Of a stretch of 64,000 nucleotides of DNA, positions 1 through 64,000 are shown piece after piece (the stretch's first letter is position 1; each line of letters opens with the position of its first letter). The notes beneath the pieces were generated by a model that was not told the DNA's origin, did not search any database, and was given only the letters and a program-made list of their open reading frames with translations. This stretch comes from Alphaproteobacteria bacterium (GTDB lineage: Bacteria; Pseudomonadota; Alphaproteobacteria; Caulobacterales; Parvularculaceae), in assembly GCA_030433215.1 (NCBI GenBank), contig JAUIMC010000011.1, positions 62,001-126,000 on the forward strand, in the 5' to 3' direction. A program made the translations under genes and the position numbers.

Positions 1-164
1 ACAAGCCCCGCCCGGCGCAGCTTGCCGAAAAGCTGCTCCAGATAGGACAGCGAAATCCCCTGCCTCAGGGCGATATCCGAAAGGGCCACCGGCGCTTCAC
101 CGCCCGTCGCGGCGATATCGGCAAGCGCCGAAACCGCATATCTGCCTTTGGTCGTTAACTTCAC
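1..164 (-). CDS. iscR: IscR/Rrf2-family transcriptional regulator (5' part only)
   Basis: The reverse strand reads from a GTG at 164 into an N-terminus beginning [14 protein letters not shown], the signature opening of IscR/Rrf2 winged-helix regulators; the following helix-turn-helix contains [14 protein letters not shown]. About 54 residues are present and the rest, including any Fe-S cysteines, lies outside the window. An AGAAAGG ribosome site sits six bases before the GTG. In many alphaproteobacteria this gene heads the suf Fe-S assembly operon, so a suf cluster to the left is expected but cannot be seen. Rrf2 membership is certain; the IscR assignment is likely because of the first ten residues. 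Confidence 0.85.
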
Positions 165-440
165 GCGTCGCCTTTCTCTGACAAGGCTTTCTCACAGGGC
201 TTTCCGGGGTTCGGCTGGCGCCGCCGTAAAAACGTGCTATACGCGCCCGCCGACCTTCCCGATGCGCAGCCGAGATAAGAATTCCGACCATTTTAGTCAA
301 CATTAGCGCCGCAGAAAACTGGCGCAAAATGGGGTTTTCAGGCCCAGGCCGGCGCATTCGGACAGGGGATTGAGTAAACCGCTGGGAATTTTCTCCCGGC
401 CCCGCAAGCCGTGAACACGCAGGGATCGAAAAGGTAGACA

Positions 441-1115
441 ATGCCAGAAGTGATTTTCGCCGGCCCGGAAGGGCGCCTGGAAGGCCGTTATCAAAAAGGG
501 AAAGGCGAAAACCCGCCGGTGGCGCTGGTCCTGCACCCGCACCCCCTTTTCGGCGGCACCATGAACAACCGCGCCACCTATGAGCTCTATCAGATGTTCG
601 TGCGCCGGGGCTTTTCGACCATGCGCTTCAATTTCCGCGGCGTCGGCCGCAGCCAGGGCGAATACGACCAGGGCCAGGGCGAACTCGCCGACGCGGCGAC
701 GGCCCTCGACTATATGCAGCAGATGAACGCCAACGCGCCTTTCAGCTGGGTCGCCGGCTTTTCCTTCGGCTCCTGGATCGCCATGCAGCTTCTGATGCGC
801 CGGCCGGAAATCGTCGGCTTCATCGCCGGCTCGACGCCCGCCAATCTCTACGATTTCTCCTTCCTCGCGCCCTGCCCGTCATCGGGCGTCGTCATTCACG
901 GCGAGAACGACAAGATCTGCGCGCCGGACGAAACCCGCAGCATGGTCGAACGCACCCGCACCCAGAAAGGGCGCAAGATCGAGTTCAAGACCGTGCCCGG
1001 GGCGGACCATTTCTTCGAGTCGCATATGGATGCGTTTATCACCACGGCGGAAGAGTATCTCGACAACCGTCTCGCCCATGACGCGCCGGAAGGCGAATTT
1101 CACGGCGACGCCTAG
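441..1115 (+). CDS. alpha/beta hydrolase
   Basis: A 224-residue cytoplasmic alpha/beta-hydrolase fold protein without signal peptide. The nucleophile elbow GFSFG places the serine at residue 108; D157 in GENDK and H190 in GADHFF complete a plausible Ser-Asp-His triad, and HPHP near residue 32 forms the oxyanion region. AAGGT precedes the ATG. It is divergent from the IscR-like gene across a 276-base gap in which I see no clear promoter. The same hydrolase type is commonly found beside suf genes in alphaproteobacteria. The substrate cannot be predicted; esterase, thioesterase and dienelactone-hydrolase-like activities are all possible. Confidence 0.85.
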   Translation: MPEVIFAGPEGRLEGRYQKGKGENPPVALVLHPHPLFGGTMNNRATYELYQMFVRRGFSTMRFNFRGVGRSQGEYDQGQGELADAATALDYMQQMNANAPFSWVAGFSFGSWIAMQLLMRRPEIVGFIAGSTPANLYDFSFLAPCPSSGVVIHGENDKICAPDETRSMVERTRTQKGRKIEFKTVPGADHFFESHMDAFITTAEEYLDNRLAHDAPEGEFHGDA

Positions 1116-1181
1116 GTCTTCTGCCGGACATTTCCCAATTTAGGACAGCAACGGCTTTTCCCGCGGCTTAACTTTTGCGTT

Positions 1182-1196
1182 GCATTATTGTAATGC
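1182..1196. promoter_or_regulatory. short perfect inverted repeat, possible operator
   Basis: GCATTA-TTG-TAATGC, six-base arms around a three-base centre, lies 25 bases before the ATG at 1221. The AT-rich palindrome stands out in GC-rich surroundings and resembles metal-regulator (Fur/Zur/Irr-like) operators in size, but it matches no consensus I can assign. Confidence 0.3.
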
Positions 1197-1220
1197 GGAA
1201 AGTCTCTCGGGGGGGAAGTC

Positions 1221-1559
1221 ATGTTGCAAACACTATTAAGGCTGCTGCCGCCGCCGCGCGGCGCGCTCGCCGTGAAACTCTCCGGGGTCAGCGGTTTTAC
1301 GGGGCGCGGTTTCATCCGCTACGCGTCGGTGGAAAACGGCGGCGTCCTTTACGTCACCCTGATCGGAATCGCCGGACGGGAAGCAGAAGTTTTCGCGGAT
1401 GGCGAATGCGCCGCACGCATCGACATTATAAATGGCCGTGCAAGCGCAATTTTCTCCTCAGCAAAGGGTGATAAATTGCCTTCCATTGAGGAGGGCGCGC
1501 ATATCGACATTCGTCAGAATGGCGACATCGTGTTGAGCGGCGTCCTGACGCGCACATAA
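1221..1559 (+). CDS. hypothetical beta-rich protein
   Basis: A 112-residue protein not assigned to a family. The ATG is preceded by a strong GGGGGGGAAG ribosome site, which supports expression. After a short proline-rich start (LLPPPRG) the sequence alternates hydrophobic and polar residues in a strand-like pattern, with short G-rich turns (GFTGRGF, GIAGREAE, NGDIVLSG), suggesting a small beta-barrel or sandwich. There is no signal peptide, membrane segment or cysteine pair; the only cysteine is in DGECAAR. A possible operator lies just upstream and a weak terminator just downstream, so it looks monocistronic. Confidence 0.6.
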   Translation: MLQTLLRLLPPPRGALAVKLSGVSGFTGRGFIRYASVENGGVLYVTLIGIAGREAEVFADGECAARIDIINGRASAIFSSAKGDKLPSIEEGAHIDIRQNGDIVLSGVLTRT

Positions 1560-1568
1560 CTCTACCCG

Positions 1569-1589
1569 ACGCATATCCGGTGCGTTTTT
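1569..1589 (+). terminator. weak intrinsic terminator
   Basis: ACGCA, seven-base loop, TGCGT followed by a T run lies ten bases after the stop of the 112-residue protein gene. The five-base stem is short, so efficiency is doubtful. Confidence 0.4.
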
Positions 1590-1631
1590 CGCATGCCATG
1601 TTATGGTGCATGCAAAAGGGGCGAGCGCGCC

Positions 1632-1769
1632 GTGGCGATCCACGAACCCGAACAGAATGAAGACGATCTGCCCGTTCCCGAAAAAAAGGAACGCCGCCTG
1701 CCGCTCGGGTGGATAACGCTTGCGGGCGGATTGCTCGCCCTTGTCGCACTGCTTGCGCTTGCCTATTAG
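1632..1769 (+). CDS. small single-pass membrane protein (45 aa)
   Basis: A 45-residue frame opens at GTG 1632. Residues 1-26 are highly charged (EPEQNEDD, PEKKERR) and are followed by one hydrophobic helix (WITLAGGLLALVALLALAY) that ends at the C-terminus. This charged-head, single-helix layout is typical of small inner-membrane proteins. A purine stretch AAAAGGGG precedes the start, though with a long spacing. It converges on accA with an 11-base gap. Function is unknown. The clean amphipathic layout makes a coding role more likely than chance, but the start codon is uncertain. Confidence 0.5.
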   Translation: MAIHEPEQNEDDLPVPEKKERRLPLGWITLAGGLLALVALLALAY

Positions 1770-1780
1770 GCGCGCCGCGC

Positions 1781-2752
1781 TTAGGCGAGGCCGGTGCGGC
1801 CGATCGACAGAAACTTTTCCCGGCGCTGACGCTTTAATTCTTCCGGCGAGAGATGTTCAAGCTCGCGGATCGCGGATTCCACCGCATCGCCGAGCCGCTC
1901 CACCGTCAGACGCGCATCGCGATGCGCCCCGCCCACAGGCTCAGGGATGATGCTGTCGACAACGCCGAGTTCAAGCAGGTCCTGAGCGGAGATGCGCATC
2001 GCCTCGGCCGCGTCCGGGGCCTTGTTTTCGCCCTTGCCGGCAGCGTCTTTCCAGAGAATGGAGGCGCAGCCTTCCGGGGAAATCACCGAATAGACCGAAT
2101 GTTCAAGCATCAAGACCTTGTTCGCCGCGGCGAGCGCCACCGCGCCGCCGGACCCACCCTCGCCGACGATCACCGAGATCAGCGGCGCGTGAAGGCCGAG
2201 ACATTTTTCCGTACACGATGCAATCGCTTCGGCCTGACCGCGCTCTTCGGCACCGCGGCCCGGATAGGCGCCGGGCGTGTCGACCAGCGTGACCACCGGC
2301 ATGTTGAAGCGCTCGGCCATGTCCATAAGCCGCATCGCCTTGCGATAGCCTTCGGGGCGCGCCATGCCGAAATTATGTTTGACGCGGCCCGCCGTGTCCG
2401 AGCCTTTTTCATGGCCGATCAGCATGATCGACCGGCCGCGCAGACGCGCCGGCCCGCCGAGAATGGCGGAGTCTTCGCCAAAGGCGCGGTCGCCGGCGAG
2501 CGGCGTGAAGTCGTCCACAAGCTGCGAGACGTAATCGGCGAAATGCGGGCGCGAGGCGTGGCGCGCGACCTGCGCCTTCTGCCAGCGCGACAGTTTCGAA
2601 TAAGCGTCGGCGAGCAGGCTGTCGGCCTTGCCTTGCAGCTTTTCGATTTCCTCATCGACATTGACGCCGGATTCGCCGTCCACCTGACGAAGGTCGGCGA
2701 TGCGGCCTTCGAGTTCGGCGATGGGTTTTTCAAAATCGAGATAAGTGCGCAT
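1781..2752 (-). CDS. accA: acetyl-CoA carboxylase carboxyltransferase subunit alpha
   Basis: AccA transfers the carboxyl group from biotin to acetyl-CoA together with AccD, in the first step of fatty acid synthesis. The 323 residues match the family from [11 protein letters not shown] at the N-terminus through the helical segment to the crotonase-like core, with VDTPGAYPG and [11 protein letters not shown] forming the carboxybiotin-binding and oxyanion region. I chose the ATG at 2752 because it gives the usual MxxYLDFE start; a TTG two codons upstream would add two residues. accB and accC lie 41 kb away in their usual aroQ context; accD is not in the window. Confidence 0.97.
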
Positions 2753-2756
2753 AAGC

Positions 2757-2925
2757 AAAGGACTAGGTATAAGGGACTGGGGATTAGTGGTTTAACGCTG
2801 CGGGGTTACGCTGGTCCTAATATGTAGGCGCTAACGCCGCAACCTAAAACCCCTAACCATCTCAACTCCCTAGTCCCCGTCTCCAGTCCCCGTCTCTAGT
2901 CCCAAGTCCCTAATCCCTGCTCCCC
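2757..2925. repeat. degenerate CTAGTCCC/CTAATCCC repeat array
   Basis: The accA-xerD gap is filled with imperfect units of about 13 bases such as TAGTCCCCGTCTC, CAGTCCCCGTCTC and TAGTCCCAAGTCC, ending in TAATCCCTGCTCC (2861-2925). An inverted group of the same words, read on the other strand as CTAATCCCCAGTCCC, lies at 2757-2788. The array runs into xerD, so that the last codons and stop of xerD are made of repeat sequence. It looks like a slippage-prone simple repeat, not a CRISPR array, since there are no spacers. Confidence 0.6.
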
Positions 2926-3860
2926 TTTTTCGCCAGCGGGTGCTTGGTCATGACAAGCTCGCGCAGCCGGTCCTGGGCCACATGGGTGTAGATCTGGGTG
3001 GTGGTGATGTCGGCGTGGCCGAGCATCTGCTGGACGCTGCGAAGGTCCGCCCCGCCCTCGAGCAGGTGCGTCGCGAAGGCGTGGCGCAGGACATGGGGCG
3101 AGACTTTCGCGGGCGGCACGCCGGCCGTGACGGCGAGGTCCTTCAGGATCTGGGCGAAGCGTGCGGGCGTAAGGCGGCCGGTCTTGCCCCGCGACGGGAA
3201 CAGCCAGGGGGAGCTTGCCCCTTCCTCCAGGAAGTCAGGCCGCACGCCAAGATAGGTTTCCACCGCCGCCACTGCGCGCTGGGTCAGCGGCGCGAGCCGC
3301 TCCTTGTCGCCCTTGCCGCGTACGATCAGCACGCGCTCGCCTTTCCGCAACGCGGACAGTTTGAGGCCCACAAGCTCCGAGACGCGCAGCCCCGCCGCAT
3401 AGAGCACTTCCAGCATGGCGACGAGGCGCACGCCCTTCGGTCCTTCCATTTTCTCCGCCGCCTCAAACAGCGCCGTCACTTCTTCCGGCGTCAGGACTTT
3501 CGGCAAGGGACGCCGGGTTTTCGGGCGCTCGATCGAGGCTGTCGGATTGTCGGCGCGATAGCCTTCCGCATACAGAAATTGATAGAACTGGCGCAGGGCG
3601 GATGTTTTCAGCGCCGCCGTCGACGCGGCGAGCCCCGCCTGCTCGAGCGTCTCCAGCCATGCGGCGATGTCGTCGGCGCCGGCGGTTTCCAGCGACTCGT
3701 TACGACTCGCGGCAAAGGCGGAAAAGCGCTCAAGATCGCGGCCGTAATTTTTCAGCGTGTTGGCGGCGGCGGCGCGCTCCACCGCCATCATTTCAAGAAA
3801 CGCTTCAGAAAGGCGCGTATTGGTCTCGCGAAATTTTCGAGCGGCGGCGGTCGCCGTCAT
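2910..3860 (-). CDS. xerD: tyrosine recombinase XerD
   Basis: A 316-residue site-specific recombinase for chromosome dimer resolution at dif, acting with XerC and FtsK. A SAM-like core-binding domain (about 15-105) precedes the catalytic domain. The residues R159 (GLRVSEL), K183 (RGKGDKER), H256 and R259 (HVLRH), H282 (LGHADI) and nucleophile Y291 (TQIYTHV) are all present. XerD rather than XerC is favoured by the context next to aroK-aroB, which is its usual place in alphaproteobacteria. The C-terminal GSRD and the stop codon fall in the neighbouring repeat array. Confidence 0.92.
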   Translation of the reverse strand: MTATAAARKFRETNTRLSEAFLEMMAVERAAAANTLKNYGRDLERFSAFAASRNESLETAGADDIAAWLETLEQAGLAASTAALKTSALRQFYQFLYAEGYRADNPTASIERPKTRRPLPKVLTPEEVTALFEAAEKMEGPKGVRLVAMLEVLYAAGLRVSELVGLKLSALRKGERVLIVRGKGDKERLAPLTQRAVAAVETYLGVRPDFLEEGASSPWLFPSRGKTGRLTPARFAQILKDLAVTAGVPPAKVSPHVLRHAFATHLLEGGADLRSVQQMLGHADITTTQIYTHVAQDRLRELVMTKHPLAKKGSRD

Positions 3861-3904
3861 CGCCTGGCCTTTCCAATCACATGGCCTCTCAATAAGCCGT
3901 CAGG

Positions 3905-5590
3905 TCAGTCTTTTGACGGCTTCAAACGCGGCGCGAAGCCTCTGTCTTCCGACGTCCCGCCAGCGCCTTCGCCCGCAGCGGACGCCATGGTCCCGAAGGA
4001 CGCGGCCCAGGCGCGCTCAAACACATTGCGGCGGCGCAGTTCGGGCATGCCCGCTGCGCGCAGGCTTTCGCTGACCACCACCGATTCGACTTCGCCGGGC
4101 GCGCTCGACGCGCCTGCCGACGCGGCCAGCGCCGCCAGCCCCGCCTGGCCGACCTTGTCGCCGTCAACAGCGTCGAAGGCGGCTTCGAGAATGCGCGCCG
4201 TCACCGCCGGATCGCCATGGGCGGGCAGCGCCGCGCTCTCCGGGCCCTGCTCGGACAGAAGCGAGACGCCGGCGCTGCGCGCGATGCGCGCCGCGGTTTG
4301 CGGGTCGAGCAGCGCCAGAAGATTGACCCGGTCGATAAAGGCCATGCCGAGCTCTTCCGGCAGCGCCGCGACGCTTTCATTGTCGCCGATCATCGCCGCC
4401 AGCCAGCGCCCGGCGCCGACGCTGTCGCCCGCCGCCATGCGCGCCAGCGCAAAGGCGCCGGCTTCTTCCGGCGTCACGAGCACGCCTTCCAGCGCGTTGA
4501 TGTCTTCTGCGTAAACCTGCGACAGGGCGTAAGCCTGATGGAAACTGTCCGCGCGCGACAGCGCCAGGGCGATGCGCATCGCCTTGTCGCGAACGAATTC
4601 CGGCGCAGTCATCGCGGTGATCGACTGGTAGAGCAGCGCATCTGTCAGCGGATCGTCGGGACGCTGGGCGGCGAGTTCGGTCGCCGCGCCCATATCGGAC
4701 ACTTCAAACTCGACAGCGCTGAAAAGTCCTTTGAGGGTGGCGGGCTTCAGAACGCCCATAGAGGCCGCCTGCTCCGCCGCCGCGATGCGCAGCGCCGGCG
4801 CCGCTTCGCCGTCGGCGGCGATCGCGGCGACAACCCCGCCTTCGGCCCTGGCGAGATGGCCGGGCGCGATCTCAAGGCCGGCTTCCTTGAAGGCCGCATA
4901 TTGCAGGGCGGTCTCGAGGGGCGGAATGGTCTTGGGCGGCGCCTCCGAAAGAATCGAGAAGAACAGCGACTCGTCCGAGGACGACAGCGCGCCGCGCTCG
5001 CGCAGGAGATTGACCGTCAGGTCGAAGGCGTCGATTTCCCCGGCCCGGGCATAGCAAAAAGCGCGCAGGCGCACCCAGAACAGCGCTTCGCGCCCGCCAT
5101 TGAGCGATGCGCCCCGGCGGCAGGCGGCGTCCGCCTCGCCGCCAAGAAGACTCAGGGTCGCCTCGGCTTCGGCGACATAAAGATCGCCGCGGCCGACGGT
5201 CGCAAGGCTCGCAATAGTGCGCGCCTCCTCGAGGAACCCGGCCTTGGCGAGGGCGAGCAGTTTCTTGCCGCCGAGCGAAGAGTCGGCCCCTGTCGGCTTG
5301 GCGCCTGGCGACAACAGCGTGCGGCGCATGGCGAGGCCGAGACTCGGCGAAGCCGGCCGCGACGGCGTTTGAGACAGGAGAAAATCAAGGATCTGGGGAT
5401 CGCTGCCCGACCAGAGCGTGCCCGGGAGCGCGCCTTCGGAAGGGTCGAGCTGGCCGATGGAAAAGGCGTCGGTGGGAAGCTGCGCCGTCTCAACGCTTTC
5501 GGGCGGCGCGACCTGGGCGCCGGCCAGCGTCGTGAAAAGGCCCGCAATCGCGACGCAGGCCCCGCTGAGCATGAGCTTATTGCGCCGCAT
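3905..5590 (-). CDS. periplasmic helical-repeat protein, unknown function
   Basis: A 561-residue exported protein. Residues 1-25 form a Sec signal peptide (MRRNK then a hydrophobic stretch ending LAGAQ). The mature part is Ala/Leu-rich and almost entirely helical, with TPR-like or solenoid character (runs such as AKAGFLEEARTIASLA), and ends in a low-complexity basic tail. Proteins of this layout between xerD and aroK are often labelled antifreeze-glycopeptide-related in alphaproteobacteria, a name without functional meaning. Its start ATG lies inside the stop region of the upstream 41-residue gene, so it is translationally coupled to it. Probably an envelope or cell-division accessory factor, but this is a guess. 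Confidence 0.8.
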   Translation of the reverse strand: MRRNKLMLSGACVAIAGLFTTLAGAQVAPPESVETAQLPTDAFSIGQLDPSEGALPGTLWSGSDPQILDFLLSQTPSRPASPSLGLAMRRTLLSPGAKPTGADSSLGGKKLLALAKAGFLEEARTIASLATVGRGDLYVAEAEATLSLLGGEADAACRRGASLNGGREALFWVRLRAFCYARAGEIDAFDLTVNLLRERGALSSSDESLFFSILSEAPPKTIPPLETALQYAAFKEAGLEIAPGHLARAEGGVVAAIAADGEAAPALRIAAAEQAASMGVLKPATLKGLFSAVEFEVSDMGAATELAAQRPDDPLTDALLYQSITAMTAPEFVRDKAMRIALALSRADSFHQAYALSQVYAEDINALEGVLVTPEEAGAFALARMAAGDSVGAGRWLAAMIGDNESVAALPEELGMAFIDRVNLLALLDPQTAARIARSAGVSLLSEQGPESAALPAHGDPAVTARILEAAFDAVDGDKVGQAGLAALAASAGASSAPGEVESVVVSESLRAAGMPELRRRNVFERAWAASFGTMASAAGEGAGGTSEDRGFAPRLKPSKD

Positions 5591-5702
5591 TGTTCGCTTC
5601 CACTTCTATCTCGCGCAGGTCCGGCTCCATCATCTGCCCATAGACGAAGAGGCCGATCAGGCCCGCCACTGCCAAAAGCGCAATCACCGCTATAAATCGC
5701 AC
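5577..5702 (-). CDS. small membrane protein coupled to the downstream exported protein
   Basis: A 41-residue frame from GTG 5702, preceded by a near-perfect GGAGGAGGAG ribosome site seven bases upstream. The protein has one hydrophobic helix (FIAVIALLAVAGLIGLFVY) near the N-terminus followed by an acidic tail (EPDLREIEVEAN). Its last 14 bases overlap the first codons of the 561-residue exported protein in another frame, an arrangement typical of translational coupling. The two probably form an envelope complex or share dosage control. It is divergent from aroK, with about 144 bases between the two starts. No family is recognised. Confidence 0.72.
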   Translation of the reverse strand: MRFIAVIALLAVAGLIGLFVYGQMMEPDLREIEVEANNAAQ

Positions 5703-5846
5703 GCCGCCGCTCCTCCTCCGCCGCTTCACGCTCGCGGCCGGACCCCTCGCTTGCCCGCTGCGGCGGCGCCCTGTCGCCTTGCACTTCCCTGATAAAACAA
5801 GGTTTCTGCTGGCATCGCGCCGCCCGCTCCCCTACATCTAGCCGCC

Positions 5847-6425
5847 ATGGGGCAACCACGTAAACACCCAAAGCTGGAATGCGAACGCGCCGTCGTGCTT
5901 GTGGGCATGATGGGAGCCGGCAAAACCACCGTGGGGCGGCGTCTGGCCATGCGCCTCGACCTGCCTTTTTACGATGCGGATCAGGAGATTGAGAAAGCCT
6001 CGAGCATGAGCGTTTCCGACCTTTTCGCCGCCCATGGCGAGAAAAGCTTCCGCGAGGGCGAGGCGCGGGTGATTCGCCGCCTGCTCGAAGGCCCGCCCCA
6101 TGTGCTGGCCACCGGCGGCGGCGCCGTCACCCACCCCGACACACGCACGCTGATCAAGGAACGGGCGGTTTCCATCTGGATCAAGGCCGATCTCGACACC
6201 ATTGTCGCCCGCGCCACAAAGCGCAACACGCGCCCCCTCCTTCAGAACGGCGACCCCAGAGGCACGCTCGAAAGGCTGATCGAGGAACGAAAGCCCTATT
6301 ACGAAGCGGCCGACATTCATGTGGAAAGCCAGTCCGGCCCGCACAGCAACACGGTCGATCTTATCATCGACGCCCTCGAAGCCCGGCCCGATCTCCTGAC
6401 GGCGGTGAAGGACAACGCGCAATGA
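5847..6425 (+). CDS. aroK: shikimate kinase
   Basis: Phosphorylates shikimate at the 3-hydroxyl using ATP, in aromatic amino acid synthesis. The 192-residue protein has the Walker A loop GMMGAGKTT (20-28), the Mg/shikimate-binding DADQEIE, FRE, the TGGGAV loop and NTRPLL in the lid. It begins with a short basic extension before the usual core. Its stop overlaps the aroB start by four bases (ATGA), so the two are one operon, the usual alphaproteobacterial aroKB pair. Confidence 0.96.
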   Translation: MGQPRKHPKLECERAVVLVGMMGAGKTTVGRRLAMRLDLPFYDADQEIEKASSMSVSDLFAAHGEKSFREGEARVIRRLLEGPPHVLATGGGAVTHPDTRTLIKERAVSIWIKADLDTIVARATKRNTRPLLQNGDPRGTLERLIEERKPYYEAADIHVESQSGPHSNTVDLIIDALEARPDLLTAVKDNAQ

Positions 6426-7531
6426 CCCCGGAAACCGTCCGCGTCCCGCTTGGCGCGCGATCCTACGACATCAAGATCGGCGGCGGCCTTCTCGACAAGG
6501 CGGGCGAGCTTATCGCGCCGCTCCTGAAACGCGCGCGCGTCGCCGTCGTCACGGACGAGCATGTCATGGCGGCGCAAGGGGAGCGGTTGAAAGCCGGGCT
6601 TGCAACCGGCGGGGTCGAAGCAGATTTCATCACGCTGAAACCCGGCGAAGCCACGAAGTCCTTCTCCGAACTTCAAGCCCTGACCGGCCGCCTGCTCGAT
6701 CTCGGGATCGAGCGCGACGACATGGTGCTGGCTTTCGGCGGCGGGGTTATCGGCGACCTTACAGGGTTCGCCTGCTCGGTCCTGCGGCGCGGCTGCCGCT
6801 TCGCGCAACTGCCGACAACCCTCCTCGCACAGGTCGACAGCGCCGTCGGCGGCAAGACGGCGATCAACGTCCCTCAGGGCAAGAATCTGGTCGGCGCCTT
6901 TTATCAGCCCGCCCTCGTCATCGCCGATATCGATGCGCTCGCCACCCTCCCGCCGCGCGAATTGCGCGCCGGCTACGCCGAAATCGTCAAATACGGCCTC
7001 ATCGCGGACGCTGCGTTCTTTGAGTGGTGCGAGCAAAATGGACGAGCCCTCCTCGAAGGCGACGCCGGCGCCCGCGCGCAAGCGGTGAAAGTCTCCTGCG
7101 AGGCAAAAGCCGCCATCGTCAGCGCAGACGAGCATGAAAAAGGCAAGCGCGCCCTCCTCAATCTCGGCCACACATTCGGGCACGCTTTCGAGGCGCATTT
7201 CGGTTATTCCGACAAGCTCCTGCATGGCGAGGGCGTGGCGCTGGGGATGGCCCTCGCCTATGACTATTCCGTCCGGCTCGGCCATTGTCCGGACGAGGAC
7301 GCGGAGCGGGTGAAGGCGCATATCGCCGCGTCAGGTCTTCCGGCCGGGATTGCCGACCTCAAGACCCAGATTCCCGCCGACACGCTCGTTCACTACATGA
7401 TGCAAGATAAAAAAGTTGAGCAGGGCAAGCTGACCCTGATACTCGCCCGATCCATCGGCGACGCCTTCATTTCAAAAGATGCGCAAGCGCAGGACGTCGC
7501 CGCCTTCCTGAAGGAGAAGACCGGCCGCTAG
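6422..7531 (+). CDS. aroB: 3-dehydroquinate synthase
   Basis: Converts DAHP to 3-dehydroquinate with NAD+ and a divalent metal, second step of the shikimate pathway. The 369 residues include the NAD-binding FGGGVIGDLTGF, the substrate-binding QVDSAVGGKTAIN and PQGKNLVGAF, and the metal ligands in YAEIVKYG, LNLGHTFGHAFE and LLHGEG. Length is normal. It overlaps aroK by four bases; the third shikimate enzyme, AroQ, lies at 43 kb. Confidence 0.97.
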   Translation: MTPETVRVPLGARSYDIKIGGGLLDKAGELIAPLLKRARVAVVTDEHVMAAQGERLKAGLATGGVEADFITLKPGEATKSFSELQALTGRLLDLGIERDDMVLAFGGGVIGDLTGFACSVLRRGCRFAQLPTTLLAQVDSAVGGKTAINVPQGKNLVGAFYQPALVIADIDALATLPPRELRAGYAEIVKYGLIADAAFFEWCEQNGRALLEGDAGARAQAVKVSCEAKAAIVSADEHEKGKRALLNLGHTFGHAFEAHFGYSDKLLHGEGVALGMALAYDYSVRLGHCPDEDAERVKAHIAASGLPAGIADLKTQIPADTLVHYMMQDKKVEQGKLTLILARSIGDAFISKDAQAQDVAAFLKEKTGR

Positions 7532-7549
7532 GCCGGCGGAACCAGCCCC

Positions 7550-8833
7550 ATGCCCGACACCATCGATCCGTCCTTGTTCCTGCCCATCGGAATCATTTTC
7601 CTGCTCCTGTTGATGTCCGCGTTCTTCTCGGGATCGGAAACCGCCCTGACCGCAACCTCGAAAGCGCGCATGCACCGGCTCGAAGGCGACGGCAATCTCA
7701 GCGCGCGCCGGGTCAACCTCCTGATCAAGGACCGTGAAAGACTGATCGGCGCCATTCTTCTCGGCAACAATCTCGTCAACATTCTCGCGACCTCTATCGC
7801 CACCAGCGTTTTCATCTCGATGTTCGGCGAAGGCGGCCTCGCCAACGCCGCCGCCACGGCGACCATGACGCTGCTGGTTCTGGTCTTCGCGGAAGTGGCG
7901 CCGAAGACCGCGGCGATTTCGCGGCCCGACGGCTTCGCCATGGTCGTCGCGCCTGTTATGCGCTGGGTGGTGCTGATCTTCGCGCCGGTGACGCGCGTCG
8001 TGCAGGTGATCGTGCGCGGCTTTTTGCACGTGTTCGGCGTCGACGTGTCGAAAGACAGCGCCGTCTTTTCCGCCGAAGAGGAAATCCGCGGGGCCATCGA
8101 CCTGCACCACTCGGAAGGCCGTGTCGACAAGGAAGCGCGCGACCTCATCCGCGGCGCCCTCGATCTCAACGAGATCCGCACCGAGGAAATCATGATCCAC
8201 AGGAAGTCGATCGAGATGCTCGACATCGACATGCCGAAAGACGCCATCATCCGCCAGGCGCTGAAGAGCGCCCATACGCGCCTGCCGCTCTATCGGGAAA
8301 ATCCTGACAACATCATCGGCATCCTGCACGCCAAGGATCTGTTGCGCGCGCTCTGGGACGCAGAAGGAAACGCCGAGGCCATCGATCTCGAAGCGCTTGC
8401 CCGCGAGCCTTATTTCGCGCCGGAGACGACGACGCTTCAGGAACAGCTCGACGCTTTCAAGCTGAAACAGGAACATTTCGCGCTGATCGTCGACGAATAT
8501 GGCGCGCTGATGGGCCTTGTCACCCTCGAGGACATTCTCGAGGAAATCGTCGGCGAGATCGAAGACGAATATGACAGCCCCGTGCAGGGCGTCAGGCCGC
8601 AGGCCGACGGCTCGGTCAATGTGGACGGCGACGTCACGATCCGCGATCTCAACCGCGCCAAGGACTGGAATCTCCCAGATGAAGAAGCTGTGACCGTGGC
8701 GGGGCTTGTCATTCACGAAGCACAGTGCATTCCTGACGTGGGACAGACCTTCTCGTTCCACGGCTACCGGTTCAAGATCCTGCGCCGGCGCCGCAACCAG
8801 ATCACGGCGCTCAAAATCACGCCCATCACCTGA
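7550..8833 (+). CDS. CorC/HlyC-family protein with DUF21 and CBS domains
   Basis: A 427-residue integral membrane protein. Residues 1-190 form the DUF21 transmembrane region, opening with a helix followed by SAFFSGSETALTATSK, its hallmark. A pair of CBS domains follows (about 205-330, with ENPDNIIGILHAKDLL and DEYGALMGLVTLEDILEEIVGEIEDE), then a C-terminal CorC_HlyC domain (about 345-425). Homologues bind adenine nucleotides in the CBS domains and act in Mg2+ or Co2+ efflux; haemolysin names are historical. It begins 18 bases after aroB and is probably cotranscribed with it. Confidence 0.9.
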   Translation: MPDTIDPSLFLPIGIIFLLLLMSAFFSGSETALTATSKARMHRLEGDGNLSARRVNLLIKDRERLIGAILLGNNLVNILATSIATSVFISMFGEGGLANAAATATMTLLVLVFAEVAPKTAAISRPDGFAMVVAPVMRWVVLIFAPVTRVVQVIVRGFLHVFGVDVSKDSAVFSAEEEIRGAIDLHHSEGRVDKEARDLIRGALDLNEIRTEEIMIHRKSIEMLDIDMPKDAIIRQALKSAHTRLPLYRENPDNIIGILHAKDLLRALWDAEGNAEAIDLEALAREPYFAPETTTLQEQLDAFKLKQEHFALIVDEYGALMGLVTLEDILEEIVGEIEDEYDSPVQGVRPQADGSVNVDGDVTIRDLNRAKDWNLPDEEAVTVAGLVIHEAQCIPDVGQTFSFHGYRFKILRRRRNQITALKITPIT

Positions 8834-8848
8834 GAGAGAAGCCGACCC

Positions 8849-10171
8849 ATGGCGAGACCGGCAGGCAAAAGCGCAATCTTTTTCATTTTCATCACGATCC
8901 TGCTCAACATGATCGGGTTCGGCGTGATCATGCCCGTAATGCCGAAGCTGATTATGGAGGTGACCGGCGAAGGCGTTGCGCACGCTGCGAAATGGGGCGG
9001 CTATCTGTCGGTGGTCTACGCAATCATGCAGTTTTTCATGATGCCGATCATTGGCGGACTTTCGGACCGCTTCGGGCGCCGTCCGGTGCTGTTGATCTCG
9101 CTCGCCGCCTATTCCTTCGACTTCCTGATCATGGCGATCGCGCCGACTATCGGCATGATTCTCATTGCGCGCATTCTCGCGGGCGCCTTCGCGGCGACCT
9201 TCTCAACCGCCAACGCTTTCATGGCCGACATCACGCCGCCGGAAAAACGCGCCGGCAATTTCGGCCTCATCGGCGCGGCCTTCGGCGTCGGTTTCATCAT
9301 CGGCCCCGGCATCGGCGGTTTCCTCGGCGAACATTTCGGACCCCGCGCGCCGTTTTATTTTGTCGCCGCCACGGGCGCGGTGAATTTCATCTTCGGCTAT
9401 TTCGCCATGCCGGAAACCCTGAAGCCGGAAAACCGGCGGCCCTTCGACTGGCGGCGCGCCAATGCGCTCGGCAACTTCAAGCAGTTCGCACAATATCCGA
9501 TCATGCTGCCGATTGCGGCGGTCCTGTTCTTCGCGCAGCTCGCCCATTGGACCTATCCTTCGATCTGGTCCTATTACGCCATCGAGAAATTTACGTGGAG
9601 CGAAGCGATGATCGGCGCCTCGCTCATGTATATGGGCCTGATGTCCGGGCTCGTTCAGGGCGGGCTGACGCGGGTCGCAATCCCGAAACTCGGCGAGCGC
9701 CGGGCCGCGCTGATCGGCATGAGCGTCACAGCGGTGGGCTATCTGTGCTTCGCGCTCGCTGACAAAGGCTGGATGATTTTCGTCATCCTCACTTTCACCG
9801 CCCTCGGCGGACTGGCGCAGCCTTCCCTTCAGGGGATCATGTCGCGCACCATCCCGCCCAATGCGCAAGGGGAACTGCAAGGCGCCATCGCGGCGCTCAA
9901 CAGTCTCACCATGGTCATCAGCCCGTGGATCATGACGCAGATGTTTTCGGCCTTCTCCTCGCCCGGCGAGCCGTTCAGCCTGTTCAACATCACGATCCTG
10001 CCGGAAGGCGCGCCGTTCTATTTCCCGGGCGCGCCGCTCATCTTCGCCTTTTTCTTCGAAATTCTCGCGCTTACGCTGCTCTTCCTGGCGTTCAAGCGCA
10101 TCCAGCGTCCGCGCAAGGAAGACAGCGAAGACACGCCGCCGCCCGCCGAACAGCCGGCGGCGCCGGTTTAG
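8849..10171 (+). CDS. TetA-like MFS efflux transporter
   Basis: A 440-residue major facilitator with 12 predicted membrane segments. The loop 2-3 motif [14 protein letters not shown] and the TM5 antiporter motif [14 protein letters not shown] place it with the drug/H+ antiporters of the TetA/TCR group. Alphaproteobacterial chromosomal members of this group are common, and sequence alone does not show tetracycline resistance. It starts 15 bases after the CorC-like gene. A REP-like pair follows the stop. Confidence 0.88.
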
Positions 10172-10213
10172 GCCTAAGGCGTCGGGCGAAAAGTTCGCGT
10201 GACTTTTTAGTTT

Positions 10214-10285
10214 CCGCTCATTCCGGCGAAGGCCGGAATCTTCTTCGTTTTTGCACGAGACCCCGACCTTCGTCGGGGTGAGCGG
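10214..10285. repeat. REP/BIME-like inverted repeat pair, copy 1
   Basis: A 27-base element at 10214-10240 begins CCGCTCATTCCGGCGAAGG and is internally palindromic. A diverged inverted partner at 10259-10285 ends GTCGGGGTGAGCGG. The same 27-base family, better conserved, occurs at 34769-34854. Both pairs lie in intergenic DNA just after a transcription unit. This fits repetitive extragenic palindromes, possibly acting as terminators or mRNA-stabilising hairpins. Confidence 0.75.
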
Positions 10286-10322
10286 GATAGCGGCTCGTGA
10301 CGCGGACGTCTCGCCCGGTGTA

Positions 10323-11456
10323 CTAAACCGGCGCGCGGTGAAACACCCCGCCTGTCATGGGCCGGGGAACGCGCGTCGTCTTCGGATAGCTGATGGGCAG
10401 CTTTCTGAGATTGCGCACGGCGAGATAGGCGAAACATTCCGCCTCCAGATCGTCGCCGCGCCAACCCGCATCTTCGGCGCTGACGACTTTCGCCTCGAGG
10501 CGCTCGCGCAGCGCCTGCATCATCGCCGGATTATGCCGCCCGCCGCCGCAGACGATATAGCCGCCCGGCGGTTCGGGCAGAAACCTTTCCGAGTACTGGA
10601 TGCAGTCCGCCGTAAACGCCGTCAGCGTCGCAGCGCCGTCTTCGGGCGAAAGTTTCTTCACATGATCCAGCTTGAAATCGTAGCGGTCGAGGGATTTGGG
10701 CGGGCGCCGGCGCAAATAAGGCGTCAGCATCATCATGCGCAGCGCCTCCTCGTTCACCGTTCCGGCGAGCGCTATGGCGCCGTCCTTGTCCATAGGCTCG
10801 CCGGTTTTCATCTCGACCCATTCGTCCACAAGGCCGTTGCCCGGCCCGCAATCGAACGCGACGAGATCGACGGCCTTCGCGCCCTCGGGCACATAAGTGA
10901 CGTTCGAAACGCCGCCGAGATTGATGACCCCGACGGCGCAGGGCGGCGGCTCGTCCATCGAGGCGACGAGCGCGCGGTGATAGACGGGCGCAAAGGGCGC
11001 GCCTTCGCCGCCCGAGGCGACGTCATTGGCGCGGAAATCATTGACGACGTCGATGCGCGTTTCGTCGGCGAGGACGCGCCCGTCCCCGAGCTGCCAGGTG
11101 CGGCCCGCAACGCCCGGCTCTTTCGACGGGCGGTGCAGGATGGTCTGGCCGTGAAACCCGATCACGTCGATATTCCTGGCTTTCATGCCCGAACGCTCGA
11201 GCAGCGCCTCCACCGCCTTCACATGCGCATGGGTGACCTCGCCAGCGGCCTTGCCGATTTCCTCGGCCCCGTCGCGGCCTTCAAGGGCGGCCTTGATGGC
11301 CCGGCGCGCCCAGATCTTGAGGTCACGGCTATACGGTATATGGATCGCGGGGCCTGCTTCGACGACATCCTCGCCGTCTGTCTTGAGGATCGCCGCGTCA
11401 ATGCCGTCGAGCGAGGTGCCGCTCATCAGACCGATGGCTGTCAGTGTGTCTGTCAT
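10323..11456 (-). CDS. anmK: anhydro-N-acetylmuramic acid kinase
   Basis: Phosphorylates and opens 1,6-anhydro-MurNAc released during peptidoglycan turnover, giving MurNAc-6-phosphate for recycling. The 377 residues carry the ATP-binding GLMSGTSLDGIDA near the N-terminus, the catalytic-region DVIGFHGQT, and DCGPGNGLVDEW in the sugar-binding core. In alphaproteobacteria it is usually next to or divergent from tyrS; here a creatininase-family gene lies between them. Confidence 0.95.
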   Translation of the reverse strand: MTDTLTAIGLMSGTSLDGIDAAILKTDGEDVVEAGPAIHIPYSRDLKIWARRAIKAALEGRDGAEEIGKAAGEVTHAHVKAVEALLERSGMKARNIDVIGFHGQTILHRPSKEPGVAGRTWQLGDGRVLADETRIDVVNDFRANDVASGGEGAPFAPVYHRALVASMDEPPPCAVGVINLGGVSNVTYVPEGAKAVDLVAFDCGPGNGLVDEWVEMKTGEPMDKDGAIALAGTVNEEALRMMMLTPYLRRRPPKSLDRYDFKLDHVKKLSPEDGAATLTAFTADCIQYSERFLPEPPGGYIVCGGGRHNPAMMQALRERLEAKVVSAEDAGWRGDDLEAECFAYLAVRNLRKLPISYPKTTRVPRPMTGGVFHRAPV

Positions 11457-11474
11457 TGATTCACGTGCGATTCG

Positions 11475-11504
11475 TTGACAAAAGGCGAAGCTGCTTCATT
11501 AGAT
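11475..11504 (+). promoter_or_regulatory. candidate sigma70-type promoter
   Basis: A perfect TTGACA at 11475-11480 is followed after an 18-base spacer by TTAGAT at 11499-11504. It lies in the 110-base gap between the divergent anmK and creatininase genes and points toward the latter. The -35 is exact and the -10 weak. Confidence 0.4.
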
Positions 11505-11566
11505 GCGACCGTCCCCAGATAATGGCAAATCGGTTGTAACAACAACACTAAAACACGGTGAAAATC

Positions 11567-12319
11567 ATGCGTCTGGCGTTAAGCACTTGGCAGGAGATCG
11601 AAACTTATCTGAGCCGCTCGAAAGGCGTGATCATTCCCATCGGCTCGTTCGAACAGCACGGCCCCAACGGCCTTGTGGGCACGGATGCGCTCTGCCCTGA
11701 AATTATCGCCAACGCCGCCGCCGGGGACAGCGAAGATATTCTGATCGGCCCGACTTTTAGCGTCGGCTGCGCGCAGCATCATCTGGCGTTCCCGGGCAGC
11801 ATGACCCTGCGCCCCTCGACCATGATCGCAGCGATTGCGGACTGGGTCGCCTCCCTGCGCCGGCACGGCTTTGAACGCATCTATTTCCTGAACGGCCATG
11901 GCGGCAATATCGCGACGATACAGGCCGCGTTCGCCGAAATCTATGCAGAGGCCAGTTTCGCGGCCGGCGGCGCGCCCAATCGCGGGCTGCAACTGAAACT
12001 GCGCAACTGGTGGGAGCTCGAGAAAGTCGGCGCCCTGTGCAAGGAACTCTATCCGCAAGGCCATGGCATGCACGCAACGCCGTCGGAAGTCTCCGTCACC
12101 TATTACGGCTACCCGGGGGCGGTGAAAGACGCCGCCATGACGCCGGAGATCGCGCCCATCGGACATTTTCATGATGCGGACGACTATCGCCGGCGCTTTC
12201 CCGACGGGCGCATCGGCTCGAACCCCGCGCCCGCCTGCCCCGAACATGGCGAACGCATCGTCTCGCTCGCCGCCAAGGCGCTGGTCGCCGATTACAACCG
12301 CTTCCTCGATGCCGACTGA
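11567..12319 (+). CDS. creatininase-family amidohydrolase
   Basis: A 250-residue protein of the creatininase fold. Expected metal ligands are present: E29 and H31 in GSFEQHGPNG, D40 in GTDALCPE, and a histidine in the NGHGGN loop; ATPSEVS lies in the active-site region. Family members act on creatinine, on formamide-pyrimidine intermediates, or on peptide cofactor precursors (mycofactocin MftE), so the substrate is open. A GTG three codons earlier is an alternative start; I chose the ATG because homologues begin at the LSTWQE segment. No creatine pathway or mycofactocin genes are nearby. Confidence 0.85.
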   Translation: MRLALSTWQEIETYLSRSKGVIIPIGSFEQHGPNGLVGTDALCPEIIANAAAGDSEDILIGPTFSVGCAQHHLAFPGSMTLRPSTMIAAIADWVASLRRHGFERIYFLNGHGGNIATIQAAFAEIYAEASFAAGGAPNRGLQLKLRNWWELEKVGALCKELYPQGHGMHATPSEVSVTYYGYPGAVKDAAMTPEIAPIGHFHDADDYRRRFPDGRIGSNPAPACPEHGERIVSLAAKALVADYNRFLDAD

Positions 12320-12411
12320 CCGCAGCGCGGCGGCGTCACTGAGCCATAATTTCGTTGGAAAACAGGGCTTCGCGTGCTAGGTCCGGCGCCTTCTGAAAAT
12401 CGAGAAAATCC

Positions 12412-13665
12412 ATGACGGCCGGCAAAAAATACAAATCCGACTTCCTGAACGTGCTCGAAGAGCGCGGCTTCATCGCGCAAGGCACCAATCTCGAAGGATT
12501 GGACGAGAAAGCCGCCGCCGGCGTCGTCACCGCCTATATCGGCTTCGACGCGACGGCGAAGTCGCTGCATGCGGGCAGCCTGATCCAGATCATGATGCTC
12601 TACTGGCTGCAACAGACAGGGCACCGGCCGATTGCGCTGATGGGCGGCGGCACCACCAAGGTGGGCGATCCGACCGGCAAGGACGAGCAGCGAAAGCTCC
12701 TCACCGACGCCGACATCGCGGCCAATATTGACGGCATCAAGACCGCCTTCGACAAGTTTCTGACCTTCGGCGACGGCCCGTCAGATGCGGTCATGGTCAA
12801 TAATGACGACTGGCTGTCGAAACTCGGCTATGTGGAATTCCTGCGCGACTATGGCGTGCATTTCACGATCAACCGCATGCTGACTTTCGACTCGGTCAAA
12901 TTGCGGCTCGACCGCGAAAGCCCCATGACGTTCCTCGAATTCAACTACATGCTGATGCAGGCCTACGACTTTCACGAACTTCTGGGCCGTTACAACTGCA
13001 CGCTGCAAATGGGCGGCACGGATCAGTGGGGCAATATCGTCAACGGCGTCGAGCTGTGCCGCCGCAAGGACGCCGCCGAGGTGTTCGGCCTGACGACGCC
13101 GCTACTCACCACCGCGTCCGGCAAGAAGATGGGCAAGACGGAAGGCGGCGCGATCTGGCTCAGCCCCGACATGACGTCGCCCTATGATTACTGGCAGTAC
13201 TGGCGCAACGCCGAAGACGCGGATGTGGCGACGCTGCTGGCGCGCTTCACGACCTTGCCCATGGACGAGGTGCGCCGGCTCGCCGCGCTCGACGGCGCGG
13301 AAATCAACGAGGCCAAGAAAGTGCTGGCGACAGAGGCGACCGCGCTTCTCCATGGCCGCGAGGCGGCGGAAAGCGCCGCCGGCACGGCGCAGAAGACCTT
13401 CGAGCAAGGCGGGCTCGGCGGCGATCTGCCGACCATCGACATGAGCGCAAACGATCTTGAAGGCGCAGCGGTCATCGATCCGTTTCTGGCTGCCGGTCTT
13501 TGCGCCTCAAAGGGCGAAGCGCGCCGTCACATCAAGGCCGGCGCGTTGAAGGTGAATGACGAACCGGTGCGCGAAGAGCGTGCGCTGTCGGCCAGCGACA
13601 TTCGCGACGGCTCGGTGAAGCTTTCCATCGGCAAGAAAAAGCACGCGATCATCCGCGTGCAGTAA
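12412..13665 (+). CDS. tyrS: tyrosyl-tRNA synthetase
   Basis: Class I aminoacyl-tRNA synthetase charging tRNA-Tyr. The 417 residues include the HIGH-equivalent HAGSL, the tyrosine-binding [10 protein letters not shown], the KMSKS-equivalent KKMGKT, and a C-terminal S4 RNA-binding domain (about 350-417, with [18 protein letters not shown]). Length is normal for TyrS type 1. It is convergent with the DUF3971 gene, ten bases away. Confidence 0.97.
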
Positions 13666-13675
13666 CTGTTGCGCT

Positions 13676-16600
13676 TTATTGAGGCTGAGGCGCCGGCTCG
13701 CCGTCCGGCGTTTCGGCTTCCGGTTCGGCTGACGGCGCCGCGGCGTCCTCTGGCGTGAGCTCGCGCTGGGGCTGCATAAGCTGGCGGAAAATACCCGGCG
13801 TCAGCGCCGACAAGGGATTGACGAAAACCGACGGATTGCCGGTCTCGCCGCTCACGCGGTAGGAAAAGGCGACGATCCCCTCGCCTTTTTTGCCCACCAG
13901 AATATCACCGATGATCGGCGCATTGCCGAGCACTGAGTTCAGGGCATAGATCGGCGCCACGGCGCCGTTGAGATCCGCCTGGCCGCCCGCCCCGACGCCG
14001 ACGACGCCGTCCGCCGTGATGCCCACGGCGGCGCCGGTGGCGCGCATGTCTTCGACGGAGACGACGCCGTTCGCATAGTCGAATTTTCCGTAGGCGTATG
14101 AAAAGTCGATGCCCTGGCCGCCCAGAAGATTGGCGAGTCCGTCGAGCGACCCGGCGGAGAAAATCCGCGCCAGGAGCGGCGCGTTGACGACCTGGAGATT
14201 GCGCGCCTCAAGCTCCCCCTCGAAGCCCGGCTCGCCTGCCTGATGCAGGGCGATGCGCATCGACCCCTCGCCGCCCGCCAGCGAATCAAGACCGAAAACG
14301 CCTTTCATCAACTGGCCGATGGCGCTGGTGCGCGCCTCGATCGCCCGCTCGGGGCCGTCCTCGGCGCCGGTGAGCGCCATGGTGACAGTCAAAGGCTTGC
14401 CGTCGGGGCTGAAGGCGGAAAAGTCGAGCGCCTGCAAGCGCTCGGCGTTGCGGAAAAGATCAAGCGCGCCGTCGCTGTAAAGAACGCCCTCGCGCATGGC
14501 GATCTGGTCGATCCGGGCGCGGACATTGACGCCCTCTCCCCAGTTGAACCCGTCTTCGCTTTCCGCCGCGCCGGACCCTTCCAGCGTCTGCTCGACCATG
14601 GGGCCGGCGTTGACGAAATCCCCGACCGCCGTCAGCTCGAGCGCGCCGGCGCTGTCGCGCCGGGCGGTGACCGCAAAATCTGCGGCGTCGGCGAGATAGA
14701 ACCGCGGCAGGTCGGCCTTTTGCAAAGCGCCGTTTGCGTCAAAGGAAAGCCCGCCGAAGATGTTGACGGCGTCGCCTTCCAGCGACAGCCGTTTCACGGT
14801 GACGCCCTCCTCGCTGAAAGACATCGCCAGTTCGCCTGCCGCCGGCGCGCCGGCCGATTTGCGCCAGCCTAGCGTGTTCACCATCAAAGCGGCGTCCGTG
14901 AAATCGGTTTGAACCTCGAGCGCCTCAAACGAACCGAAATCGCCAAGCGCTTCGGCCTCGAATGCAACGGGCCCGCGCAGGAAGCGCCGCGTCGGCACCC
15001 CGAAAAGATCGCCGGCGGAGGAGTTGAACACGCCCGAAAGACTGACCCTGGAAGGCCCGTCTCCCTCGTAGAAATTCTGCCGCCAGACCATTTCAATCGG
15101 CGCGTCCTCGGCGATGTCCGCCGTCGTTTTCACCGTCATGGAGCGGGTCTTGAGATCGACCGTTCCCGACGCGTTTGAAAGCTGAATGCCGCCGATCAGC
15201 TCCTTGATGGTCATGTCCCTGAAGGATGCGTCGCCCTCATACCCGTACTCTTCGGGGAGCACGTCGCGCTTGTTGGGACGCATAATCTCGATCTCGGCGC
15301 GCGCCTCGCCCGAAAACTGGTCCGCGCTGAGATTGACTTTCGACAGAAGATTGAGCGGCGCCTCGTCGAGAATGGCGAGCATGTCCTGCGTTTTTCCGGC
15401 CGCCGTGAAGCGGTAATAGGTGGGCTGCCATTTCGGCCAGAAGACGGGAAAGGAGACTTCGCCTTTCGTTATGGCGACATCGTCGATGCGGGCGCGGTCA
15501 ACATTGAGAAGAAACGAGTTTCCGTGAAGGACGCCGTCGCCCGCGCCGTCCCGCAAGGGCGTCATGCCCTTGACGTAACGCGCCGTCACATTGCGCGCGT
15601 CGAAAGTGAGGGTCATCGCGTCGTCGGGAAAACCGCCGTCTTCGGGAATGGCGCCCGGCGTCAGATCCATCGCGAAGTCGAGATTGTCGATCACGGCCGT
15701 TTCGAGCCGGGCCTCCGCCCAGTCGCGCGCACCGGAGGCAAGACTTCTTGGCCAGATCGACAACAGGCTTTCCGGCTCCAGCGCGCCCTCGATGTCGATA
15801 TCGGCGATGACGCCCGGCGACGGGTCGGGCCCGCCATCAAAGCCGCGCGGGCGCAGAAAGGTCAGCCGGCCGTCAAGGACGAGCCCCCCGAAAGCCGCCC
15901 CGAGAGAGGAGAAGACCAGACGGCGGTCGGAGACGAAATACTGGCCGTTCAGAGCAAGCCCGGAGACGCTCAGCGGCGCCGGAAGCTCTTCAGGCGCGGC
16001 GAGAACAATCTCTTCCGACGCCAGCTCGAAGGAAATGCTTTCGGGCTGGCGGATGTCCTCGCCGAAAGAAATCTCGACCTCGCCTGTCGCCGTTCCTGTC
16101 GCGCCTTCAAGGTCGAAATCGAAACGGTCGATGGAAAAATGGTTCGTCAGCGGATCGAAGCCGGTCTCCCATTCAATATAGGAGACGGGCCGGCGCGCGC
16201 CGCCGACTTGCAGGAAGCCTTCGCCGATCCGCGCGTCGAATTTCGATGACAGGACATCGCCGTCCGCCGTGAAGGCGATGAGCGCGCGTCCGCTGACCGG
16301 CGCGTCGATGATCGCGGCCCTGTCGCCGTAAAACGTGCTGAGCAAGTCTCCGACCGGAAAATTGTCGCCGTCGACCACGACGTCGATAACGTCGCTTTCG
16401 CTGTCATAGTCGGCTTCGGCGTTGATCCCGGCGCGTTCGCCGTCCATGTCGATCCGGCCTTCGAGCAGCGCGGTGAGGCCTCCTTCCGTGCGGCGCAGGG
16501 TCACTTGCGTGTGCGGCGCCGCCCAGGCCCGCCCCGAGGCCACATCGAGGAAGGTGATTTCAGCGTCCGAGAGTTCCGCCGAGTCGAACGCGCTTCTTAA

Positions 16601-17080
16601 AAGCCTGCCGTCGAGCAGGGCTGCAAACTGTCGTCCGCGGCCTCCGGGCTTCTTGACGATGGGAATATCGACATTGAGGTTTTCGCGGCGAATGATGCGA
16701 AAGCTTGCGCCCTGCGCCGTGACGATCTTCGGCCCGATCTCGCCGGCGAGCAAATCGCCGAGATCGAAGGTCATCAGGATCGCTGGAGCGCTTGCGGCTT
16801 CTTCGTCATCCTCGCCGGTGATCGTGAGGCCATGGAGCTGCAGGCGGTACTCGCCGCGCGCCTCGGCGCTGCGAAGCTCAATGCTGTCAATCGCCGCATC
16901 ATAGCCCCGCGGCAGGCGCCGTTCGATGGCGAATTCAACGCTGGGCTTTAAAATGTAAAGCTCCACCGGCCCCTGCGTCAGGCGCCAGGACAGAAAGATC
17001 ACAGCGGCGGCGGCGATTGCGATCAAAAGCGCAATGACTTCGAACGCAAGTACAGCCGTTTTCAACGCCCGCTTCTTCAT
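13676..17080 (-). CDS. large AsmA-like/DUF3971 envelope protein
   Basis: A 1134-residue protein with an N-terminal basic stretch and one membrane anchor (about residues 9-30), followed by a very long beta-rich periplasmic region of repeating AsmA/TamB-like strands, and a C-terminal AsmA-like segment (IYALNSVLGNAPIIGDILVG) ending in a Pro/Glu tail. This layout matches DUF3971/YhdP-type proteins, some of which move phospholipid between inner and outer membranes as long hydrophobic grooves. No operon partner is seen. Assignment to the AsmA-like superfamily is secure; lipid transport is inferred from relatives. Confidence 0.85.
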   Translation of the reverse strand: MKKRALKTAVLAFEVIALLIAIAAAAVIFLSWRLTQGPVELYILKPSVEFAIERRLPRGYDAAIDSIELRSAEARGEYRLQLHGLTITGEDDEEAASAPAILMTFDLGDLLAGEIGPKIVTAQGASFRIIRRENLNVDIPIVKKPGGRGRQFAALLDGRLLRSAFDSAELSDAEITFLDVASGRAWAAPHTQVTLRRTEGGLTALLEGRIDMDGERAGINAEADYDSESDVIDVVVDGDNFPVGDLLSTFYGDRAAIIDAPVSGRALIAFTADGDVLSSKFDARIGEGFLQVGGARRPVSYIEWETGFDPLTNHFSIDRFDFDLEGATGTATGEVEISFGEDIRQPESISFELASEEIVLAAPEELPAPLSVSGLALNGQYFVSDRRLVFSSLGAAFGGLVLDGRLTFLRPRGFDGGPDPSPGVIADIDIEGALEPESLLSIWPRSLASGARDWAEARLETAVIDNLDFAMDLTPGAIPEDGGFPDDAMTLTFDARNVTARYVKGMTPLRDGAGDGVLHGNSFLLNVDRARIDDVAITKGEVSFPVFWPKWQPTYYRFTAAGKTQDMLAILDEAPLNLLSKVNLSADQFSGEARAEIEIMRPNKRDVLPEEYGYEGDASFRDMTIKELIGGIQLSNASGTVDLKTRSMTVKTTADIAEDAPIEMVWRQNFYEGDGPSRVSLSGVFNSSAGDLFGVPTRRFLRGPVAFEAEALGDFGSFEALEVQTDFTDAALMVNTLGWRKSAGAPAAGELAMSFSEEGVTVKRLSLEGDAVNIFGGLSFDANGALQKADLPRFYLADAADFAVTARRDSAGALELTAVGDFVNAGPMVEQTLEGSGAAESEDGFNWGEGVNVRARIDQIAMREGVLYSDGALDLFRNAERLQALDFSAFSPDGKPLTVTMALTGAEDGPERAIEARTSAIGQLMKGVFGLDSLAGGEGSMRIALHQAGEPGFEGELEARNLQVVNAPLLARIFSAGSLDGLANLLGGQGIDFSYAYGKFDYANGVVSVEDMRATGAAVGITADGVVGVGAGGQADLNGAVAPIYALNSVLGNAPIIGDILVGKKGEGIVAFSYRVSGETGNPSVFVNPLSALTPGIFRQLMQPQRELTPEDAAAPSAEPEAETPDGEPAPQPQ

Positions 17081-17301
17081 GCAGCCGCAAACCTCGCGAC
17101 ACTCTTTCCACTGCTGACGGACGCCCGCCCCCGACGCCGCAAAAAACTATCGGTACCGGTCATTCCCCCCTGCGACAAGGGACAGGCGAAGATCGCCCGC
17201 AACCGGGAAGCGAACAGAAGAAGCGAAAGAGACCGTCTGGCCATTTTCGCCGGCGCCGGTATGGTGCGCCGCCATAAGCCTTACAATCAAAGGAAGTCAC
17301 C

Positions 17302-17787
17302 ATGGCCAAAGCTGTCGCCGCAAAAGCCCTCGCAGAAGGCTCGAAAGCCCCGGCCTTCACCCTTCCCCTCGATAATGGCGAGACCGTCAAGCTCAAGGAT
17401 CTCGCCGGGAAGAAAGTCGTTCTCTACTTCTATCCGAAAGATGACACCTCAGGCTGCACCAAGGAGGCCATCGCCTTCACCGAGGCGGCGGCGAAGTTCA
17501 AGCGCGCCGGGGCCGTGATTATCGGCGTTTCCCGCGACAGCCTGGAAAAGCACAAGAAGTTCAAGGAAAAACATGAGCTTAAAGTCGATCTCGGCGCGGA
17601 TGAGAGCGGCAAGGTCACGGAAAGCTACGGCGTCTGGGTCGAAAAAAGCATGTATGGCCGCAAATTCATGGGAATCGAGCGCGCCACCTTCCTGATCGAC
17701 GAAAAAGGCGTCGTCCAAAAGATCTGGCGCAAGGTGAAGGTCGCCGGGCATGCGGACGAGGTGCTGGCGGCGGTCAAAGCGCTTTGA
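17302..17787 (+). CDS. bcp: Bcp-type peroxiredoxin, 1-Cys form
   Basis: A 161-residue thioredoxin-fold peroxidase of the AhpC/Bcp (PrxQ) family that reduces peroxides. The peroxidatic cysteine C52 is in YPKDDTSGCTKE. The usual resolving cysteine five residues later is isoleucine (I57), and no other cysteine occurs in the protein, so this is a 1-Cys form that must be recycled by an external thiol. An AAGGAAG ribosome site precedes the ATG. It overlaps the DUF455 gene by four bases, suggesting a shared oxidative-stress or metal-related role. Confidence 0.93.
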   Translation: MAKAVAAKALAEGSKAPAFTLPLDNGETVKLKDLAGKKVVLYFYPKDDTSGCTKEAIAFTEAAAKFKRAGAVIIGVSRDSLEKHKKFKEKHELKVDLGADESGKVTESYGVWVEKSMYGRKFMGIERATFLIDEKGVVQKIWRKVKVAGHADEVLAAVKAL

Positions 17788-18614
17788 CCGGCAAAGCGCC
17801 GTCCTCTCTGCTCGCCGCATCCGTCTGCGTCCTCGAAGCCGCGGCCCCATCGGAAAAGACCGCCGCAGCGGAGCGGGCCGACCGCCTGCGCGAAGCCGGT
17901 GCGCCGCTGGGCGAGACCGCCTCGCCCCCTGACCGCCCCGCAAGGCCCGCAAAACCGGCGCTTGTCCCGCCCGGCGAGGTTCCCCGCCGGAAACTGGGAT
18001 CGCCGGAAGGCCGGGCCGCCCTTCTCCACGCGGTCGCCCATATCGAGTTCAACGCCATCGACCTCGCCTTCGACATGGCGGCCCGTTTCGCCCCCGCAAT
18101 GGCCGCCGAAGGGCTCGATGCGGCCGAATTCGCGGGCGACTGGGTCCGGATCGGCGGCGAGGAAGCCCGCCATTTCGCGATGATCGCCGGACGGCTTGAG
18201 GCGTTGGGCGGCGTTTATGGCGATCTCCCGGCCCATGACGGCCTCTGGGAAGCGGCCGAGGAAACCGCCGGCGACGTGCTCGCGCGCCTAGTAATCGCGC
18301 CGCTCATTTTGGAAGCGAGAGGACTTGACGTCACCCCGGATATGATGGATCGACTGCGCGCCGCCGGCGATGAGGACAGCGCCGCCGTTCTCGAGGTGAT
18401 CTACCGGGAGGAAGTGGGCCATGTGGCCTGCGGCAAGCGCTGGTTCGACGCGGTTTGCGCCGCCCGCGGCCTGGAGCCGCTTGGCGCATTTCATGCTTTG
18501 CGTGAAAAGATCTTTGCAGGGCGCCTGAAACCGCCCTTCAATCACGACGCGCGGGCCCGGGCCGGCCTGCCCCGGGCGTTTTATGAACCACTTGGCAAGG
18601 AAAACCGCGTTTAA
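17784..18614 (+). CDS. DUF455 ferritin-like protein
   Basis: A 276-residue protein with a proline-rich N-terminal region and a ferritin-like four-helix part from about residue 85. Helices carry di-iron-type Glu and His motifs: HIEFNAID, EEARHF, LEARGLD and EEVGHV. DUF455 proteins resemble the tRNA hydroxylase MiaE and are thought to be di-iron enzymes, though substrates are unknown. The start is TTG 17784 in a TTGA overlap with the bcp stop; no better start is evident, so translation is probably coupled. Confidence 0.85.
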   Translation: MTGKAPSSLLAASVCVLEAAAPSEKTAAAERADRLREAGAPLGETASPPDRPARPAKPALVPPGEVPRRKLGSPEGRAALLHAVAHIEFNAIDLAFDMAARFAPAMAAEGLDAAEFAGDWVRIGGEEARHFAMIAGRLEALGGVYGDLPAHDGLWEAAEETAGDVLARLVIAPLILEARGLDVTPDMMDRLRAAGDEDSAAVLEVIYREEVGHVACGKRWFDAVCAARGLEPLGAFHALREKIFAGRLKPPFNHDARARAGLPRAFYEPLGKENRV

Positions 18615-18763
18615 TCGCATTAAGGTAAAGGGCCCCGGGCGGATATAGTGGAAAATAGCGTTACACCATCACATAACGGTTGCGTCACGCTGAGTTTTGC
18701 GCTGCTATGCGGCCAGGGTGGACAAGGTAGCGTGTGTAGACGCGTGCAAAGGGCGTACGACCA

Positions 18764-20074
18764 ATGAGCCGTCGTTCCGGCAAAATGAGGCGCGTACTCA
18801 GCCGTTTCTTTAAGGAACGGCAGATTTATCACCGAAGCGACGGCGTCGTTCACTTTATTTCGATGTCGTCCAAGACCCAGATCGCGCTCGCCGTGATTAT
18901 CGGCGCGGCTCTGCTCTGGGTGGCCTATGCGTCGGTGAACGTGGTCTTCAAAGAGCAGATCATCGTCGCCAAGGACCGGGACAGCCGGATCATGGAGACG
19001 ACCTATTCCAAGCGCCTGCACGATGCGCAGCGCGCCTATGACGACGTCAGCGAACTCAACCAGATCCTCAAACAGAATTTCGACGAAACGCTGACCGACA
19101 TTTCAGCGCGCCACCAGCTTCTTCAGAACATGGTCGAACGCAAGGCGTCGATCGACCAGGGTCTCGACGCCCTCGCCAAGGGCCTGTCGGAAGCCGGCGG
19201 CCCGAACGGCCAGCGCCCGAGCAACGGCAACCGCGTGATGATCGACGTCACGCCCGGCGAACCGACGCCGCGCCAGTCGCGCATGTCCGCGGCCCGTAAG
19301 CTCGGCGCCGACCAGGTTCAGGACCGCGCCGCGCAGCAGACCGGCCCCGCCTCCCAGGCCATCAATGAAATGAACAAGGCGGCCGCCGATCTCTACACGG
19401 AGCAGATGATGCTCATCGCCAAGCTCGAGGAAAAAGCCAATCTCGAGCGCGAGGAACTGACCCTGCTTCTCGCCAGCGCCGGCGTGCCCATGGAATCGCT
19501 GGTGACGCCCGCCAAGATCTCGAACACCATGCTCGCGCAGGGCGGCCCGTTCATCGACCTCGCCGGCGGCGGCGAAGCAGCCTCGCATTTCTATCAGCAC
19601 GCCAACCGCGCGGCGGTCGCTGTCGACGAACTGGCGGCGCTGAACAAGGCGCTGCAAAATGTGCCGCTTTCCTCGCCGCTGACCGTGACGCGCCGCTTCA
19701 CCAGCGGCTTCGGCATTCGCCGCGACCCGATCAACGGCAAATATTCCCGCCATAACGGCATCGACTTCGCCGCGCCCTGGGCCTCGCCGGTCACCGCGAC
19801 GGCGGACGGCGTGGTGCGCTTCGCAGGCACCCGCAGCGGGTTCGGCCGCGTGGTTGAAATCAACCATGGCAACGGATTCATAACACGTTACGCGCATATG
19901 AGCAGGATCAGCGTGAAACGGGGCCAGACTGTATCGCTTCACGACAAGGTTGGGGAACTTGGGTCTAGCGGCCGCTCAACCGGACCGCACGTTCATTACG
20001 AAGTGCTGTACAAGGGCAAGCCGCTTAATCCTCGTCGTTTCATCGAGGCAGGTAGATATGTTTTCGAAAGCTAA
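18764..20074 (+). CDS. M23 peptidase with DUF5930-type N-terminus
   Basis: A 436-residue inner-membrane-anchored LytM endopeptidase. Residues 1-37 are basic and cytoplasmic, 38-60 form one membrane helix, about 65-140 form a coiled coil, and the C-terminal M23 domain (about 315-430) has the zinc ligands of HNGID and HVHYE intact, so it should be catalytically active on peptidoglycan cross-links. The next gene, a bactofilin, overlaps its end by 17 bases. From memory, a bactofilin and an M23 peptidase (BacA-LmdC) work together in shaping the bud neck in Hyphomonas, so this pair is a likely local cell-wall remodelling module. Confidence 0.9.
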   Translation: MSRRSGKMRRVLSRFFKERQIYHRSDGVVHFISMSSKTQIALAVIIGAALLWVAYASVNVVFKEQIIVAKDRDSRIMETTYSKRLHDAQRAYDDVSELNQILKQNFDETLTDISARHQLLQNMVERKASIDQGLDALAKGLSEAGGPNGQRPSNGNRVMIDVTPGEPTPRQSRMSAARKLGADQVQDRAAQQTGPASQAINEMNKAAADLYTEQMMLIAKLEEKANLEREELTLLLASAGVPMESLVTPAKISNTMLAQGGPFIDLAGGGEAASHFYQHANRAAVAVDELAALNKALQNVPLSSPLTVTRRFTSGFGIRRDPINGKYSRHNGIDFAAPWASPVTATADGVVRFAGTRSGFGRVVEINHGNGFITRYAHMSRISVKRGQTVSLHDKVGELGSSGRSTGPHVHYEVLYKGKPLNPRRFIEAGRYVFES

Positions 20075-20675
20075 GCCGGGCAAGCAGTCCGAGACGAAGT
20101 CGACGAACAGCGCGCCGCTGGAGCCGCCTGTTCAGCAGCAAGCAAGCGTGCAAGCCGCACCCAGAAAAGGATCAGGCGTCATGAAAACCGCCGGCGTGCC
20201 GTCCATCATCTCTTCCGACGTTGTCATGCACGGCAACATCAATTCGGCCGGCGAGATCCAGTTCGACGGATCGCTGGAAGGCGACATCAAAGCAGGCTCG
20301 CTGATCATCGGCGAGAAAGCCTCGGTCAAGGGCGAGATCATCTGCGAAACGGTGACCGTGCGCGGCCGCGTCGAAGGCGGCATTCGCGCCAAATCGGTGT
20401 CGCTCGCCTCGACCTCTCACATTCAGGGCGACATCCTTCATAGCTCGCTGTCCGTGGAAACAGGCGCGCATTTCGAAGGCAATTGCCGTCATTCCGACGA
20501 TCCGCTCTCGGAAACCTCTGCAAAGGATTTCCGCCGTTCGCGTCCTTCGGCCCCGGCGCCCGCCCCGGCCCCGCGCCCGGTTTCGGCCTCGAGCGACGAC
20601 AACGACTCAAGCGAACATGCGCCGGCGAACGAAACGCCGTCCTTCCTCAGCGTCGGACGCTCGCCGCTGCGCTAA
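20058..20675 (+). CDS. bacA: bactofilin
   Basis: A 205-residue cytoskeletal protein. The core (about 55-155) is the bactofilin beta-helix, with regular repeats such as INSAGEIQFDGSLEGDI and CETVTVRGRVEGGI. It is flanked by a disordered polar N-terminus and a Pro/Ala/Ser-rich C-terminus, the standard layout. I chose the ATG at 20058 (MFSKAKPGK), which matches bactofilin N-termini and lies inside the 3' end of the M23 gene; a longer upstream frame would run through that gene. Bactofilins polymerise without nucleotide at the membrane and recruit wall enzymes. Confidence 0.95.
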   Translation: MFSKAKPGKQSETKSTNSAPLEPPVQQQASVQAAPRKGSGVMKTAGVPSIISSDVVMHGNINSAGEIQFDGSLEGDIKAGSLIIGEKASVKGEIICETVTVRGRVEGGIRAKSVSLASTSHIQGDILHSSLSVETGAHFEGNCRHSDDPLSETSAKDFRRSRPSAPAPAPAPRPVSASSDDNDSSEHAPANETPSFLSVGRSPLR

Positions 20676-20696
20676 GCGAAAAGACATTCAGACATG

Positions 20697-20727
20697 AAAA
20701 AAAGGCCGCCCTCGAGGCGGCCTTTTT
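20697..20727. terminator. bidirectional intrinsic terminator
   Basis: Seven A residues, GGCCGCC, a CTCGA loop, GGCGGCC and five T residues form a strong rho-independent terminator between the convergent bactofilin and membrane-protein genes. The A run makes it work on the reverse strand too. Confidence 0.92.
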
Positions 20728-20747
20728 GTTTGATCTGTTCGGGGCGT

Positions 20748-21227
20748 TCAGCGCCCGCGCATGCCGGAGAGACCGGAGATGACCGTCAACAGCGCAAGGC
20801 CCGCCGTCAGATAGGCGCCCCACTGCACCGCGCCGAGGCCCGGTTCGGAGCCGATCATCGTGGTCATGAACAGCCCCAGCGAGCCGAGCATGGCGACGCC
20901 GGACCCGACCGTCACGATGCTGGTCATGCGGCCGAGAAAAGGCAGGAGGCCGGGCACGCCCAGCACCGCCGCGACGGCGGCGAGCAGCGCCGACCAGGAC
21001 AGGATGTCGCCGACAAGGGTCGAGTCATTCAGCTCGCCCGTCGATTCGCAGTCCTCGCCGATGGGCGCTTTCATCTCCCTCACACAGTCCACCGTATTGC
21101 CGATGAAATGTTCGCCGGTGACGATGGCGACGGTCTTGCCGCTCAATTCGCCCCTGCTTTCCTCGGAAAACATCGGTCCAAAGAAAAGCGCCGCAATCAT
21201 CGCCAGCGGCAGTAAAATTCGGATCAT
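20748..21227 (-). CDS. membrane protein of unknown function
   Basis: A 159-residue protein with an N-terminal hydrophobic segment, a periplasmic-type polar region (about 20-75) containing two cysteines that could form a disulphide (TVDCVREM and GEDCEST), and three membrane helices in the second half. The ATG at 21227 has a good AAGGGG site; an earlier in-frame start is less likely. It lies downstream of the FliO-like gene on the same strand, but I see no flagellar similarity in it. No family recognised. Confidence 0.65.
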   Translation of the reverse strand: MIRILLPLAMIAALFFGPMFSEESRGELSGKTVAIVTGEHFIGNTVDCVREMKAPIGEDCESTGELNDSTLVGDILSWSALLAAVAAVLGVPGLLPFLGRMTSIVTVGSGVAMLGSLGLFMTTMIGSEPGLGAVQWGAYLTAGLALLTVISGLSGMRGR

Positions 21228-21342
21228 CTCGCACCCCTTGCCCTTAACCACGAAGGCGGAGCTTACCGCTTTCCCGGAAGCAAGCCAAGAAGCGCCGTCT
21301 GCAGACCGTTGCTGCGGCGCACGCGCGGGTCAGGAAGGAAAA

Positions 21343-21738
21343 TCAGGCGGCGTCTTTGTTTCGCTGCGCCGGATTTCCTTGCGCCAGTCCCGCCTGACGG
21401 AACTTTTCCGCAAAGGACCCGAGCCCGGCGAACGGATTGACCGGCTCTTCGGCGGCGGCAGGCGCTTCGCGCGACGGCGCTTCCAGTCCGCCGGCGACCA
21501 GCGTTTCCCCGGCGGGACCGAGAATGACGAGATATTCCGCATCGTCGCAGCGCACCAGCGCAAGACGCCGGCGCGCATCGAGCGGCAGCGTTTCGGAGAT
21601 CGCCAGCCGGCGTTTCTTGCCTGATGCGCCCGGCAGCGAGCCGAGTCCCGCCTTGCGCGCAGCGTAAGCGCACGCGCCGATCATGCCGAGAACGGCGATG
21701 AAGCCGAAAAGGATCCGGAAGATTTCTGACGCCGCCAT
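21343..21738 (-). CDS. fliO: FliO-like flagellar export protein
   Basis: A 131-residue protein with one N-terminal membrane helix (about 8-27), then the FliO core with RRLAISETLPLDARRRLALVR and EYLVILGPAGETLVAGG, and a disordered Ala/Pro C-terminus. FliO helps assemble the FliP-FliQ-FliR export gate. No other flagellar gene is in the window, so this is an isolated fliO, as occurs in Caulobacter relatives. A full CtrA-type site lies 53-67 bases before its start, fitting cell-cycle control of flagellum genes. Confidence 0.8.
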   Translation of the reverse strand: MAASEIFRILFGFIAVLGMIGACAYAARKAGLGSLPGASGKKRRLAISETLPLDARRRLALVRCDDAEYLVILGPAGETLVAGGLEAPSREAPAAAEEPVNPFAGLGSFAEKFRQAGLAQGNPAQRNKDAA

Positions 21739-21790
21739 GATGCCCGCCCCTCGCGGTTTTCTTTCGGCGCCTAAAATACCGGCCTTTTGC

Positions 21791-21805
21791 TTAATGAGCT
21801 GTTAA
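21791..21805. promoter_or_regulatory. CtrA-type binding site
   Basis: TTAA, seven bases, TTAA: an exact match to the alphaproteobacterial CtrA core. It lies 53-67 bases upstream of the FliO-like gene and overlaps the stop codon of the glycosyltransferase fusion gene behind it. Confidence 0.6.
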
Positions 21806-23973
21806 GCACGTTTGTCGGGATCGCCGTAAAACGCCCGAAGGTCAGGCAAGGAAAGGATTTCGCCGCCCAGCGCCTCCCGGAACCAGGATAGGTAGGCTGC
21901 GCTTGTCGTAAAGATTTTATCCGCACCCGGCCCATCCGGCGCATAAGGCCCCGCGCCCGGCGTCAGGGACGTCGAATGCAGCGTAAAGGTCAGCACCGGC
22001 GCGCCGCCCGCAATGACGGAACGAGTCAGCGCCTGCAAATCCTCCAGCGCCGCGCCTTCGGGCGACAGGCGCATGGGGATTTTGAAGCGCGAGAGCGGAT
22101 CTTTTTTGTAGGGCGCAAAGCCCGGTTCCTGTTTTTCCTGCGAGAGAAAAACCCGCGTGCCGCGCAGCGCCTTCGCGCCGGTGACGGGCGTCACGTAAAG
22201 ACGGCCCCCGCCGCTTTGCGCCAGAAACGGCTTGTTGGAAACAGCCGAAAAATCCGGCCCGCCGCGCGAAGAAAAATCGAACGCGGCGCTGGGGCTGAAA
22301 TCATGAGACAGCCCCGCTTCGGCAAGCAGCGCGTAATCGGCGCGCCCGATGCCGTACCGCCCGGCGCGATGGGCGAGCGCTTTCTCCCCGAACACCTCCT
22401 CGAACAGCGCCGCAAGAGTTTTCAGTTTTTCGCCATAGGCCGCGCGCGGCAGGTTTTTCTGAAAGGAAAAATATTCGCCGGTGAAATTTTCCGGCGGCGT
22501 CGTCCATTGATGAAGATGCAGGCCGAAATCCGCCTCGCTCGCGCGCGCCATGCTCTGGAAACAGGAGACCGCGCTCGCATCTTTCAGCATCGGCCAGGTG
22601 AGAAAGTAAAGCGGCGCGGCGCCTTCTTCACGGCAAAGCGTCTGGAACCGCTCGACACCGTCCAGGGCGCCGACGCGGTAGTCTTGCGCATCAAAGCGGC
22701 GCCAGTCGAATTCTTCTTCCGTATCCACGGTCACGATCAGGCGCGGTCGCTTGTCGTTTTCATCTAAAGAGAGCGGCGCAGTTTCCAGCGCCGAAGCCGC
22801 GCGCGCCTTGTCTTCAAGCTCGCGGAAGATCGCCTGCATGCCGTCGGCGGTTTCTTCCCAGGAATGTTTTTCGGCGTATGCGCGCGCCGCCTTGCGCCCC
22901 GAGGGTGAGGCGAGAAGATCTTTCACCGCATCGGCGACAGCCGCGGGCGTTCTTTCTTTCGCAAGCCGGCCCGCTTCGGGCGCGGCGATCACCTCGCTCG
23001 TCCCCCAGACATTGCTCGCGACACAAGGCGTGCCGCAGGCCATGGCTTCGAGCAGGACATTCGGCCATCCCTCGCGCGAGGAGGCGAGCACAAGAATGTC
23101 GGCGGCGGCGTAAACGCCCCGCAAGTCGTCATGGTTCGCCTGGCCCAGAAACCGCACGCGGGTCTCGACGCCCGCCAGCCTCGCCCGCGCCGCCAGCATC
23201 TTGCGCTCCGGCCCCTCCCCGACGATCAAGAGCGTCGCAGACGGCAGGTCTTTCAGCGCGTCGATGACGACGCCATGGCCTTTGCGTTCGATGAGCTGAC
23301 CGACGCTCGCGAGCACCAGTCCGTCGAGCCCGAGGACGCGCCGCTCCGCCTCCCGGTCGGCGGGCGAGAATTTTTCAAGGTCGACGCCATTGCGCAGAAC
23401 CGTAATGTTTTCCGAAGGCGCGCCGATGCGCGCAAGCTCCTGCTTCAGGGCGTCCGCGACAGCGATCACCGCATCGGCGCGCCAGACGGCGTTAAGGATT
23501 TTCGCCCGCGGCCCTTCATAGGCGGGCAACAGATTGACGTCAGTGCCGCGCGCCGTCACCGCGAAAGGCTTGCCGAGCTCGCGCGCGACTTCCGCCGCGG
23601 CGGCGCCGTCCGGATAGACATAATGAGCGTCGATGAAATCGAAATCCCATCCTTCGGCGATCAAGCGCTGCGCCTGCCGGCGCAGGCATCGCGTTAACGC
23701 GGCGGGCGCGGCCTGCATGCCGAGTTTCGGCGGAATGAAAAAGCGCGGATGAAAGACCTCGACGCCGTCGCGGATTTCCATGCGCGGCGCGCGGGCATAG
23801 GCGCCGTAGCGCCCGAACAACGGATGGCCGATGGGGAACCAGGGAACCGGCGCGACGACCTTCACCTCCGCATCGTATTTGCGGCGATAGGCGCTGAGGC
23901 GGTTCTCGACAAAGATCCCGTGCGAGGGCGCCGCCGCGTTCGGAAAGAGCGTTGAAAAGACAAGAATGCGCAT
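21802..23973 (-). CDS. GT4 glycosyltransferase fused to a WalW-type deacetylase-like domain
   Basis: A 723-residue two-domain protein. Residues 1-395 are a GT-B family 4 glycosyltransferase: FSTLFPNAAAPSHGIFVENR at the start, GEGPERKML, and the C-terminal donor site SSREGWPNVLLEAMACG. Residues 409-723 are a polysaccharide-deacetylase-like (WalW) domain opening LIVTVDTEEEFDW with HLHQW, AHRAGRYG and a late FTLHSTSL. In many genomes these are two separate neighbouring genes, so the fusion is notable. The ATG at 23973 is chosen because the glycosyltransferase fold starts there. It is divergent from the exopolysaccharide operon and probably modifies its product. Confidence 0.87.
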   Translation of the reverse strand: MRILVFSTLFPNAAAPSHGIFVENRLSAYRRKYDAEVKVVAPVPWFPIGHPLFGRYGAYARAPRMEIRDGVEVFHPRFFIPPKLGMQAAPAALTRCLRRQAQRLIAEGWDFDFIDAHYVYPDGAAAAEVARELGKPFAVTARGTDVNLLPAYEGPRAKILNAVWRADAVIAVADALKQELARIGAPSENITVLRNGVDLEKFSPADREAERRVLGLDGLVLASVGQLIERKGHGVVIDALKDLPSATLLIVGEGPERKMLAARARLAGVETRVRFLGQANHDDLRGVYAAADILVLASSREGWPNVLLEAMACGTPCVASNVWGTSEVIAAPEAGRLAKERTPAAVADAVKDLLASPSGRKAARAYAEKHSWEETADGMQAIFRELEDKARAASALETAPLSLDENDKRPRLIVTVDTEEEFDWRRFDAQDYRVGALDGVERFQTLCREEGAAPLYFLTWPMLKDASAVSCFQSMARASEADFGLHLHQWTTPPENFTGEYFSFQKNLPRAAYGEKLKTLAALFEEVFGEKALAHRAGRYGIGRADYALLAEAGLSHDFSPSAAFDFSSRGGPDFSAVSNKPFLAQSGGGRLYVTPVTGAKALRGTRVFLSQEKQEPGFAPYKKDPLSRFKIPMRLSPEGAALEDLQALTRSVIAGGAPVLTFTLHSTSLTPGAGPYAPDGPGADKIFTTSAAYLSWFREALGGEILSLPDLRAFYGDPDKRA

Positions 23974-24319
23974 GGCGGGCCCTGAGGTCAGCGCATGGCG
24001 CGCTGGCGCCGGCACCCTATCGCGCGAGGCTTTAAAAAGCGCTTTAACCGAAACGACGCCCTGCCTCATCCAGGCCCGCCGATCCCACCTTGGCCCGGCT
24101 TATCCCGAAACGGCACATTTCAGCGAATAAGGCGCGCATTCGCCGCCTTCGCCGCAACCCCAGGCGGCGCCCCGCTTCCCGCCCGCCGTTAATTTTTCGT
24201 TAGGCATGCATTGTGCGGGAAAGCCCCGTGAACGTCGCATTCCGGGACGGTCACGGCCCAATCCAGCGCGAAGGCCGCGCCGCCCGGCGGGATTGAAGGC
24301 AGAGTTTAGGGCGCGGGAG
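23974..24319. other. divergent intergenic region before the EPS operon
   Basis: This 346-base gap separates the fusion glycosyltransferase from the sugar transferase and must hold promoters for both. I see one candidate signal: TTAA-N7-TTAG at 24189-24203, one base from a CtrA site, 117-131 bases upstream of the sugar transferase. The left part could encode in-frame extensions of the fusion protein, but they have no homologous look. Confidence 0.4.
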
Positions 24320-25117
24320 ATGTTTTCTCAGTTCGCAGCAGCATTTGCATTGGCCGCCAGCGGCGCCATCGCCTCTTCAAGGCTGATCTTTTCTCCAAAG
24401 ACCCGGAAACGGCGCGACGGCCAGCTATATCGCGACAGCCAAGGGTTTAAGCCAGCGCCCGCCGGCGCCGTCGATCTCGGCCGGGTCAGCCTGCGGGACT
24501 ATGAAGCCGCCGCCCGGAAAATCGCCGCGCCTTCTTCAAGCCGTCTCAAAAGATGCCTCGATATCATCTTGAGTTTAGGCCTTGTTTTCTCGCTAGCGCC
24601 CTTGCTGCTCATGACGGCGGCCGCGATCAGGCTCGACAGCCGCGGGCCCGTTCTTTACCGCCAGCGCCGGGTCGGCCAGGGCGGCGCCGAATTCGACGTC
24701 TTCAAATTCCGGTCGATGTTCATGGGATCGGAGCCGAACGGCCCGCAATACGCCGCCATCCGGGACCCGCGCATCACCCGCGTCGGACGCTTCATCCGCA
24801 AATTCAGGATCGATGAAATTCCGCAGACGATCAATGTGTTGCGCGGTGAAATGAGCTTTGTGGGTCCGCGTCCGGAACGTCCGGAATTCGTGGCGGAGCT
24901 GGAACGCGAGATCCCCAACTATCATTGCCGCCATCTCGTGAAGCCAGGCATCACCGGCTGGGCTCAGGTTAAATACGAATATGCGGCCTCGGTCGAAGGC
25001 GCGCGCACCAAGCTGCGCTATGATCTTTACTATATCCGCCATTTTTCCCCATTTCTGGACCTTCTGATCGTCCTGATGACCGTTCGCGTGGCGCTTTTCG
25101 GCATTGGCGGGCGCTAG
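24320..25117 (+). CDS. undecaprenyl-phosphate sugar phosphotransferase
   Basis: A 265-residue bacterial sugar transferase that starts polysaccharide synthesis by transferring a sugar phosphate to undecaprenyl phosphate. The catalytic domain begins KRCLDIILSLGLVFSLAP (membrane or re-entrant helix) and contains DVFKFRSM, the DE catalytic pair in RIDEIPQ, and MSFVGPRPERPEF. The large polytopic N-terminal part of WbaP-type enzymes is missing, leaving about 85 variable residues. The ATG at 24320 is the most plausible start. It heads the XrtA-type locus. Confidence 0.92.
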   Translation: MFSQFAAAFALAASGAIASSRLIFSPKTRKRRDGQLYRDSQGFKPAPAGAVDLGRVSLRDYEAAARKIAAPSSSRLKRCLDIILSLGLVFSLAPLLLMTAAAIRLDSRGPVLYRQRRVGQGGAEFDVFKFRSMFMGSEPNGPQYAAIRDPRITRVGRFIRKFRIDEIPQTINVLRGEMSFVGPRPERPEFVAELEREIPNYHCRHLVKPGITGWAQVKYEYAASVEGARTKLRYDLYYIRHFSPFLDLLIVLMTVRVALFGIGGR

Positions 25118-25327
25118 GCGGAACCATCGCCGCCCGACTCCGGTTTTGAGAGGAATCAGCCGACAGGAGCGAAAGCCAATTCCCGCGGGAAATCTTGTTG
25201 TTACGCGGGATTGCGCTTTGCGCAGTGCAGGGGGAGGCATGGCAAAGATTTTGCGTTGCCTTTAGACTGACATGGGATTTTGAGGGGCCGTTGCGCCGGC
25301 CCGACGCTCATTGGACGCCATAGGGAT

Positions 25328-25978
25328 ATGACCATGATTAAGATTAACGACATGATCCGCGCCGCCGCGGCGCTCGCCGCCGCTGCAACGCTCGCCGCCT
25401 GCGACACGATGGGGCTGGGCGGCGAACAGCTTCAGGCTGCGCCGACAAACACCTCCGACGCCGCCAGCACGGCGCCGGACTACCTCATCGGACCGCTCGA
25501 CCGGCTCGAAATTTTCGTCTGGCGCGCGCCGGAGCTTTCCACCAACGTCACCGTGCGCCCGGACGGACGCATTTCGACGCCGCTGGTGGAAGACATGGTG
25601 GCCGCGGGCAAGACGCCTTCCGCCCTCGCCGGCGACCTTGAAGGGGTGTTGCGCGAATATGTGCGCACGCCGGAAGTCACCGTCATCGTCAGCAACTTCT
25701 CGTCGACCTATGACCAGCAGGTTCGGGTCCTCGGCGAAGCGCAGCAGCCGATCGCGCTGCCGTTTCAGGCGGGCATGACCGTGCTCGACGTCATGGTCGC
25801 CGTGGGCGGGCTCACCGAATTCGCCGCCGGCAACCGCGCGGTCCTGATCCGCGGCCAGGGCGAGGATCGCCAGTCTTACCGCCTTCGTCTCAACGATCTC
25901 CTGCGCAAGGGCAATATTTCGGCGAATGTGCCGGTCCTGCCGGGCGACGTGATTTTGATCCCCGAAAGCGCGCTCTAA
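25328..25978 (+). CDS. XrtA-type polysaccharide export lipoprotein (Wza-like)
   Basis: A 216-residue outer-membrane export protein. The N-terminus is a lipoprotein signal with lipobox LAAC near residue 25. The Poly_export domain follows (YLIGPLDRLEIFVWR), then an SLBB part (QQPIALPFQAGMTVLDVMVAVGG). The short length without a long C-terminal helix region is typical of the exosortase-associated subfamily. A 210-base gap upstream may hold an additional promoter. The chain-length gene starts 34 bases downstream. Confidence 0.93.
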   Translation: MTMIKINDMIRAAAALAAAATLAACDTMGLGGEQLQAAPTNTSDAASTAPDYLIGPLDRLEIFVWRAPELSTNVTVRPDGRISTPLVEDMVAAGKTPSALAGDLEGVLREYVRTPEVTVIVSNFSSTYDQQVRVLGEAQQPIALPFQAGMTVLDVMVAVGGLTEFAAGNRAVLIRGQGEDRQSYRLRLNDLLRKGNISANVPVLPGDVILIPESAL

Positions 25979-26012
25979 CGAGCCGCGGTTCGGGTCCCCG
26001 GGGGAAAGCGTA

Positions 26013-27554
26013 GTGTTCAAGTTCTCCGATCTGCCTCAGCCGGTTCTGCGCGGCCTTAACGGGCTCTGGCGCCGGCGCTGGCTGGTGGTCGCCGTCGCCT
26101 GGGGCGCGGCGCTCGCCGGCCTTCTGGCGGTGTGGCTGATCCCGGACAAATATGAATCGCGCGCGCAGGTTTTCGTGCAGACGGAAACCATCCTCGAGCC
26201 CGTGCTCAACGGCTTCACGGCGCGCCCGGATTATTCCCGGCGCGTCGAAGTCATGCGCCTGCAGCTTCTGACCCGCCCGAATGTGGAGGAGATCATTCGC
26301 CGCGCCGGCCTCGACAAAACCATCGAGGCAAACAGCCCGATGGAGCGGCGCGTGAAGATGCAGAGCATGGTCGACAAGGTCGCTGAGCAGATCAACATCG
26401 AAAGCCCGCGGGAGATGTATTTCATCATCTCCTATAAGAACAGCGATCCGCAAATCGCCCGCGCCGTCGTCGATGCGGTGCTCAATATGCTGATCGAACA
26501 GGATCTCGGCGCCAGCCTTTCCGAAAGCGAAGCCGCACGCCGGCGCCTCGATCGCCAGGTCGAGGAGTATGAAGAAAAACTCACCGCCAATGAAAACGCG
26601 GTTGCAGCCTTCCGCGCCCAGCATGCGAGAGAACTCGCGGCCAGCCAGGGCGCGCAGCGCCAGCGCGAATTGAAGGAAAACGAACTGGTGCGCGTCAGCG
26701 ACGAGCTCGAGCGCACCAAGGGCCGGGTCCTCACCTTGCAGAACCTGATGTCGGCGACCCCGCGTCACGCGGCGGGCGGCGAGCTCGACCGGCTGAAAGT
26801 GGAGCTCGCCTCCCTGCGCAGCCAGTATGAAGAAAACCATCCCGATATTCGCGGCGTCAAAGCGCGCATCGACGAAATCGAAAAGGAAGACGCCGCGCTT
26901 TCCGCCAATCCGGAATATGTGCGCCTGCGCTCCGAATTGCGGGTCGCCGAAGACTCGGTCGTCGCGCTCGGCGCGCGCGAGGCTCGCCTCAAGGAAGAGC
27001 TCGACGCGCTCGACATCGCCGCGGGCCAGGCGCCGGCTGTCGAAGCCAAACTTCGCCAGATCGTGCGCGAATATGAACAGACGCAAAAGACCTATGAAGA
27101 ACTGCTGTCGCGCCGCGACCGCCTCGACCTGACGCGCAATCTCGGCGCGGCGGGACGCGGCGTCGAATATCAGGTGTTCGAATGGCCGTCCGTGTCGCTG
27201 GCGCCCAGCGATCCGCCGCGCCTTCTGCTGATCATCGGCGTGTGCATCCTCGCGGCGGGCGCGGGAACCGGCGCCGCCGTCGTTCTGACCCTGCTCGACA
27301 AGAGCTATACGCAGGCGAGCGAACTGCAATCCGCCTTCGGCCTGCCGGTGCTGGGCGCGATCAGCGAAACGCCGTCCGAAAACGTCTTTGCGATGCGCAG
27401 GCGCGATCATATGCGGCTCGCCATGGCCTCCGCCGGGTTCGTCGCGGTCGCCGCGCTCTACGCCTATCTGACTGTGTTCCGCCTGCCCTCGACGGCGCCA
27501 ATCATGGCCGAAAAATCGGCGCAGCTTTCTGTCAGTATTGGAGCCGCGTCATGA
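26013..27554 (+). CDS. XrtA-type chain-length determinant (Wzz/Wzc N-part)
   Basis: A 513-residue polysaccharide co-polymerase. One membrane helix near residues 25-43 and a second pair of hydrophobic segments (about 405-425 and 468-490) bracket a long periplasmic coiled coil (about 160-380). The Wzz-type start KYESRAQVFVQTETILEP and PSDPPRLLLI before the last helices fit the PEP-CTERM-locus subfamily. It lacks the kinase domain, which is encoded by the next gene. A GTG start follows a GGGGGAAAG site. It overlaps the kinase gene by four bases. Confidence 0.92.
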   Translation: MFKFSDLPQPVLRGLNGLWRRRWLVVAVAWGAALAGLLAVWLIPDKYESRAQVFVQTETILEPVLNGFTARPDYSRRVEVMRLQLLTRPNVEEIIRRAGLDKTIEANSPMERRVKMQSMVDKVAEQINIESPREMYFIISYKNSDPQIARAVVDAVLNMLIEQDLGASLSESEAARRRLDRQVEEYEEKLTANENAVAAFRAQHARELAASQGAQRQRELKENELVRVSDELERTKGRVLTLQNLMSATPRHAAGGELDRLKVELASLRSQYEENHPDIRGVKARIDEIEKEDAALSANPEYVRLRSELRVAEDSVVALGAREARLKEELDALDIAAGQAPAVEAKLRQIVREYEQTQKTYEELLSRRDRLDLTRNLGAAGRGVEYQVFEWPSVSLAPSDPPRLLLIIGVCILAAGAGTGAAVVLTLLDKSYTQASELQSAFGLPVLGAISETPSENVFAMRRRDHMRLAMASAGFVAVAALYAYLTVFRLPSTAPIMAEKSAQLSVSIGAAS

Positions 27555-28492
27555 GCTTGATCGAAAAAGCCGGCGCCACGGTCCTCAAAGGCTCCTTCGA
27601 CAAGAAGGAGAAGAAGAAAGACGCGCCGAAGAAGAAACCGGCCGCTTTGAAGGCCGAGGCCGAAACGAATGCGCCGGCGCCCGAACGCGCGCCCTTCGAT
27701 CTCGATTTCGCGGCTCTTGCGAAAGAAGGGATTTACAATCCTGACGACCGGTCGAGCCAGCTGGCGCTGGAACTGCGCGCGGTCAAGCGCCGCCTCCTGC
27801 GCCGCATCGGTTATCTGCGCGCGTCCGCCGAGCGCAAGGCGTTTCGGTCGGGCGGCAAGCCGCGCAATCTGATCCTCGTCACCTCGACGCGGGCCGGCGA
27901 AGGCAAGACCTTCACGGCGATCAATCTCGCGCTCAGCCTCGCTTTCGAAGACCAGATCGAAACCCTCCTCATCGACGCCGACATGGCGCGCCCGAAAGTC
28001 CGCGAAAGACTGTCCCTGCCGTCGGCGCCCGGACTTGCCGACTGCATCATGGACCGGGAACGCGATGTCGAGGCCATGGGCTGGCGGGCGCGGCGCGCGC
28101 CGCTTTCGGTCCTGCCCGAAGGCGACCGCTTCAACCGGCCGACCGATCTCTTCGCGGCGGAAAAGGCCCAGGACCTGTGGACCGACATCGCCCGCGCAAA
28201 CCCGAACCGCCTCGTCATTGTCGACGCGCCGCCGGTGCTCGCCGCCACGGACGCGGTCATGCTCGCCAGATACGCCGATGAAATCGTCTTTGTCGTGGAA
28301 GCGAACTCGACGCCGGAGCCGGCGGTCGCGGCCGCGGTCGACGAACTGATCGACATCAACCCGAATATCAGCCTGATGCTCAACCGCTGCCAGATCGGGG
28401 CCGGCGGCGCTCATTACGGTTCCTACGAGTATTATGATCGCAGCGAGGCCGCGCCAGCGCCCGCCGCAGCCACCCCCTCAAGCGAAGGATAA
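27551..28492 (+). CDS. XrtA-type tyrosine autokinase (CpsD/CapB-like)
   Basis: A 313-residue BY-kinase. After a Lys/Ala-rich linker (KKEKKKDAPKKK) the P-loop domain has Walker A TRAGEGKTF, Walker A' LLIDADMARP and Walker B LVIVDAPPVL. The C-terminus has a tyrosine cluster (HYGSYEYYDR), the expected autophosphorylation site that controls oligomerisation with the chain-length protein. The ATG overlaps the previous stop (ATGA). It pairs with the preceding protein to make a split Wzc. Confidence 0.93.
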   Translation: MSLIEKAGATVLKGSFDKKEKKKDAPKKKPAALKAEAETNAPAPERAPFDLDFAALAKEGIYNPDDRSSQLALELRAVKRRLLRRIGYLRASAERKAFRSGGKPRNLILVTSTRAGEGKTFTAINLALSLAFEDQIETLLIDADMARPKVRERLSLPSAPGLADCIMDRERDVEAMGWRARRAPLSVLPEGDRFNRPTDLFAAEKAQDLWTDIARANPNRLVIVDAPPVLAATDAVMLARYADEIVFVVEANSTPEPAVAAAVDELIDINPNISLMLNRCQIGAGGAHYGSYEYYDRSEAAPAPAAATPSSEG

Positions 28493-28496
28493 TCCC

Positions 28497-30191
28497 ATGG
28501 GGCAGCCACGCAAAAAACCGAACTTCAAAACGCCGCGCGCAAAGAAAATCCTGCTCGCGTCCGCCGCGACAGCGGGCTTTGCCGGCGCCGCGCTCGCACA
28601 GGCGACCAATCCTTCCGCGCCGCTTAAAATGCAAACCGATTATCTGGGTTACGCTGCCGGCGTTTCCTTGCGCGCGGGCTATTCGGACAACATCAATCTA
28701 CAACGCGGCGCCCTGAAGGAAGACGAGTTTTATCTTTCCACGCTTCTCACCGGCGGGGCCGTGGTTTCGACGCCGCGTGTGACCGGCCTCGTTATCGGCG
28801 ATCTCGATTTTTCCTATCTCCTCAATGAGAGCGACTTCCGGGTCAGCCAGAACATCGCCGCCACAAGCACGTTCACCGCTGTCGAGAACTGGCTTTATTT
28901 TGACCTTTCCGGCTCCACCAGCCGCCAGCTTGTGGGCGACAACGCCCGGTTTTCCGGCAACATTAACGCCGCGCGCAATCAGCAAGCGAATGTTCACACC
29001 TATTCCGCAAGCCCTTACGTCTTTCACGAGTTCGCCGATCAATCGACCACGGAAGTGCGCTATCGCTTTTCCCAGGTGCTGGTGGATGACGACAGGTCTT
29101 TGTCATCGATCCTTTTCGGCGGCTCCATCAACGATTCCGTCACGCATGAAGCGCTGGCGCAATATAATACCGGCTACAAATTCGACCGGGTCCGCCTGAC
29201 CCTCACCGCCTATGGGAGCGATACGTCAGAGGACGGCGTCGCGCCCTTCCCCGATTTCGGCTACCGTCAGGGCTCGCTTTCGGCCTCCGCGCAATATGCG
29301 CTGAGCAATCATTTCTCGCTTTCCGGCGGCGTCGGTTATGACGAAGTCGAAAACAAGGGCGCGTCCGCTCTCTTCTTCAGCGACGACGAGCTTTCCGGCT
29401 TCTTCTGGCGCGCAGGCTTCTCCGCCGAACCCGGCCCGCGGTCGTCGATCCGCCTTGAATACGGCCAGCGCTATGGCGATGACTTCATCGAAGCCAGCGC
29501 CCGCTATGACATCTCTGATCGCTTCTTGTTCACGGCGGCGGCAAGCCGCTCTTTCCGCACGCGCGCGCAATCCATCACCTCACAGTTTCAATCGACCCAG
29601 CGCGATGCGCTGGAATTCGCCGACCGGCTTCGCGAAGGCGCCGAACTCGACCCTCGCGGGGTCATCGAATCAGCGAACTGGTTCGTCAGGGGCCGCGCGG
29701 GCGGTCAGGCGCAGACCACCGGCGTCGCGGTCTCCGACCACGCCACCGCCTCGCTGATCGGCGATTTCGACCGCACCCAGATCTCGCTCAACGGCTATTA
29801 TTCCGATGACGATTTCGGCTACCGCCAGGTCAACTCCATCGGCGGCGGCCTGAATGTGCGCCGCAGCGTGTCGCGTCAGATCACCGGCTACGGCTCCGTC
29901 ACCTATCGTCACATAGACAGCTCGTTCGATATCGCCACCTGCGAAGCGAACCCGTTGGTGTTCGGCTTTGACCCGTCCGACCCCTTGTTCGATCCCATGA
30001 CGGCCTGCGCAAACCGCGTCGCGAATAACGGCGTCACCAACACGCTGGTCAGCCGGATCGGCGCCTCCTACCGGCTTTATGAAAACGCATCCGTTTTCGT
30101 CGAGGGCTCGCATACGGAACGCTTCGCGCGCAATCCCGCGCTCGAATATGGCGAAAATTCCATTTTGGCCGGGATCACCTTGGACTTCTAA
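28497..30191 (+). CDS. XrtA-locus outer-membrane beta-barrel protein
   Basis: A 564-residue exported protein. A basic start (MGQPRKKP) leads into a signal peptide ending AALAQA near residue 38. The rest shows regular beta-barrel alternation with aromatic girdles (for example SLRAGYSDNINLQRG and YRQGSLSASAQYALS) and ends LAGITLDF, with a terminal Phe as BamA substrates need. It corresponds to the outer-membrane family found only in PEP-CTERM/exosortase polysaccharide loci. Its likely role is export or anchoring of the polymer. AAGGA precedes the ATG. Confidence 0.88.
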   Translation: MGQPRKKPNFKTPRAKKILLASAATAGFAGAALAQATNPSAPLKMQTDYLGYAAGVSLRAGYSDNINLQRGALKEDEFYLSTLLTGGAVVSTPRVTGLVIGDLDFSYLLNESDFRVSQNIAATSTFTAVENWLYFDLSGSTSRQLVGDNARFSGNINAARNQQANVHTYSASPYVFHEFADQSTTEVRYRFSQVLVDDDRSLSSILFGGSINDSVTHEALAQYNTGYKFDRVRLTLTAYGSDTSEDGVAPFPDFGYRQGSLSASAQYALSNHFSLSGGVGYDEVENKGASALFFSDDELSGFFWRAGFSAEPGPRSSIRLEYGQRYGDDFIEASARYDISDRFLFTAAASRSFRTRAQSITSQFQSTQRDALEFADRLREGAELDPRGVIESANWFVRGRAGGQAQTTGVAVSDHATASLIGDFDRTQISLNGYYSDDDFGYRQVNSIGGGLNVRRSVSRQITGYGSVTYRHIDSSFDIATCEANPLVFGFDPSDPLFDPMTACANRVANNGVTNTLVSRIGASYRLYENASVFVEGSHTERFARNPALEYGENSILAGITLDF

Positions 30192-30192
30192 A

Positions 30193-31599
30193 ATGTATGA
30201 AGAGTATTTCCGGCTGACAGACGCGCCGTTCCGGCTCAACCCGGACCCGCGCTTCTTTTACGGTAGCCGGAGCCATAACAAGGCCATGGCCTATCTTCAT
30301 TACGGCGTGAAGCAGGCCGAAGGCTTCATCGTCATCACCGGCCCTGTGGGCGCGGGCAAGTCGATGGTGATCGGCCATCTCCTCGACCAGCTCAATGCGT
30401 CGAATGTCGTCGCGGCCAATCTCCTGACATCGAATATCGAACCGCAGGACCTTTTGAGCCAGATTCTTTCGGCGTTCCGCATCGAGGCCGAAGGCGAAGG
30501 GCGCGCCGGCGAAATCGAGGCCTTCGAGGATTATCTGTTCGACCAGCTCAATCACGGACGCCGGGTTCTTCTCATCATCGACGAGGCTCAGAACCTGCCT
30601 TTCAAGACGCTTGAAGAGCTGCGCATGCTGTCGAACATCGACTATGAAGGCACGCCCCTGTTTCAGGTGTTTCTGGTCGGCCAGCCGGAATTCCGCGAGA
30701 CCATGGAAGCGCCCAATATGGAGCAGCTTCGCCAGCGGGTGATCGCGTCCTATCATCTCGAACCGCTGACGGCGGAGGAAACCCGCGATTACATTCTCCA
30801 CCGCCTCGCCGTCGCGGGATGGCGCGAAGACCCGGCCTTCACCAAAGGCGCGTTCAAGGCGATCCACGCGGAAACACACGGCCTGCCGCGCCGCATCAAC
30901 ACCCTCGCCAACCGCCTGATGCTCTATTGTTCGCTGGAGAAAACCCACGAAGTCACGGCGAAGGTCGTGGAGACGGTGAGCGCGGAGCTGCGCGACGAAA
31001 GTCTTGAAGCCCGCCAACCGGCGGAAGAGAAACAGCCCCCCGCCCCCCAGGCCGCGCAGACCGAAGAACCGCCTGTCCAGGCGCAGGACGAAGAAGAAAG
31101 CGCCGTCGCCCCTTCAGGGGAAACGCCCGCGGAAACGAAACTCGCGGACATCAAGGATGCGGTCGTCCTGTCTCTCGACGAAGCGCGTGAAGAAACGCCC
31201 GAGCCCGCGCCGCAAGAGAAAGAAAACGAAAACCCGAAACCCCGTGTCGCCCTGTCCTCTTCCTTGAGCGTTCTTGATCGGCTGCGCGCGAAAAAGCCGG
31301 AAGAAGAGGAGCGTCAGGAAGCGACGCTCACCGACGTCGCAAGCGCCATCGCCGCGGCGTCCGCCGCGAATGAAGCAGCGGCGGCAAGCGAAACCGCCGA
31401 CGCCCCGCAACCGGCGCCGCGGCGCAGAGGGCTGCGCGGGACGCTCGACGAGGCGCGCGACGAGTTGAAACAGGCGAACGGCAAGGTCGTGCGCCTTGTC
31501 AGCGCCGCTGAAAAATCCCGCGCCCGCCGCGCCGACATCGCGCAAAGCCTTTCCCGCGCCGAAAGCCTCCTCAGCGAACTGCGCCAGGCGCGGCCTTAA
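30193..31599 (+). CDS. XrtA-type ExeA-like ATPase with long C-terminal extension
   Basis: A 468-residue AAA ATPase starting MYEEYFRLTDAPFRLNPDP, the typical opening of the PEP-CTERM-locus secretion ATPases. Walker A GPVGAGKSM and Walker B LLIIDEAQNL are intact, and a GLPRRINTLANR sensor region lies near residue 240. Usual members end near residue 270-300; this one has some 190 additional residues, acidic and Pro-rich first (EEKQPPAPQAAQTEEPPVQ), then a predicted coiled coil at the end. It starts one base after the barrel gene. The extension may bind an inner-membrane partner. Confidence 0.92.
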   Translation: MYEEYFRLTDAPFRLNPDPRFFYGSRSHNKAMAYLHYGVKQAEGFIVITGPVGAGKSMVIGHLLDQLNASNVVAANLLTSNIEPQDLLSQILSAFRIEAEGEGRAGEIEAFEDYLFDQLNHGRRVLLIIDEAQNLPFKTLEELRMLSNIDYEGTPLFQVFLVGQPEFRETMEAPNMEQLRQRVIASYHLEPLTAEETRDYILHRLAVAGWREDPAFTKGAFKAIHAETHGLPRRINTLANRLMLYCSLEKTHEVTAKVVETVSAELRDESLEARQPAEEKQPPAPQAAQTEEPPVQAQDEEESAVAPSGETPAETKLADIKDAVVLSLDEAREETPEPAPQEKENENPKPRVALSSSLSVLDRLRAKKPEEEERQEATLTDVASAIAAASAANEAAAASETADAPQPAPRRRGLRGTLDEARDELKQANGKVVRLVSAAEKSRARRADIAQSLSRAESLLSELRQARP

Positions 31600-31611
31600 G
31601 GCGCGACGCTG

Positions 31612-32484
31612 ATGCAAGCGCCAGCCGCCATAACCGCCGTCAAAGACCGGCCCCGCTTCGCCCTGTCGGTGGATGTGGAGGATTATTTTCAGGTCTGGGC
31701 GTTTTCCAACACCGTCTTGCGGGCGTCCTGGGACGGTTTTTCCCTGCGCGTCGGCGACAATACGCGCCGCTGTCTCGATCTGTTCGATGCGCACGGCGCC
31801 AAGGCGACATTTTTCACGCTCGGGTGGATCGCAGAGCGCGACCCCGGCCTCGTCACGGAAATCGTCGCGCGCGGCCACGAACTGGCGAGCCACGGTTATG
31901 ACCACACCAAAGTTACGGCGCAGACCCGCGATCAATTCTTAGACGACGTGAAAAAGACCAAGGCCCTGCTCGAAGACATCGCCGGAGTGGAAGTCAAAGG
32001 CTATCGCGCCGCCGGCTTTTCCATCGGGCCCGAAACGCCCTGGGCCCATGAAGCGCTGGCGGAAGCCGGTTATGGCTATTCCTCCTCGACGCACCCCATA
32101 GCGCACGACCATTACGGCGACGCGCAAGGGCCCCAATCGCCATACGCAACGGCGGCGGGCCTCATCGAAGCGCCGGTCGCAACGCTTAATCTCTTCGGCA
32201 AGCGCGTCAGCGCCGCCGGCGGCGGCTGGTTCCGCGCGGCGCCTTATGCGCTCTCGAAAGCGCTGCTGACGAAAGCGTCGGAAAGCCTCAAAGGCCCCGC
32301 GATCTTTTATTTCCATCCCTGGGAGATCGACCCGGAGCAGCCGCGCCTCAACCGCGCGCCTTTGAAGTCAAAGGTCCGGCATTATCTCAACCTCTCGACG
32401 ATGGAACGAAAACTCTCGCGCCTGCTTTCGGATTTTTCCTGGGGCCGGGTCGACGCGGCCTTGGCGCCGGGAGGCGACGCATGA
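31612..32484 (+). CDS. XrtA-type polysaccharide deacetylase
   Basis: A 290-residue NodB-fold deacetylase. The metal-binding SVDVEDYF gives the catalytic Asp pair, and the H-x4-H motif is ELASHGYDHTKV. YRAAGFSIG and FYFHPWEID complete the active site, with a DUF3473-type C-terminus. There is no signal peptide, as is usual for this subfamily. It probably removes N-acetyl groups from the growing polymer or its lipid-linked unit. It overlaps the FemAB-like gene by four bases. Confidence 0.93.
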   Translation: MQAPAAITAVKDRPRFALSVDVEDYFQVWAFSNTVLRASWDGFSLRVGDNTRRCLDLFDAHGAKATFFTLGWIAERDPGLVTEIVARGHELASHGYDHTKVTAQTRDQFLDDVKKTKALLEDIAGVEVKGYRAAGFSIGPETPWAHEALAEAGYGYSSSTHPIAHDHYGDAQGPQSPYATAAGLIEAPVATLNLFGKRVSAAGGGWFRAAPYALSKALLTKASESLKGPAIFYFHPWEIDPEQPRLNRAPLKSKVRHYLNLSTMERKLSRLLSDFSWGRVDAALAPGGDA

Positions 32485-33548
32485 CCGCCGCACCCGCCTT
32501 AGAAGCGTCGCCGCTTGAGATCAAACAAAGCAAGACATGCGACCGCGCGCGCTGGGATGGCTTTGTCCGCGCGCACACGCAAGGAACTTTCTTTCACCTC
32601 TCCGGCTGGGGCGAAGCGGCGAAGCGCGCCTATGGCTATGACGCGCATTACCTCACCGCCGAACGCCATGGCGAGCTTGCCGGCGTGTTGATGCTGTCCG
32701 AAGCGCGCACGCCGCTGCTCGGCGCCTCGCTTGTCTCGACGGCCTTTTCCGTCGGCGGCGGGCCCCTCGCCGATGACGAAGAAATTTTGGCCGCGCTTCT
32801 GGACGCCGCCGCAGAATTGGGCGCGCAAAGGCGCGTCAGCTATGTGGAATGCCGTTCCGATTTCGAGGCGCCCGGCTGGGAACAAAAAACCGGCCTTCAC
32901 GCGACATTCGACGGCCCGATTGTCGAGGACGATGAAGAAGCCCTCGCCGCCATCCCGAGAAAACGCCGCGCGGAAATCCGCAAGGCGCTCGATGCGGCGG
33001 ACAAAGGCGAGATCGCCATCCGCCATGACGGCGAGGCGGATCTTTTTTACCGGTTCTATGCGCAGTCCCTGCACGGGCTCGGCACGCCGGTTTTTCCGAA
33101 GCGTTTTCTCGATGCGCTGCTCAGCGAGTTTTCACAGGAAACGGAAATCTCGGTGGTGGAATATCGCGGCAAACCGGCAGCCGCGCTGGTCAGCTTTTAT
33201 TTCAAGGACACGGTCCTGCCCTATTATGTGGGCGCAGGCGAGGAAGCGCGCGCGTCCCGCGCCTTCGATTATCTCTACTGGTCCGTGATGCGCCGCGCCG
33301 CAGAAAAGGGCTGCACGCATTTCGATTTCGGCCGCAGCAAGATCGCCAGCGGCGCCTATGCCTATAAAAAACTCTGGGGCTTCGAGCCGCGCCCGGTCTC
33401 TTACGGGGTGAAGCTTATCGGCGCGGGCGAAATGCCCGACGTCAATGCGAACAATCCGAAATTCGCGCTGTTCGCAAAGCTATGGCCGCATCTGCCGCTT
33501 TCCGTCGCGAACCGGCTCGGTCCGCTCCTGGCTCCGAATTTTCCATGA
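32481..33548 (+). CDS. XrtA-type FemAB-like acyl/aminoacyl transferase
   Basis: A 355-residue protein with a double GNAT fold. The N-terminal half has a FemAB-like opening (RARWDGFVRAHTQGTFFHLSGW) and the second GNAT half has FYRFYAQSLHGLGTPVFPKRF and HFDFGRSKI, both conserved in the PEP-CTERM-locus FemAB family. It may attach an amino-acyl or acyl group to the polysaccharide. Four-base overlaps on both sides place it within one tight operon. Confidence 0.9.
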   Translation: MTAAPALEASPLEIKQSKTCDRARWDGFVRAHTQGTFFHLSGWGEAAKRAYGYDAHYLTAERHGELAGVLMLSEARTPLLGASLVSTAFSVGGGPLADDEEILAALLDAAAELGAQRRVSYVECRSDFEAPGWEQKTGLHATFDGPIVEDDEEALAAIPRKRRAEIRKALDAADKGEIAIRHDGEADLFYRFYAQSLHGLGTPVFPKRFLDALLSEFSQETEISVVEYRGKPAAALVSFYFKDTVLPYYVGAGEEARASRAFDYLYWSVMRRAAEKGCTHFDFGRSKIASGAYAYKKLWGFEPRPVSYGVKLIGAGEMPDVNANNPKFALFAKLWPHLPLSVANRLGPLLAPNFP

Positions 33549-34744
33549 CGCGTGAAATTCTGTTTCTGGCGCATCGCATCCCCTATCCGCCGGACAAGGG
33601 AGACAAGATCCGCTCCTGGCGGTTGTTGAAGTTCCTGACGCAGCGCTTCCGCGTGCATCTCGCCTGTTTCGCCGACGATGACCGCGACCTTGCGCATCGG
33701 GATTTTCTGGAAAGCCTTTGCGAGAGCGTGACCATCATCCCGCTCGATCCGAAAACGGCGCGCCTGCGCAGCGCCAAGGGCTTGCTCACCGGCGAGCCTT
33801 TAAGCTCCCACTATTTCCGCGATGCGCGCATGACCGCCGCAGTGCGCGAGATCAGGCAAAGACCGCTCGTCGCCGAAATCGTCTTTTCCTCCTCCATGGC
33901 GTCCTATATCGAAAAGCCGGTCGACGGGCGCAAACGCCTTGTGGATTTCTGCGACGCCGATGCGGAAAAATGGCGCGGCTATGCGGCGACCGCGAAAGCC
34001 CCCATGCGCCTTGTCTACGCCCGCGAAGCGCAAAGACTGGCGCAGGAAGAAACGGCGATCGCAAACTGGGCTGATGCGAGCTTCGCCATCACCCCGGACG
34101 AAGCCGCGATCTTCAATGCGCGGCCGGGAATGACAAAGACCGTCGACTGGTATCCGAACGGCGTCGACGCCGATTATTTCGATCCGGCCTTCGCACCGCC
34201 GGGCGCGGTGATGCCTTACAGCGATTGCGTCTTTGTGGGCGCCATGGACTACCGCGCCAATATGGGCGCCGTTTTTTATTTTCTCGATCGTGTCTGGCCA
34301 ATGGTTCGCGAGGCGAACCGGGATGCGCGCTTTGCGATTGTCGGCGCCAATCCCAGCGCTTCGATCATGGCGCTCGCCGGCCCCGACGGCGTCGTCGTCA
34401 CGGGCCGTGTCGAGGATGTGCGCCCCTGGCTTGCGGGCGCCAAGACCGTCATCGCGCCCTTGCGCGTGGCGCAAGGGATCCAGAACAAGGTGCTTGAAGC
34501 CATGGCGATGGCAAAGCCGGTTATAGCGAGCCCGCAAGCGATGACCGGGCTCGACGCGCCTCAAGACGCCGCCGCGGTCGCGTCGGCGCCCGAAGACATG
34601 GCCGCGGCGATCAATGCGCTTTTGCAGGATGAAATGAAGCGCCGCGCCATGGGCGATGCGGCGCGGCGCTATGTGCTCGAAAACTATCAATGGGATGCGG
34701 CGCTTGATCGCTTTGAAAAAGCGCTGAAAGCGCTTGGCCTTTAA
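33545..34744 (+). CDS. XrtA-type GT4 glycosyltransferase
   Basis: A 399-residue GT-B glycosyltransferase of the subfamily next to exosortase genes (stp1-like). It starts TREILFLAHRIPYPPDKGDKI, with a C-terminal donor site including VAQGIQNKVLEAMAMAKPV. The ATG overlaps the FemAB stop (ATGA). In typical loci the exosortase follows this gene; here a REP-like pair and then an unrelated gene follow, so the operon ends. Confidence 0.93.
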   Translation: MTREILFLAHRIPYPPDKGDKIRSWRLLKFLTQRFRVHLACFADDDRDLAHRDFLESLCESVTIIPLDPKTARLRSAKGLLTGEPLSSHYFRDARMTAAVREIRQRPLVAEIVFSSSMASYIEKPVDGRKRLVDFCDADAEKWRGYAATAKAPMRLVYAREAQRLAQEETAIANWADASFAITPDEAAIFNARPGMTKTVDWYPNGVDADYFDPAFAPPGAVMPYSDCVFVGAMDYRANMGAVFYFLDRVWPMVREANRDARFAIVGANPSASIMALAGPDGVVVTGRVEDVRPWLAGAKTVIAPLRVAQGIQNKVLEAMAMAKPVIASPQAMTGLDAPQDAAAVASAPEDMAAAINALLQDEMKRRAMGDAARRYVLENYQWDAALDRFEKALKALGL

Positions 34745-34768
34745 AACACCGCTTTAGGAATTTTCCAC

Positions 34769-34854
34769 CCGCTCATTCCCGCGAAAGCGGGAATCCATGA
34801 TTGTTGTGATCAGGGCTTAAAGCTCTAGATTCCCGCTTTCGCGGGAATGAGCGG
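34769..34854. repeat. REP/BIME-like inverted repeat pair, copy 2
   Basis: Two perfect 27-base inverted copies (34769-34795 and 34828-34854), each itself a hairpin with stem ATTCCCGC and loop GAAA-like centre, separated by 32 bases. Same family as the pair at 10214-10285. It follows the last gene of the EPS operon and may act as its terminator. Confidence 0.85.
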
Positions 34855-34889
34855 CAAAGTGGTCGTTATGAGACTGCGGGCGGACCGGT

Positions 34890-35096
34890 CTATTTCTTCT
34901 TCTGCTCTTCGGCGAGGACACGCTTTACATAAGCGTCGATATCCATCTTGCCGGTCATGCGGCCCTTGATCTGTTCGCGCACACGCGACGGCAAGAGCGC
35001 GGGATCGGTCGATCCCGCGCTTTTGATGGTGGCCCGGATAAGGTCCTTGATGCTTTCCTCATCCTCGGGCGTCCATTGGGACTTTTTGTCGGTCAT
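34890..35096 (-). CDS. small hypothetical protein downstream of clpB
   Basis: A 68-residue charged, soluble protein (MTDKKSQWTPEDEES start, QKKK end) predicted to be helical, with no membrane part or cysteine. It starts 31 bases after clpB on the same strand, so cotranscription with the chaperone is likely. GGAGC lies about ten bases before the ATG. No family is recognised. The steady codon use and helical periodicity support coding. Confidence 0.65.
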   Translation of the reverse strand: MTDKKSQWTPEDEESIKDLIRATIKSAGSTDPALLPSRVREQIKGRMTGKMDIDAYVKRVLAEEQKKK

Positions 35097-35127
35097 GAGG
35101 CAAAAGCTCCGTTACTAGGTTCAATGC

Positions 35128-37794
<2,667 letters not shown>

Positions 37795-38010
37795 CTCGAC
37801 CTCGGTTTGAGCGTCAAAAGGAGTATAGCGCCCCGTTCGCGGCGACGCCTTGTCTTAAATCAAGATGGGGGCCGGAAGCCCCAAATCAAGCCGCGCCCGG
37901 CAAAAAAGACGGGCCGAATCAGCCCCTTCCGGCCCGGCTTGTTTACAAACGGGACGCGAATGCGGAAAACGCTACCGCCTCATCACGGCTATCATAAAGG
38001 ATTTCACGCC

Positions 38011-39138
38011 ATGCCTGCCCTGCGCCCCGATATCGACCCTGACGGCCTCCTCGAATATTCCGTCGTTTATACGGACCGCTCCCTCAACCATATGTCGGCG
38101 GCCTTTCAGAAGGTGATGCGCTCGCTGAGCGGCGAGTTGAAAGGCGTCTACAACGCCGAGGCCCTGGCGCTTGTGCCCGGCGGCGGCACCTACGCCATGG
38201 AGGCCGTGGCGCGCCAGATCGCGACCGACAAGAAAGTGCTCGTGGTCCGCAACGGCTGGTTCTCCTTCCGCTGGACGCAGATCATAGAAGCCGGCGGCAT
38301 TGCAGACGAGACCATCGTCATGAAAGCGCGGCGCGCGGCGAACGCGCCTGACGCGCCCTTCGCCCCTGCCCCCATCGACGAGGTGACAGCGCGCATCGCG
38401 GCGGAAAAACCGGACGTCGTGTTCGCGCCCCATGTGGAGACGTCGTCGGGCATGATCCTGCCGGACGAGTATCTGAAACAGCTCGCCAAAGCGGCCCATG
38501 AGGCGGGCGCTGTCTTCGTGCTTGATTGCATCGCCTCGGGCTGCGTCTGGGTCGACATGAAAGAGACGGGCGTCGATTTCCTGATCAGCGCGCCGCAAAA
38601 GGGATGGAGCGCCTCGCCTTGCGCCGGCATCGTGATGATGAGCGAGCGCGGGCGCGAAAAGGTCAAAGCCACAAAAAGCACCAGCTTCGCCTGCGATCTC
38701 GGCAAATGGCTCGACATCATGGAGGCGTATGAAAAGGGCGGCCACGCCTATCACGCCACCATGCCCACAGACGCCTTGCGCGGATTCCTGGGCGCCGTTC
38801 TGGAGACCAAGAGCCAGGGCTATGACGCCATGCGCGAGGCGCAATGGGCGCTGGGCCGCAAGGTGCGCGCCCTCCTCGCCGCGCGCGGCTTTCCCTCCGT
38901 CGCCGCGGAAGGCTTCGCGGCGCCGGGCGTCGTCGTTTCCTATACGAACGACCCGGAGATCAAAAACGGATCGAAATTCGCGGCGCAAGGCTTGCAGATC
39001 GCCGCCGGCGTGCCGCTGCAATGCGACGAGGGCGAAAGCTTTTCGACCTTCCGCGTCGGCCTGTTCGGTCTCGACAAGCTGACGGATGTGGACGGCGCCG
39101 TCTCACGCCTCAAAAGCGCGCTGGACCGGATCGCCTAG
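38011..39138 (+). CDS. class V aminotransferase (alanine-glyoxylate/serine-pyruvate type)
   Basis: A 375-residue PLP-dependent fold-type I enzyme. The PLP lysine is in ISAPQKGWSASPC, and GGGTYAMEAVAR forms the phosphate-binding cup. Homologues transfer amino groups between serine, alanine or aspartate and glyoxylate or pyruvate. The ATG at 38011 follows AAAGGA; an upstream in-frame ATG would add an unconserved, basic stretch. The leader contains ten-base inverted arms (37869-37878 and 37926-37935). The precise substrate is undetermined. Confidence 0.87.
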   Translation: MPALRPDIDPDGLLEYSVVYTDRSLNHMSAAFQKVMRSLSGELKGVYNAEALALVPGGGTYAMEAVARQIATDKKVLVVRNGWFSFRWTQIIEAGGIADETIVMKARRAANAPDAPFAPAPIDEVTARIAAEKPDVVFAPHVETSSGMILPDEYLKQLAKAAHEAGAVFVLDCIASGCVWVDMKETGVDFLISAPQKGWSASPCAGIVMMSERGREKVKATKSTSFACDLGKWLDIMEAYEKGGHAYHATMPTDALRGFLGAVLETKSQGYDAMREAQWALGRKVRALLAARGFPSVAAEGFAAPGVVVSYTNDPEIKNGSKFAAQGLQIAAGVPLQCDEGESFSTFRVGLFGLDKLTDVDGAVSRLKSALDRIA

Positions 39139-39142
39139 TTAT

Positions 39143-39176
39143 AAAAAAAGCGCGGGACGCTGTAAGCGGCCCGCGC
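39143..39176. terminator. intrinsic terminator between convergent genes
   Basis: A seven-A run, then GCGCGGG, a 13-base loop and CCCGCGC. Read on the reverse strand the stem is followed by seven T residues, so it terminates the EF-hand gene; on the forward strand only CTTT follows, so it is weaker for the aminotransferase. Confidence 0.8.
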
Positions 39177-39201
39177 CTTTAATGTTGAAAGGCTAAGCGA
39201 C

Positions 39202-39540
39202 TTAGCCGTCGTCGCCATCTTTCATTTTTTCTTTTTTCTTCTTTTTCTTCTTCTCCATCTTGGCCTTGTGCATCGCTTTCATTTCTTCAAGCGAGACCAT
39301 GCCGTCATCGCCGGCGCCTTCGGCCATCTTTTCCCAGTGTTTTTCAGCTTTGCCGGCTTTGTAAGCGAGAAATTCCTCGCTCGAGATATTGCCGTCGCCA
39401 TTGGCGTCGACTTCGGCGAAATGGGCCTCCAGTTTGGCGTCCCAATCGACCTTGTCTTTCTTTTCGTGATGCTCGGCGAAGGCGCTGGCCGTCGCCAGCG
39501 CGCCGGCGCCGGCGAGAACGGAGAGTAACGTCTTTTTCAT
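39202..39540 (-). CDS. secreted EF-hand protein with Lys-rich tail
   Basis: A 112-residue exported protein. Signal peptide residues 1-22 end ASAFA. One canonical EF-hand loop, DANGDGNISSEE (near residues 45-56), should bind Ca2+. A second loop, GAGDDGMVSLEE, is degenerate at its first position. The end is extremely basic (KMEKKKKKKKEKMK) before an acidic DGDDG. Small periplasmic EF-hand proteins like this are frequent in marine alphaproteobacteria; function is not known. Confidence 0.82.
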   Translation of the reverse strand: MKKTLLSVLAGAGALATASAFAEHHEKKDKVDWDAKLEAHFAEVDANGDGNISSEEFLAYKAGKAEKHWEKMAEGAGDDGMVSLEEMKAMHKAKMEKKKKKKKEKMKDGDDG

Positions 39541-39710
39541 GGGGGCTCCCTCATTTGCAGTTTTAAAATACGGTCTGGCGCGCGGGGGTCGCGGCCAAGC
39601 CCGTAATGAAGGCTAACATGGAGCCTGCTCTCGATTGCGTGAGCTAAATTAATTGCAGGTAACTTCGCGCCTGCAAAAATAAATCCAAAACAAAGGCTCA
39701 GCAAAGCCCG

Positions 39711-41873
39711 CTAATGATGGCCTGGCGCATAAGGGTGCGAAATTGCTTTGTAATATTCAAGATCGTGCGGCGGCGGACTGACGCCTTCCGGCAGCGGCCG
39801 TCCGGAAACGGACTGAAAATAAGCAATCGATGCGTCGCGCCACCATTGCGCTTCTTTCTCCTGTATCGCCAGGAAATCCGCAATCTGATCGTAGCGCTCT
39901 TCGTCGATATGGCCTTCAAGGCCCGCCCATGTCTCGCGCATTTCGCGCACCTGCGCGACGCCTTTCGTGTACCGCATGACAAGTTCGTCCCAGAGGGAGC
40001 GGCCGGACGTCATCTCATAATCCCATGGCAGGCGATGAAACCAGAGAAGAAGATTTTCCGGCGTCCTGTCGGCATCGGCGTAAATGTCAGCGACCGGCGC
40101 TTCGTATTGCGCAACGGCGTTGGAGCCGGTTGGCGTGCGGTCGAACCCGATCCCCTCCTCATCGGCGCGATGATAATAGCAGGGGTTCCATTCGGGCCGG
40201 CCGAGATCGCAGACCCATGGGCCGGGCCCGTAATGATGGCCTGTCGCCATGAGATGCGTCAGGCCCAGAGGCGTCATGTAGTTCACCGCCGCCTCACGGC
40301 TTTCCATCATCATCTCGACGACCGGGCGCACGAAGTCTTCGTCATTGGTGAAGGTCATGCGCGCCCAGTCTTCGGCGATTTTTTCACTGTCGGCGTAAAC
40401 GTCCCAAGCGAGACGCCCGAAAGCGTACCAGTTCGCCTGATCGAAATGCGAGCCGGACCAGTTGCGGTCGGTCCCGACATTGCCGACGCCGGCGACGCCG
40501 GTCAGCGCCACATCCTGCAAACTGCCGTCGACCACTTTCGCCACCGTCGAGCCCTCGCCTTCCGCATAGGTGTCCGCGTCCAGCGCTTCCTCGAAATAAC
40601 CGCCGAGATAGACGAGATGCGTCGCGAAGCCGAGATATTCCTTGGTGATCTGGAACTCCATCATCAGCGGCGTTTGCGGCATGGCGCCGAACATCGGATG
40701 AAACGGCTCGCGCGGCTGGAAGTCGATGGGCCCGTTCTTGACCTGCACCAGCACATTGTCCGCGAACTTGCCGTCGAGCGGAACGAATTGCGTATAGGCC
40801 TGCTTGGCGCGGTCTTCCGGATTCAAGTCGGAATAAACGAAGGCGCGCCACATCACGATGCCGCCATGGGGCGCGAGCGCATCCGCCAGCATATTGGCGC
40901 CATCCACATGATTGCGGCCGTAATCCTGCGGGCCCGGCTGGCCTTCGGAATTAGCCTTGACGAGAAAGCCGCCGAAATCGGGGATCGCTTCATAGATTTC
41001 ATCAGCCTTGGCCTTCCACCAGGCGCGCACCGCCGGATCGAGCGGGTCGGCGGTGTCGAGGCCGCCGATTTCCATGGGCGCTGAAAACCGCGCGGTCTGA
41101 TAGATTTTGACGCCATAGGGCTTGAACACTTCTGCGAGCGCCGCCGCCTTCTCGATATAGGCGGGCGTCAGGGCCATGGCGTCGGCGTTCACATTGGTGA
41201 GCGAGACGCCATTGATCCCCAGCGAGGCGAGCGCGCGGGCGTAATCCGCGTAACGCGGATCGAGATAGTCGGGCAGCTTGTGCCAGTCCCAGATGGACGC
41301 GCCGGAATATCCGCGCTCCACCGTGCGGTCGAGATTGTCCCAGTGATTGATAATGCGCACATCGACGGACGGCGTTTCGACAATGTCGAGATCATCGATG
41401 CTTTCGCGCGTCTGCATCAGGCGCAGAAAATGAAACGCGCCATAAAGAACGCCGGCATCGGAATTGGCCGCGATTACCGCGCCGCTCTCGACGCTTCTTA
41501 TGGCGTAGCCTTCCGGCCCCAGCGCATCCATGTCGACGCCAGCGTCTTTCGGCAACGCGCCCTCGCCTGGGACCAGCCACAAATTGCCGCCGCGTTTCGC
41601 CTCGCTCGCAACAGGCGGCGCCGATCCCAGCATGCCGGACAGCCCGCGCTCGAGTTCCGCGACCGCAAGATCAAGCGTTTCGCTGCGCTCTTCAGGGACG
41701 ACGATCCGCTTTAATGCTGATTGGTATTGGCGCGCTTCGCCGCGCTCCATGGCCGGATAGCGCAGCCACAGATCGTAGCCGTCTTCCGCGCGGGCGGCGG
41801 CGCTGAGTTGCAGCAGAAAAACAATAATGACGGGAAAGACCCGCCAGGCCTTAAGGGCCTGATTCCTAAACAC
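39711..41873 (-). CDS. GH67 alpha-glucuronidase
   Basis: A 720-residue exported glycoside hydrolase that removes 4-O-methylglucuronic acid from xylo-oligosaccharides. Signal peptide 1-29, then the beta-sandwich domain, and the TIM barrel with predicted acid E310 (VKANSEGQPG) and base pair D384 (NGPIDFQPREP) and E406 (MMEFQIT), matching the known catalytic residues of Cellvibrio GlcA67A by position. The GTG start follows a GGAGG site. It sits alone: no xylanase, xylosidase, transporter or TonB receptor lies nearby. An exact 12-base palindrome lies 24-35 bases upstream. Confidence 0.96.
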   Translation of the reverse strand: MFRNQALKAWRVFPVIIVFLLQLSAAARAEDGYDLWLRYPAMERGEARQYQSALKRIVVPEERSETLDLAVAELERGLSGMLGSAPPVASEAKRGGNLWLVPGEGALPKDAGVDMDALGPEGYAIRSVESGAVIAANSDAGVLYGAFHFLRLMQTRESIDDLDIVETPSVDVRIINHWDNLDRTVERGYSGASIWDWHKLPDYLDPRYADYARALASLGINGVSLTNVNADAMALTPAYIEKAAALAEVFKPYGVKIYQTARFSAPMEIGGLDTADPLDPAVRAWWKAKADEIYEAIPDFGGFLVKANSEGQPGPQDYGRNHVDGANMLADALAPHGGIVMWRAFVYSDLNPEDRAKQAYTQFVPLDGKFADNVLVQVKNGPIDFQPREPFHPMFGAMPQTPLMMEFQITKEYLGFATHLVYLGGYFEEALDADTYAEGEGSTVAKVVDGSLQDVALTGVAGVGNVGTDRNWSGSHFDQANWYAFGRLAWDVYADSEKIAEDWARMTFTNDEDFVRPVVEMMMESREAAVNYMTPLGLTHLMATGHHYGPGPWVCDLGRPEWNPCYYHRADEEGIGFDRTPTGSNAVAQYEAPVADIYADADRTPENLLLWFHRLPWDYEMTSGRSLWDELVMRYTKGVAQVREMRETWAGLEGHIDEERYDQIADFLAIQEKEAQWWRDASIAYFQSVSGRPLPEGVSPPPHDLEYYKAISHPYAPGHH

Positions 41874-41896
41874 GAGCGCCGCCTCCGGTAATTTTT

Positions 41897-41908
41897 GTTA
41901 CCGGTAAC
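41897..41908. promoter_or_regulatory. candidate LacI-family operator for the alpha-glucuronidase gene
   Basis: GTTACCGGTAAC, a perfect 12-base palindrome with a central CG, the type bound by LacI/GalR repressors. It occupies the 44-base gap between thiG and the alpha-glucuronidase gene. A half copy CCGGTAA lies at 41885-41891. No LacI-type gene is in the window. Confidence 0.5.
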
Positions 41909-41917
41909 TTGCTATAT

Positions 41918-42688
41918 CTAGATCAGCCCGGCAAGCGGGCTCGAGGGGTCGGCGTAGCGCTTCTTCGGCATGCGCCCGGCGAGGTAAGCTTCGCGACCGG
42001 CGATGACAGCGTGCTTCATGGCGCTCGCCATCAGGATCGGGTCTTTGGCTTCCGCAATCGCCGTGTTCATGAGAACGCCGTCGCAGCCGAGCTCCATCGC
42101 GACCGCCGCATCCGAGGCGGTGCCGACGCCGGCGTCGACAATAACGGGTACGGAGGATTGTTCGACGATAAGCCGGATATTGACCGGGTTCATGATCCCG
42201 AGCCCCGAACCGATGAGCGAGCCCAGAGGCATGATCGCGCAGCAGCCCGCATCCTCGAGCTTCCTCGCATAAACCGGATCGTCAGAGCAGTAGACCATGA
42301 CGTCGAAGCCTTCCTTGATCAAAAGCTTCGCGGCGCGCAGAGTCTCTTCCATATCCGGGTAAAGCGTCTTCTGGTCGGAAAGCACTTCAAGCTTCACAAG
42401 CTCCCAGCCCCCCGCCTCGCGCGCCAGCCTGAGCGTGCGGATGGCATCCTCGGCGGTGAAGCAGCCGGCGGTGTTCGGCAAATAGAGATATTTCTCCGGG
42501 TCGAGATAATCGACCAGCAAGGGCTTGTCCTTGTCGGTGAGGTTCACACGGCGCACCGCCACCGTCACCATCTCCGCGCCAGCGGCTTCGGCCGCTTGCG
42601 CGTTCTGTTCATAGGTCTCGTATTTGCCGGTGCCGATAATGAGGCGGGAGTTCAGCTTGCGCCCCGCCACTTCCAGAATGTCAGACAT
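41918..42688 (-). CDS. thiG: thiazole synthase
   Basis: Forms the thiamine thiazole from deoxyxylulose phosphate, dehydroglycine and ThiS-thiocarboxylate. The 256 residues include [15 protein letters not shown], the Schiff-base lysine region [14 protein letters not shown], and [32 protein letters not shown]. thiS is just upstream on the same strand. The glycine oxidase ThiO that should supply the imine is encoded at 57 kb. Confidence 0.96.
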
Positions 42689-42705
42689 TGATCAACCTTC
42701 CGTCC

Positions 42706-42906
42706 TTATCCGCCGCCGACGAACTGGACGATTTCGATGCGGTCGCCGTCGGCGAGCGCCGTTTCCCCAAAGAGCGATTTCGGCACGATCTCGAGATTGC
42801 GCTCCACGGCGATTTTCCGCGGCTGAAGCTCCAGCGCAGAGAGGAGCCCGGCCACGGTCATCGGGCCGTCAAATCTCTTTTCTTCGCCATTCACGGTAAT
42901 ATCCAT
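42706..42906 (-). CDS. thiS: sulphur carrier protein ThiS
   Basis: A 66-residue ubiquitin-like sulphur carrier that ends VGGG, the C-terminal glycine pair that is adenylated and thiocarboxylated by ThiF. The N-terminal VNGEEKRF and VERNLEIVPKS match the family. It lies 17 bases before thiG in one operon. ThiF is not in the window. Confidence 0.93.
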   Translation of the reverse strand: MDITVNGEEKRFDGPMTVAGLLSALELQPRKIAVERNLEIVPKSLFGETALADGDRIEIVQFVGGG

Positions 42907-43042
42907 GAAAATTCAATCTCTTCGGTCTATTGCCCGGGGGCGGGCCCCGGACTAATACCGGGGGCTTCGCGCCTTCAGGGCTGAGATGTAGAAAGGCGCG
43001 GCGGACCCCGCAAGGAAGAACAGGGGAAAACGGCGGAAAACC

Positions 43043-43498
43043 ATGGCTTCGAAGACCATCTATGTCCTCAACGGGCCGAATCTCAACCTTCTGGGGACCC
43101 GGGAGCCCGAAATCTACGGGACGACGACGCTTGCCGACATCGAGGCGGCGACAAAGGCGCGGGCCCAGGAATTGGGCTATGCGGTCGAGTTCCGCCAGTC
43201 CAACGCCGAGGGAACCCTGATCGACTGGGTCCAGGAGGCGTCCGCCAAGGGGGCCGGGCTGATTATCAATCCGGGCGCCTACACGCACACCTCAATCGCC
43301 CTTTTCGACGCCCTGACGGCGGCGAAACCGCCGAAAATCGAGCTGCACCTGTCCAATATCCATGCCCGCGAGGCCTTCCGGCGTCATTCGATGACGGCGG
43401 CGGCGGTCGACGGGGTGATCATGGGGCTGGGCGCGGCGGGCTATCGTTTCGCCCTCGAAGCCCTTAAAAGCCTTATCGAAAGCCGCACGGCCTCTTAA
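43043..43498 (+). CDS. aroQ: type II 3-dehydroquinate dehydratase
   Basis: Dehydrates 3-dehydroquinate to 3-dehydroshikimate, following AroB. The 151 residues have LNGPNLNLLGTREPEIYG with the lid and catalytic region, NPGAYTHTSIAL, and ELHLSNIHARE with the active-site His. It is followed by accB and accC, the conserved alphaproteobacterial order. Confidence 0.97.
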   Translation: MASKTIYVLNGPNLNLLGTREPEIYGTTTLADIEAATKARAQELGYAVEFRQSNAEGTLIDWVQEASAKGAGLIINPGAYTHTSIALFDALTAAKPPKIELHLSNIHAREAFRRHSMTAAAVDGVIMGLGAAGYRFALEALKSLIESRTAS

Positions 43499-43554
43499 GG
43501 CCGCCTTCCAAAGGAATTTCAGCGGCGCGTTGCATTTGAAGAAGCGGGAACTCA

Positions 43555-44016
43555 ATGTCCGACAGAAAAGACCAGAAGGATCGTGAAGCGGAAGTCGCGT
43601 GGATTCGCGAGCTCGCCGGGATTCTGGAAGAAACCGGCCTGACCGAAATCGAAATCGAGAAAGACGACACAAGGCTGCGCGTTTCCCGCCAGGGCGGCGC
43701 CGCGGCCTACGCCGCGCCGCCCCCGGCCCCGGCGCCGCAGGCGATCGTCCAGAGCCCGCCGCCCGCAGCGGCTGAGGCGCATTCGAACGCCGTTAAATCG
43801 CCCATGGTGGGCACGGCCTATCTGTCGCCCTCGCCCGGCGCCGATCCCTTCGTGCGCGAAGGCGCGCAAGTCGCGGAAGGCCAGACCGTGATGATCGTCG
43901 AGGCGATGAAAACCATGAACCCCATCGCCGCGCCCCATGGCGGCAAGGTCGTGAAGATTCTCGTATCCGACGCACAGCCGGTCGAGTTCGACGAACCGCT
44001 CATCATCATCGAATAG
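43555..44016 (+). CDS. accB: biotin carboxyl carrier protein of acetyl-CoA carboxylase
   Basis: A 153-residue BCCP. An N-terminal helical region (1-45), an Ala/Pro-rich linker (APPPAPAPQ) and a C-terminal biotinyl domain with the biotin lysine in EAMKTMN. It is 19 bases before accC in one operon. Confidence 0.97.
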   Translation: MSDRKDQKDREAEVAWIRELAGILEETGLTEIEIEKDDTRLRVSRQGGAAAYAAPPPAPAPQAIVQSPPPAAAEAHSNAVKSPMVGTAYLSPSPGADPFVREGAQVAEGQTVMIVEAMKTMNPIAAPHGGKVVKILVSDAQPVEFDEPLIIIE

Positions 44017-44034
44017 CGGAACAGACGGGAAGAA

Positions 44035-45378
44035 ATGTTCAACAAGGTCCTGATCGCCAATCGCGGTGAAATCGCCCTTCGCATTCACCGGGCGTGCAAG
44101 GAGCTCGGCATTTCGACAGTCGCCGTGCACTCGACCGCCGACGCCGACGCCATGCATGTGCGCCTCGCCGATGAAAGCGTATGCATCGGCCCGCCGGCGC
44201 CCAAAGACAGCTATCTCAACATTCCCGCGATCATCTCGGCCGCGGAAATCACCGAAGCCGACGCCATTCATCCGGGCTACGGGTTCCTGTCTGAGAATGC
44301 GCGCTTTGCGGAAATCGTCGCCGCCCACAACATCACTTTTATCGGTCCGGATGCGGAGCATATCCGCGTTATGGGCGACAAGATCGCCGCCAAGGAAGCC
44401 GTGGGCAAGGCCGGCATTCCGCTGGTGCCGGGCTCCGACGGGGCCGTCCTCTCCTTTGAGCAGGCGCAGGAAGCGGCTGAAAAGATCGGCTATCCGGTGC
44501 TCGTGAAAGCCGCGGCCGGCGGCGGCGGGCGCGGTATGAAAGTCGCGAAAACGCCCGCCGATCTCTCCGAAGCGCTTTCCACCGCCAAGGCTGAAGCCAA
44601 GGCCGCCTTCGGCGACGACGCGGTCTATCTCGAAAAATACCTGACCCTGCCGCGCCATATCGAATTGCAGATCATCGCCGACAGCCACGGCAATGTGGTC
44701 CAGCTCGGCGAGCGCGACTGCTCGCTTCAGCGCCGCCACCAGAAAGTGCTCGAAGAAGCGCTGTCCCCGGCGCTCGACGACAAGGAGCGCGCCCGGATCG
44801 GCGAGACGGTGAGAAAAGCCATCGAGAAGATCGGCTATCTCGGCGCCGGCACCATCGAGTTCCTCTATGAGAACGGCGAGTTCTATTTCATTGAGATGAA
44901 CACCCGCCTGCAGGTCGAACATCCGATCACCGAACAGGTGACGCGCATCGACCTCGTGCGCGAACAGATTCTCGTCGCCGCCGGCAACAAGCTGAGCTTC
45001 ACCCAGGAAGACGTCGTCTTCAAAGGCCACGCCATCGAGTGCCGGGTGAATGCGGAAAACCCGCGCACCTTCCGCCCCTCGCCCGGCGAGATCACGCAGT
45101 TTCACCCGGCGGGCGGTCCCGGGGTGCGCTTCGATTCAGCCGTCTATACCGGCTACAAGATCCCGCCCTATTACGACTCGATGATCGGCAAGCTGATCGT
45201 CTATGCCGACAATCGCGAAAACTGCATCGCGCGGCTGCGCCGAGCTCTGTCGGAAATGGTGTTTGTGGGCGTCGAGACGACCGTGCCACTGTTCATGGAT
45301 CTCGTCGAAGACCCGGATTTCCAGAAGGGCGACTATCACATCCACTGGCTCGAAGAGTGGCTGGAGGGCCAGGACTAG
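44035..45378 (+). CDS. accC: biotin carboxylase
   Basis: Carboxylates BCCP-biotin using ATP and bicarbonate. The 447-residue ATP-grasp enzyme begins [23 protein letters not shown] and includes the glycine-rich loop [10 protein letters not shown] and the catalytic [13 protein letters not shown] region. The stop TAG overlaps the stop of the convergent ABC permease gene; both use the shared CTAG. Confidence 0.98.
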
Positions 45379-46502
45379 TCGAGCGTTCCCCGGAAGCGCA
45401 AAAGCGCGATCCCTGCGAGCACCAGCAAAATCAGCACAAGCGGCCCGAGATCGCCGGCAATGTCGGCGAGCCCCGCCCCTTTCAGCATGATCTCCCGCAC
45501 CATGCGCAGGAAATGCGTATTGGGAATGACCTCGCCGATAGCGCGCGCCCAGACCGGCATGGCGCGGAAGGGAAACATGAACCCCGACAAGAGAATCGAC
45601 GGCAGAAAGACGAAAAACGTCATCTGCATGGCCTGCATCTGCGTTTTCGCCACGGTCGAAATCAGATAGCCGAGCATGAGATTGGTGAGGATGAAAACGG
45701 ATATGACCAGGAGAAACGCGAGCGCATCTCCCATGAAAGGAATGTGGAACACGAAGCGCGCCGCAAGGAGAATGATCGCCGTCTGAATGGCGCCGACAAT
45801 GATATAGGGCGTCGTCTTGCCGACCATGATTTCCAGCGGGCGCACAGGCGAGGACAACAGCGCTTCATAGGTCCCCCGCTCGCGCTCGCGGGTGAGCGCG
45901 ATCGAGGTAATCATCGTCATGGTCATGGTCAGGATGACGCCGAGAAGGCCCGGCACGATGTTGAAGGCGGTGACGCCTTCGGGATTATATTGCCGGTGGA
46001 TGACGACATTATAAGGCGGCGCGCCGCCGCGAAGCCTTACCGGCAGGCGTTCGAGCTCCGGCTCGAAGGCGCGCCGGGCGATTTCACCGATCGCCCCGAC
46101 GACGCCGGAGGCCGCCACAGGGTCCGACGCATCGGCGGCGACGAGAATTTCCGGCCGCTCGCCACGCACGAAGTCGCTCTCGAAATTCTCCGGAATGACG
46201 ATGAGGAAATTCACCTTGCCGGACCGCAGCAGCTCTTCGCCTTGCGCGTCCGTGTGCACGATGTCGGTGATCTCCACATAGGTCGACTGTCTGAGCGACG
46301 CGAGAAAGCTGCGGGTCAGCGGGCCTTCGTCGCGCAGCTCCACCGCGGCGGGCAAATGGCGCGGATCGGTGTTGATGGCGAAGCCGAACAGCGCGAGCTG
46401 CATCACCGGCACCATGATCATGATCGCGAAGGTCGGCCGGTCCCGGCGCATCTGCACCAGTTCCTTGATGAAGACGGCGGCGATGCGCGAAAAGGAGATC
46501 AT
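45375..46502 (-). CDS. ABC-2 type permease (YbhS/YbhR-like)
   Basis: A 375-residue membrane protein with an N-terminal helix, a large extracytoplasmic domain (about 45-175) and five more helices, the ABC2_membrane_3 layout. Conserved [26 protein letters not shown] follows TM2. It closes a four-gene operon (TetR, HlyD, ATPase, permease) with four-base overlaps. It resembles the E. coli ybhGFSR exporter but has one permease gene instead of two, so it would act as a homodimer. The substrate is unknown. Confidence 0.92.
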
Positions 46503-47440
46503 GCGGCGTCTCCGACGCCGAAATTATCGTCGCTCTCGGCCATCAGATAGATGAAGGCTTCTTCGAGGCCCGCCTCGATTTCCGCGACGCGCACGCCGGG
46601 CTCGCCCCGCACCTTATCGACGGCGGCGGCGAGCTTTTCCCGGTCCTTGCCGCAAACATGAATCGAGGCGCCGAAGCGCGCGAGAATATCAACGCCCGGC
46701 GCGTGTTTCAGTTTTTCCGACAGCTTGTCGAGATCGCCATTGTCGAGCTTGAAGGCATGAAGCCCAAGCTGATCGGGAATCTCCGCGGTCGGCGCGTCGA
46801 GCAGTTTCTTGCCATAGGCGATATAGGCAATGCGGTCGCATTGCACCACTTCATCCATGTAGTGGGTCGAGACCAGCGTCGTGACGCCCTGGCTGGCGTA
46901 ATGGCGGATCGTGTCCCAGAAGTCGCGCCGCGCTTTCGGATCGACGCCGGCTGTTGGTTCGTCCAGCAGCAATAATTGCGGCTCGTGGATCATGCAGGCG
47001 GCAAGCGCCAGGCGCTGTTTCCATCCTCCCGACAGACTGCCCGCAAGCTGGCCGGCGCGCCCTTCAAGCCCGAGCGATGCAATCGCCTCATCGACGCGCT
47101 GACGCATCCGGTCCAACCCGTAAAGCCGCGCGAAGAATTCGAGATTCTCCCGGATGCTGAGGTCTTCATAGAGCGAAAAGCGCTGCGTCATATAGCCGAC
47201 ATGGGCCTTGATCTCGGTGCTCTCATGAAGAACGTCGTAACCGAGACAGGTCCCCTCGCCTTCGTCCGGTTTCAAGAGCCCGCAGACCATGCGGATGGTC
47301 GTCGTCTTGCCCGAGCCGTTCGGCCCCAGAAAGCCGTAGATCGAGCCGCGCGGCACATTGAGATCGAAATGATCGACAACGGTCTTGTCCCCGAAACTTT
47401 TCGTCAGACCGCGCACGTCGATGACGGTTTCGCCGGTCAT
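46499..47440 (-). CDS. ABC transporter ATP-binding protein (YbhF-like)
   Basis: A 313-residue single ATPase. Walker A GPNGSGKTTTIRM, signature LSGGWKQRLALAACM, Walker B LLLLDEPTAGVD and the H-loop STHYMDE are present, followed by a C-terminal domain of about 90 residues. E. coli YbhF has two fused ATPase domains; here there is one. It overlaps both neighbours by four bases. Confidence 0.95.
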   Translation of the reverse strand: MTGETVIDVRGLTKSFGDKTVVDHFDLNVPRGSIYGFLGPNGSGKTTTIRMVCGLLKPDEGEGTCLGYDVLHESTEIKAHVGYMTQRFSLYEDLSIRENLEFFARLYGLDRMRQRVDEAIASLGLEGRAGQLAGSLSGGWKQRLALAACMIHEPQLLLLDEPTAGVDPKARRDFWDTIRHYASQGVTTLVSTHYMDEVVQCDRIAYIAYGKKLLDAPTAEIPDQLGLHAFKLDNGDLDKLSEKLKHAPGVDILARFGASIHVCGKDREKLAAAVDKVRGEPGVRVAEIEAGLEEAFIYLMAESDDNFGVGDAA

Positions 47441-48312
47441 GGCTTTGTGATGTCGACCGGCAGGCCCGGCCGGAGCCCTTCGGGGTTTACGGGACGCGCT
47501 TCGATGAGAAAGACGAGCTTTTCGCGTTCGTCGAGACTGTAGATGACGGGCGGCGTAAATTGCGGCTCGCTCGCCACATAGGTGACGCGCGCGCGCCGTC
47601 CCGACGCGCAGCCGTCGCAGGCAAAGCCGATCTCCTGTCCCGGCCGGAAGGACGAGAGCAATTCCTCCGGCGCATAAAACCGCAGCTTCACGTTTTCTGG
47701 CGGCAGCAGCGCCGCAACGGGATCGCCGGCGGCGGCGACTTCGCCTTCACGCCGGAAAATCCGTTCAACGGTTCCGGCTTTCGGCGCCGTGACGGCGAGA
47801 TCGTCGAGGCGTTGCTGGGCGAAACCGGCCTGCGCCTCGGCGGACTGATAATCTTCCCTGGCCGCGTCGCGCTCGGCGCGAGCGCGCTCCAGACGCGCTT
47901 CCGCCGCTTTCAGGGCAGCGCGTTCATTGTCGAGCTTGGCTTTGGCGACATAGCCTTCCTTGTGCAGCTCTTCGGTGCGCGCAAAATCGAGAGAAGCGCG
48001 CTCGAGATCGGCCTCGGCTTCCATCACCGCCTTGGCGAGCGGACCCGTTTCATCGACGCGCTTTTCCGCCGACTTCGCGGCGGCCGATGCTTGTTTCACC
48101 TGATAGGCGGTCTTCTCCGCCTCCATTCTGAACAAAACATCCCCGGCGGCGACCGCATCGCCCGCCTCGACGAGAATTTCACTGACAACGCCCGTCTCCT
48201 GCGGCGCCATGTAAAGGGTTTCCGCCTCCACATAACCGGTGAGCCGGTCATCCGGCCCGCCCGAACAACCGGCCAGCAAAAGCGCGGCGCCTATGAACAG
48301 AAGTTTTCTCAT
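47437..48312 (-). CDS. HlyD-family periplasmic adaptor (YbhG-like), lipoprotein
   Basis: A 291-residue membrane fusion protein. The N-terminus is a lipoprotein signal with lipobox LLAGC at residue 16. A biotinyl-lipoyl-like half (VSEILVEAGDAVAAGDVLFRME), a long alpha-helical hairpin (about 70-170) and the second lipoyl half (VTAPKAGTVERIFRREGEVAAAGD) follow. It links the inner-membrane ABC pump to an outer-membrane channel that is not encoded here. Confidence 0.93.
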   Translation of the reverse strand: MRKLLFIGAALLLAGCSGGPDDRLTGYVEAETLYMAPQETGVVSEILVEAGDAVAAGDVLFRMEAEKTAYQVKQASAAAKSAEKRVDETGPLAKAVMEAEADLERASLDFARTEELHKEGYVAKAKLDNERAALKAAEARLERARAERDAAREDYQSAEAQAGFAQQRLDDLAVTAPKAGTVERIFRREGEVAAAGDPVAALLPPENVKLRFYAPEELLSSFRPGQEIGFACDGCASGRRARVTYVASEPQFTPPVIYSLDEREKLVFLIEARPVNPEGLRPGLPVDITKP

Positions 48313-48947
48313 CCCCGCGCAGCCAGTCCGTTCAGCAAAATGTCCGTATGCGCCTCAATGCGCGCCGCCGGCTCAAGCGGGCCTCGATCGCCAAGCAGGA
48401 AATGCGTGTAAAAGCCGTGAATGAAGATAGGACCGAGGAGCGAGCGCGCTGCAACGCCAGGCTCGCAAGGGCGGAAAACGCCCTGCTCCACGCCCGCCTT
48501 TACAAGCATCTCCGCCGCGCCGAGGCCCTGGTCCACGACATTCTCGCGATAAAAGGCGGCAAGGTCGGGATACCGGCTCGCCACCGACAGAACGAGACGC
48601 GGCACGGCGAATTTGCGCCGGTCGCCGGCAAGCTCCGTCAGACCGGCAATGATCATGCGCAAGGCGCCTTTGGGATCACTGACGCCCGCCTCGGCCATGG
48701 CGCGCAAATTCCGCGCTATCGGCGCGACTTCGCGCTCGATAAGACCGCGCAGGATCGCGTCCTTGGCGTCGAAATAAAGATAGACGCCGGCCTTGGAGAG
48801 TTTGGCTTCCTTGGCGATGTCCTCGACCCGGGCGGCGTCGAAGCCGTCCCGCTCGAAGATCGTCAGCGCCGCATCAAGAATCTCGTCCGGCCGGCTTTCG
48901 GCGCGCCGGCGCCATTTCGGCTTTTGCTCTCGGGCAGGCTCGGCCAT
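48309..48947 (-). CDS. TetR-family repressor of the ABC efflux operon
   Basis: A 212-residue regulator. The TetR helix-turn-helix lies at about 20-65 (ILDAALTIFERDGFDAARVEDIAKEAKLSKAGVYLYF, given here as its region), and the C-terminal ligand-binding part is helical. It is the first gene of the operon, with a palindromic site just upstream, so it probably represses its own pump genes, as CecR does for ybhGFSR. Confidence 0.92.
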   Translation of the reverse strand: MAEPAREQKPKWRRRAESRPDEILDAALTIFERDGFDAARVEDIAKEAKLSKAGVYLYFDAKDAILRGLIEREVAPIARNLRAMAEAGVSDPKGALRMIIAGLTELAGDRRKFAVPRLVLSVASRYPDLAAFYRENVVDQGLGAAEMLVKAGVEQGVFRPCEPGVAARSLLGPIFIHGFYTHFLLGDRGPLEPAARIEAHTDILLNGLAARG

Positions 48948-48967
48948 GTGGCCCCCGCAACAATAAC

Positions 48968-48981
48968 TTACTCGTCAGTCA
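48968..48981. promoter_or_regulatory. candidate TetR operator
   Basis: TTACTCGTCAGTCA, an imperfect dyad (ACT-CGTC-AGT core), lies 21-34 bases before the TetR gene start. An AT-rich ATATAC stretch follows on the forward strand. The sequence resembles operators of self-regulated TetR genes that contain TNACT-AGTNA halves. Confidence 0.4.
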
Positions 48982-49067
48982 TATACTCCGGCCCGTAAAG
49001 AATTCAATAAGGCCGCGCCCTTCATCGCAGATGACGGCCTGCGGCGGCTTGTCGTAGACTGCCCCCC

Positions 49068-49733
49068 ATGCCTCGCGATTCGGCCACGGCGATCCCCCTC
49101 GAGGACCTCTTAAAGGCCTATACGATCGGCTATTTTCCCATGGCCAGGGCCCGTGACGACGCCCAAGCTGTCTGGGTCCTCCCGGACGAGCGCGGCGTTA
49201 TTCCCCTGGAAAACCCGCATGTCCCGAAAAAACTGGCCAAATTTCTAAAAACCGAGCCCTTCGAGATCCGAATCAACACCGCTTTCGGAGAGGTCATCGC
49301 CGCCTGCGCCGAGGCGACAAACGCCCGGCCCGAGACCTGGATCAATGACGCGATCATCGAAGCCTATACCGAGCTTCACTATCGGGGCCGCGCCCATTCG
49401 GTCGAATGCTGGAAGGACGGCCGGCTTGTGGGCGGGCTTTACGGCGTCGTGATGGGCGCCGCCTTTTGCGGCGAGAGCATGTTTTCGCGAGAGACCGACG
49501 CCTCGAAAATCGCCATGCTGCATCTCATGGCGCGGCTAAAGATCGGCGGTTTTCATTTTGTCGACGCGCAGTTCTACAACGAACATCTCGTGCAGTTCGG
49601 CCTCATCGGAATACCGGACGCAGAGTATCAGATCATTCTGGCGAACGCGCTCGAGGCGGAGGCCGACTTTTTCGCTGCGCCCGATCAGCTGTCGGCGTCT
49701 TTGGTTTTGCAGTCGATCACCCAGACGTCATAG
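49068..49733 (+). CDS. aat: leucyl/phenylalanyl-tRNA-protein transferase
   Basis: Adds Leu or Phe to proteins with N-terminal Arg or Lys, marking them for ClpS-ClpAP (N-degron pathway). The 221 residues contain AYTIGYFPMA, the WINDAIIEAYTELHYRGRAHSVE block and FVDAQFYNEHLVQFG. In related genomes aat directly follows accC; here the ABC efflux operon intervenes. It overlaps the convergent DUF2155 gene by 49 bases. Confidence 0.95.
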   Translation: MPRDSATAIPLEDLLKAYTIGYFPMARARDDAQAVWVLPDERGVIPLENPHVPKKLAKFLKTEPFEIRINTAFGEVIAACAEATNARPETWINDAIIEAYTELHYRGRAHSVECWKDGRLVGGLYGVVMGAAFCGESMFSRETDASKIAMLHLMARLKIGGFHFVDAQFYNEHLVQFGLIGIPDAEYQIILANALEAEADFFAAPDQLSASLVLQSITQTS

Positions 49734-50350
49734 ACGGGATGTTCGAGCGCGTTGAGCGCCGGGCTCGACGCGAACATCCAGCCGCGGAATACATTGACGC
49801 CTTCAGCCTGCGGGCCTTCAAGCACCTCCGGCGCGGGCGTCAGCGCTTCATCGGCGCCGGCCTCGCTCGCCGCGACAACATCGCCGATCGGCTCGCCCGG
49901 CAGAACCTCGAGCTCTTCCGCCTCGATCTCGTCTTCCAGGATTTCCGGTTCCTGAACTTTGAGATCGCTTTGCAGGTTTTCATATTCCCGATCATAGATC
50001 TCGAGAAACGCGGTGGTTTCCGGAAATTCTTCGGGCGGGCGCTTGTCGCAGGTGCGCGGCAGAATTTCGAGCGACCCGAAGCGGGCGATTTCATTCATGC
50101 CGATTTCAAGATCGGTGTAGCGCGCCGTGATCTTGTTGAGCGCGCGCAAGGTGACCGAAACAGGCTCGCGCGCCTGCTCCTCGGAGACCCCGGCAAAGGG
50201 ATCGTCTTCCGAGCGGGAGAGCGCGTCGAGTTCGCTTAACGGTTCTTCATCGGCCTCATCGCCGGCCGGCGTCTGCTGCGCGGCGAGCGGCGCGCAAACA
50301 AGCATTGCCGCCGCAAGAAAAGGAACGCCGAGGCGATGAACGCAACGCAT
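49685..50350 (-). CDS. DUF2155 exported protein
   Basis: A protein of 221 residues with signal peptide (about 1-24, ending APLAAQ). The DUF2155 core has VTLRALNKITARYTDLEI, the conserved CDKRPPEE cysteine region and a C-terminal FRGWMFASSPALNALEHPVYDVWVIDC. Between them lies an acidic insert of about 60 residues (EDEIEAEELEV) that ordinary members lack. DUF2155 genes sit beside aat and accC across alphaproteobacteria; function is unknown. Start ATG overlaps the mlaD stop as TGATG. Confidence 0.88.
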   Translation of the reverse strand: MRCVHRLGVPFLAAAMLVCAPLAAQQTPAGDEADEEPLSELDALSRSEDDPFAGVSEEQAREPVSVTLRALNKITARYTDLEIGMNEIARFGSLEILPRTCDKRPPEEFPETTAFLEIYDREYENLQSDLKVQEPEILEDEIEAEELEVLPGEPIGDVVAASEAGADEALTPAPEVLEGPQAEGVNVFRGWMFASSPALNALEHPVYDVWVIDCKTKDADS

Positions 50351-50853
50351 CAAAAGTCTCCAAGAGGATCGGCGTCTTCGTTTTTATTGTCGTTTTTGCC
50401 GCCGCCGGACGCCTGGTTGGTGAAAGCCTGAACGGCGAGCCCGAGAAGGTCGACCGAGCCTTGCGTGATCGTGATCTTATCGCCGGACCGCAGCATCTCT
50501 TCCGCCGCGCCAGGTTCAATCGAAATATGCGCGCCGCCGAGAATGCCGTCGGAAACGACTTTCGCGACCGAATCTTCCGGGATCGCCACATTGCCGTCGA
50601 TGGCGAGCTCCACATTCGCTTCATAAGTCTGCGGATCGAGACTGTTCGCCGCAACTGATCCGATCTTCACGCCGGCGATCCTGACTTCCGATCCGACCGT
50701 CACGCCGTCGACGCGGCCGAAGACGGCGCCGACCCGGTAATGATCGCCGCCGAGGCCCTTGCCGCTGACCCCATACGCATAGGCGAGAAACGCCGCGGCC
50801 ACGGCGATGACGACGGCTCCGACAACGGTTTCGAAAAATCCGGCGCGGCTCAT
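50350..50853 (-). CDS. mlaD: MlaD-family lipid transport protein
   Basis: A 167-residue protein with one N-terminal membrane helix (about 7-28) and an MCE domain (DGVTVGSEVRIAGVKIGSV, SDGILGGAHISIEPG). MlaD forms a hexameric ring carrying phospholipid between the MlaFE transporter and MlaC. No mlaF, mlaE or mlaC is nearby; they are usually elsewhere in alphaproteobacteria. A Gly/Asn/Asp-rich tail follows the ring domain. Confidence 0.92.
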   Translation of the reverse strand: MSRAGFFETVVGAVVIAVAAAFLAYAYGVSGKGLGGDHYRVGAVFGRVDGVTVGSEVRIAGVKIGSVAANSLDPQTYEANVELAIDGNVAIPEDSVAKVVSDGILGGAHISIEPGAAEEMLRSGDKITITQGSVDLLGLAVQAFTNQASGGGKNDNKNEDADPLGDF

Positions 50854-50890
50854 GAACTCGCCTCCTGTTTCCAGCCTCTCCGCTCAGCGC

Positions 50891-51301
50891 TTATGCGTTG
50901 TCCGGCGTCCAGGCTTCATAATCGTCATTCACATCCGCCGGACCGCCCGGGCGAGAAAGGCTGCCCTTGGGATGATAGGCGAGCGGCGTGCCGGTCATAT
51001 TCGGCAGATGATCCTTCTCGAAGGCGCGGCGCGTCAAGGGCGCAACCGTCGGGGCTTCCTCAAAGGTGTGATGCAGCCAGCCATGCCACTCGGAAGGCAC
51101 GCGCGAGGCCTCGGCGACGCCATGGTAAACCACCCAGCGGCGCCGGCGCTTGCCGTCGCTGCCCGGCAGCGAGCCGTCCTTTTCCTCATAATAGCGGTTG
51201 CCCTGCTCGTCGGTCCCGACAAGGCTTGCCCCCCTGCGCCAGAGGGTGAAGGAGGTGCCGAAGGTGGTCGAATTCCACCAGGTGAAAAACTGTGAAAACA
51301 T
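50891..51301 (-). CDS. NDUFA12-like complex I accessory subunit
   Basis: A 136-residue protein matching the mitochondrial NDUFA12/B17.2 subunit found in alphaproteobacterial respiratory complex I. Conserved parts are FTWWNSTTFGTSFTLWRRG, GNRYYEEKDG, RRWVVYHG, WHGWLHHTFEE and HLPNMTGTPLAYHPKGS. It lies upstream of mlaD on the same strand. The main nuo operon is not in the window, which is normal. Confidence 0.95.
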   Translation of the reverse strand: MFSQFFTWWNSTTFGTSFTLWRRGASLVGTDEQGNRYYEEKDGSLPGSDGKRRRRWVVYHGVAEASRVPSEWHGWLHHTFEEAPTVAPLTRRAFEKDHLPNMTGTPLAYHPKGSLSRPGGPADVNDDYEAWTPDNA

Positions 51302-51506
51302 GCGGGATTCCCGAACTCCTGAGGGCGAGCTTAGCCCCTTTAAGCGGCGCGAATATGGCGCCCGTCGCCGGGACCCGCAAGAGAGCCCTCAGAACCCGCA
51401 TGACGGGCGCTTTTCCCTTGAATCCCCGAGAAAACGGGTGGAGCCAGTAGCGGCGAATGACTATATTTAGGGTCGGCGTGACAATTCCGCCCCAAGAGAA
51501 GGTTCT

Positions 51507-54500
51507 ATGCGTATCGACCGCCGCTTTTCGGAAGGAAAAGGCGCGCCCTATGGCGGCGTCGTCTTCCGGCGCGCGGATTCGGAGATCAGGACGCTTGCCG
51601 GCGAGATTATCTTCGAAATGCGCGATCTGGAGGTCCCCAAGGCCTGGAGCCAGACCGCGGTCGACATCCTCGCCCAGAAATATCTGAGAAAGGCCGGCGT
51701 CCCCGCCAGGACCAGGCGGGTGAAGGAAAAGGGCGTGCCCGATTTCCTCCAGCGCTCCATGCCGGACGTGGCGGCGCTCGCCAAAATGCCCGCCGACGAA
51801 CGCTATGGGCCCGAGACCTCCGCGAAACAGATTTTCGACCGCATGGCCGGCGCCTGGGCCTATTGGGGCTGGAAAGGCGGCTATTTCGACGATGAGGACG
51901 CCGCGCTCGCCTTCATGGACGAGATGCGGGCCATGCTGGCGCTTCAGATCGGCGCGCCGAACTCCCCGCAATGGTTCAACACCGGGCTTCACTGGGCCTA
52001 TGGCATCGACGCCGCCGGCCAGGGCCATTTCTATGTGGACCACGCCACCGGCGCGCTCATGGAATCCGACAGCGCCTATGAGCGCCCGCAGCCCCACGCC
52101 TGTTTCATCCAGTCCGTCGACGACAGCCTCACCGGCGACGGCGGCGTCATGGATTTGTGGAAGCGCGAAGCGCTGCTGTTCAAATACGGCTCCGGCTCGG
52201 GCACGAACTTTTCGAATATTCGCGGCGCCGACGAGCCGCTGTCGAGCGGCGGCAAGAGCTCCGGCCTTTTGAGCTTCCTCAAGGTCGGCGACGCGGCGGC
52301 CGGCGCGGTCAAATCCGGCGGCACCACGCGGCGCGCGGCGAAAATGGTGGTCGTCGACATCGACCACCCGGACATAGAAGACTTCGTTTCCTGGAAAACG
52401 CGCGAGGAAGAAAAGGTCGCGGCGCTCGTCGCCGGCTCGCGGATGCTCGCCAGGCACCTGCCGCGCGTGCTCGAAGCCTGCTGGCAAGGCGAAGGCAAGG
52501 CGGGCGATGATCAGGCTGCGCGCTTCGACCCGAAACAGAACGAAGTCCTGAAAGCCGCCGTTAAAGACGCGCGCAAAGCCTTCGTTCCCGACGCCTCGAT
52601 CCGCCGGGTGATCGATTTCGCCCGCCAGGGCTATCGCCGCATCGATGTGGACATGTTCGATCTCGACTGGGATTCGGAAGCCTACCGCACCGTTTCAGGC
52701 CAGAACGCCAACAATTCCGTGCGCGTCAGCGACGCTTTTCTTCAGGCGGTGAATGACGACGCGACCTGGTCGCTGACGCGGCGCACCGATGGCGAAACGA
52801 CGAAAACGCTCCGCGCGCGGGCGCTGTGGAGCAATATCTGCTCGGCGGCCTGGACCTGCGCTGATCCCGGCCTGCAATTCCATGACACCATCAACGCCTG
52901 GCACACCTGCCCCGCCGGCGGCGACATTCGCGCCTCCAATCCGTGCTCGGAATATATGTTCCTCGACGACACGGCCTGCAACCTCGCCTCGCTCAACCTT
53001 CTGAAGTTCAAGACCGAGGCGGGCTTCGACGCGGATCTCTTTGAGCACGCCTGCCGCCTGTGGACGCTGAGCCTCGAAATCTCCGTCCTGATGGCGCAAT
53101 ACCCGTCCTCGGAAATCGCGCGCCGGTCTTACGATTACAGGACGCTCGGCCTCGGCTTCGCCAATCTCGGCGGGCTTTTGATGTCATCGGGCATCGCCTA
53201 TGACAGCGAGGAAGGCCGCGCCGCGGCCGCAGGGGTTTCCGCGCTGATGACCGGCGCCGCCTATCGCGCCTCTGCGGAAATGGCCTCGACGGTCGGGCCC
53301 TTCCCGCAATTTTCTGACAATCGCGACGCCATGCTCCGCGTTCTGCGCAATCACCGCCGCGCCTCCTGCGGCACGGCGATCGGCGGCGCCTTCGAGGGCC
53401 TCACGGTCGAGCCCATGCTCTTCGACGCAAACGCCTGCCCGTGGAGCGCGCTCACGGAAGCCGCGCGCCGGGTGTGGAACGAGGCTTACGAACTCGGAAC
53501 CATTAACGGCTTCCGCAATGCCCAGGTTTCCGTCGTCGCGCCCACCGGCACCATCGGCCTCGTGATGGACTGCGACACAACCGGAATCGAGCCGGACTTT
53601 GCGCTGGTCAAATTTAAAAAACTCGCCGGCGGCGGCATGTTGAAGATCGTCAACCGCTCCGTCCCCGCCGCACTGAAATCGCTCGGCTATGCCGACACGG
53701 AGATCGAGGACATCGGCTATTACGCAGCCGGACGCGGCACGCTCGAGGGCGCACCCGGCGTCTCGCTGGTCGATCTGCGCGGCGAAGGCTTCGAGGACCG
53801 TCATATCAAGGCGCTCGAAGACCGGCTGAAAACCGCTTTCGATCTCACCTACGCCTTTACGCCGCAGGCGCTGGGCGAGGATTTCTGCGTGCATGTGCTC
53901 GGCATGCGCGAAAGCGAACTGGCGCTCACCGGCTATGAGGTCCTGCGGTTCCTCGGCTTTACCGACGAGGAAATCCATCAGGCCAATCTTTTCTGTTGCG
54001 GAGCCATGACCGTCGAGGGCGCGCCGCATCTGAAACAGGAACACTATCCGGTCTTTGATTGCGCGACGCCTTGCGGGCGCATCGGGACGCGCGCCCTGCC
54101 CGTCGAGGCGCATCTGAAAATGATGGCGGCGGCGCAGCCCTTCATCTCCGGCGCGATCTCGAAGACCGTGAACCTGCCCAATTACGCAAGCATCGGTGAC
54201 TGCGCCAAGTCCTACATGCTCGCCTGGCGGCTGGGCCTTAAATCCATCGCGCTTTATCGCGACGGCTCAAAACTGTCGCAGCCGCTTGCCGCCGCCCTTC
54301 TGGCGCCGCAAAGCGCGGAAGAAGAAGACGACATCGAAGCGGAAATCGCCGAGGCGCCGGCGGCGGAAAAATCGAAAATCGTCGCCGAACGCATTGTCGA
54401 GCGCATCATCGAAAGAACGCCCGGGCGCCGGCGCCTGCCCGACCGGCGCAAGGGCTATATTCAAAAAGCCATTGTCGGTGGCCACAAGGTCTATCTTCAC

Positions 54501-55265
54501 ACCGGCGAATTCGACGACGGCGAGCTCGGCGAAGTCTTCATCGACATGCACAAGGAAGGCGCGGCCTTCCGCTCCTTGATGAACAATTTCGCCATCGCCG
54601 TGTCGCTCGGCCTGCAATATGGCGTGCCGCTCGAGGAATTTGTCGACGCATACGTCTTCACGCGCTTCGAACCGGCAGGGCCCGTGCAGGGCAACGATCA
54701 GATCAAGAATGCAACGTCGATCCTCGACTATATTTTCCGCGAGCTTGCGATCTCCTATCTCGGCCGCGCCGACCTTGCGCATGTCCATCCGGAAGAGACC
54801 GCCATCGATTCCATCGGCCGCGGCGTCGACGAGGAAAAGACCCAGGCCGATGCGACGAGGCTGATCTCGAAAGGCTTCTCACGCTCCACCGTCACCGACA
54901 ATCTCGTCATCCTCAGAGGCGGCGATTTCGATCGCTTGCGCCATTCGGCCAATGAAGCCGGCAGGCCTCAGCCCCGGGAGCAAGACGAGGACGAAGAAGA
55001 CATCGAAGTGGAAATCGAAGAACCCGAGGAACAGATCCGCGCCGAAAGCGCGCCTGAAATCGAGGCGCAGGTCGCCAAACTCGCCGACGCGGTCAACCAG
55101 AAGGCGCCGCGCGGCGTCCTGGCGACGCCCGGCGGCGCGCGCACCGAAGCGCGCATCAAGGGCTATGAAGGCGACGCCTGTCCCGAATGCGGCCAGTTCA
55201 CGCTGGTCCGGAACGGCGCCTGCCTCAGATGCGACAGTTGCGGCGCTTCCACCGGATGCTCGTAA
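51507..55265 (+). CDS. nrdJ: adenosylcobalamin-dependent (class II) ribonucleotide reductase
   Basis: A 1252-residue NrdJ reducing ribonucleotides with B12, independent of oxygen. The catalytic barrel has [15 protein letters not shown] with the active-site cysteines and the loop [25 protein letters not shown] domain (about 985-1100) and a C-terminal zinc-ribbon-type tail (CPECG and CDSCG) follow. The length is that of the alphaproteobacterial long form. AGAAGG precedes the ATG. I saw no cobalamin riboswitch or NrdR box in the 205-base leader. Confidence 0.97.
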
Positions 55266-55378
55266 CCTTGCGTTAAGACTTTAGCGCCAACGCGCAAATT
55301 CGAATTTCATCCTTAATCGAACGTTGACCCGCCCGGGCCTATTTTGGCGCAATACCAGAATCCGGGGAGTCCGCCGCG

Positions 55379-56239
55379 ATGAAGTTGATCGCGCTCATTA
55401 TTGTCCTGATGATCGCCGTCCTTTCGGTGGTGGCGACGGTTACGCCTGGCTCCAAAAACTACCAGAAAAAAAACCCCGTGGTCGAAGTCGCCGAAATCGG
55501 CAAGGAGTTCGCCAAACCGCTGACCCAGGTCGATCAGATCGGGCCCGAGCTTGAAAAGGTGCTCGACGGCGCCGGCGTGAAGCTCCCGGTGCTCGCTGTC
55601 GGCAAGCTGGAAAAAGAGGCCGACCTCAAACATGCGGTCCAGGATTTCAACGGGTCGGTCTTCTCCAATATGGACCTGCCGAAAACCAACTTCGCCAGCT
55701 CCTATATATCGAATGCGCAATTCAATCAGGCGCTCTTGGACGGCGCCAGCCTTGAAGGCGCAACCGGCGAAATGGTGAACTTCAACGGCGCGCGGATGGC
55801 CAAGTCCAATCTCAATGCGGCGATGTTCCGGAGCTCGGATTTTTCCGGCGCTGAAATGCGCGAGACCAAAGCAAGAGGCGCCGATTTCACCGGCTCGCAA
55901 TTCGTCGACGCCGATCTTTCCTTTGCAAGCTTCGCCGGTGCAAAGCTTGCCGACGCGGATTTTCGCGCCGCTTACGGCGCAGGCGCCTCTTTCGTCGGCG
56001 CCGAGATGGCGGGCGCGCATTTTGAAGGCGCGGACCTGACGGGCGTGCGGTTCGGGGCGGCCAATCTCGGCAAGACGCTGTTCGCCGGCGCCAATCTCAA
56101 AGCCGCAACCTTCGACGGCGCAAAGCTTTATGGCGCGGACTTTTCCGCGGCGGTCAATCTGACGACGGAACAGCTGGCGAAAGCCTGTATCTCCGCCGAT
56201 ACGAAACTGCCTGAAGGCGTGACGGCGCCGCGCTGCTAG
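55379..56239 (+). CDS. membrane-anchored pentapeptide-repeat protein
   Basis: A 286-residue protein with one N-terminal hydrophobic segment (about 2-20, uncleaved anchor or signal) and a linker. From about residue 95 to 260 it has A(D/N)LXX-type repeats (NFASS, ADFTG, ADLSF, ASFAG, ANLGK, ANLKA) that should fold as a right-handed quadrilateral beta-helix. The last 25 residues with two cysteines close it. Pentapeptide-repeat proteins bind DNA gyrase or act as scaffolds; a periplasmic-facing one is probably structural. Confidence 0.88.
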   Translation: MKLIALIIVLMIAVLSVVATVTPGSKNYQKKNPVVEVAEIGKEFAKPLTQVDQIGPELEKVLDGAGVKLPVLAVGKLEKEADLKHAVQDFNGSVFSNMDLPKTNFASSYISNAQFNQALLDGASLEGATGEMVNFNGARMAKSNLNAAMFRSSDFSGAEMRETKARGADFTGSQFVDADLSFASFAGAKLADADFRAAYGAGASFVGAEMAGAHFEGADLTGVRFGAANLGKTLFAGANLKAATFDGAKLYGADFSAAVNLTTEQLAKACISADTKLPEGVTAPRC

Positions 56240-56244
56240 ACGGC

Positions 56245-57075
56245 TTACGCCGTCAGACTGTCGTCTTCCCTGTCATCGCGATCTTTACCGAGCTCCGTCG
56301 CATCGAGCGCGTCGAGAACCGCAAGCGCCGTGGCGCTCATGGCGGTGGAGACCGGCTTTTTCACAGGCGATGCAAACGCATCGACAATCTGATGCATGTA
56401 ATTCTTCACCGGCGATACGCGTTGCCCTGCCGGGGAGCCGCTAACCGCCTCCGGCGCCGCTGCTTTGCCGCCCATGGATTGCGCAATGGAGGCGACGACC
56501 TCGCCAACGCTTTTGGCGCGCGCGCCGTCATAAAACACCGGCCTGTTCGCCGCCGCGGCCTGGGGCAAGAGATCCGCGGCTTTTACATTCGACGCCGCGG
56601 ATAAAAGCTTCACCGCGCCCGAGGGGCCAAGGAAATGCGCCGTATAAAGATCGGCGCTGGACGCGGCGCGTCCCAGTCTCGTTTCGAGCATGGTTTTGTT
56701 TTCATTCGCGAGTTCGCCCGCCATGGCTGACGCCGCATCGGCATTGAAGCGCAGGTTGAGAATTTTTTCGCGGGCGGCTGGGTCCGCTACGTCATAGCGG
56801 CCATTCGCATTCTGCTTGATCGCGTTCGCCGCCGCGCCGAGCCCGTGTTCGGCGCCGTATTTCTTCACCGTCGAAAGCCAGGTCTGTTCGATAAACTGGA
56901 AAAGGCCGGCCGCGCTCGACGTCTTGGCCTGCGCATTCGGATCGAAGCCGCTTTCGCGCGCCGCCATCTTCATCAGAAAATCGAAGCCCGCGCCTGTGGA
57001 CGCGCTGGCGCGTTTTACCGCGCCGGTCACGAGCGCAGTTCCGGCCGTCCCGGCTGCGGCGATTTCCGTCGTCAT
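56245..57075 (-). CDS. SLT-domain lytic transglycosylase without signal peptide
   Basis: A 276-residue protein. The SLT domain starts near residue 28 with FLMKMAARESGFDPNA, whose Glu is the catalytic residue, and SSAAGLFQFIEQTW. The C-terminal half has LYTAHFLGPSGAVKLL and NRPVFYDGARAKSV, then a disordered end. No signal peptide is visible at the ATG, unlike housekeeping transglycosylases. This is seen in flagellar transglycosylases exported by other routes and in phage or GTA endolysins. It lies near a GTA-type holin, with thiO between. Confidence 0.85.
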   Translation of the reverse strand: MTTEIAAAGTAGTALVTGAVKRASASTGAGFDFLMKMAARESGFDPNAQAKTSSAAGLFQFIEQTWLSTVKKYGAEHGLGAAANAIKQNANGRYDVADPAAREKILNLRFNADAASAMAGELANENKTMLETRLGRAASSADLYTAHFLGPSGAVKLLSAASNVKAADLLPQAAAANRPVFYDGARAKSVGEVVASIAQSMGGKAAAPEAVSGSPAGQRVSPVKNYMHQIVDAFASPVKKPVSTAMSATALAVLDALDATELGKDRDDREDDSLTA

Positions 57076-57154
57076 GATGAGCCCCTGATCCGGCGCAACA
57101 AAGCCTAAATCTGGCGGTCAAATGTCAATAAAGCGCTAACCATGTTGCGCCGGC

Positions 57155-58270
57155 TCAAAAGCGCCCCAGCCCGAAAGGCGCGATATCGACAGGCGTTTCG
57201 CGCCCCAGAACAAGCGCCGCCATGGCTTCCGCCGCCGCCGGCGCGTGGAGAATGCCGTTGCGGTAATGGCCGAGGGCCAGATAGCGGCCTTCGCCGTCCA
57301 GCCCCAGGATCGGCGCGCCGTCGGGCGTGCCCGGCCGAAGCCCCGCCCAGCGCTCGAGCTCGGCCGCGCGGCCGAGCGGCGGGACCGCCTTCGCGGCGTT
57401 CGCCTGAAGACCCGCCACCGCGGCCGGCTCCACCTTCAGGTCCTCGCGTCCGATCTCTTCGGTGGCGCCGATGACGAGCCGGCCGCCTGCCTTGGGACAA
57501 AGATAGGCCCCGGGCGCGCGCACGACGCGGGTCAAAAGACCGTCTTCGAGTGCGACGGCCATCGCTTCGCCCTTGACCGGATAGACGAGCCCCTGAGGCG
57601 CAAGGCCGCTGACGGCGCCGGCGGCGAGGACAACCCTGTCCGCCTCCACATGGTCGCCGCCTGCACTCACCAGGCGATGGCCTTCGCCGTCCTTCTCAAT
57701 GCGCGCCAGTCGCATGGCGAAAATCGGCGCGCCCTTTTGCGCGAGCGAGGCCTTCAGCGCTTTCATCAGGCGGCGCGGATCGACCTGCGCATCTTTTGGC
57801 GCATGCAGCGCCGCGATGACGGCGTCCGACAGCGCCGGCTCCATCGCGCGCGCCGCATCGCCGGAAATCATCTCCGCGGCGCCGCCAAGGGCGGACACCA
57901 TAGCCGCCTGTTCTTCCAGCGGCGTCTTGTCGTTTTCGCCGTAAGCAATCGCAAGCATGCCGTGCGGGCGATAATCGATAGAAAGACCGGTCTCTTCTTC
58001 CAGCGCGGCGGCGTATTCGCCCCAGAGCGAGAGGCCCCGCGCGCCGAAATGATAAAGCGCCTTGCTCAAGGCTTCGGGAAGCTCGCCATATTCGAATGAC
58101 GGCGCCAGCATCCCCGCCGCCGCATGGCTTGCGGGCGGAATGGCGCCCTCGCCCGCCTCCGCCGCGTCGATGACGGCGATGCGCGCGCCTTCGCCGGCGA
58201 GCGCGCGGGCGAGCGCCAGGCCGATGACCCCGCCGCCGGCAATCGCAATGTCAAAGCCCTTTACGCTCAT
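57155..58270 (-). CDS. thiO: glycine oxidase ThiO
   Basis: An FAD enzyme of 371 residues oxidising glycine to the imine needed by ThiG. The dinucleotide-binding GGGVIGLALARALAGEG, AAGMLAP and the late LRPGTPDGAPILG with LALGHYRNGILHAPA are typical of ThiO/DadA-like oxidases; length and context with thiamine genes elsewhere in the window favour ThiO. It is separated by about 14 kb from thiS-thiG, which it often accompanies. Confidence 0.88.
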   Translation of the reverse strand: MSVKGFDIAIAGGGVIGLALARALAGEGARIAVIDAAEAGEGAIPPASHAAAGMLAPSFEYGELPEALSKALYHFGARGLSLWGEYAAALEEETGLSIDYRPHGMLAIAYGENDKTPLEEQAAMVSALGGAAEMISGDAARAMEPALSDAVIAALHAPKDAQVDPRRLMKALKASLAQKGAPIFAMRLARIEKDGEGHRLVSAGGDHVEADRVVLAAGAVSGLAPQGLVYPVKGEAMAVALEDGLLTRVVRAPGAYLCPKAGGRLVIGATEEIGREDLKVEPAAVAGLQANAAKAVPPLGRAAELERWAGLRPGTPDGAPILGLDGEGRYLALGHYRNGILHAPAAAEAMAALVLGRETPVDIAPFGLGRF

Positions 58271-58367
58271 CCAGTCCTTTTGGCGGCTGGCGCGGGGTTT
58301 GTCATCTCCGCCGCCTGCTGCTTTTTGTCTTGCGGGCGCCGGACCGGTCCGTGCGATCCAGCCAGTC

Positions 58368-58946
58368 TTACTCCCCGGCTTTCTTTTTCTCGCCTTCGGG
58401 AAGCGGCCAGGCGATGAGCCGCGTCTTTTCCCGCGAGCCGACGGAAGAGCCGAAAAAATAATTGACCACCGCCGCGGTCATCGTGGCGAGCGCGCCCAGC
58501 ATGATCGAAAACTCCGTCTCGGCCCCGACAGGCAGTTTCTTCGCCACCATGACGCCGAGCACGATGAAGAAGCCGAGGATGATCAACGCGCCCAGCACCG
58601 AGGGCGTCCAGTCGTCCATTTTCACCTGACGCGCGCGCGCATTGGCCCGGTCGCCGGCGTCGATGCGCAGCTCTTCCACCTGCGCCTGGCGAAGCGCGAG
58701 TTGAAAATCCTGTTCGGCTTTTTTCAGCGCAAGAAAGTCGTCCGGTCCCGCGCGCTCCAGCGCGTCGGCAAGCGCATCTTCGCTCGCTGTTTCATCGCCG
58801 AAAATCGCGCGCGACAATTGCCCGACAGCCGCGCCCGCCAGAGGCCCGCCCAGCGCATGGGCAAGGCCCGGCGCGATGCGCGCGATGGCGCGCTTTAGTC
58901 TGCCGCGGCTTTTGGTTGTTTTTCCGGAGTCCGGCGAAGCGTCCAT
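58368..58946 (-). CDS. GTA-type 3TM holin family protein
   Basis: A 192-residue protein. The N-terminal half is soluble, with a helix (DFLALKKAEQDFQLALRQAQ). The C-terminal half has two clear membrane helices (about 115-137 and 148-168) and ends with YFFGSSVGSREKT, the hallmark of the holin family linked to gene transfer agent release. Family members help lysis in GTA-producing cells, but also occur as stand-alone genes. Transcribed toward thiO and the SLT transglycosylase. Confidence 0.8.
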   Translation of the reverse strand: MDASPDSGKTTKSRGRLKRAIARIAPGLAHALGGPLAGAAVGQLSRAIFGDETASEDALADALERAGPDDFLALKKAEQDFQLALRQAQVEELRIDAGDRANARARQVKMDDWTPSVLGALIILGFFIVLGVMVAKKLPVGAETEFSIMLGALATMTAAVVNYFFGSSVGSREKTRLIAWPLPEGEKKKAGE

Positions 58947-59001
58947 AACAGCCTCTTACGCAACAAGGTTCGCCGCAGATCATAGGGCCGAAAAAAAAGC
59001 C

Positions 59002-59017
59002 GTGGATAACTATCCAC
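59002..59017. promoter_or_regulatory. inverted repeat with DnaA-box-like halves
   Basis: GTGGATAACTATCCAC, six-base arms around AACT, flanked by A-runs on both sides. The reverse strand reads TTATCCACG, one base from a DnaA box. It lies in the 255-base gap between divergent holin and transporter genes. A TAGAAT -10-like box follows at 59035-59040. Its function is unclear. Confidence 0.35.
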
Positions 59018-59201
59018 CAAAAAAATTCCCGTGCTAGAATGGAGCGGCCGCAGCATGCGCAAGCCTTTGAATTACGCCGCATGCGGCCTATTTCTATCGA
59101 AAATTCAATTTGCAATTGCGCACGGATCAATCCAGAGTCCCGGTTAATGATTCGGCGCGCGGTAATAGCGCCGAACGGCAACGACGGTCAAAAAACTCCC
59201 A

Positions 59202-60425
59202 ATGGCTTTCGCTATCGCAGCGGCCTTCCTGGCCGCACTGTTTCTGATTCTGGGACGCGGCAAGGTGATGAGCCTCAAAGCCGTGGACGCCGCGGCGCGC
59301 GCGCCGGCCATGATGCTGGCGCTTGGCGCCGGCATTTCGCTTGTCTGGCGAATTTCCGGCGCGCCATTCGCGCCTTCGGAGTGGACCGCCGCCGGCGCCG
59401 ACGCCCTGCTCGCCGTGATCGCCTTCGCGGCGGCGGCGCAATTTCGAATCACCCGGCTCGCGACCGTCTGCCCCGCCTCTTTCCGCCTGACCCTTGGCGG
59501 GGCGCCGATCTTCCTCATCGTTTGCGGGCTCGCCGCCTTCATTCTCGTGCCGCAGCTCTCTTTAAGCGCGGCGTTCCTGCTCGCCGGCGCCCTGACCCTC
59601 AACGGCGCGGCCTTCGACCGGCGCGTTGTCACCGGCGCCCCGGCGCCCGCCACGCTGAAAGCCGCCGTCCGGCTTGAAAGCGCCGCGATCCTCGCGCTCG
59701 GCATTCCGGTCGCCGTGCTGCTTGAAGCGGTCGCCACCGCCGCGCCCCAGGACATGCCGCTGGCGACGCCGCTTTTCGACGCCTCGCGCGGCTTTCTGAT
59801 CGCCTTTGCGCTGGGCGGCGGCCTGGGGCTCGCCGCAGCCTATTGCGGCGCCCTTCCGCGCCTGAAGAAACACGCCGCCGGTCTCGCCGTCGCCGCCGGC
59901 TTCGTCGTGTTCGTGATCTCGCCCTTTATCGGCGCGCATCCGGTGATCGCCGCCGCCTCGGCCGGGCTGTTATGGGGCGAACAGACCGAGGCGCTGACCA
60001 TGACACGCGTGCGCCTGCGCCGCATGGCTGAACGCGTCGTGGCGCCGCTCGCCTATTTCGGCTTCGGCCTTGTCCTCGCGCCGCGCATCCTGCAAGCGGA
60101 TCTGCTGATCGTCCTCTTCGCCGCCGCGGCCGTCACCATCATGCGCGCCGGTCCGCGCCTCGCTGCGCTGCGCAAAACCAGCCTGCCGCCGGAAAGCCAG
60201 ATGTTCCTCGCCTGGTTCGGCGGCGCGCCGGGCGTCGCCTCGGCCCTGTTCCTGATTTCGCTGTTCGACGCCCCGTCCATCGTCGCCCAGGACGCGGTGC
60301 TCACCGTCGGCGCCGTCGCCGTGACCTTCGGCATCCTCGCCGCAAGGCTGACCTCGCGGCCCCTCGTCAAATTGCTGTTGAAGCAGACGGCGCTCGCCCG
60401 CAGACGCGCAAAATTCGCAGGCTAA
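59202..60425 (+). CDS. CPA1-like membrane transporter lacking canonical acidic residues
   Basis: A 407-residue polytopic membrane protein with about 12 helices, similar in layout to Na+/H+ antiporters of the CPA1 group. The segment LAGALTLNGAAFDRR aligns with the TDP motif and RLESAAILALG with the ESLLND motif, but the ion-binding Asp residues are not conserved there (positions 134-136 and 163-164). The start at 59202 has no strong ribosome site. It may be a divergent antiporter or a non-transporting relative; no regulatory domain such as TrkA is attached. Confidence 0.75.
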   Translation: MAFAIAAAFLAALFLILGRGKVMSLKAVDAAARAPAMMLALGAGISLVWRISGAPFAPSEWTAAGADALLAVIAFAAAAQFRITRLATVCPASFRLTLGGAPIFLIVCGLAAFILVPQLSLSAAFLLAGALTLNGAAFDRRVVTGAPAPATLKAAVRLESAAILALGIPVAVLLEAVATAAPQDMPLATPLFDASRGFLIAFALGGGLGLAAAYCGALPRLKKHAAGLAVAAGFVVFVISPFIGAHPVIAAASAGLLWGEQTEALTMTRVRLRRMAERVVAPLAYFGFGLVLAPRILQADLLIVLFAAAAVTIMRAGPRLAALRKTSLPPESQMFLAWFGGAPGVASALFLISLFDAPSIVAQDAVLTVGAVAVTFGILAARLTSRPLVKLLLKQTALARRRAKFAG

Positions 60426-60429
60426 GCGC

Positions 60430-61146
60430 TCACCACTCGAACGTCTCCATATGTGCGCGCAGATGGAAGATGGTCGGGAATTTCTTCAAAATCAGGTCCG
60501 AGCGGTTGCCCATGCAGATCTCGCGGATGGCCGGCGGCTGTTTCTTGTAATGTTCGCGCCCGCCTACGAGGTCGTAGAGAAGCCGCGTGACGCACAGAAT
60601 GTCCGCGCGGCGCTCCACCGCCGCCGTGCGGCCCCAGTCGTGAAAATCGATGGTGCGCACCCGAAAGAAGACGCCGGTGCGCTCCACGAAGATGTTGCCC
60701 TTGTGGAGATCGCCGTGAAATTCCTTGCGGGCGTGAATTTCCTCAAGCCCCGTCACCAGCGCATAGGTGAGATTCAGCGCCTCGAAAGCCGGCATGCGCC
60801 CGCCGCGATAGCGCTTCAGCATGTCGTCGAGGATGGCGCCGCCGAAATATTCGCTGATCAGGCAATAGATGAAGCGGTCGTCGATCCACACTTCCTCGGC
60901 GTGGAGATATTTGACGACGATGTCGCAGTCCTTCAGCGCGTCGAGCTTGCGCGCATAGCGCTGGAAGCGTTTCGCGTTCTCTTCCTTGGAGCGGTAATAG
61001 AGCTTCGCGGCGCGGGTCAGCCCCGTCGCCTTTTCACGGATCTTGTAGACCTCGCCTTCCGAGCCCGCGCCGATCGGCTCGAGCACTTCATAGCGCCAGG
61101 TCAGGCGGTCGCCCTTGGAAAGGCCGAAGGTTTTTGTCTTGCTCAT
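60430..61146 (-). CDS. small Ser/Thr-kinase-like protein
   Basis: A 238-residue kinase-fold protein. The glycine loop is IGAGSEGEVYK (25-35), the ATP lysine K48, the catalytic loop HGDLHKGN with D146 and N151, and the metal D167 in IDFHDWG replacing DFG by DFH. It lacks an activation-loop signature of typical Hanks kinases and has no membrane segment. The ATG at 61146 is the most probable start. It lies 52 bases downstream of the channel gene on the same strand, so both may be transcribed together. Confidence 0.85.
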   Translation of the reverse strand: MSKTKTFGLSKGDRLTWRYEVLEPIGAGSEGEVYKIREKATGLTRAAKLYYRSKEENAKRFQRYARKLDALKDCDIVVKYLHAEEVWIDDRFIYCLISEYFGGAILDDMLKRYRGGRMPAFEALNLTYALVTGLEEIHARKEFHGDLHKGNIFVERTGVFFRVRTIDFHDWGRTAAVERRADILCVTRLLYDLVGGREHYKKQPPAIREICMGNRSDLILKKFPTIFHLRAHMETFEW

Positions 61147-61198
61147 GGAAGGCGGAAAGTCGCATTTTTTGCGCCCGCCGGGAAGCGGGAAGAAACCC

Positions 61199-61993
61199 TC
61201 AAGACGCCGGCGGCAGGCGCTTCGACAATTCTTCAATGTCGTCGCGTAACGCCCTGATTTCCTTCCGGATCGCGGCCTGTCCTTCCATCACCTCATCAAC
61301 CACCGGCTCTGAGTCCTCTTCAACGACCCTGACCACGATGGCGACGAAAAGATTGAGCATGGTAAAGGTCGCGATGAGGACGAAGGTGAGGAAGAATATC
61401 CAGGAGCGGCTGTGGGTCTTCGCCACCTGGGAGGCGATGTCGGGCCAGCCTTCGAGCGTCATCACCTGGAACAGGGTGTACATCGCCTCGAAGACGTCGC
61501 CGAAAAGCTCCGGATGTTTCGGCCCGTAGAGATTGGCGGCGATCACCGCGAAAACATAGACGATGAGGGCCAGCACCACCCCCACCGAGGCGATGCCGGG
61601 GATCGAATCGAGGAGCGCCGAGACCACCACCCGCATCCGTGGAATGACGGTGATCACCCTTAGAACCCGCAGGACCCGGAAGGCGCGCAGGGCCGCCAGC
61701 CCGGATGTCGCGGCCGCCACCGAGACCAGCACGATCAATAGGTCGAATATATTCCAGCCGTTTTTGAAATAGGCCGCCCGCCAGGCGATGATCCGCAGGC
61801 CGATCTCGATGACGAAGGCGTAGATGATGACCCGGTCGACGGCCATCAGCCAGGGGCCGGCCCCCTCGCGCACCTCCGGGATCGTGTCGGCCCCGAGGAT
61901 CACCGCATTGATGATGATCAGCCCCAGCACCACGCCCTGAAAGGCGTTGCTGTCGATAAACCGCTGGAGCTTTGTCTTTTGCGCGTCGGTCAT
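61199..61993 (-). CDS. voltage-gated cation channel, single-domain, calcium-type filter
   Basis: A 264-residue NaChBac-type subunit that forms tetramers. Six helices S1-S6; S4 has Arg at residues 103, 106, 109 and 112 (LRAFRVLRVLRVITVIPRMR). The selectivity filter is T179-LEGWPD, compared with TLESWxx in bacterial sodium channels. Glycine at the fourth position and Asp at the seventh are features of calcium-selective channels. A C-terminal coiled coil (EIRALRDDIEELSKRL) that aids tetramer assembly follows S6. The selectivity is inferred. Confidence 0.93.
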   Translation of the reverse strand: MTDAQKTKLQRFIDSNAFQGVVLGLIIINAVILGADTIPEVREGAGPWLMAVDRVIIYAFVIEIGLRIIAWRAAYFKNGWNIFDLLIVLVSVAAATSGLAALRAFRVLRVLRVITVIPRMRVVVSALLDSIPGIASVGVVLALIVYVFAVIAANLYGPKHPELFGDVFEAMYTLFQVMTLEGWPDIASQVAKTHSRSWIFFLTFVLIATFTMLNLFVAIVVRVVEEDSEPVVDEVMEGQAAIRKEIRALRDDIEELSKRLPPAS

Positions 61994-62247
61994 CGGGCCG
62001 CTGCTTGGGGAAAACCGTCCGGAATGGCGTTGGAGCGCGCTTCTATGGGGATTCTGCTATGCTGGAAATTATAGCCCTTCCCTAATCGGGGCGGGATGCG
62101 CAAATATTGCGAAAAGGCAAGGCTGGGGGCGGTCCAGTTTCTCGCTCAAGCGATTGGCGGGCTTTACAAATTCCGCTATGCGGGAGCGTTCGGGCGGATC
62201 ATCGCCCCATAAAAAGAGATTTCGGCGATTCCAATGAGGCCGGCCAG

Positions 62248-64000
62248 GTGAGCGATAACGCGGACGAAAACGAAGAGCGGAACGCCCGTCAGTCCAAGGA
62301 CGGCGAGACGCAAGACAATTCGCGCCTGCGTTTCCGGGGCATCATCGAATCCGGCGCGCGCGCCGCGGCCGATTACGGCGCCGGCGCGGTCTCCTACGTT
62401 TCCGGCAGCGAACGGCGCTGGAACTCCATGAGCCGCCAGGTCTGGCAGATGGCGCGCCTCACCTCGGTCTTCGTTTTCTTTTCCATGATTGTCGGCCTGC
62501 CGCTCGGCAACTGGTTCGCGCATCGCCAGCTGAACGCGCTGACCGGCGTCGACCGGCCCTGGAATCCGCTGGGCGCGTTTGAAATCGAAACGCTGCTTTT
62601 CGCGTTCATCATTCCGGCGCTTGTCCTGTTTATCGGTTACGCGGTCTCGCGGCTGATCGAAATGATCCGCGCGGCGGAATCGATCGCCGCCGCGGCGCAG
62701 CGCATCGTCACGCCCGACCTTGCGGCCGCAGAAAACGCGGACAGCGTCGGCGCCGTCGTGCAAGGCCACATGACGGCGCTCAATGAAGGACTCGATTCCG
62801 CTCTCACCCGGCTTGCTTCCGTGGAAGCAATGATCCGCCAGCATGTGGAAGCAATCGAGATCGCCGGCGAAGCCATTGAAGCGCGGGCCACCGGCGCCGT
62901 CGGGCGCGTCGCCGACGAACGCTCGCGCCTGATGGAGCTGACCGAAACACTCAATGCCCATGCGGACAGTTTCGCCGCAGCGATTGCGGAAAAAGCCAAG
63001 ACCACCATCGCCTCTCTTGAATCCGCCGAAACGACGACGGTGCAGGCGGAAAAGGATTTCGACGAAAGACTGCACCGGCTGGAAAGCGCCGCGGAACGCG
63101 CCTTTAATTCCTTCGAGTCCCTGCGCGACGCCCTGCGCGATGTCGATGAATCCATGCGCGCCTCGGCCCAGGCGATCGACGCATCCACCGAAGAGACCAA
63201 TGCGGCGACCGCGCGCGCCAAAGCCGCCGCCGACGCCGCCGCGGAGTCCGCCGCGCGCAACGCGGCCAATATCGGCTCCGCCGCCCGCGCCGCCTCGGAA
63301 GAAGCCAAGAAAGCCGCCGAAGAAGCGTTGGAGACGGCGCGCGAGCACGCGACGCGCACTGCGAAATCCGCCATCGACGCAACCACCGAAGAGTCCGCAA
63401 AAGTTCAGGACGCCGCCGCAAAGGCGCTTGAAGATATTACGAAATCCACTTCCAGTGCGCTGACCGCAGCGTCCGACGGCGCCATCAAAGCCACCAAGGC
63501 CGCCGAGGATGTTACCGACGCCGCGCGCCGCACCGGCGAAGCGGCGGAAAAGGCCTCCACCGATGTCGCCGCCGCCAGCGAACGGGCCCGCAAAAGCTCC
63601 GAAGACGCCATGAAATTCTCAGAGACCGAAGCCGCGCGCATTGAAGAACGCAACCAGGCGCTCGCCGAAGCGCGCGCCGCGCTCGAAAAGGAAAATGCGC
63701 GCCTTGAATCCCTGATCGACGAACAGAGAAAGCGCGCGGACCGGCTCGCCGAAGCTATTGCGTCCCAGACCGACCGCCTGTCGCGGCTCGCCGAAGCGCA
63801 ATTGCGCGAACAGGAAGCCGCCGCCCGTCTCGCCGAGGCGCAGAACGAAATGCAGGCCCGCGCCGACCGTCAGGCTGCGGAGAAAAAGAAGGCCGAAGAC
63901 GCCGCGCGCAAGATGACAGCGGAGGAAGACGCCCGTAAAGCGGACCAGCAGGCCGAAGAAACGCTCGACCTCGCCCCCGCATCCCGCCGCAAGACGCCGC
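62248..64000 (+). CDS. membrane-anchored long coiled-coil protein (3' end outside window)
   Basis: From a GTG at 62248 (GAGG eight bases before) the frame stays open for 584 codons to the window end. Residues 1-65 are polar; two membrane helices lie at about 70-90 and 114-134; the rest is an Ala/Glu/Lys/Arg-rich coiled coil with repeated AA and EEA words, like chemoreceptor or apolipoprotein-type helices. No HAMP, signalling or enzyme domain is reached. It may be a scaffold or an envelope-to-cytoplasm tether. Acting as a chemoreceptor is less likely, because there is no large periplasmic domain. Confidence 0.75.
   Translation, partial: MSDNADENEERNARQSKDGETQDNSRLRFRGIIESGARAAADYGAGAVSYVSGSERRWNSMSRQVWQMARLTSVFVFFSMIVGLPLGNWFAHRQLNALTGVDRPWNPLGAFEIETLLFAFIIPALVLFIGYAVSRLIEMIRAAESIAAAAQRIVTPDLAAAENADSVGAVVQGHMTALNEGLDSALTRLASVEAMIRQHVEAIEIAGEAIEARATGAVGRVADERSRLMELTETLNAHADSFAAAIAEKAKTTIASLESAETTTVQAEKDFDERLHRLESAAERAFNSFESLRDALRDVDESMRASAQAIDASTEETNAATARAKAAADAAAESAARNAANIGSAARAASEEAKKAAEEALETAREHATRTAKSAIDATTEESAKVQDAAAKALEDITKSTSSALTAASDGAIKATKAAEDVTDAARRTGEAAEKASTDVAAASERARKSSEDAMKFSETEAARIEERNQALAEARAALEKENARLESLIDEQRKRADRLAEAIASQTDRLSRLAEAQLREQEAAARLAEAQNEMQARADRQAAEKKKAEDAARKMTAEEDARKADQQAEETLDLAPASRRKTP

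Follow-up and report, generated by a model that had tools for sequence, protein, structure and literature searches.

Exopolysaccharide loci of the XrtA (EpsH)/PEP-CTERM type (Haft et al. 2006, PMC1569441) are the closest described relatives of the locus analysed here. The locus shares with them, as they are presented in the portions of that paper used here, the content and order of nine genes, the Cys, Arg and His residues of XrtA, an amidotransferase gene after xrtA, and a PEP-CTERM-like tail on the proposed substrate. It departs from the same account in that xrtA was beside stp1, the final gene of the polysaccharide block, in none of the 39 family genomes carrying both, and in that a single PEP-type tail, borne by a frame-split gene, was found here, compared with a median of eight PEP-CTERM proteins per genome. 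A second exosortase system, XrtD/VPLPA-CTERM (TIGR04152), is also present in this genome, on contig C21; the tails that fit it here are of VPLPA type and not frame-split, and the system is dispensable for the frame-split gene.

The frame-split gene itself is best compared with the bacterial -1 frameshift cassettes of dnaX and insertion sequence (IS) elements, with which, according to the parts of PMC5009743 and PMC4066793 consulted, it shares a Z_ZZN slip site, an upstream Shine-Dalgarno (SD)-like element and a downstream stem-loop. A 0-frame stop immediately after the slip site is known from the same sources for some dnaX genes. Unlike the cassettes covered there, the slip site here is a tetramer with a stop codon at once after it, and a small protein with a hydrophobic segment at its N-terminus would gain an exosortase signal through the shift. 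Searches of the open-access literature, with few subscription papers, returned nothing joining PEP-CTERM with frameshifting, exosortase with ribosomal frameshifting, or programmed frameshifting with sortase and C-terminal.

The polysaccharide block and its surroundings

The window, a stretch of 64,000 nucleotides from a genome of the Parvularculaceae, was searched with NCBIfam profiles, which identified an XrtA-type exopolysaccharide block of nine plus-strand genes at positions 24206-34744 (Table 1). Six of the nine passed curated cut-offs, and the other three matched the expected model or its parent below the cut-off. Six consecutive scores above curated cut-offs leave little room for chance, and the set, order and place of the genes given in the initial annotation were borne out. 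Its description of the junctions as mostly one- to four-base overlaps was overstated: three of the eight junctions are overlaps, each of four bases (at 27551, where the autokinase gene overlaps the chain-length gene by ATGA, at 32481, and at 33545, where stp1 begins within the FemAB-like gene), and the other five are gaps of 1, 4, 12, 34 and about 160 bases. The best NCBIfam match of the sugar transferase was TIGR03025 (295.2 bits, cut-off 295.55), followed by TIGR03013 (293.4 bits, cut-off 393.35), of which only profile positions 253-443 of 443 were covered; PF02397 gave 215.7 bits. The first ATG of this gene is at 24206, and the true start may be later (24320 in the initial annotation).

Table 1. 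Features of the polysaccharide block and the genes on either side of it, in window positions
Feature	Position	Strand	Remarks
Divergent 755-aa protein with GT4 domain	21802..24069	-	Beside the block also in relatives
Sugar (polyprenyl-phosphate) transferase	24206..25117	+	Short form, catalytic domain only
Polysaccharide export lipoprotein	25280..25978	+	TIGR03027, 226.7 bits, above cut-off 180; exact start uncertain
Chain-length determinant	26013..27554	+	TIGR03007, 323.6 bits, above cut-off 278.85
XrtA-associated tyrosine autokinase	27551..28492	+	TIGR03018, 165.3 bits, below cut-off 230.65
Outer-membrane barrel	28497..30191	+	TIGR03016, 86 bits, slightly below cut-off 90.85
XrtA-associated ATPase	30193..31599	+	TIGR03015, 338 bits, above cut-off 324.5
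Polysaccharide deacetylase	31612..32484	+	TIGR03006, 379.5 bits, above cut-off 276.2
FemAB-like protein	32481..33548	+	TIGR03019, 345.3 bits, above cut-off 260.35; 4-base overlap with deacetylase gene
GT4 glycosyltransferase stp1, final gene of the block	33545..34744	+	TIGR03087, 468.2 bits, above cut-off 316.65
clpB, in the exosortase's usual place after the block	35128..37794	-	TIGR03346, 1416.5 bits

The gene order of the block is common to ten family loci, as far as the DNA of each extends. The gene for the 755-aa protein was found at the equivalent position in eight of these ten; the DNA of the other two (L037 and L040) starts inside the block. As the initial annotation had stated, neither an exosortase nor an amidotransferase gene follows stp1; opposite-strand clpB is located there instead, as it also is 3' of the block in four of the ten family loci (L031, L032, L037 and L040).

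XrtA is encoded apart from the block throughout the family

The initial annotation had described the locus as lacking its exosortase and allowed that the enzyme might be encoded elsewhere. The latter was right, and as a statement about the whole genome the former fails: XrtA is encoded on contig C17 at 4900-6435 (TIGR03109, 215.8 bits, cut-off 208), and XrtD and XrtE on contigs other than C17. A TIGR03108 amidotransferase gene lies directly 3' of xrtA (724.6 bits, below the cut-off of 816.9), and the contig also carries an opposite-strand glycosyltransferase gene. Cys186, Arg231 and His252 were invariant in all seven aligned family XrtA sequences, in agreement with the motifs given in the consulted part of PMC1569441. 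The order acs-xrtA-amidotransferase was repeated in G045, G020, G005 and G089. The polysaccharide block itself is ordinary, with its exosortase elsewhere in the genome.

This arrangement was then compared across 62 family genomes, 42 of which were counted as good. Both stp1 and XrtA were present in 39 of the 62, with the two genes on different contigs in 36 and on the same contig but more than 500 kb apart in three, at distances of 571 kb, 527 kb and about 2.8 Mb, the last measured on a 3.47 Mb contig of G045 and reducing to about 0.67 Mb if that contig is circular. When the best 80 of 383 relatives were taken, xrtA was found within 2.5-10 kb downstream of the block in none of the 10 family loci, and directly after the stp1-equivalent gene in 51 of the 70 other named loci. 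Because stp1 and xrtA are separate in all 39 family genomes with both, the separation of block and xrtA is old and family-wide.

Sorting signals in this genome

The PEP-CTERM model gave 17 matches in this genome at E<=1, 11 of them over the cut-off. These 11 and the xrtA gene on C17 would suit a plain split locus, in which the distant XrtA acts on whatever ordinary sorted proteins the genome encodes and nothing else is special, yet none of the 17 tails has PEP at the motif position; they read VPLPA, VPVPA, TPIPA, APIPG and similar, and are therefore probably targets of XrtD, which is VPLPA-specific according to its NCBIfam name and is encoded on C21 with 492.6 bits against a cut-off of 400. 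Beside xrtD are a TIGR03015 ATPase and a PrsT-like protein, both below cut-off, and genes read as a chain-length protein (weak PF02706, below cut-off) and an autokinase (P-loop domain). Genomes with only one of the two exosortases show the same tendency: 13 and 5 matches were found in G084 and G015, which have XrtD over the cut-off and no XrtA, and one match each in G005 and G050, which have XrtA and no XrtD. In favour of a plain split locus, G045 has XrtD but just two matches, which indicates that the number of matches is not set by XrtD alone. Taken together, we regard a plain split locus as unlikely.

The initial annotation had held that an exosortase with PEP-CTERM substrates elsewhere in the genome would make this an ordinary split locus. 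The exosortase is there, and the substrates are subtler, with VPLPA-type tails among the model matches and the sole PEP-type tail in a frame-split gene that the same search missed at E<=1. This gene is located on the minus strand of contig C26 (13469-12880), and its tail has a DAPEPG motif, a hydrophobic stretch and a basic end. The tail scored 15.4 bits against PF07589, below the cut-off of 20.7, and matched no NCBIfam model, TIGR02595 included, at E<=0.1; its assignment rests on the DAPEPG motif, the hydrophobic stretch and its relatives. Among three other tails of frame-split genes that were scanned, L129 passed both PF07589 and TIGR02595, L130 passed TIGR02595 only, and L133 matched neither. 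In the 36 complete -1 frame tails (L160 left out), the motif was PEP in 33, AEP in two and SEP in one. If the product of this gene is a substrate, model searches can evidently miss substrates: the PEP-CTERM model here gave VPLPA-type tails and overlooked the frame-split gene at E<=1.

The frame-split gene accompanies XrtA

The frame-split gene was found in 38 of the 62 family genomes, that is, in 38 species genomes of five genera (g1, g3, g4, g6 and g32). It was single-copy in 37, and G074 had one extra weak match (E = 0.006). In a class-wide sample of 385 genomes, with scoring limited to 15 candidates in each, it was found in one, namely this one. Among the 42 good genomes it was present in 24 with XrtA and in none without (Fisher p = 5.8e-8, kinship ignored). 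It was absent from four good genomes with XrtA, three of genus g2 plus G144, and XrtA was not found in three genomes with the gene (G151, G171 and G173), all less than 90% complete. The gene was also present in G005, G020 and G129, where an XrtD match at E<=1e-30 was absent. We consider the product of the frame-split gene likely to be the dedicated substrate of XrtA. XrtA may also process further proteins overlooked by the models.

Both sides of the junction are conserved in their own frames

In all 38 copies the N-terminal part ends in U_UUY followed by a stop codon, and in the 37 not truncated by a contig end the -1 frame after the junction has a PEP-CTERM-like tail. The slip site, of Z_ZZN form, is T TTT in 37 copies and T TTC in one, and the 37 junction stops counted in the 0 frame comprise 21 TAG, 10 TGA and 6 TAA. 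No stop interrupts a stretch of 85 codons in the -1 frame in any of 36 copies, or the 39 codons available in L160. Across 36 rows read upstream in the 0 frame, entropy at the three codon positions was 0.07/0.01/1.04; across 37 rows read downstream in the -1 frame, it was 0.45/0.40/1.05. Synonymous and non-synonymous codon differences numbered 3771/163 upstream in the 0 frame and 2854/2585 downstream in the -1 frame, whereas the best of the other frames gave 848/4340. Both sides change in a protein-like way, each in its own frame. Pseudogene decay or recurrent sequencing error, the usual cause of frame-split genes, would be in line with the additional in-frame stop upstream of the intact slip site in L179 (G153), but is contradicted by these comparative data and by one common site with three different stop codons in 38 species genomes of five genera, and we give it virtually no probability.

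Alternatively, ribosomes could re-initiate where the N-terminal part stops and translate the C-terminal part as a gene of its own, with no frameshifting. A TTG does overlap the stop (TTGA) in the ten loci with a TGA stop, but in 27 of 37 the codon at this position is TTA or CTA, neither of them a start codon, and the C-terminal part alone would have no N-terminal hydrophobic segment, so that re-initiation seems very unlikely. The Leu codon at the junction in the -1 frame is TTA in 26 of 37 copies; in a set of 13 genes from this genome, TTA accounts for 5 of 659 Leu codons.

Candidate stimulators of a -1 shift

In 24 of 37 copies (raw count), GAGGG lies upstream of the slip codon with its end exactly 14 nt away. 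With six permissive SD-like pentamers allowed, 35 of 37 matched (raw count), some spaced outside 9-14 nt, and none was found in L182 and L183. The published SD spacing for -1 frameshifting is 9-14 nt (PMC5009743, in part), and slip tetramers rank A_AAG >> U_UUC > U_UUU in E. coli (PMC4066793, in part); the slip site and SD spacing fit these published rules. Downstream, a stem-loop lying within coding sequence, derived from the same alignment as was used to test its pairing, had four pairs changed on both sides, compared with 1.1 in shuffles (0/500 as high). A version shifted by one column still had two such pairs. Paired cells amounted to 98.2% versus 97.4% in shuffles, a share barely above them because most columns are invariant. 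Single-sequence folds of five loci gave z of -1.1 to -4.2, with L169 unremarkable at -1.1, and no Rfam match was found in four loci. The upstream element and downstream stem-loop suggest a programmed -1 frameshift. By the passages of PMC4066793 used here, the slip motif by itself is weak in E. coli, where just 0.26-5.6% was obtained when shift-prone tetramers were combined with a strong stimulator.

A shifted mRNA could also arise from transcriptional slippage, since a T run is found at the junction of every copy and polymerase slippage on a T5C5 cassette, described in the consulted part of PMC5009743, makes a run of five possible. The run here is just five T (TTTCT in L169), compared with nine A or T in bacteria according to the same source, and slippage would need neither an SD-like element nor a ribosome-positioned stem. 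We consider this origin highly improbable.

Relatives without XrtA

In the sister genera g5 (six genomes) and g34 (three genomes), 89-95% complete, stp1 was present in all nine genomes and XrtA in none at E<=1e-48. All nine genes were present in the two g5 blocks that were read completely (G069 and G064), and the counterpart of the frame-split gene in g5 and g34 was unshifted and without PEP-CTERM. G134 had no XrtA, no stp1 and no such counterpart. The suggestion in the initial annotation that the polymer functions without protein sorting fits g5 and g34, and agrees with Methylobacillus sp. 12S, in which methanolan production was intact after epsH disruption (PMC1569441, in part). It is not needed for the present genome, where XrtA and a PEP-type tail are both present; here it is refuted unless XrtA is silent, and we see only a very slim chance that it holds.

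A proposed scheme and its meaning

We consider it likely that the block belongs to an XrtA/PEP-CTERM system whose components are dispersed along the chromosome family-wide, and that the substrate of this system would probably be made via -1 frameshifting. What the data establish directly is the gene content, the separation of block and xrtA, the co-occurrence and the conserved frame-split gene. The window block would provide polysaccharide synthesis and export, contig C17 xrtA, the amidotransferase and the opposite-strand glycosyltransferase, and contig C26 the likely dedicated substrate gene. Translation would pass through the N-terminal hydrophobic segment and the motif VGDIRNDIVVNCGCCG before ribosomes reach U_UUU (once U_UUC), with the 0-frame stop codon immediately after it. 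Part of the ribosomes would terminate there, giving a protein of about 75 aa, and others, aided by the upstream SD-like site and the downstream stem-loop, would slip -1 and add about 98-170 residues, proline-rich and ending in the PEP-CTERM-like signal. XrtA may then cleave the long form and hand the product to a polysaccharide-linked surface pathway. As the sorting tag is only on the shifted product, the frameshift would set the fraction of tagged protein.

We lean, on these comparative data, towards the broader proposal that programmed -1 frameshifting governs surface sorting, with a short membrane protein as the default and a set ratio of the long form with the exosortase signal, and that XrtA serves essentially this recoded protein in most Parvularculaceae, its counterpart being unshifted and without PEP-CTERM in the XrtA-less g5 and g34 and gone in G134. 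If true, this would join frameshifting to exosortase sorting, two fields that no paper in the literature searched brings together, and would be an unusual means of deciding the surface-directed share of a protein. A defined candidate substrate of XrtA in one family would make the effect of exosortase cleavage easier to test, and genera g5 and g34 offer natural controls for the polymer's need of sorting.

Exosortases lie away from the polysaccharide block

The source genome (3.75 Mb, 37 contigs, 98% complete) carries the window on contig C10, at bases 62001-126000. Judged by stp1, the last gene of the exopolysaccharide block, which encodes a GT4 glycosyltransferase (TIGR03087), its nearest named relatives among the best 80 of 383 were Marinicaulis flavus (73% identity) and other Parvularculaceae. 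The nine genes of the block were present as the initial annotation described, six above the NCBIfam cut-off and three under it. Its statement that most junctions overlap by one to four bases was too strong, as four-base overlaps occur at three of the eight junctions. The sugar transferase has no counterpart to the N-terminal half of TIGR03013, and the equivalent ORFs are likewise short in the genomes G069 (301 aa), G045 (267 aa) and G064 (303 aa).

The exosortase reported as missing from the locus was found elsewhere in the genome, as XrtA on contig C17; two other exosortases lie on C21 and C13.

Features of the polysaccharide block, the exosortases and the candidate substrate in the source genome
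Feature	Position	Strand	Score
Sugar transferase (TIGR03013)	window 24206-25117		
XrtA	C17:4900-6435		215.8 bits, cut-off 208
XrtA amidotransferase, TIGR03108	C17, directly after xrtA		724.6 bits, under cut-off 816.9
TIGR03088-like glycosyltransferase	C17, near xrtA	opposite	161.1 bits, under cut-off 409
XrtD	C21		492.6 bits, cut-off 400
XrtD system	C21:39001-59000 (L022), genes 3118-14041		
Exosortase E/CAAX-type protease fusion (XrtE, TIGR04162)	C13:1501-21500 (L023), 9084-11155		266.6 bits, cut-off 150
Frame-split gene	C26, ATG 13469, 0-frame stop 13244-13242, -1 frame end 12880	minus	

XrtD belongs to a second exosortase system. Its neighbours are two genes that score under cut-off, for an ATPase resembling TIGR03015 and a protein resembling PrsT, a WecG-type glycosyltransferase above cut-off, and two further genes that we read as encoding a putative chain-length protein and autokinase; a full exopolysaccharide block was not seen in the C21 stretch read. 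A partnership of XrtD with the block was not supported, as XrtA is the sole TIGR03109 match (E<=1e-30) in G005, G020, G025, G050 and G129, and all five retain stp1. On C13, a short ORF with VPEMDAG, to which no NCBIfam model matched, precedes the XrtE fusion and may be its target.

Separation of stp1 and xrtA is common to the family

Among 62 family genomes, stp1 (E<=1e-60) was found in 51 and XrtA in 42. The latter were above cut-off in 35, accepted by score alone in four (G074, G144, G030 and G156; 202-205 bits, cut-off 208), and under cut-off in three (G055, G139 and G089), which were counted because the amidotransferase adjoins. The two genes were on different contigs in 36 of the 39 genomes with both. 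In the other three, G045, G050 and G030, they lie on one contig more than 500 kb apart, which rules out an assembly break as the reason for the split. Separation of stp1 and xrtA is common to the family. The acs-xrtA-amidotransferase order was also found in G045 (on a single contig), G020, G005 and G089, and the xrtA-amidotransferase pair was kept in other surroundings in G055, G139 and G050.

We also compared 80 named stp1 loci (the best 80 of 383 relatives). Ten were family-like by similarity (L031-L040, the last titled Alphaproteobacteria only), and none had xrtA within the 2.5-10 kb of downstream DNA covered. Among the other 70, xrtA shared the strand of stp1 and lay no more than 1 kb from it in 51 (median gap 132 bases), farther away or reversed in 4, and not found in 12 with more than 2 kb of DNA downstream of stp1; 3 were too short for judgement. 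The 4 distant or reversed cases and the 12 without a match show that separation is not unique to the family. No xrtA match was seen within 7.5-10 kb downstream in five Methylomonas loci (L069, L077, L091, L099 and L101) and three of Magnetococcales (L056, L086 and L090), where the exosortase is split off or missing, or XrtA has diverged beyond the reach of the search. By itself, the observation that prompted this analysis amounts to an ordinary split locus.

A candidate XrtA substrate is split between two frames

In the source genome the PEP-CTERM model gave 17 matches at E<=1, 11 of them above cut-off; none of the 17 tails has PEP at the motif, and the endings are VPLPA-like. PEPxxWA-CTERM (NF035944) was rejected as the XrtA signal, with none of six matches above cut-off in this genome. 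PEP-CTERM counts were compared across 22 genomes at E<=0.1. G084 and G015, with XrtD above cut-off and XrtA absent, had 13 and 5 matches, G005 and G050, with XrtA alone, had 1 each, and G045, with both, had only 2, one being the frame-split gene. A relaxed search of six XrtA-only genomes (G170 so classed at E<=1e-48 only) gave 16 matches, with one tail per genome judged real by eye. The tail reads VPEP in G005, G020, G170 and G129 and VSEP in G050 and G025 (genus g2), and all four VPEP genes have their coding sequence divided over two frames at a shared position. The two g2 genomes have XrtA and lack the frame-split gene; common to both is another, single-frame protein (L131 in G050, L134 in G025) ending in VSEP, a hydrophobic stretch and a basic tail, which is perhaps their XrtA substrate.

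A profile built from four N-parts gave strong matches in 38 of the 62 family genomes and three weak ones, all in genus g34 (E 8e-7, 5e-8 and 2e-4); in a class-wide sample of 385 genomes, the source genome's copy was the sole match. This copy adjoins a lysozyme-like gene (PF00959, 126.2 bits), as in G045 and G129. Its C-part is proline-rich (32 Pro in 122 residues), and its tail, DAPEPG followed by a hydrophobic stretch and basic residues, scored 15.4 bits against PF07589 (cut-off 20.7) and matched no NCBIfam model; the homologous tail in L129 is above cut-off for both PF07589 and TIGR02595. Membership of the N-part in a known family was rejected, with no Pfam match in the two N-parts scanned and two NCBIfam matches (L133) under cut-off, and the C-parts matched PEP-CTERM-type models only. 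The main text of a 2013 frame-transition catalogue (PMC3711429) names neither Parvularcula nor exosortase.

The junction carries signals of a probable -1 frameshift

In all 38 genomes the 0 frame closes with U UUU (once U UUC) and an immediate stop. L179, with TAG at the slip site, was excluded from the counts of 37 because of an extra TAA upstream, and L184 and L185 were set aside as the same genomes as L160 and L168. The junction stop was TAG in 21, TGA in 10 and TAA in 6. The -1 frame continues with F-L, followed by an R-P-x-P stretch that varies little, runs for 98-170 codons in complete tails, and reaches PEP in 33, AEP in 2 and SEP in 1 of the 36 complete tails, which exclude the AEP of L160, whose tail ends at a contig end. 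The 0-frame stop restricts the -1 frame Leu at the junction to TTR or CTA; it was TTA in 26 of 37, a codon making up 0.8% of Leu codons in 13 source-genome genes.

In 24 of 37, the 3' end of GAGGG lies exactly 14 nt upstream of the slip codon. On the downstream side, a stem forms between CCCGCC and a GGCGGG some 55 nt further on, enclosing more pairs. Both-sided changes occurred at 4 pairs of this stem versus 1.1 in shuffles, and the paired-cell share was hardly over shuffles; the covariation is real but modest. Folds of five single sequences gave z from -1.1 (L169) to -4.2 (L148), and Rfam did not match the element in four loci. The tetramer and the SD-like spacing agree with rules set out in PMC4066793 and PMC5009743. 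Transcriptional slippage on the T run would instead yield a shifted mRNA; a passage of PMC5009743 on a T5C5 cassette raised the weight of this explanation, which we still consider very improbable.

The frame-split gene accompanies XrtA

Among the 42 good genomes (>=90% complete, <=5% contaminated), 24 had XrtA and the frame-split gene, 4 XrtA alone (G025, G030, G050 and G144), none the gene alone and 14 neither; the counts for all 62 were 35, 7, 3 and 17, and Fisher values for the co-occurrence ignore kinship. Genera g5 (6 genomes) and g34 (3 genomes) retain stp1, with no XrtA at E<=1e-48 in any and no exosortase signature at E<=0.01 in G064, G154 (g5) or G180 (g34); the three exosortases of these genera that were classified, from G079, G119 and G178, were nearest to XrtV and XrtB, under those cut-offs. 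All nine block genes are present in G064 and G069 (g5). A block without XrtA is consistent with the published result that Methylobacillus sp. 12S still produced methanolan after epsH disruption (PMC1569441). These g5 and g34 genomes are natural controls. G134, of the window's genus, gave matches to none of stp1, XrtA and the frame-split gene and retains an exosortase match with an XrtD-like score.

Beside the lysozyme-like gene, all five g5 genomes read, of six, have a single-frame ORF of 380-447 codons, whose hydrophobic start resembles the frame-split gene and which lacks PEP-CTERM. The three g34 counterparts are similar (359-380 codons), one (L189) being seen adjoining the lysozyme-like gene, and unshifted ORFs are also beside it in G030 and G025 (g2, with XrtA). 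The g5 and g2 genes are termed counterparts from position and similar start; only those of g34 match the N-part profile. No such ORF was recognised beside the lysozyme-like gene in G050, G015, G084 or G134. The unshifted counterparts of g5 (L206-L210), g34 (L188-L190) and g2 (L199-L200) share repeats like DKPDxxxFxTE, as judged by eye, and GSDY occurs close to the end of most of them.

Proposed role of the frame-split gene

A scattered XrtA system with a -1 frameshifted XrtA substrate is the explanation that we consider likely, with confidence lowered because the source genome's own tail is under cut-off. In the slip ratio, processing and roles that we infer for the short and long forms, some ribosomes would stop at the junction, giving a small protein whose N-terminal part holds a single hydrophobic segment, and others would slip, appending the proline-rich stretch and a PEP-CTERM-like signal. 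Processing of the long form by XrtA would take place on the outer side of the inner membrane, and the window's polysaccharide machinery would be the partner of XrtA. The frame-split gene appears well supported by comparative sequence and is the interesting outcome of following up the split locus.
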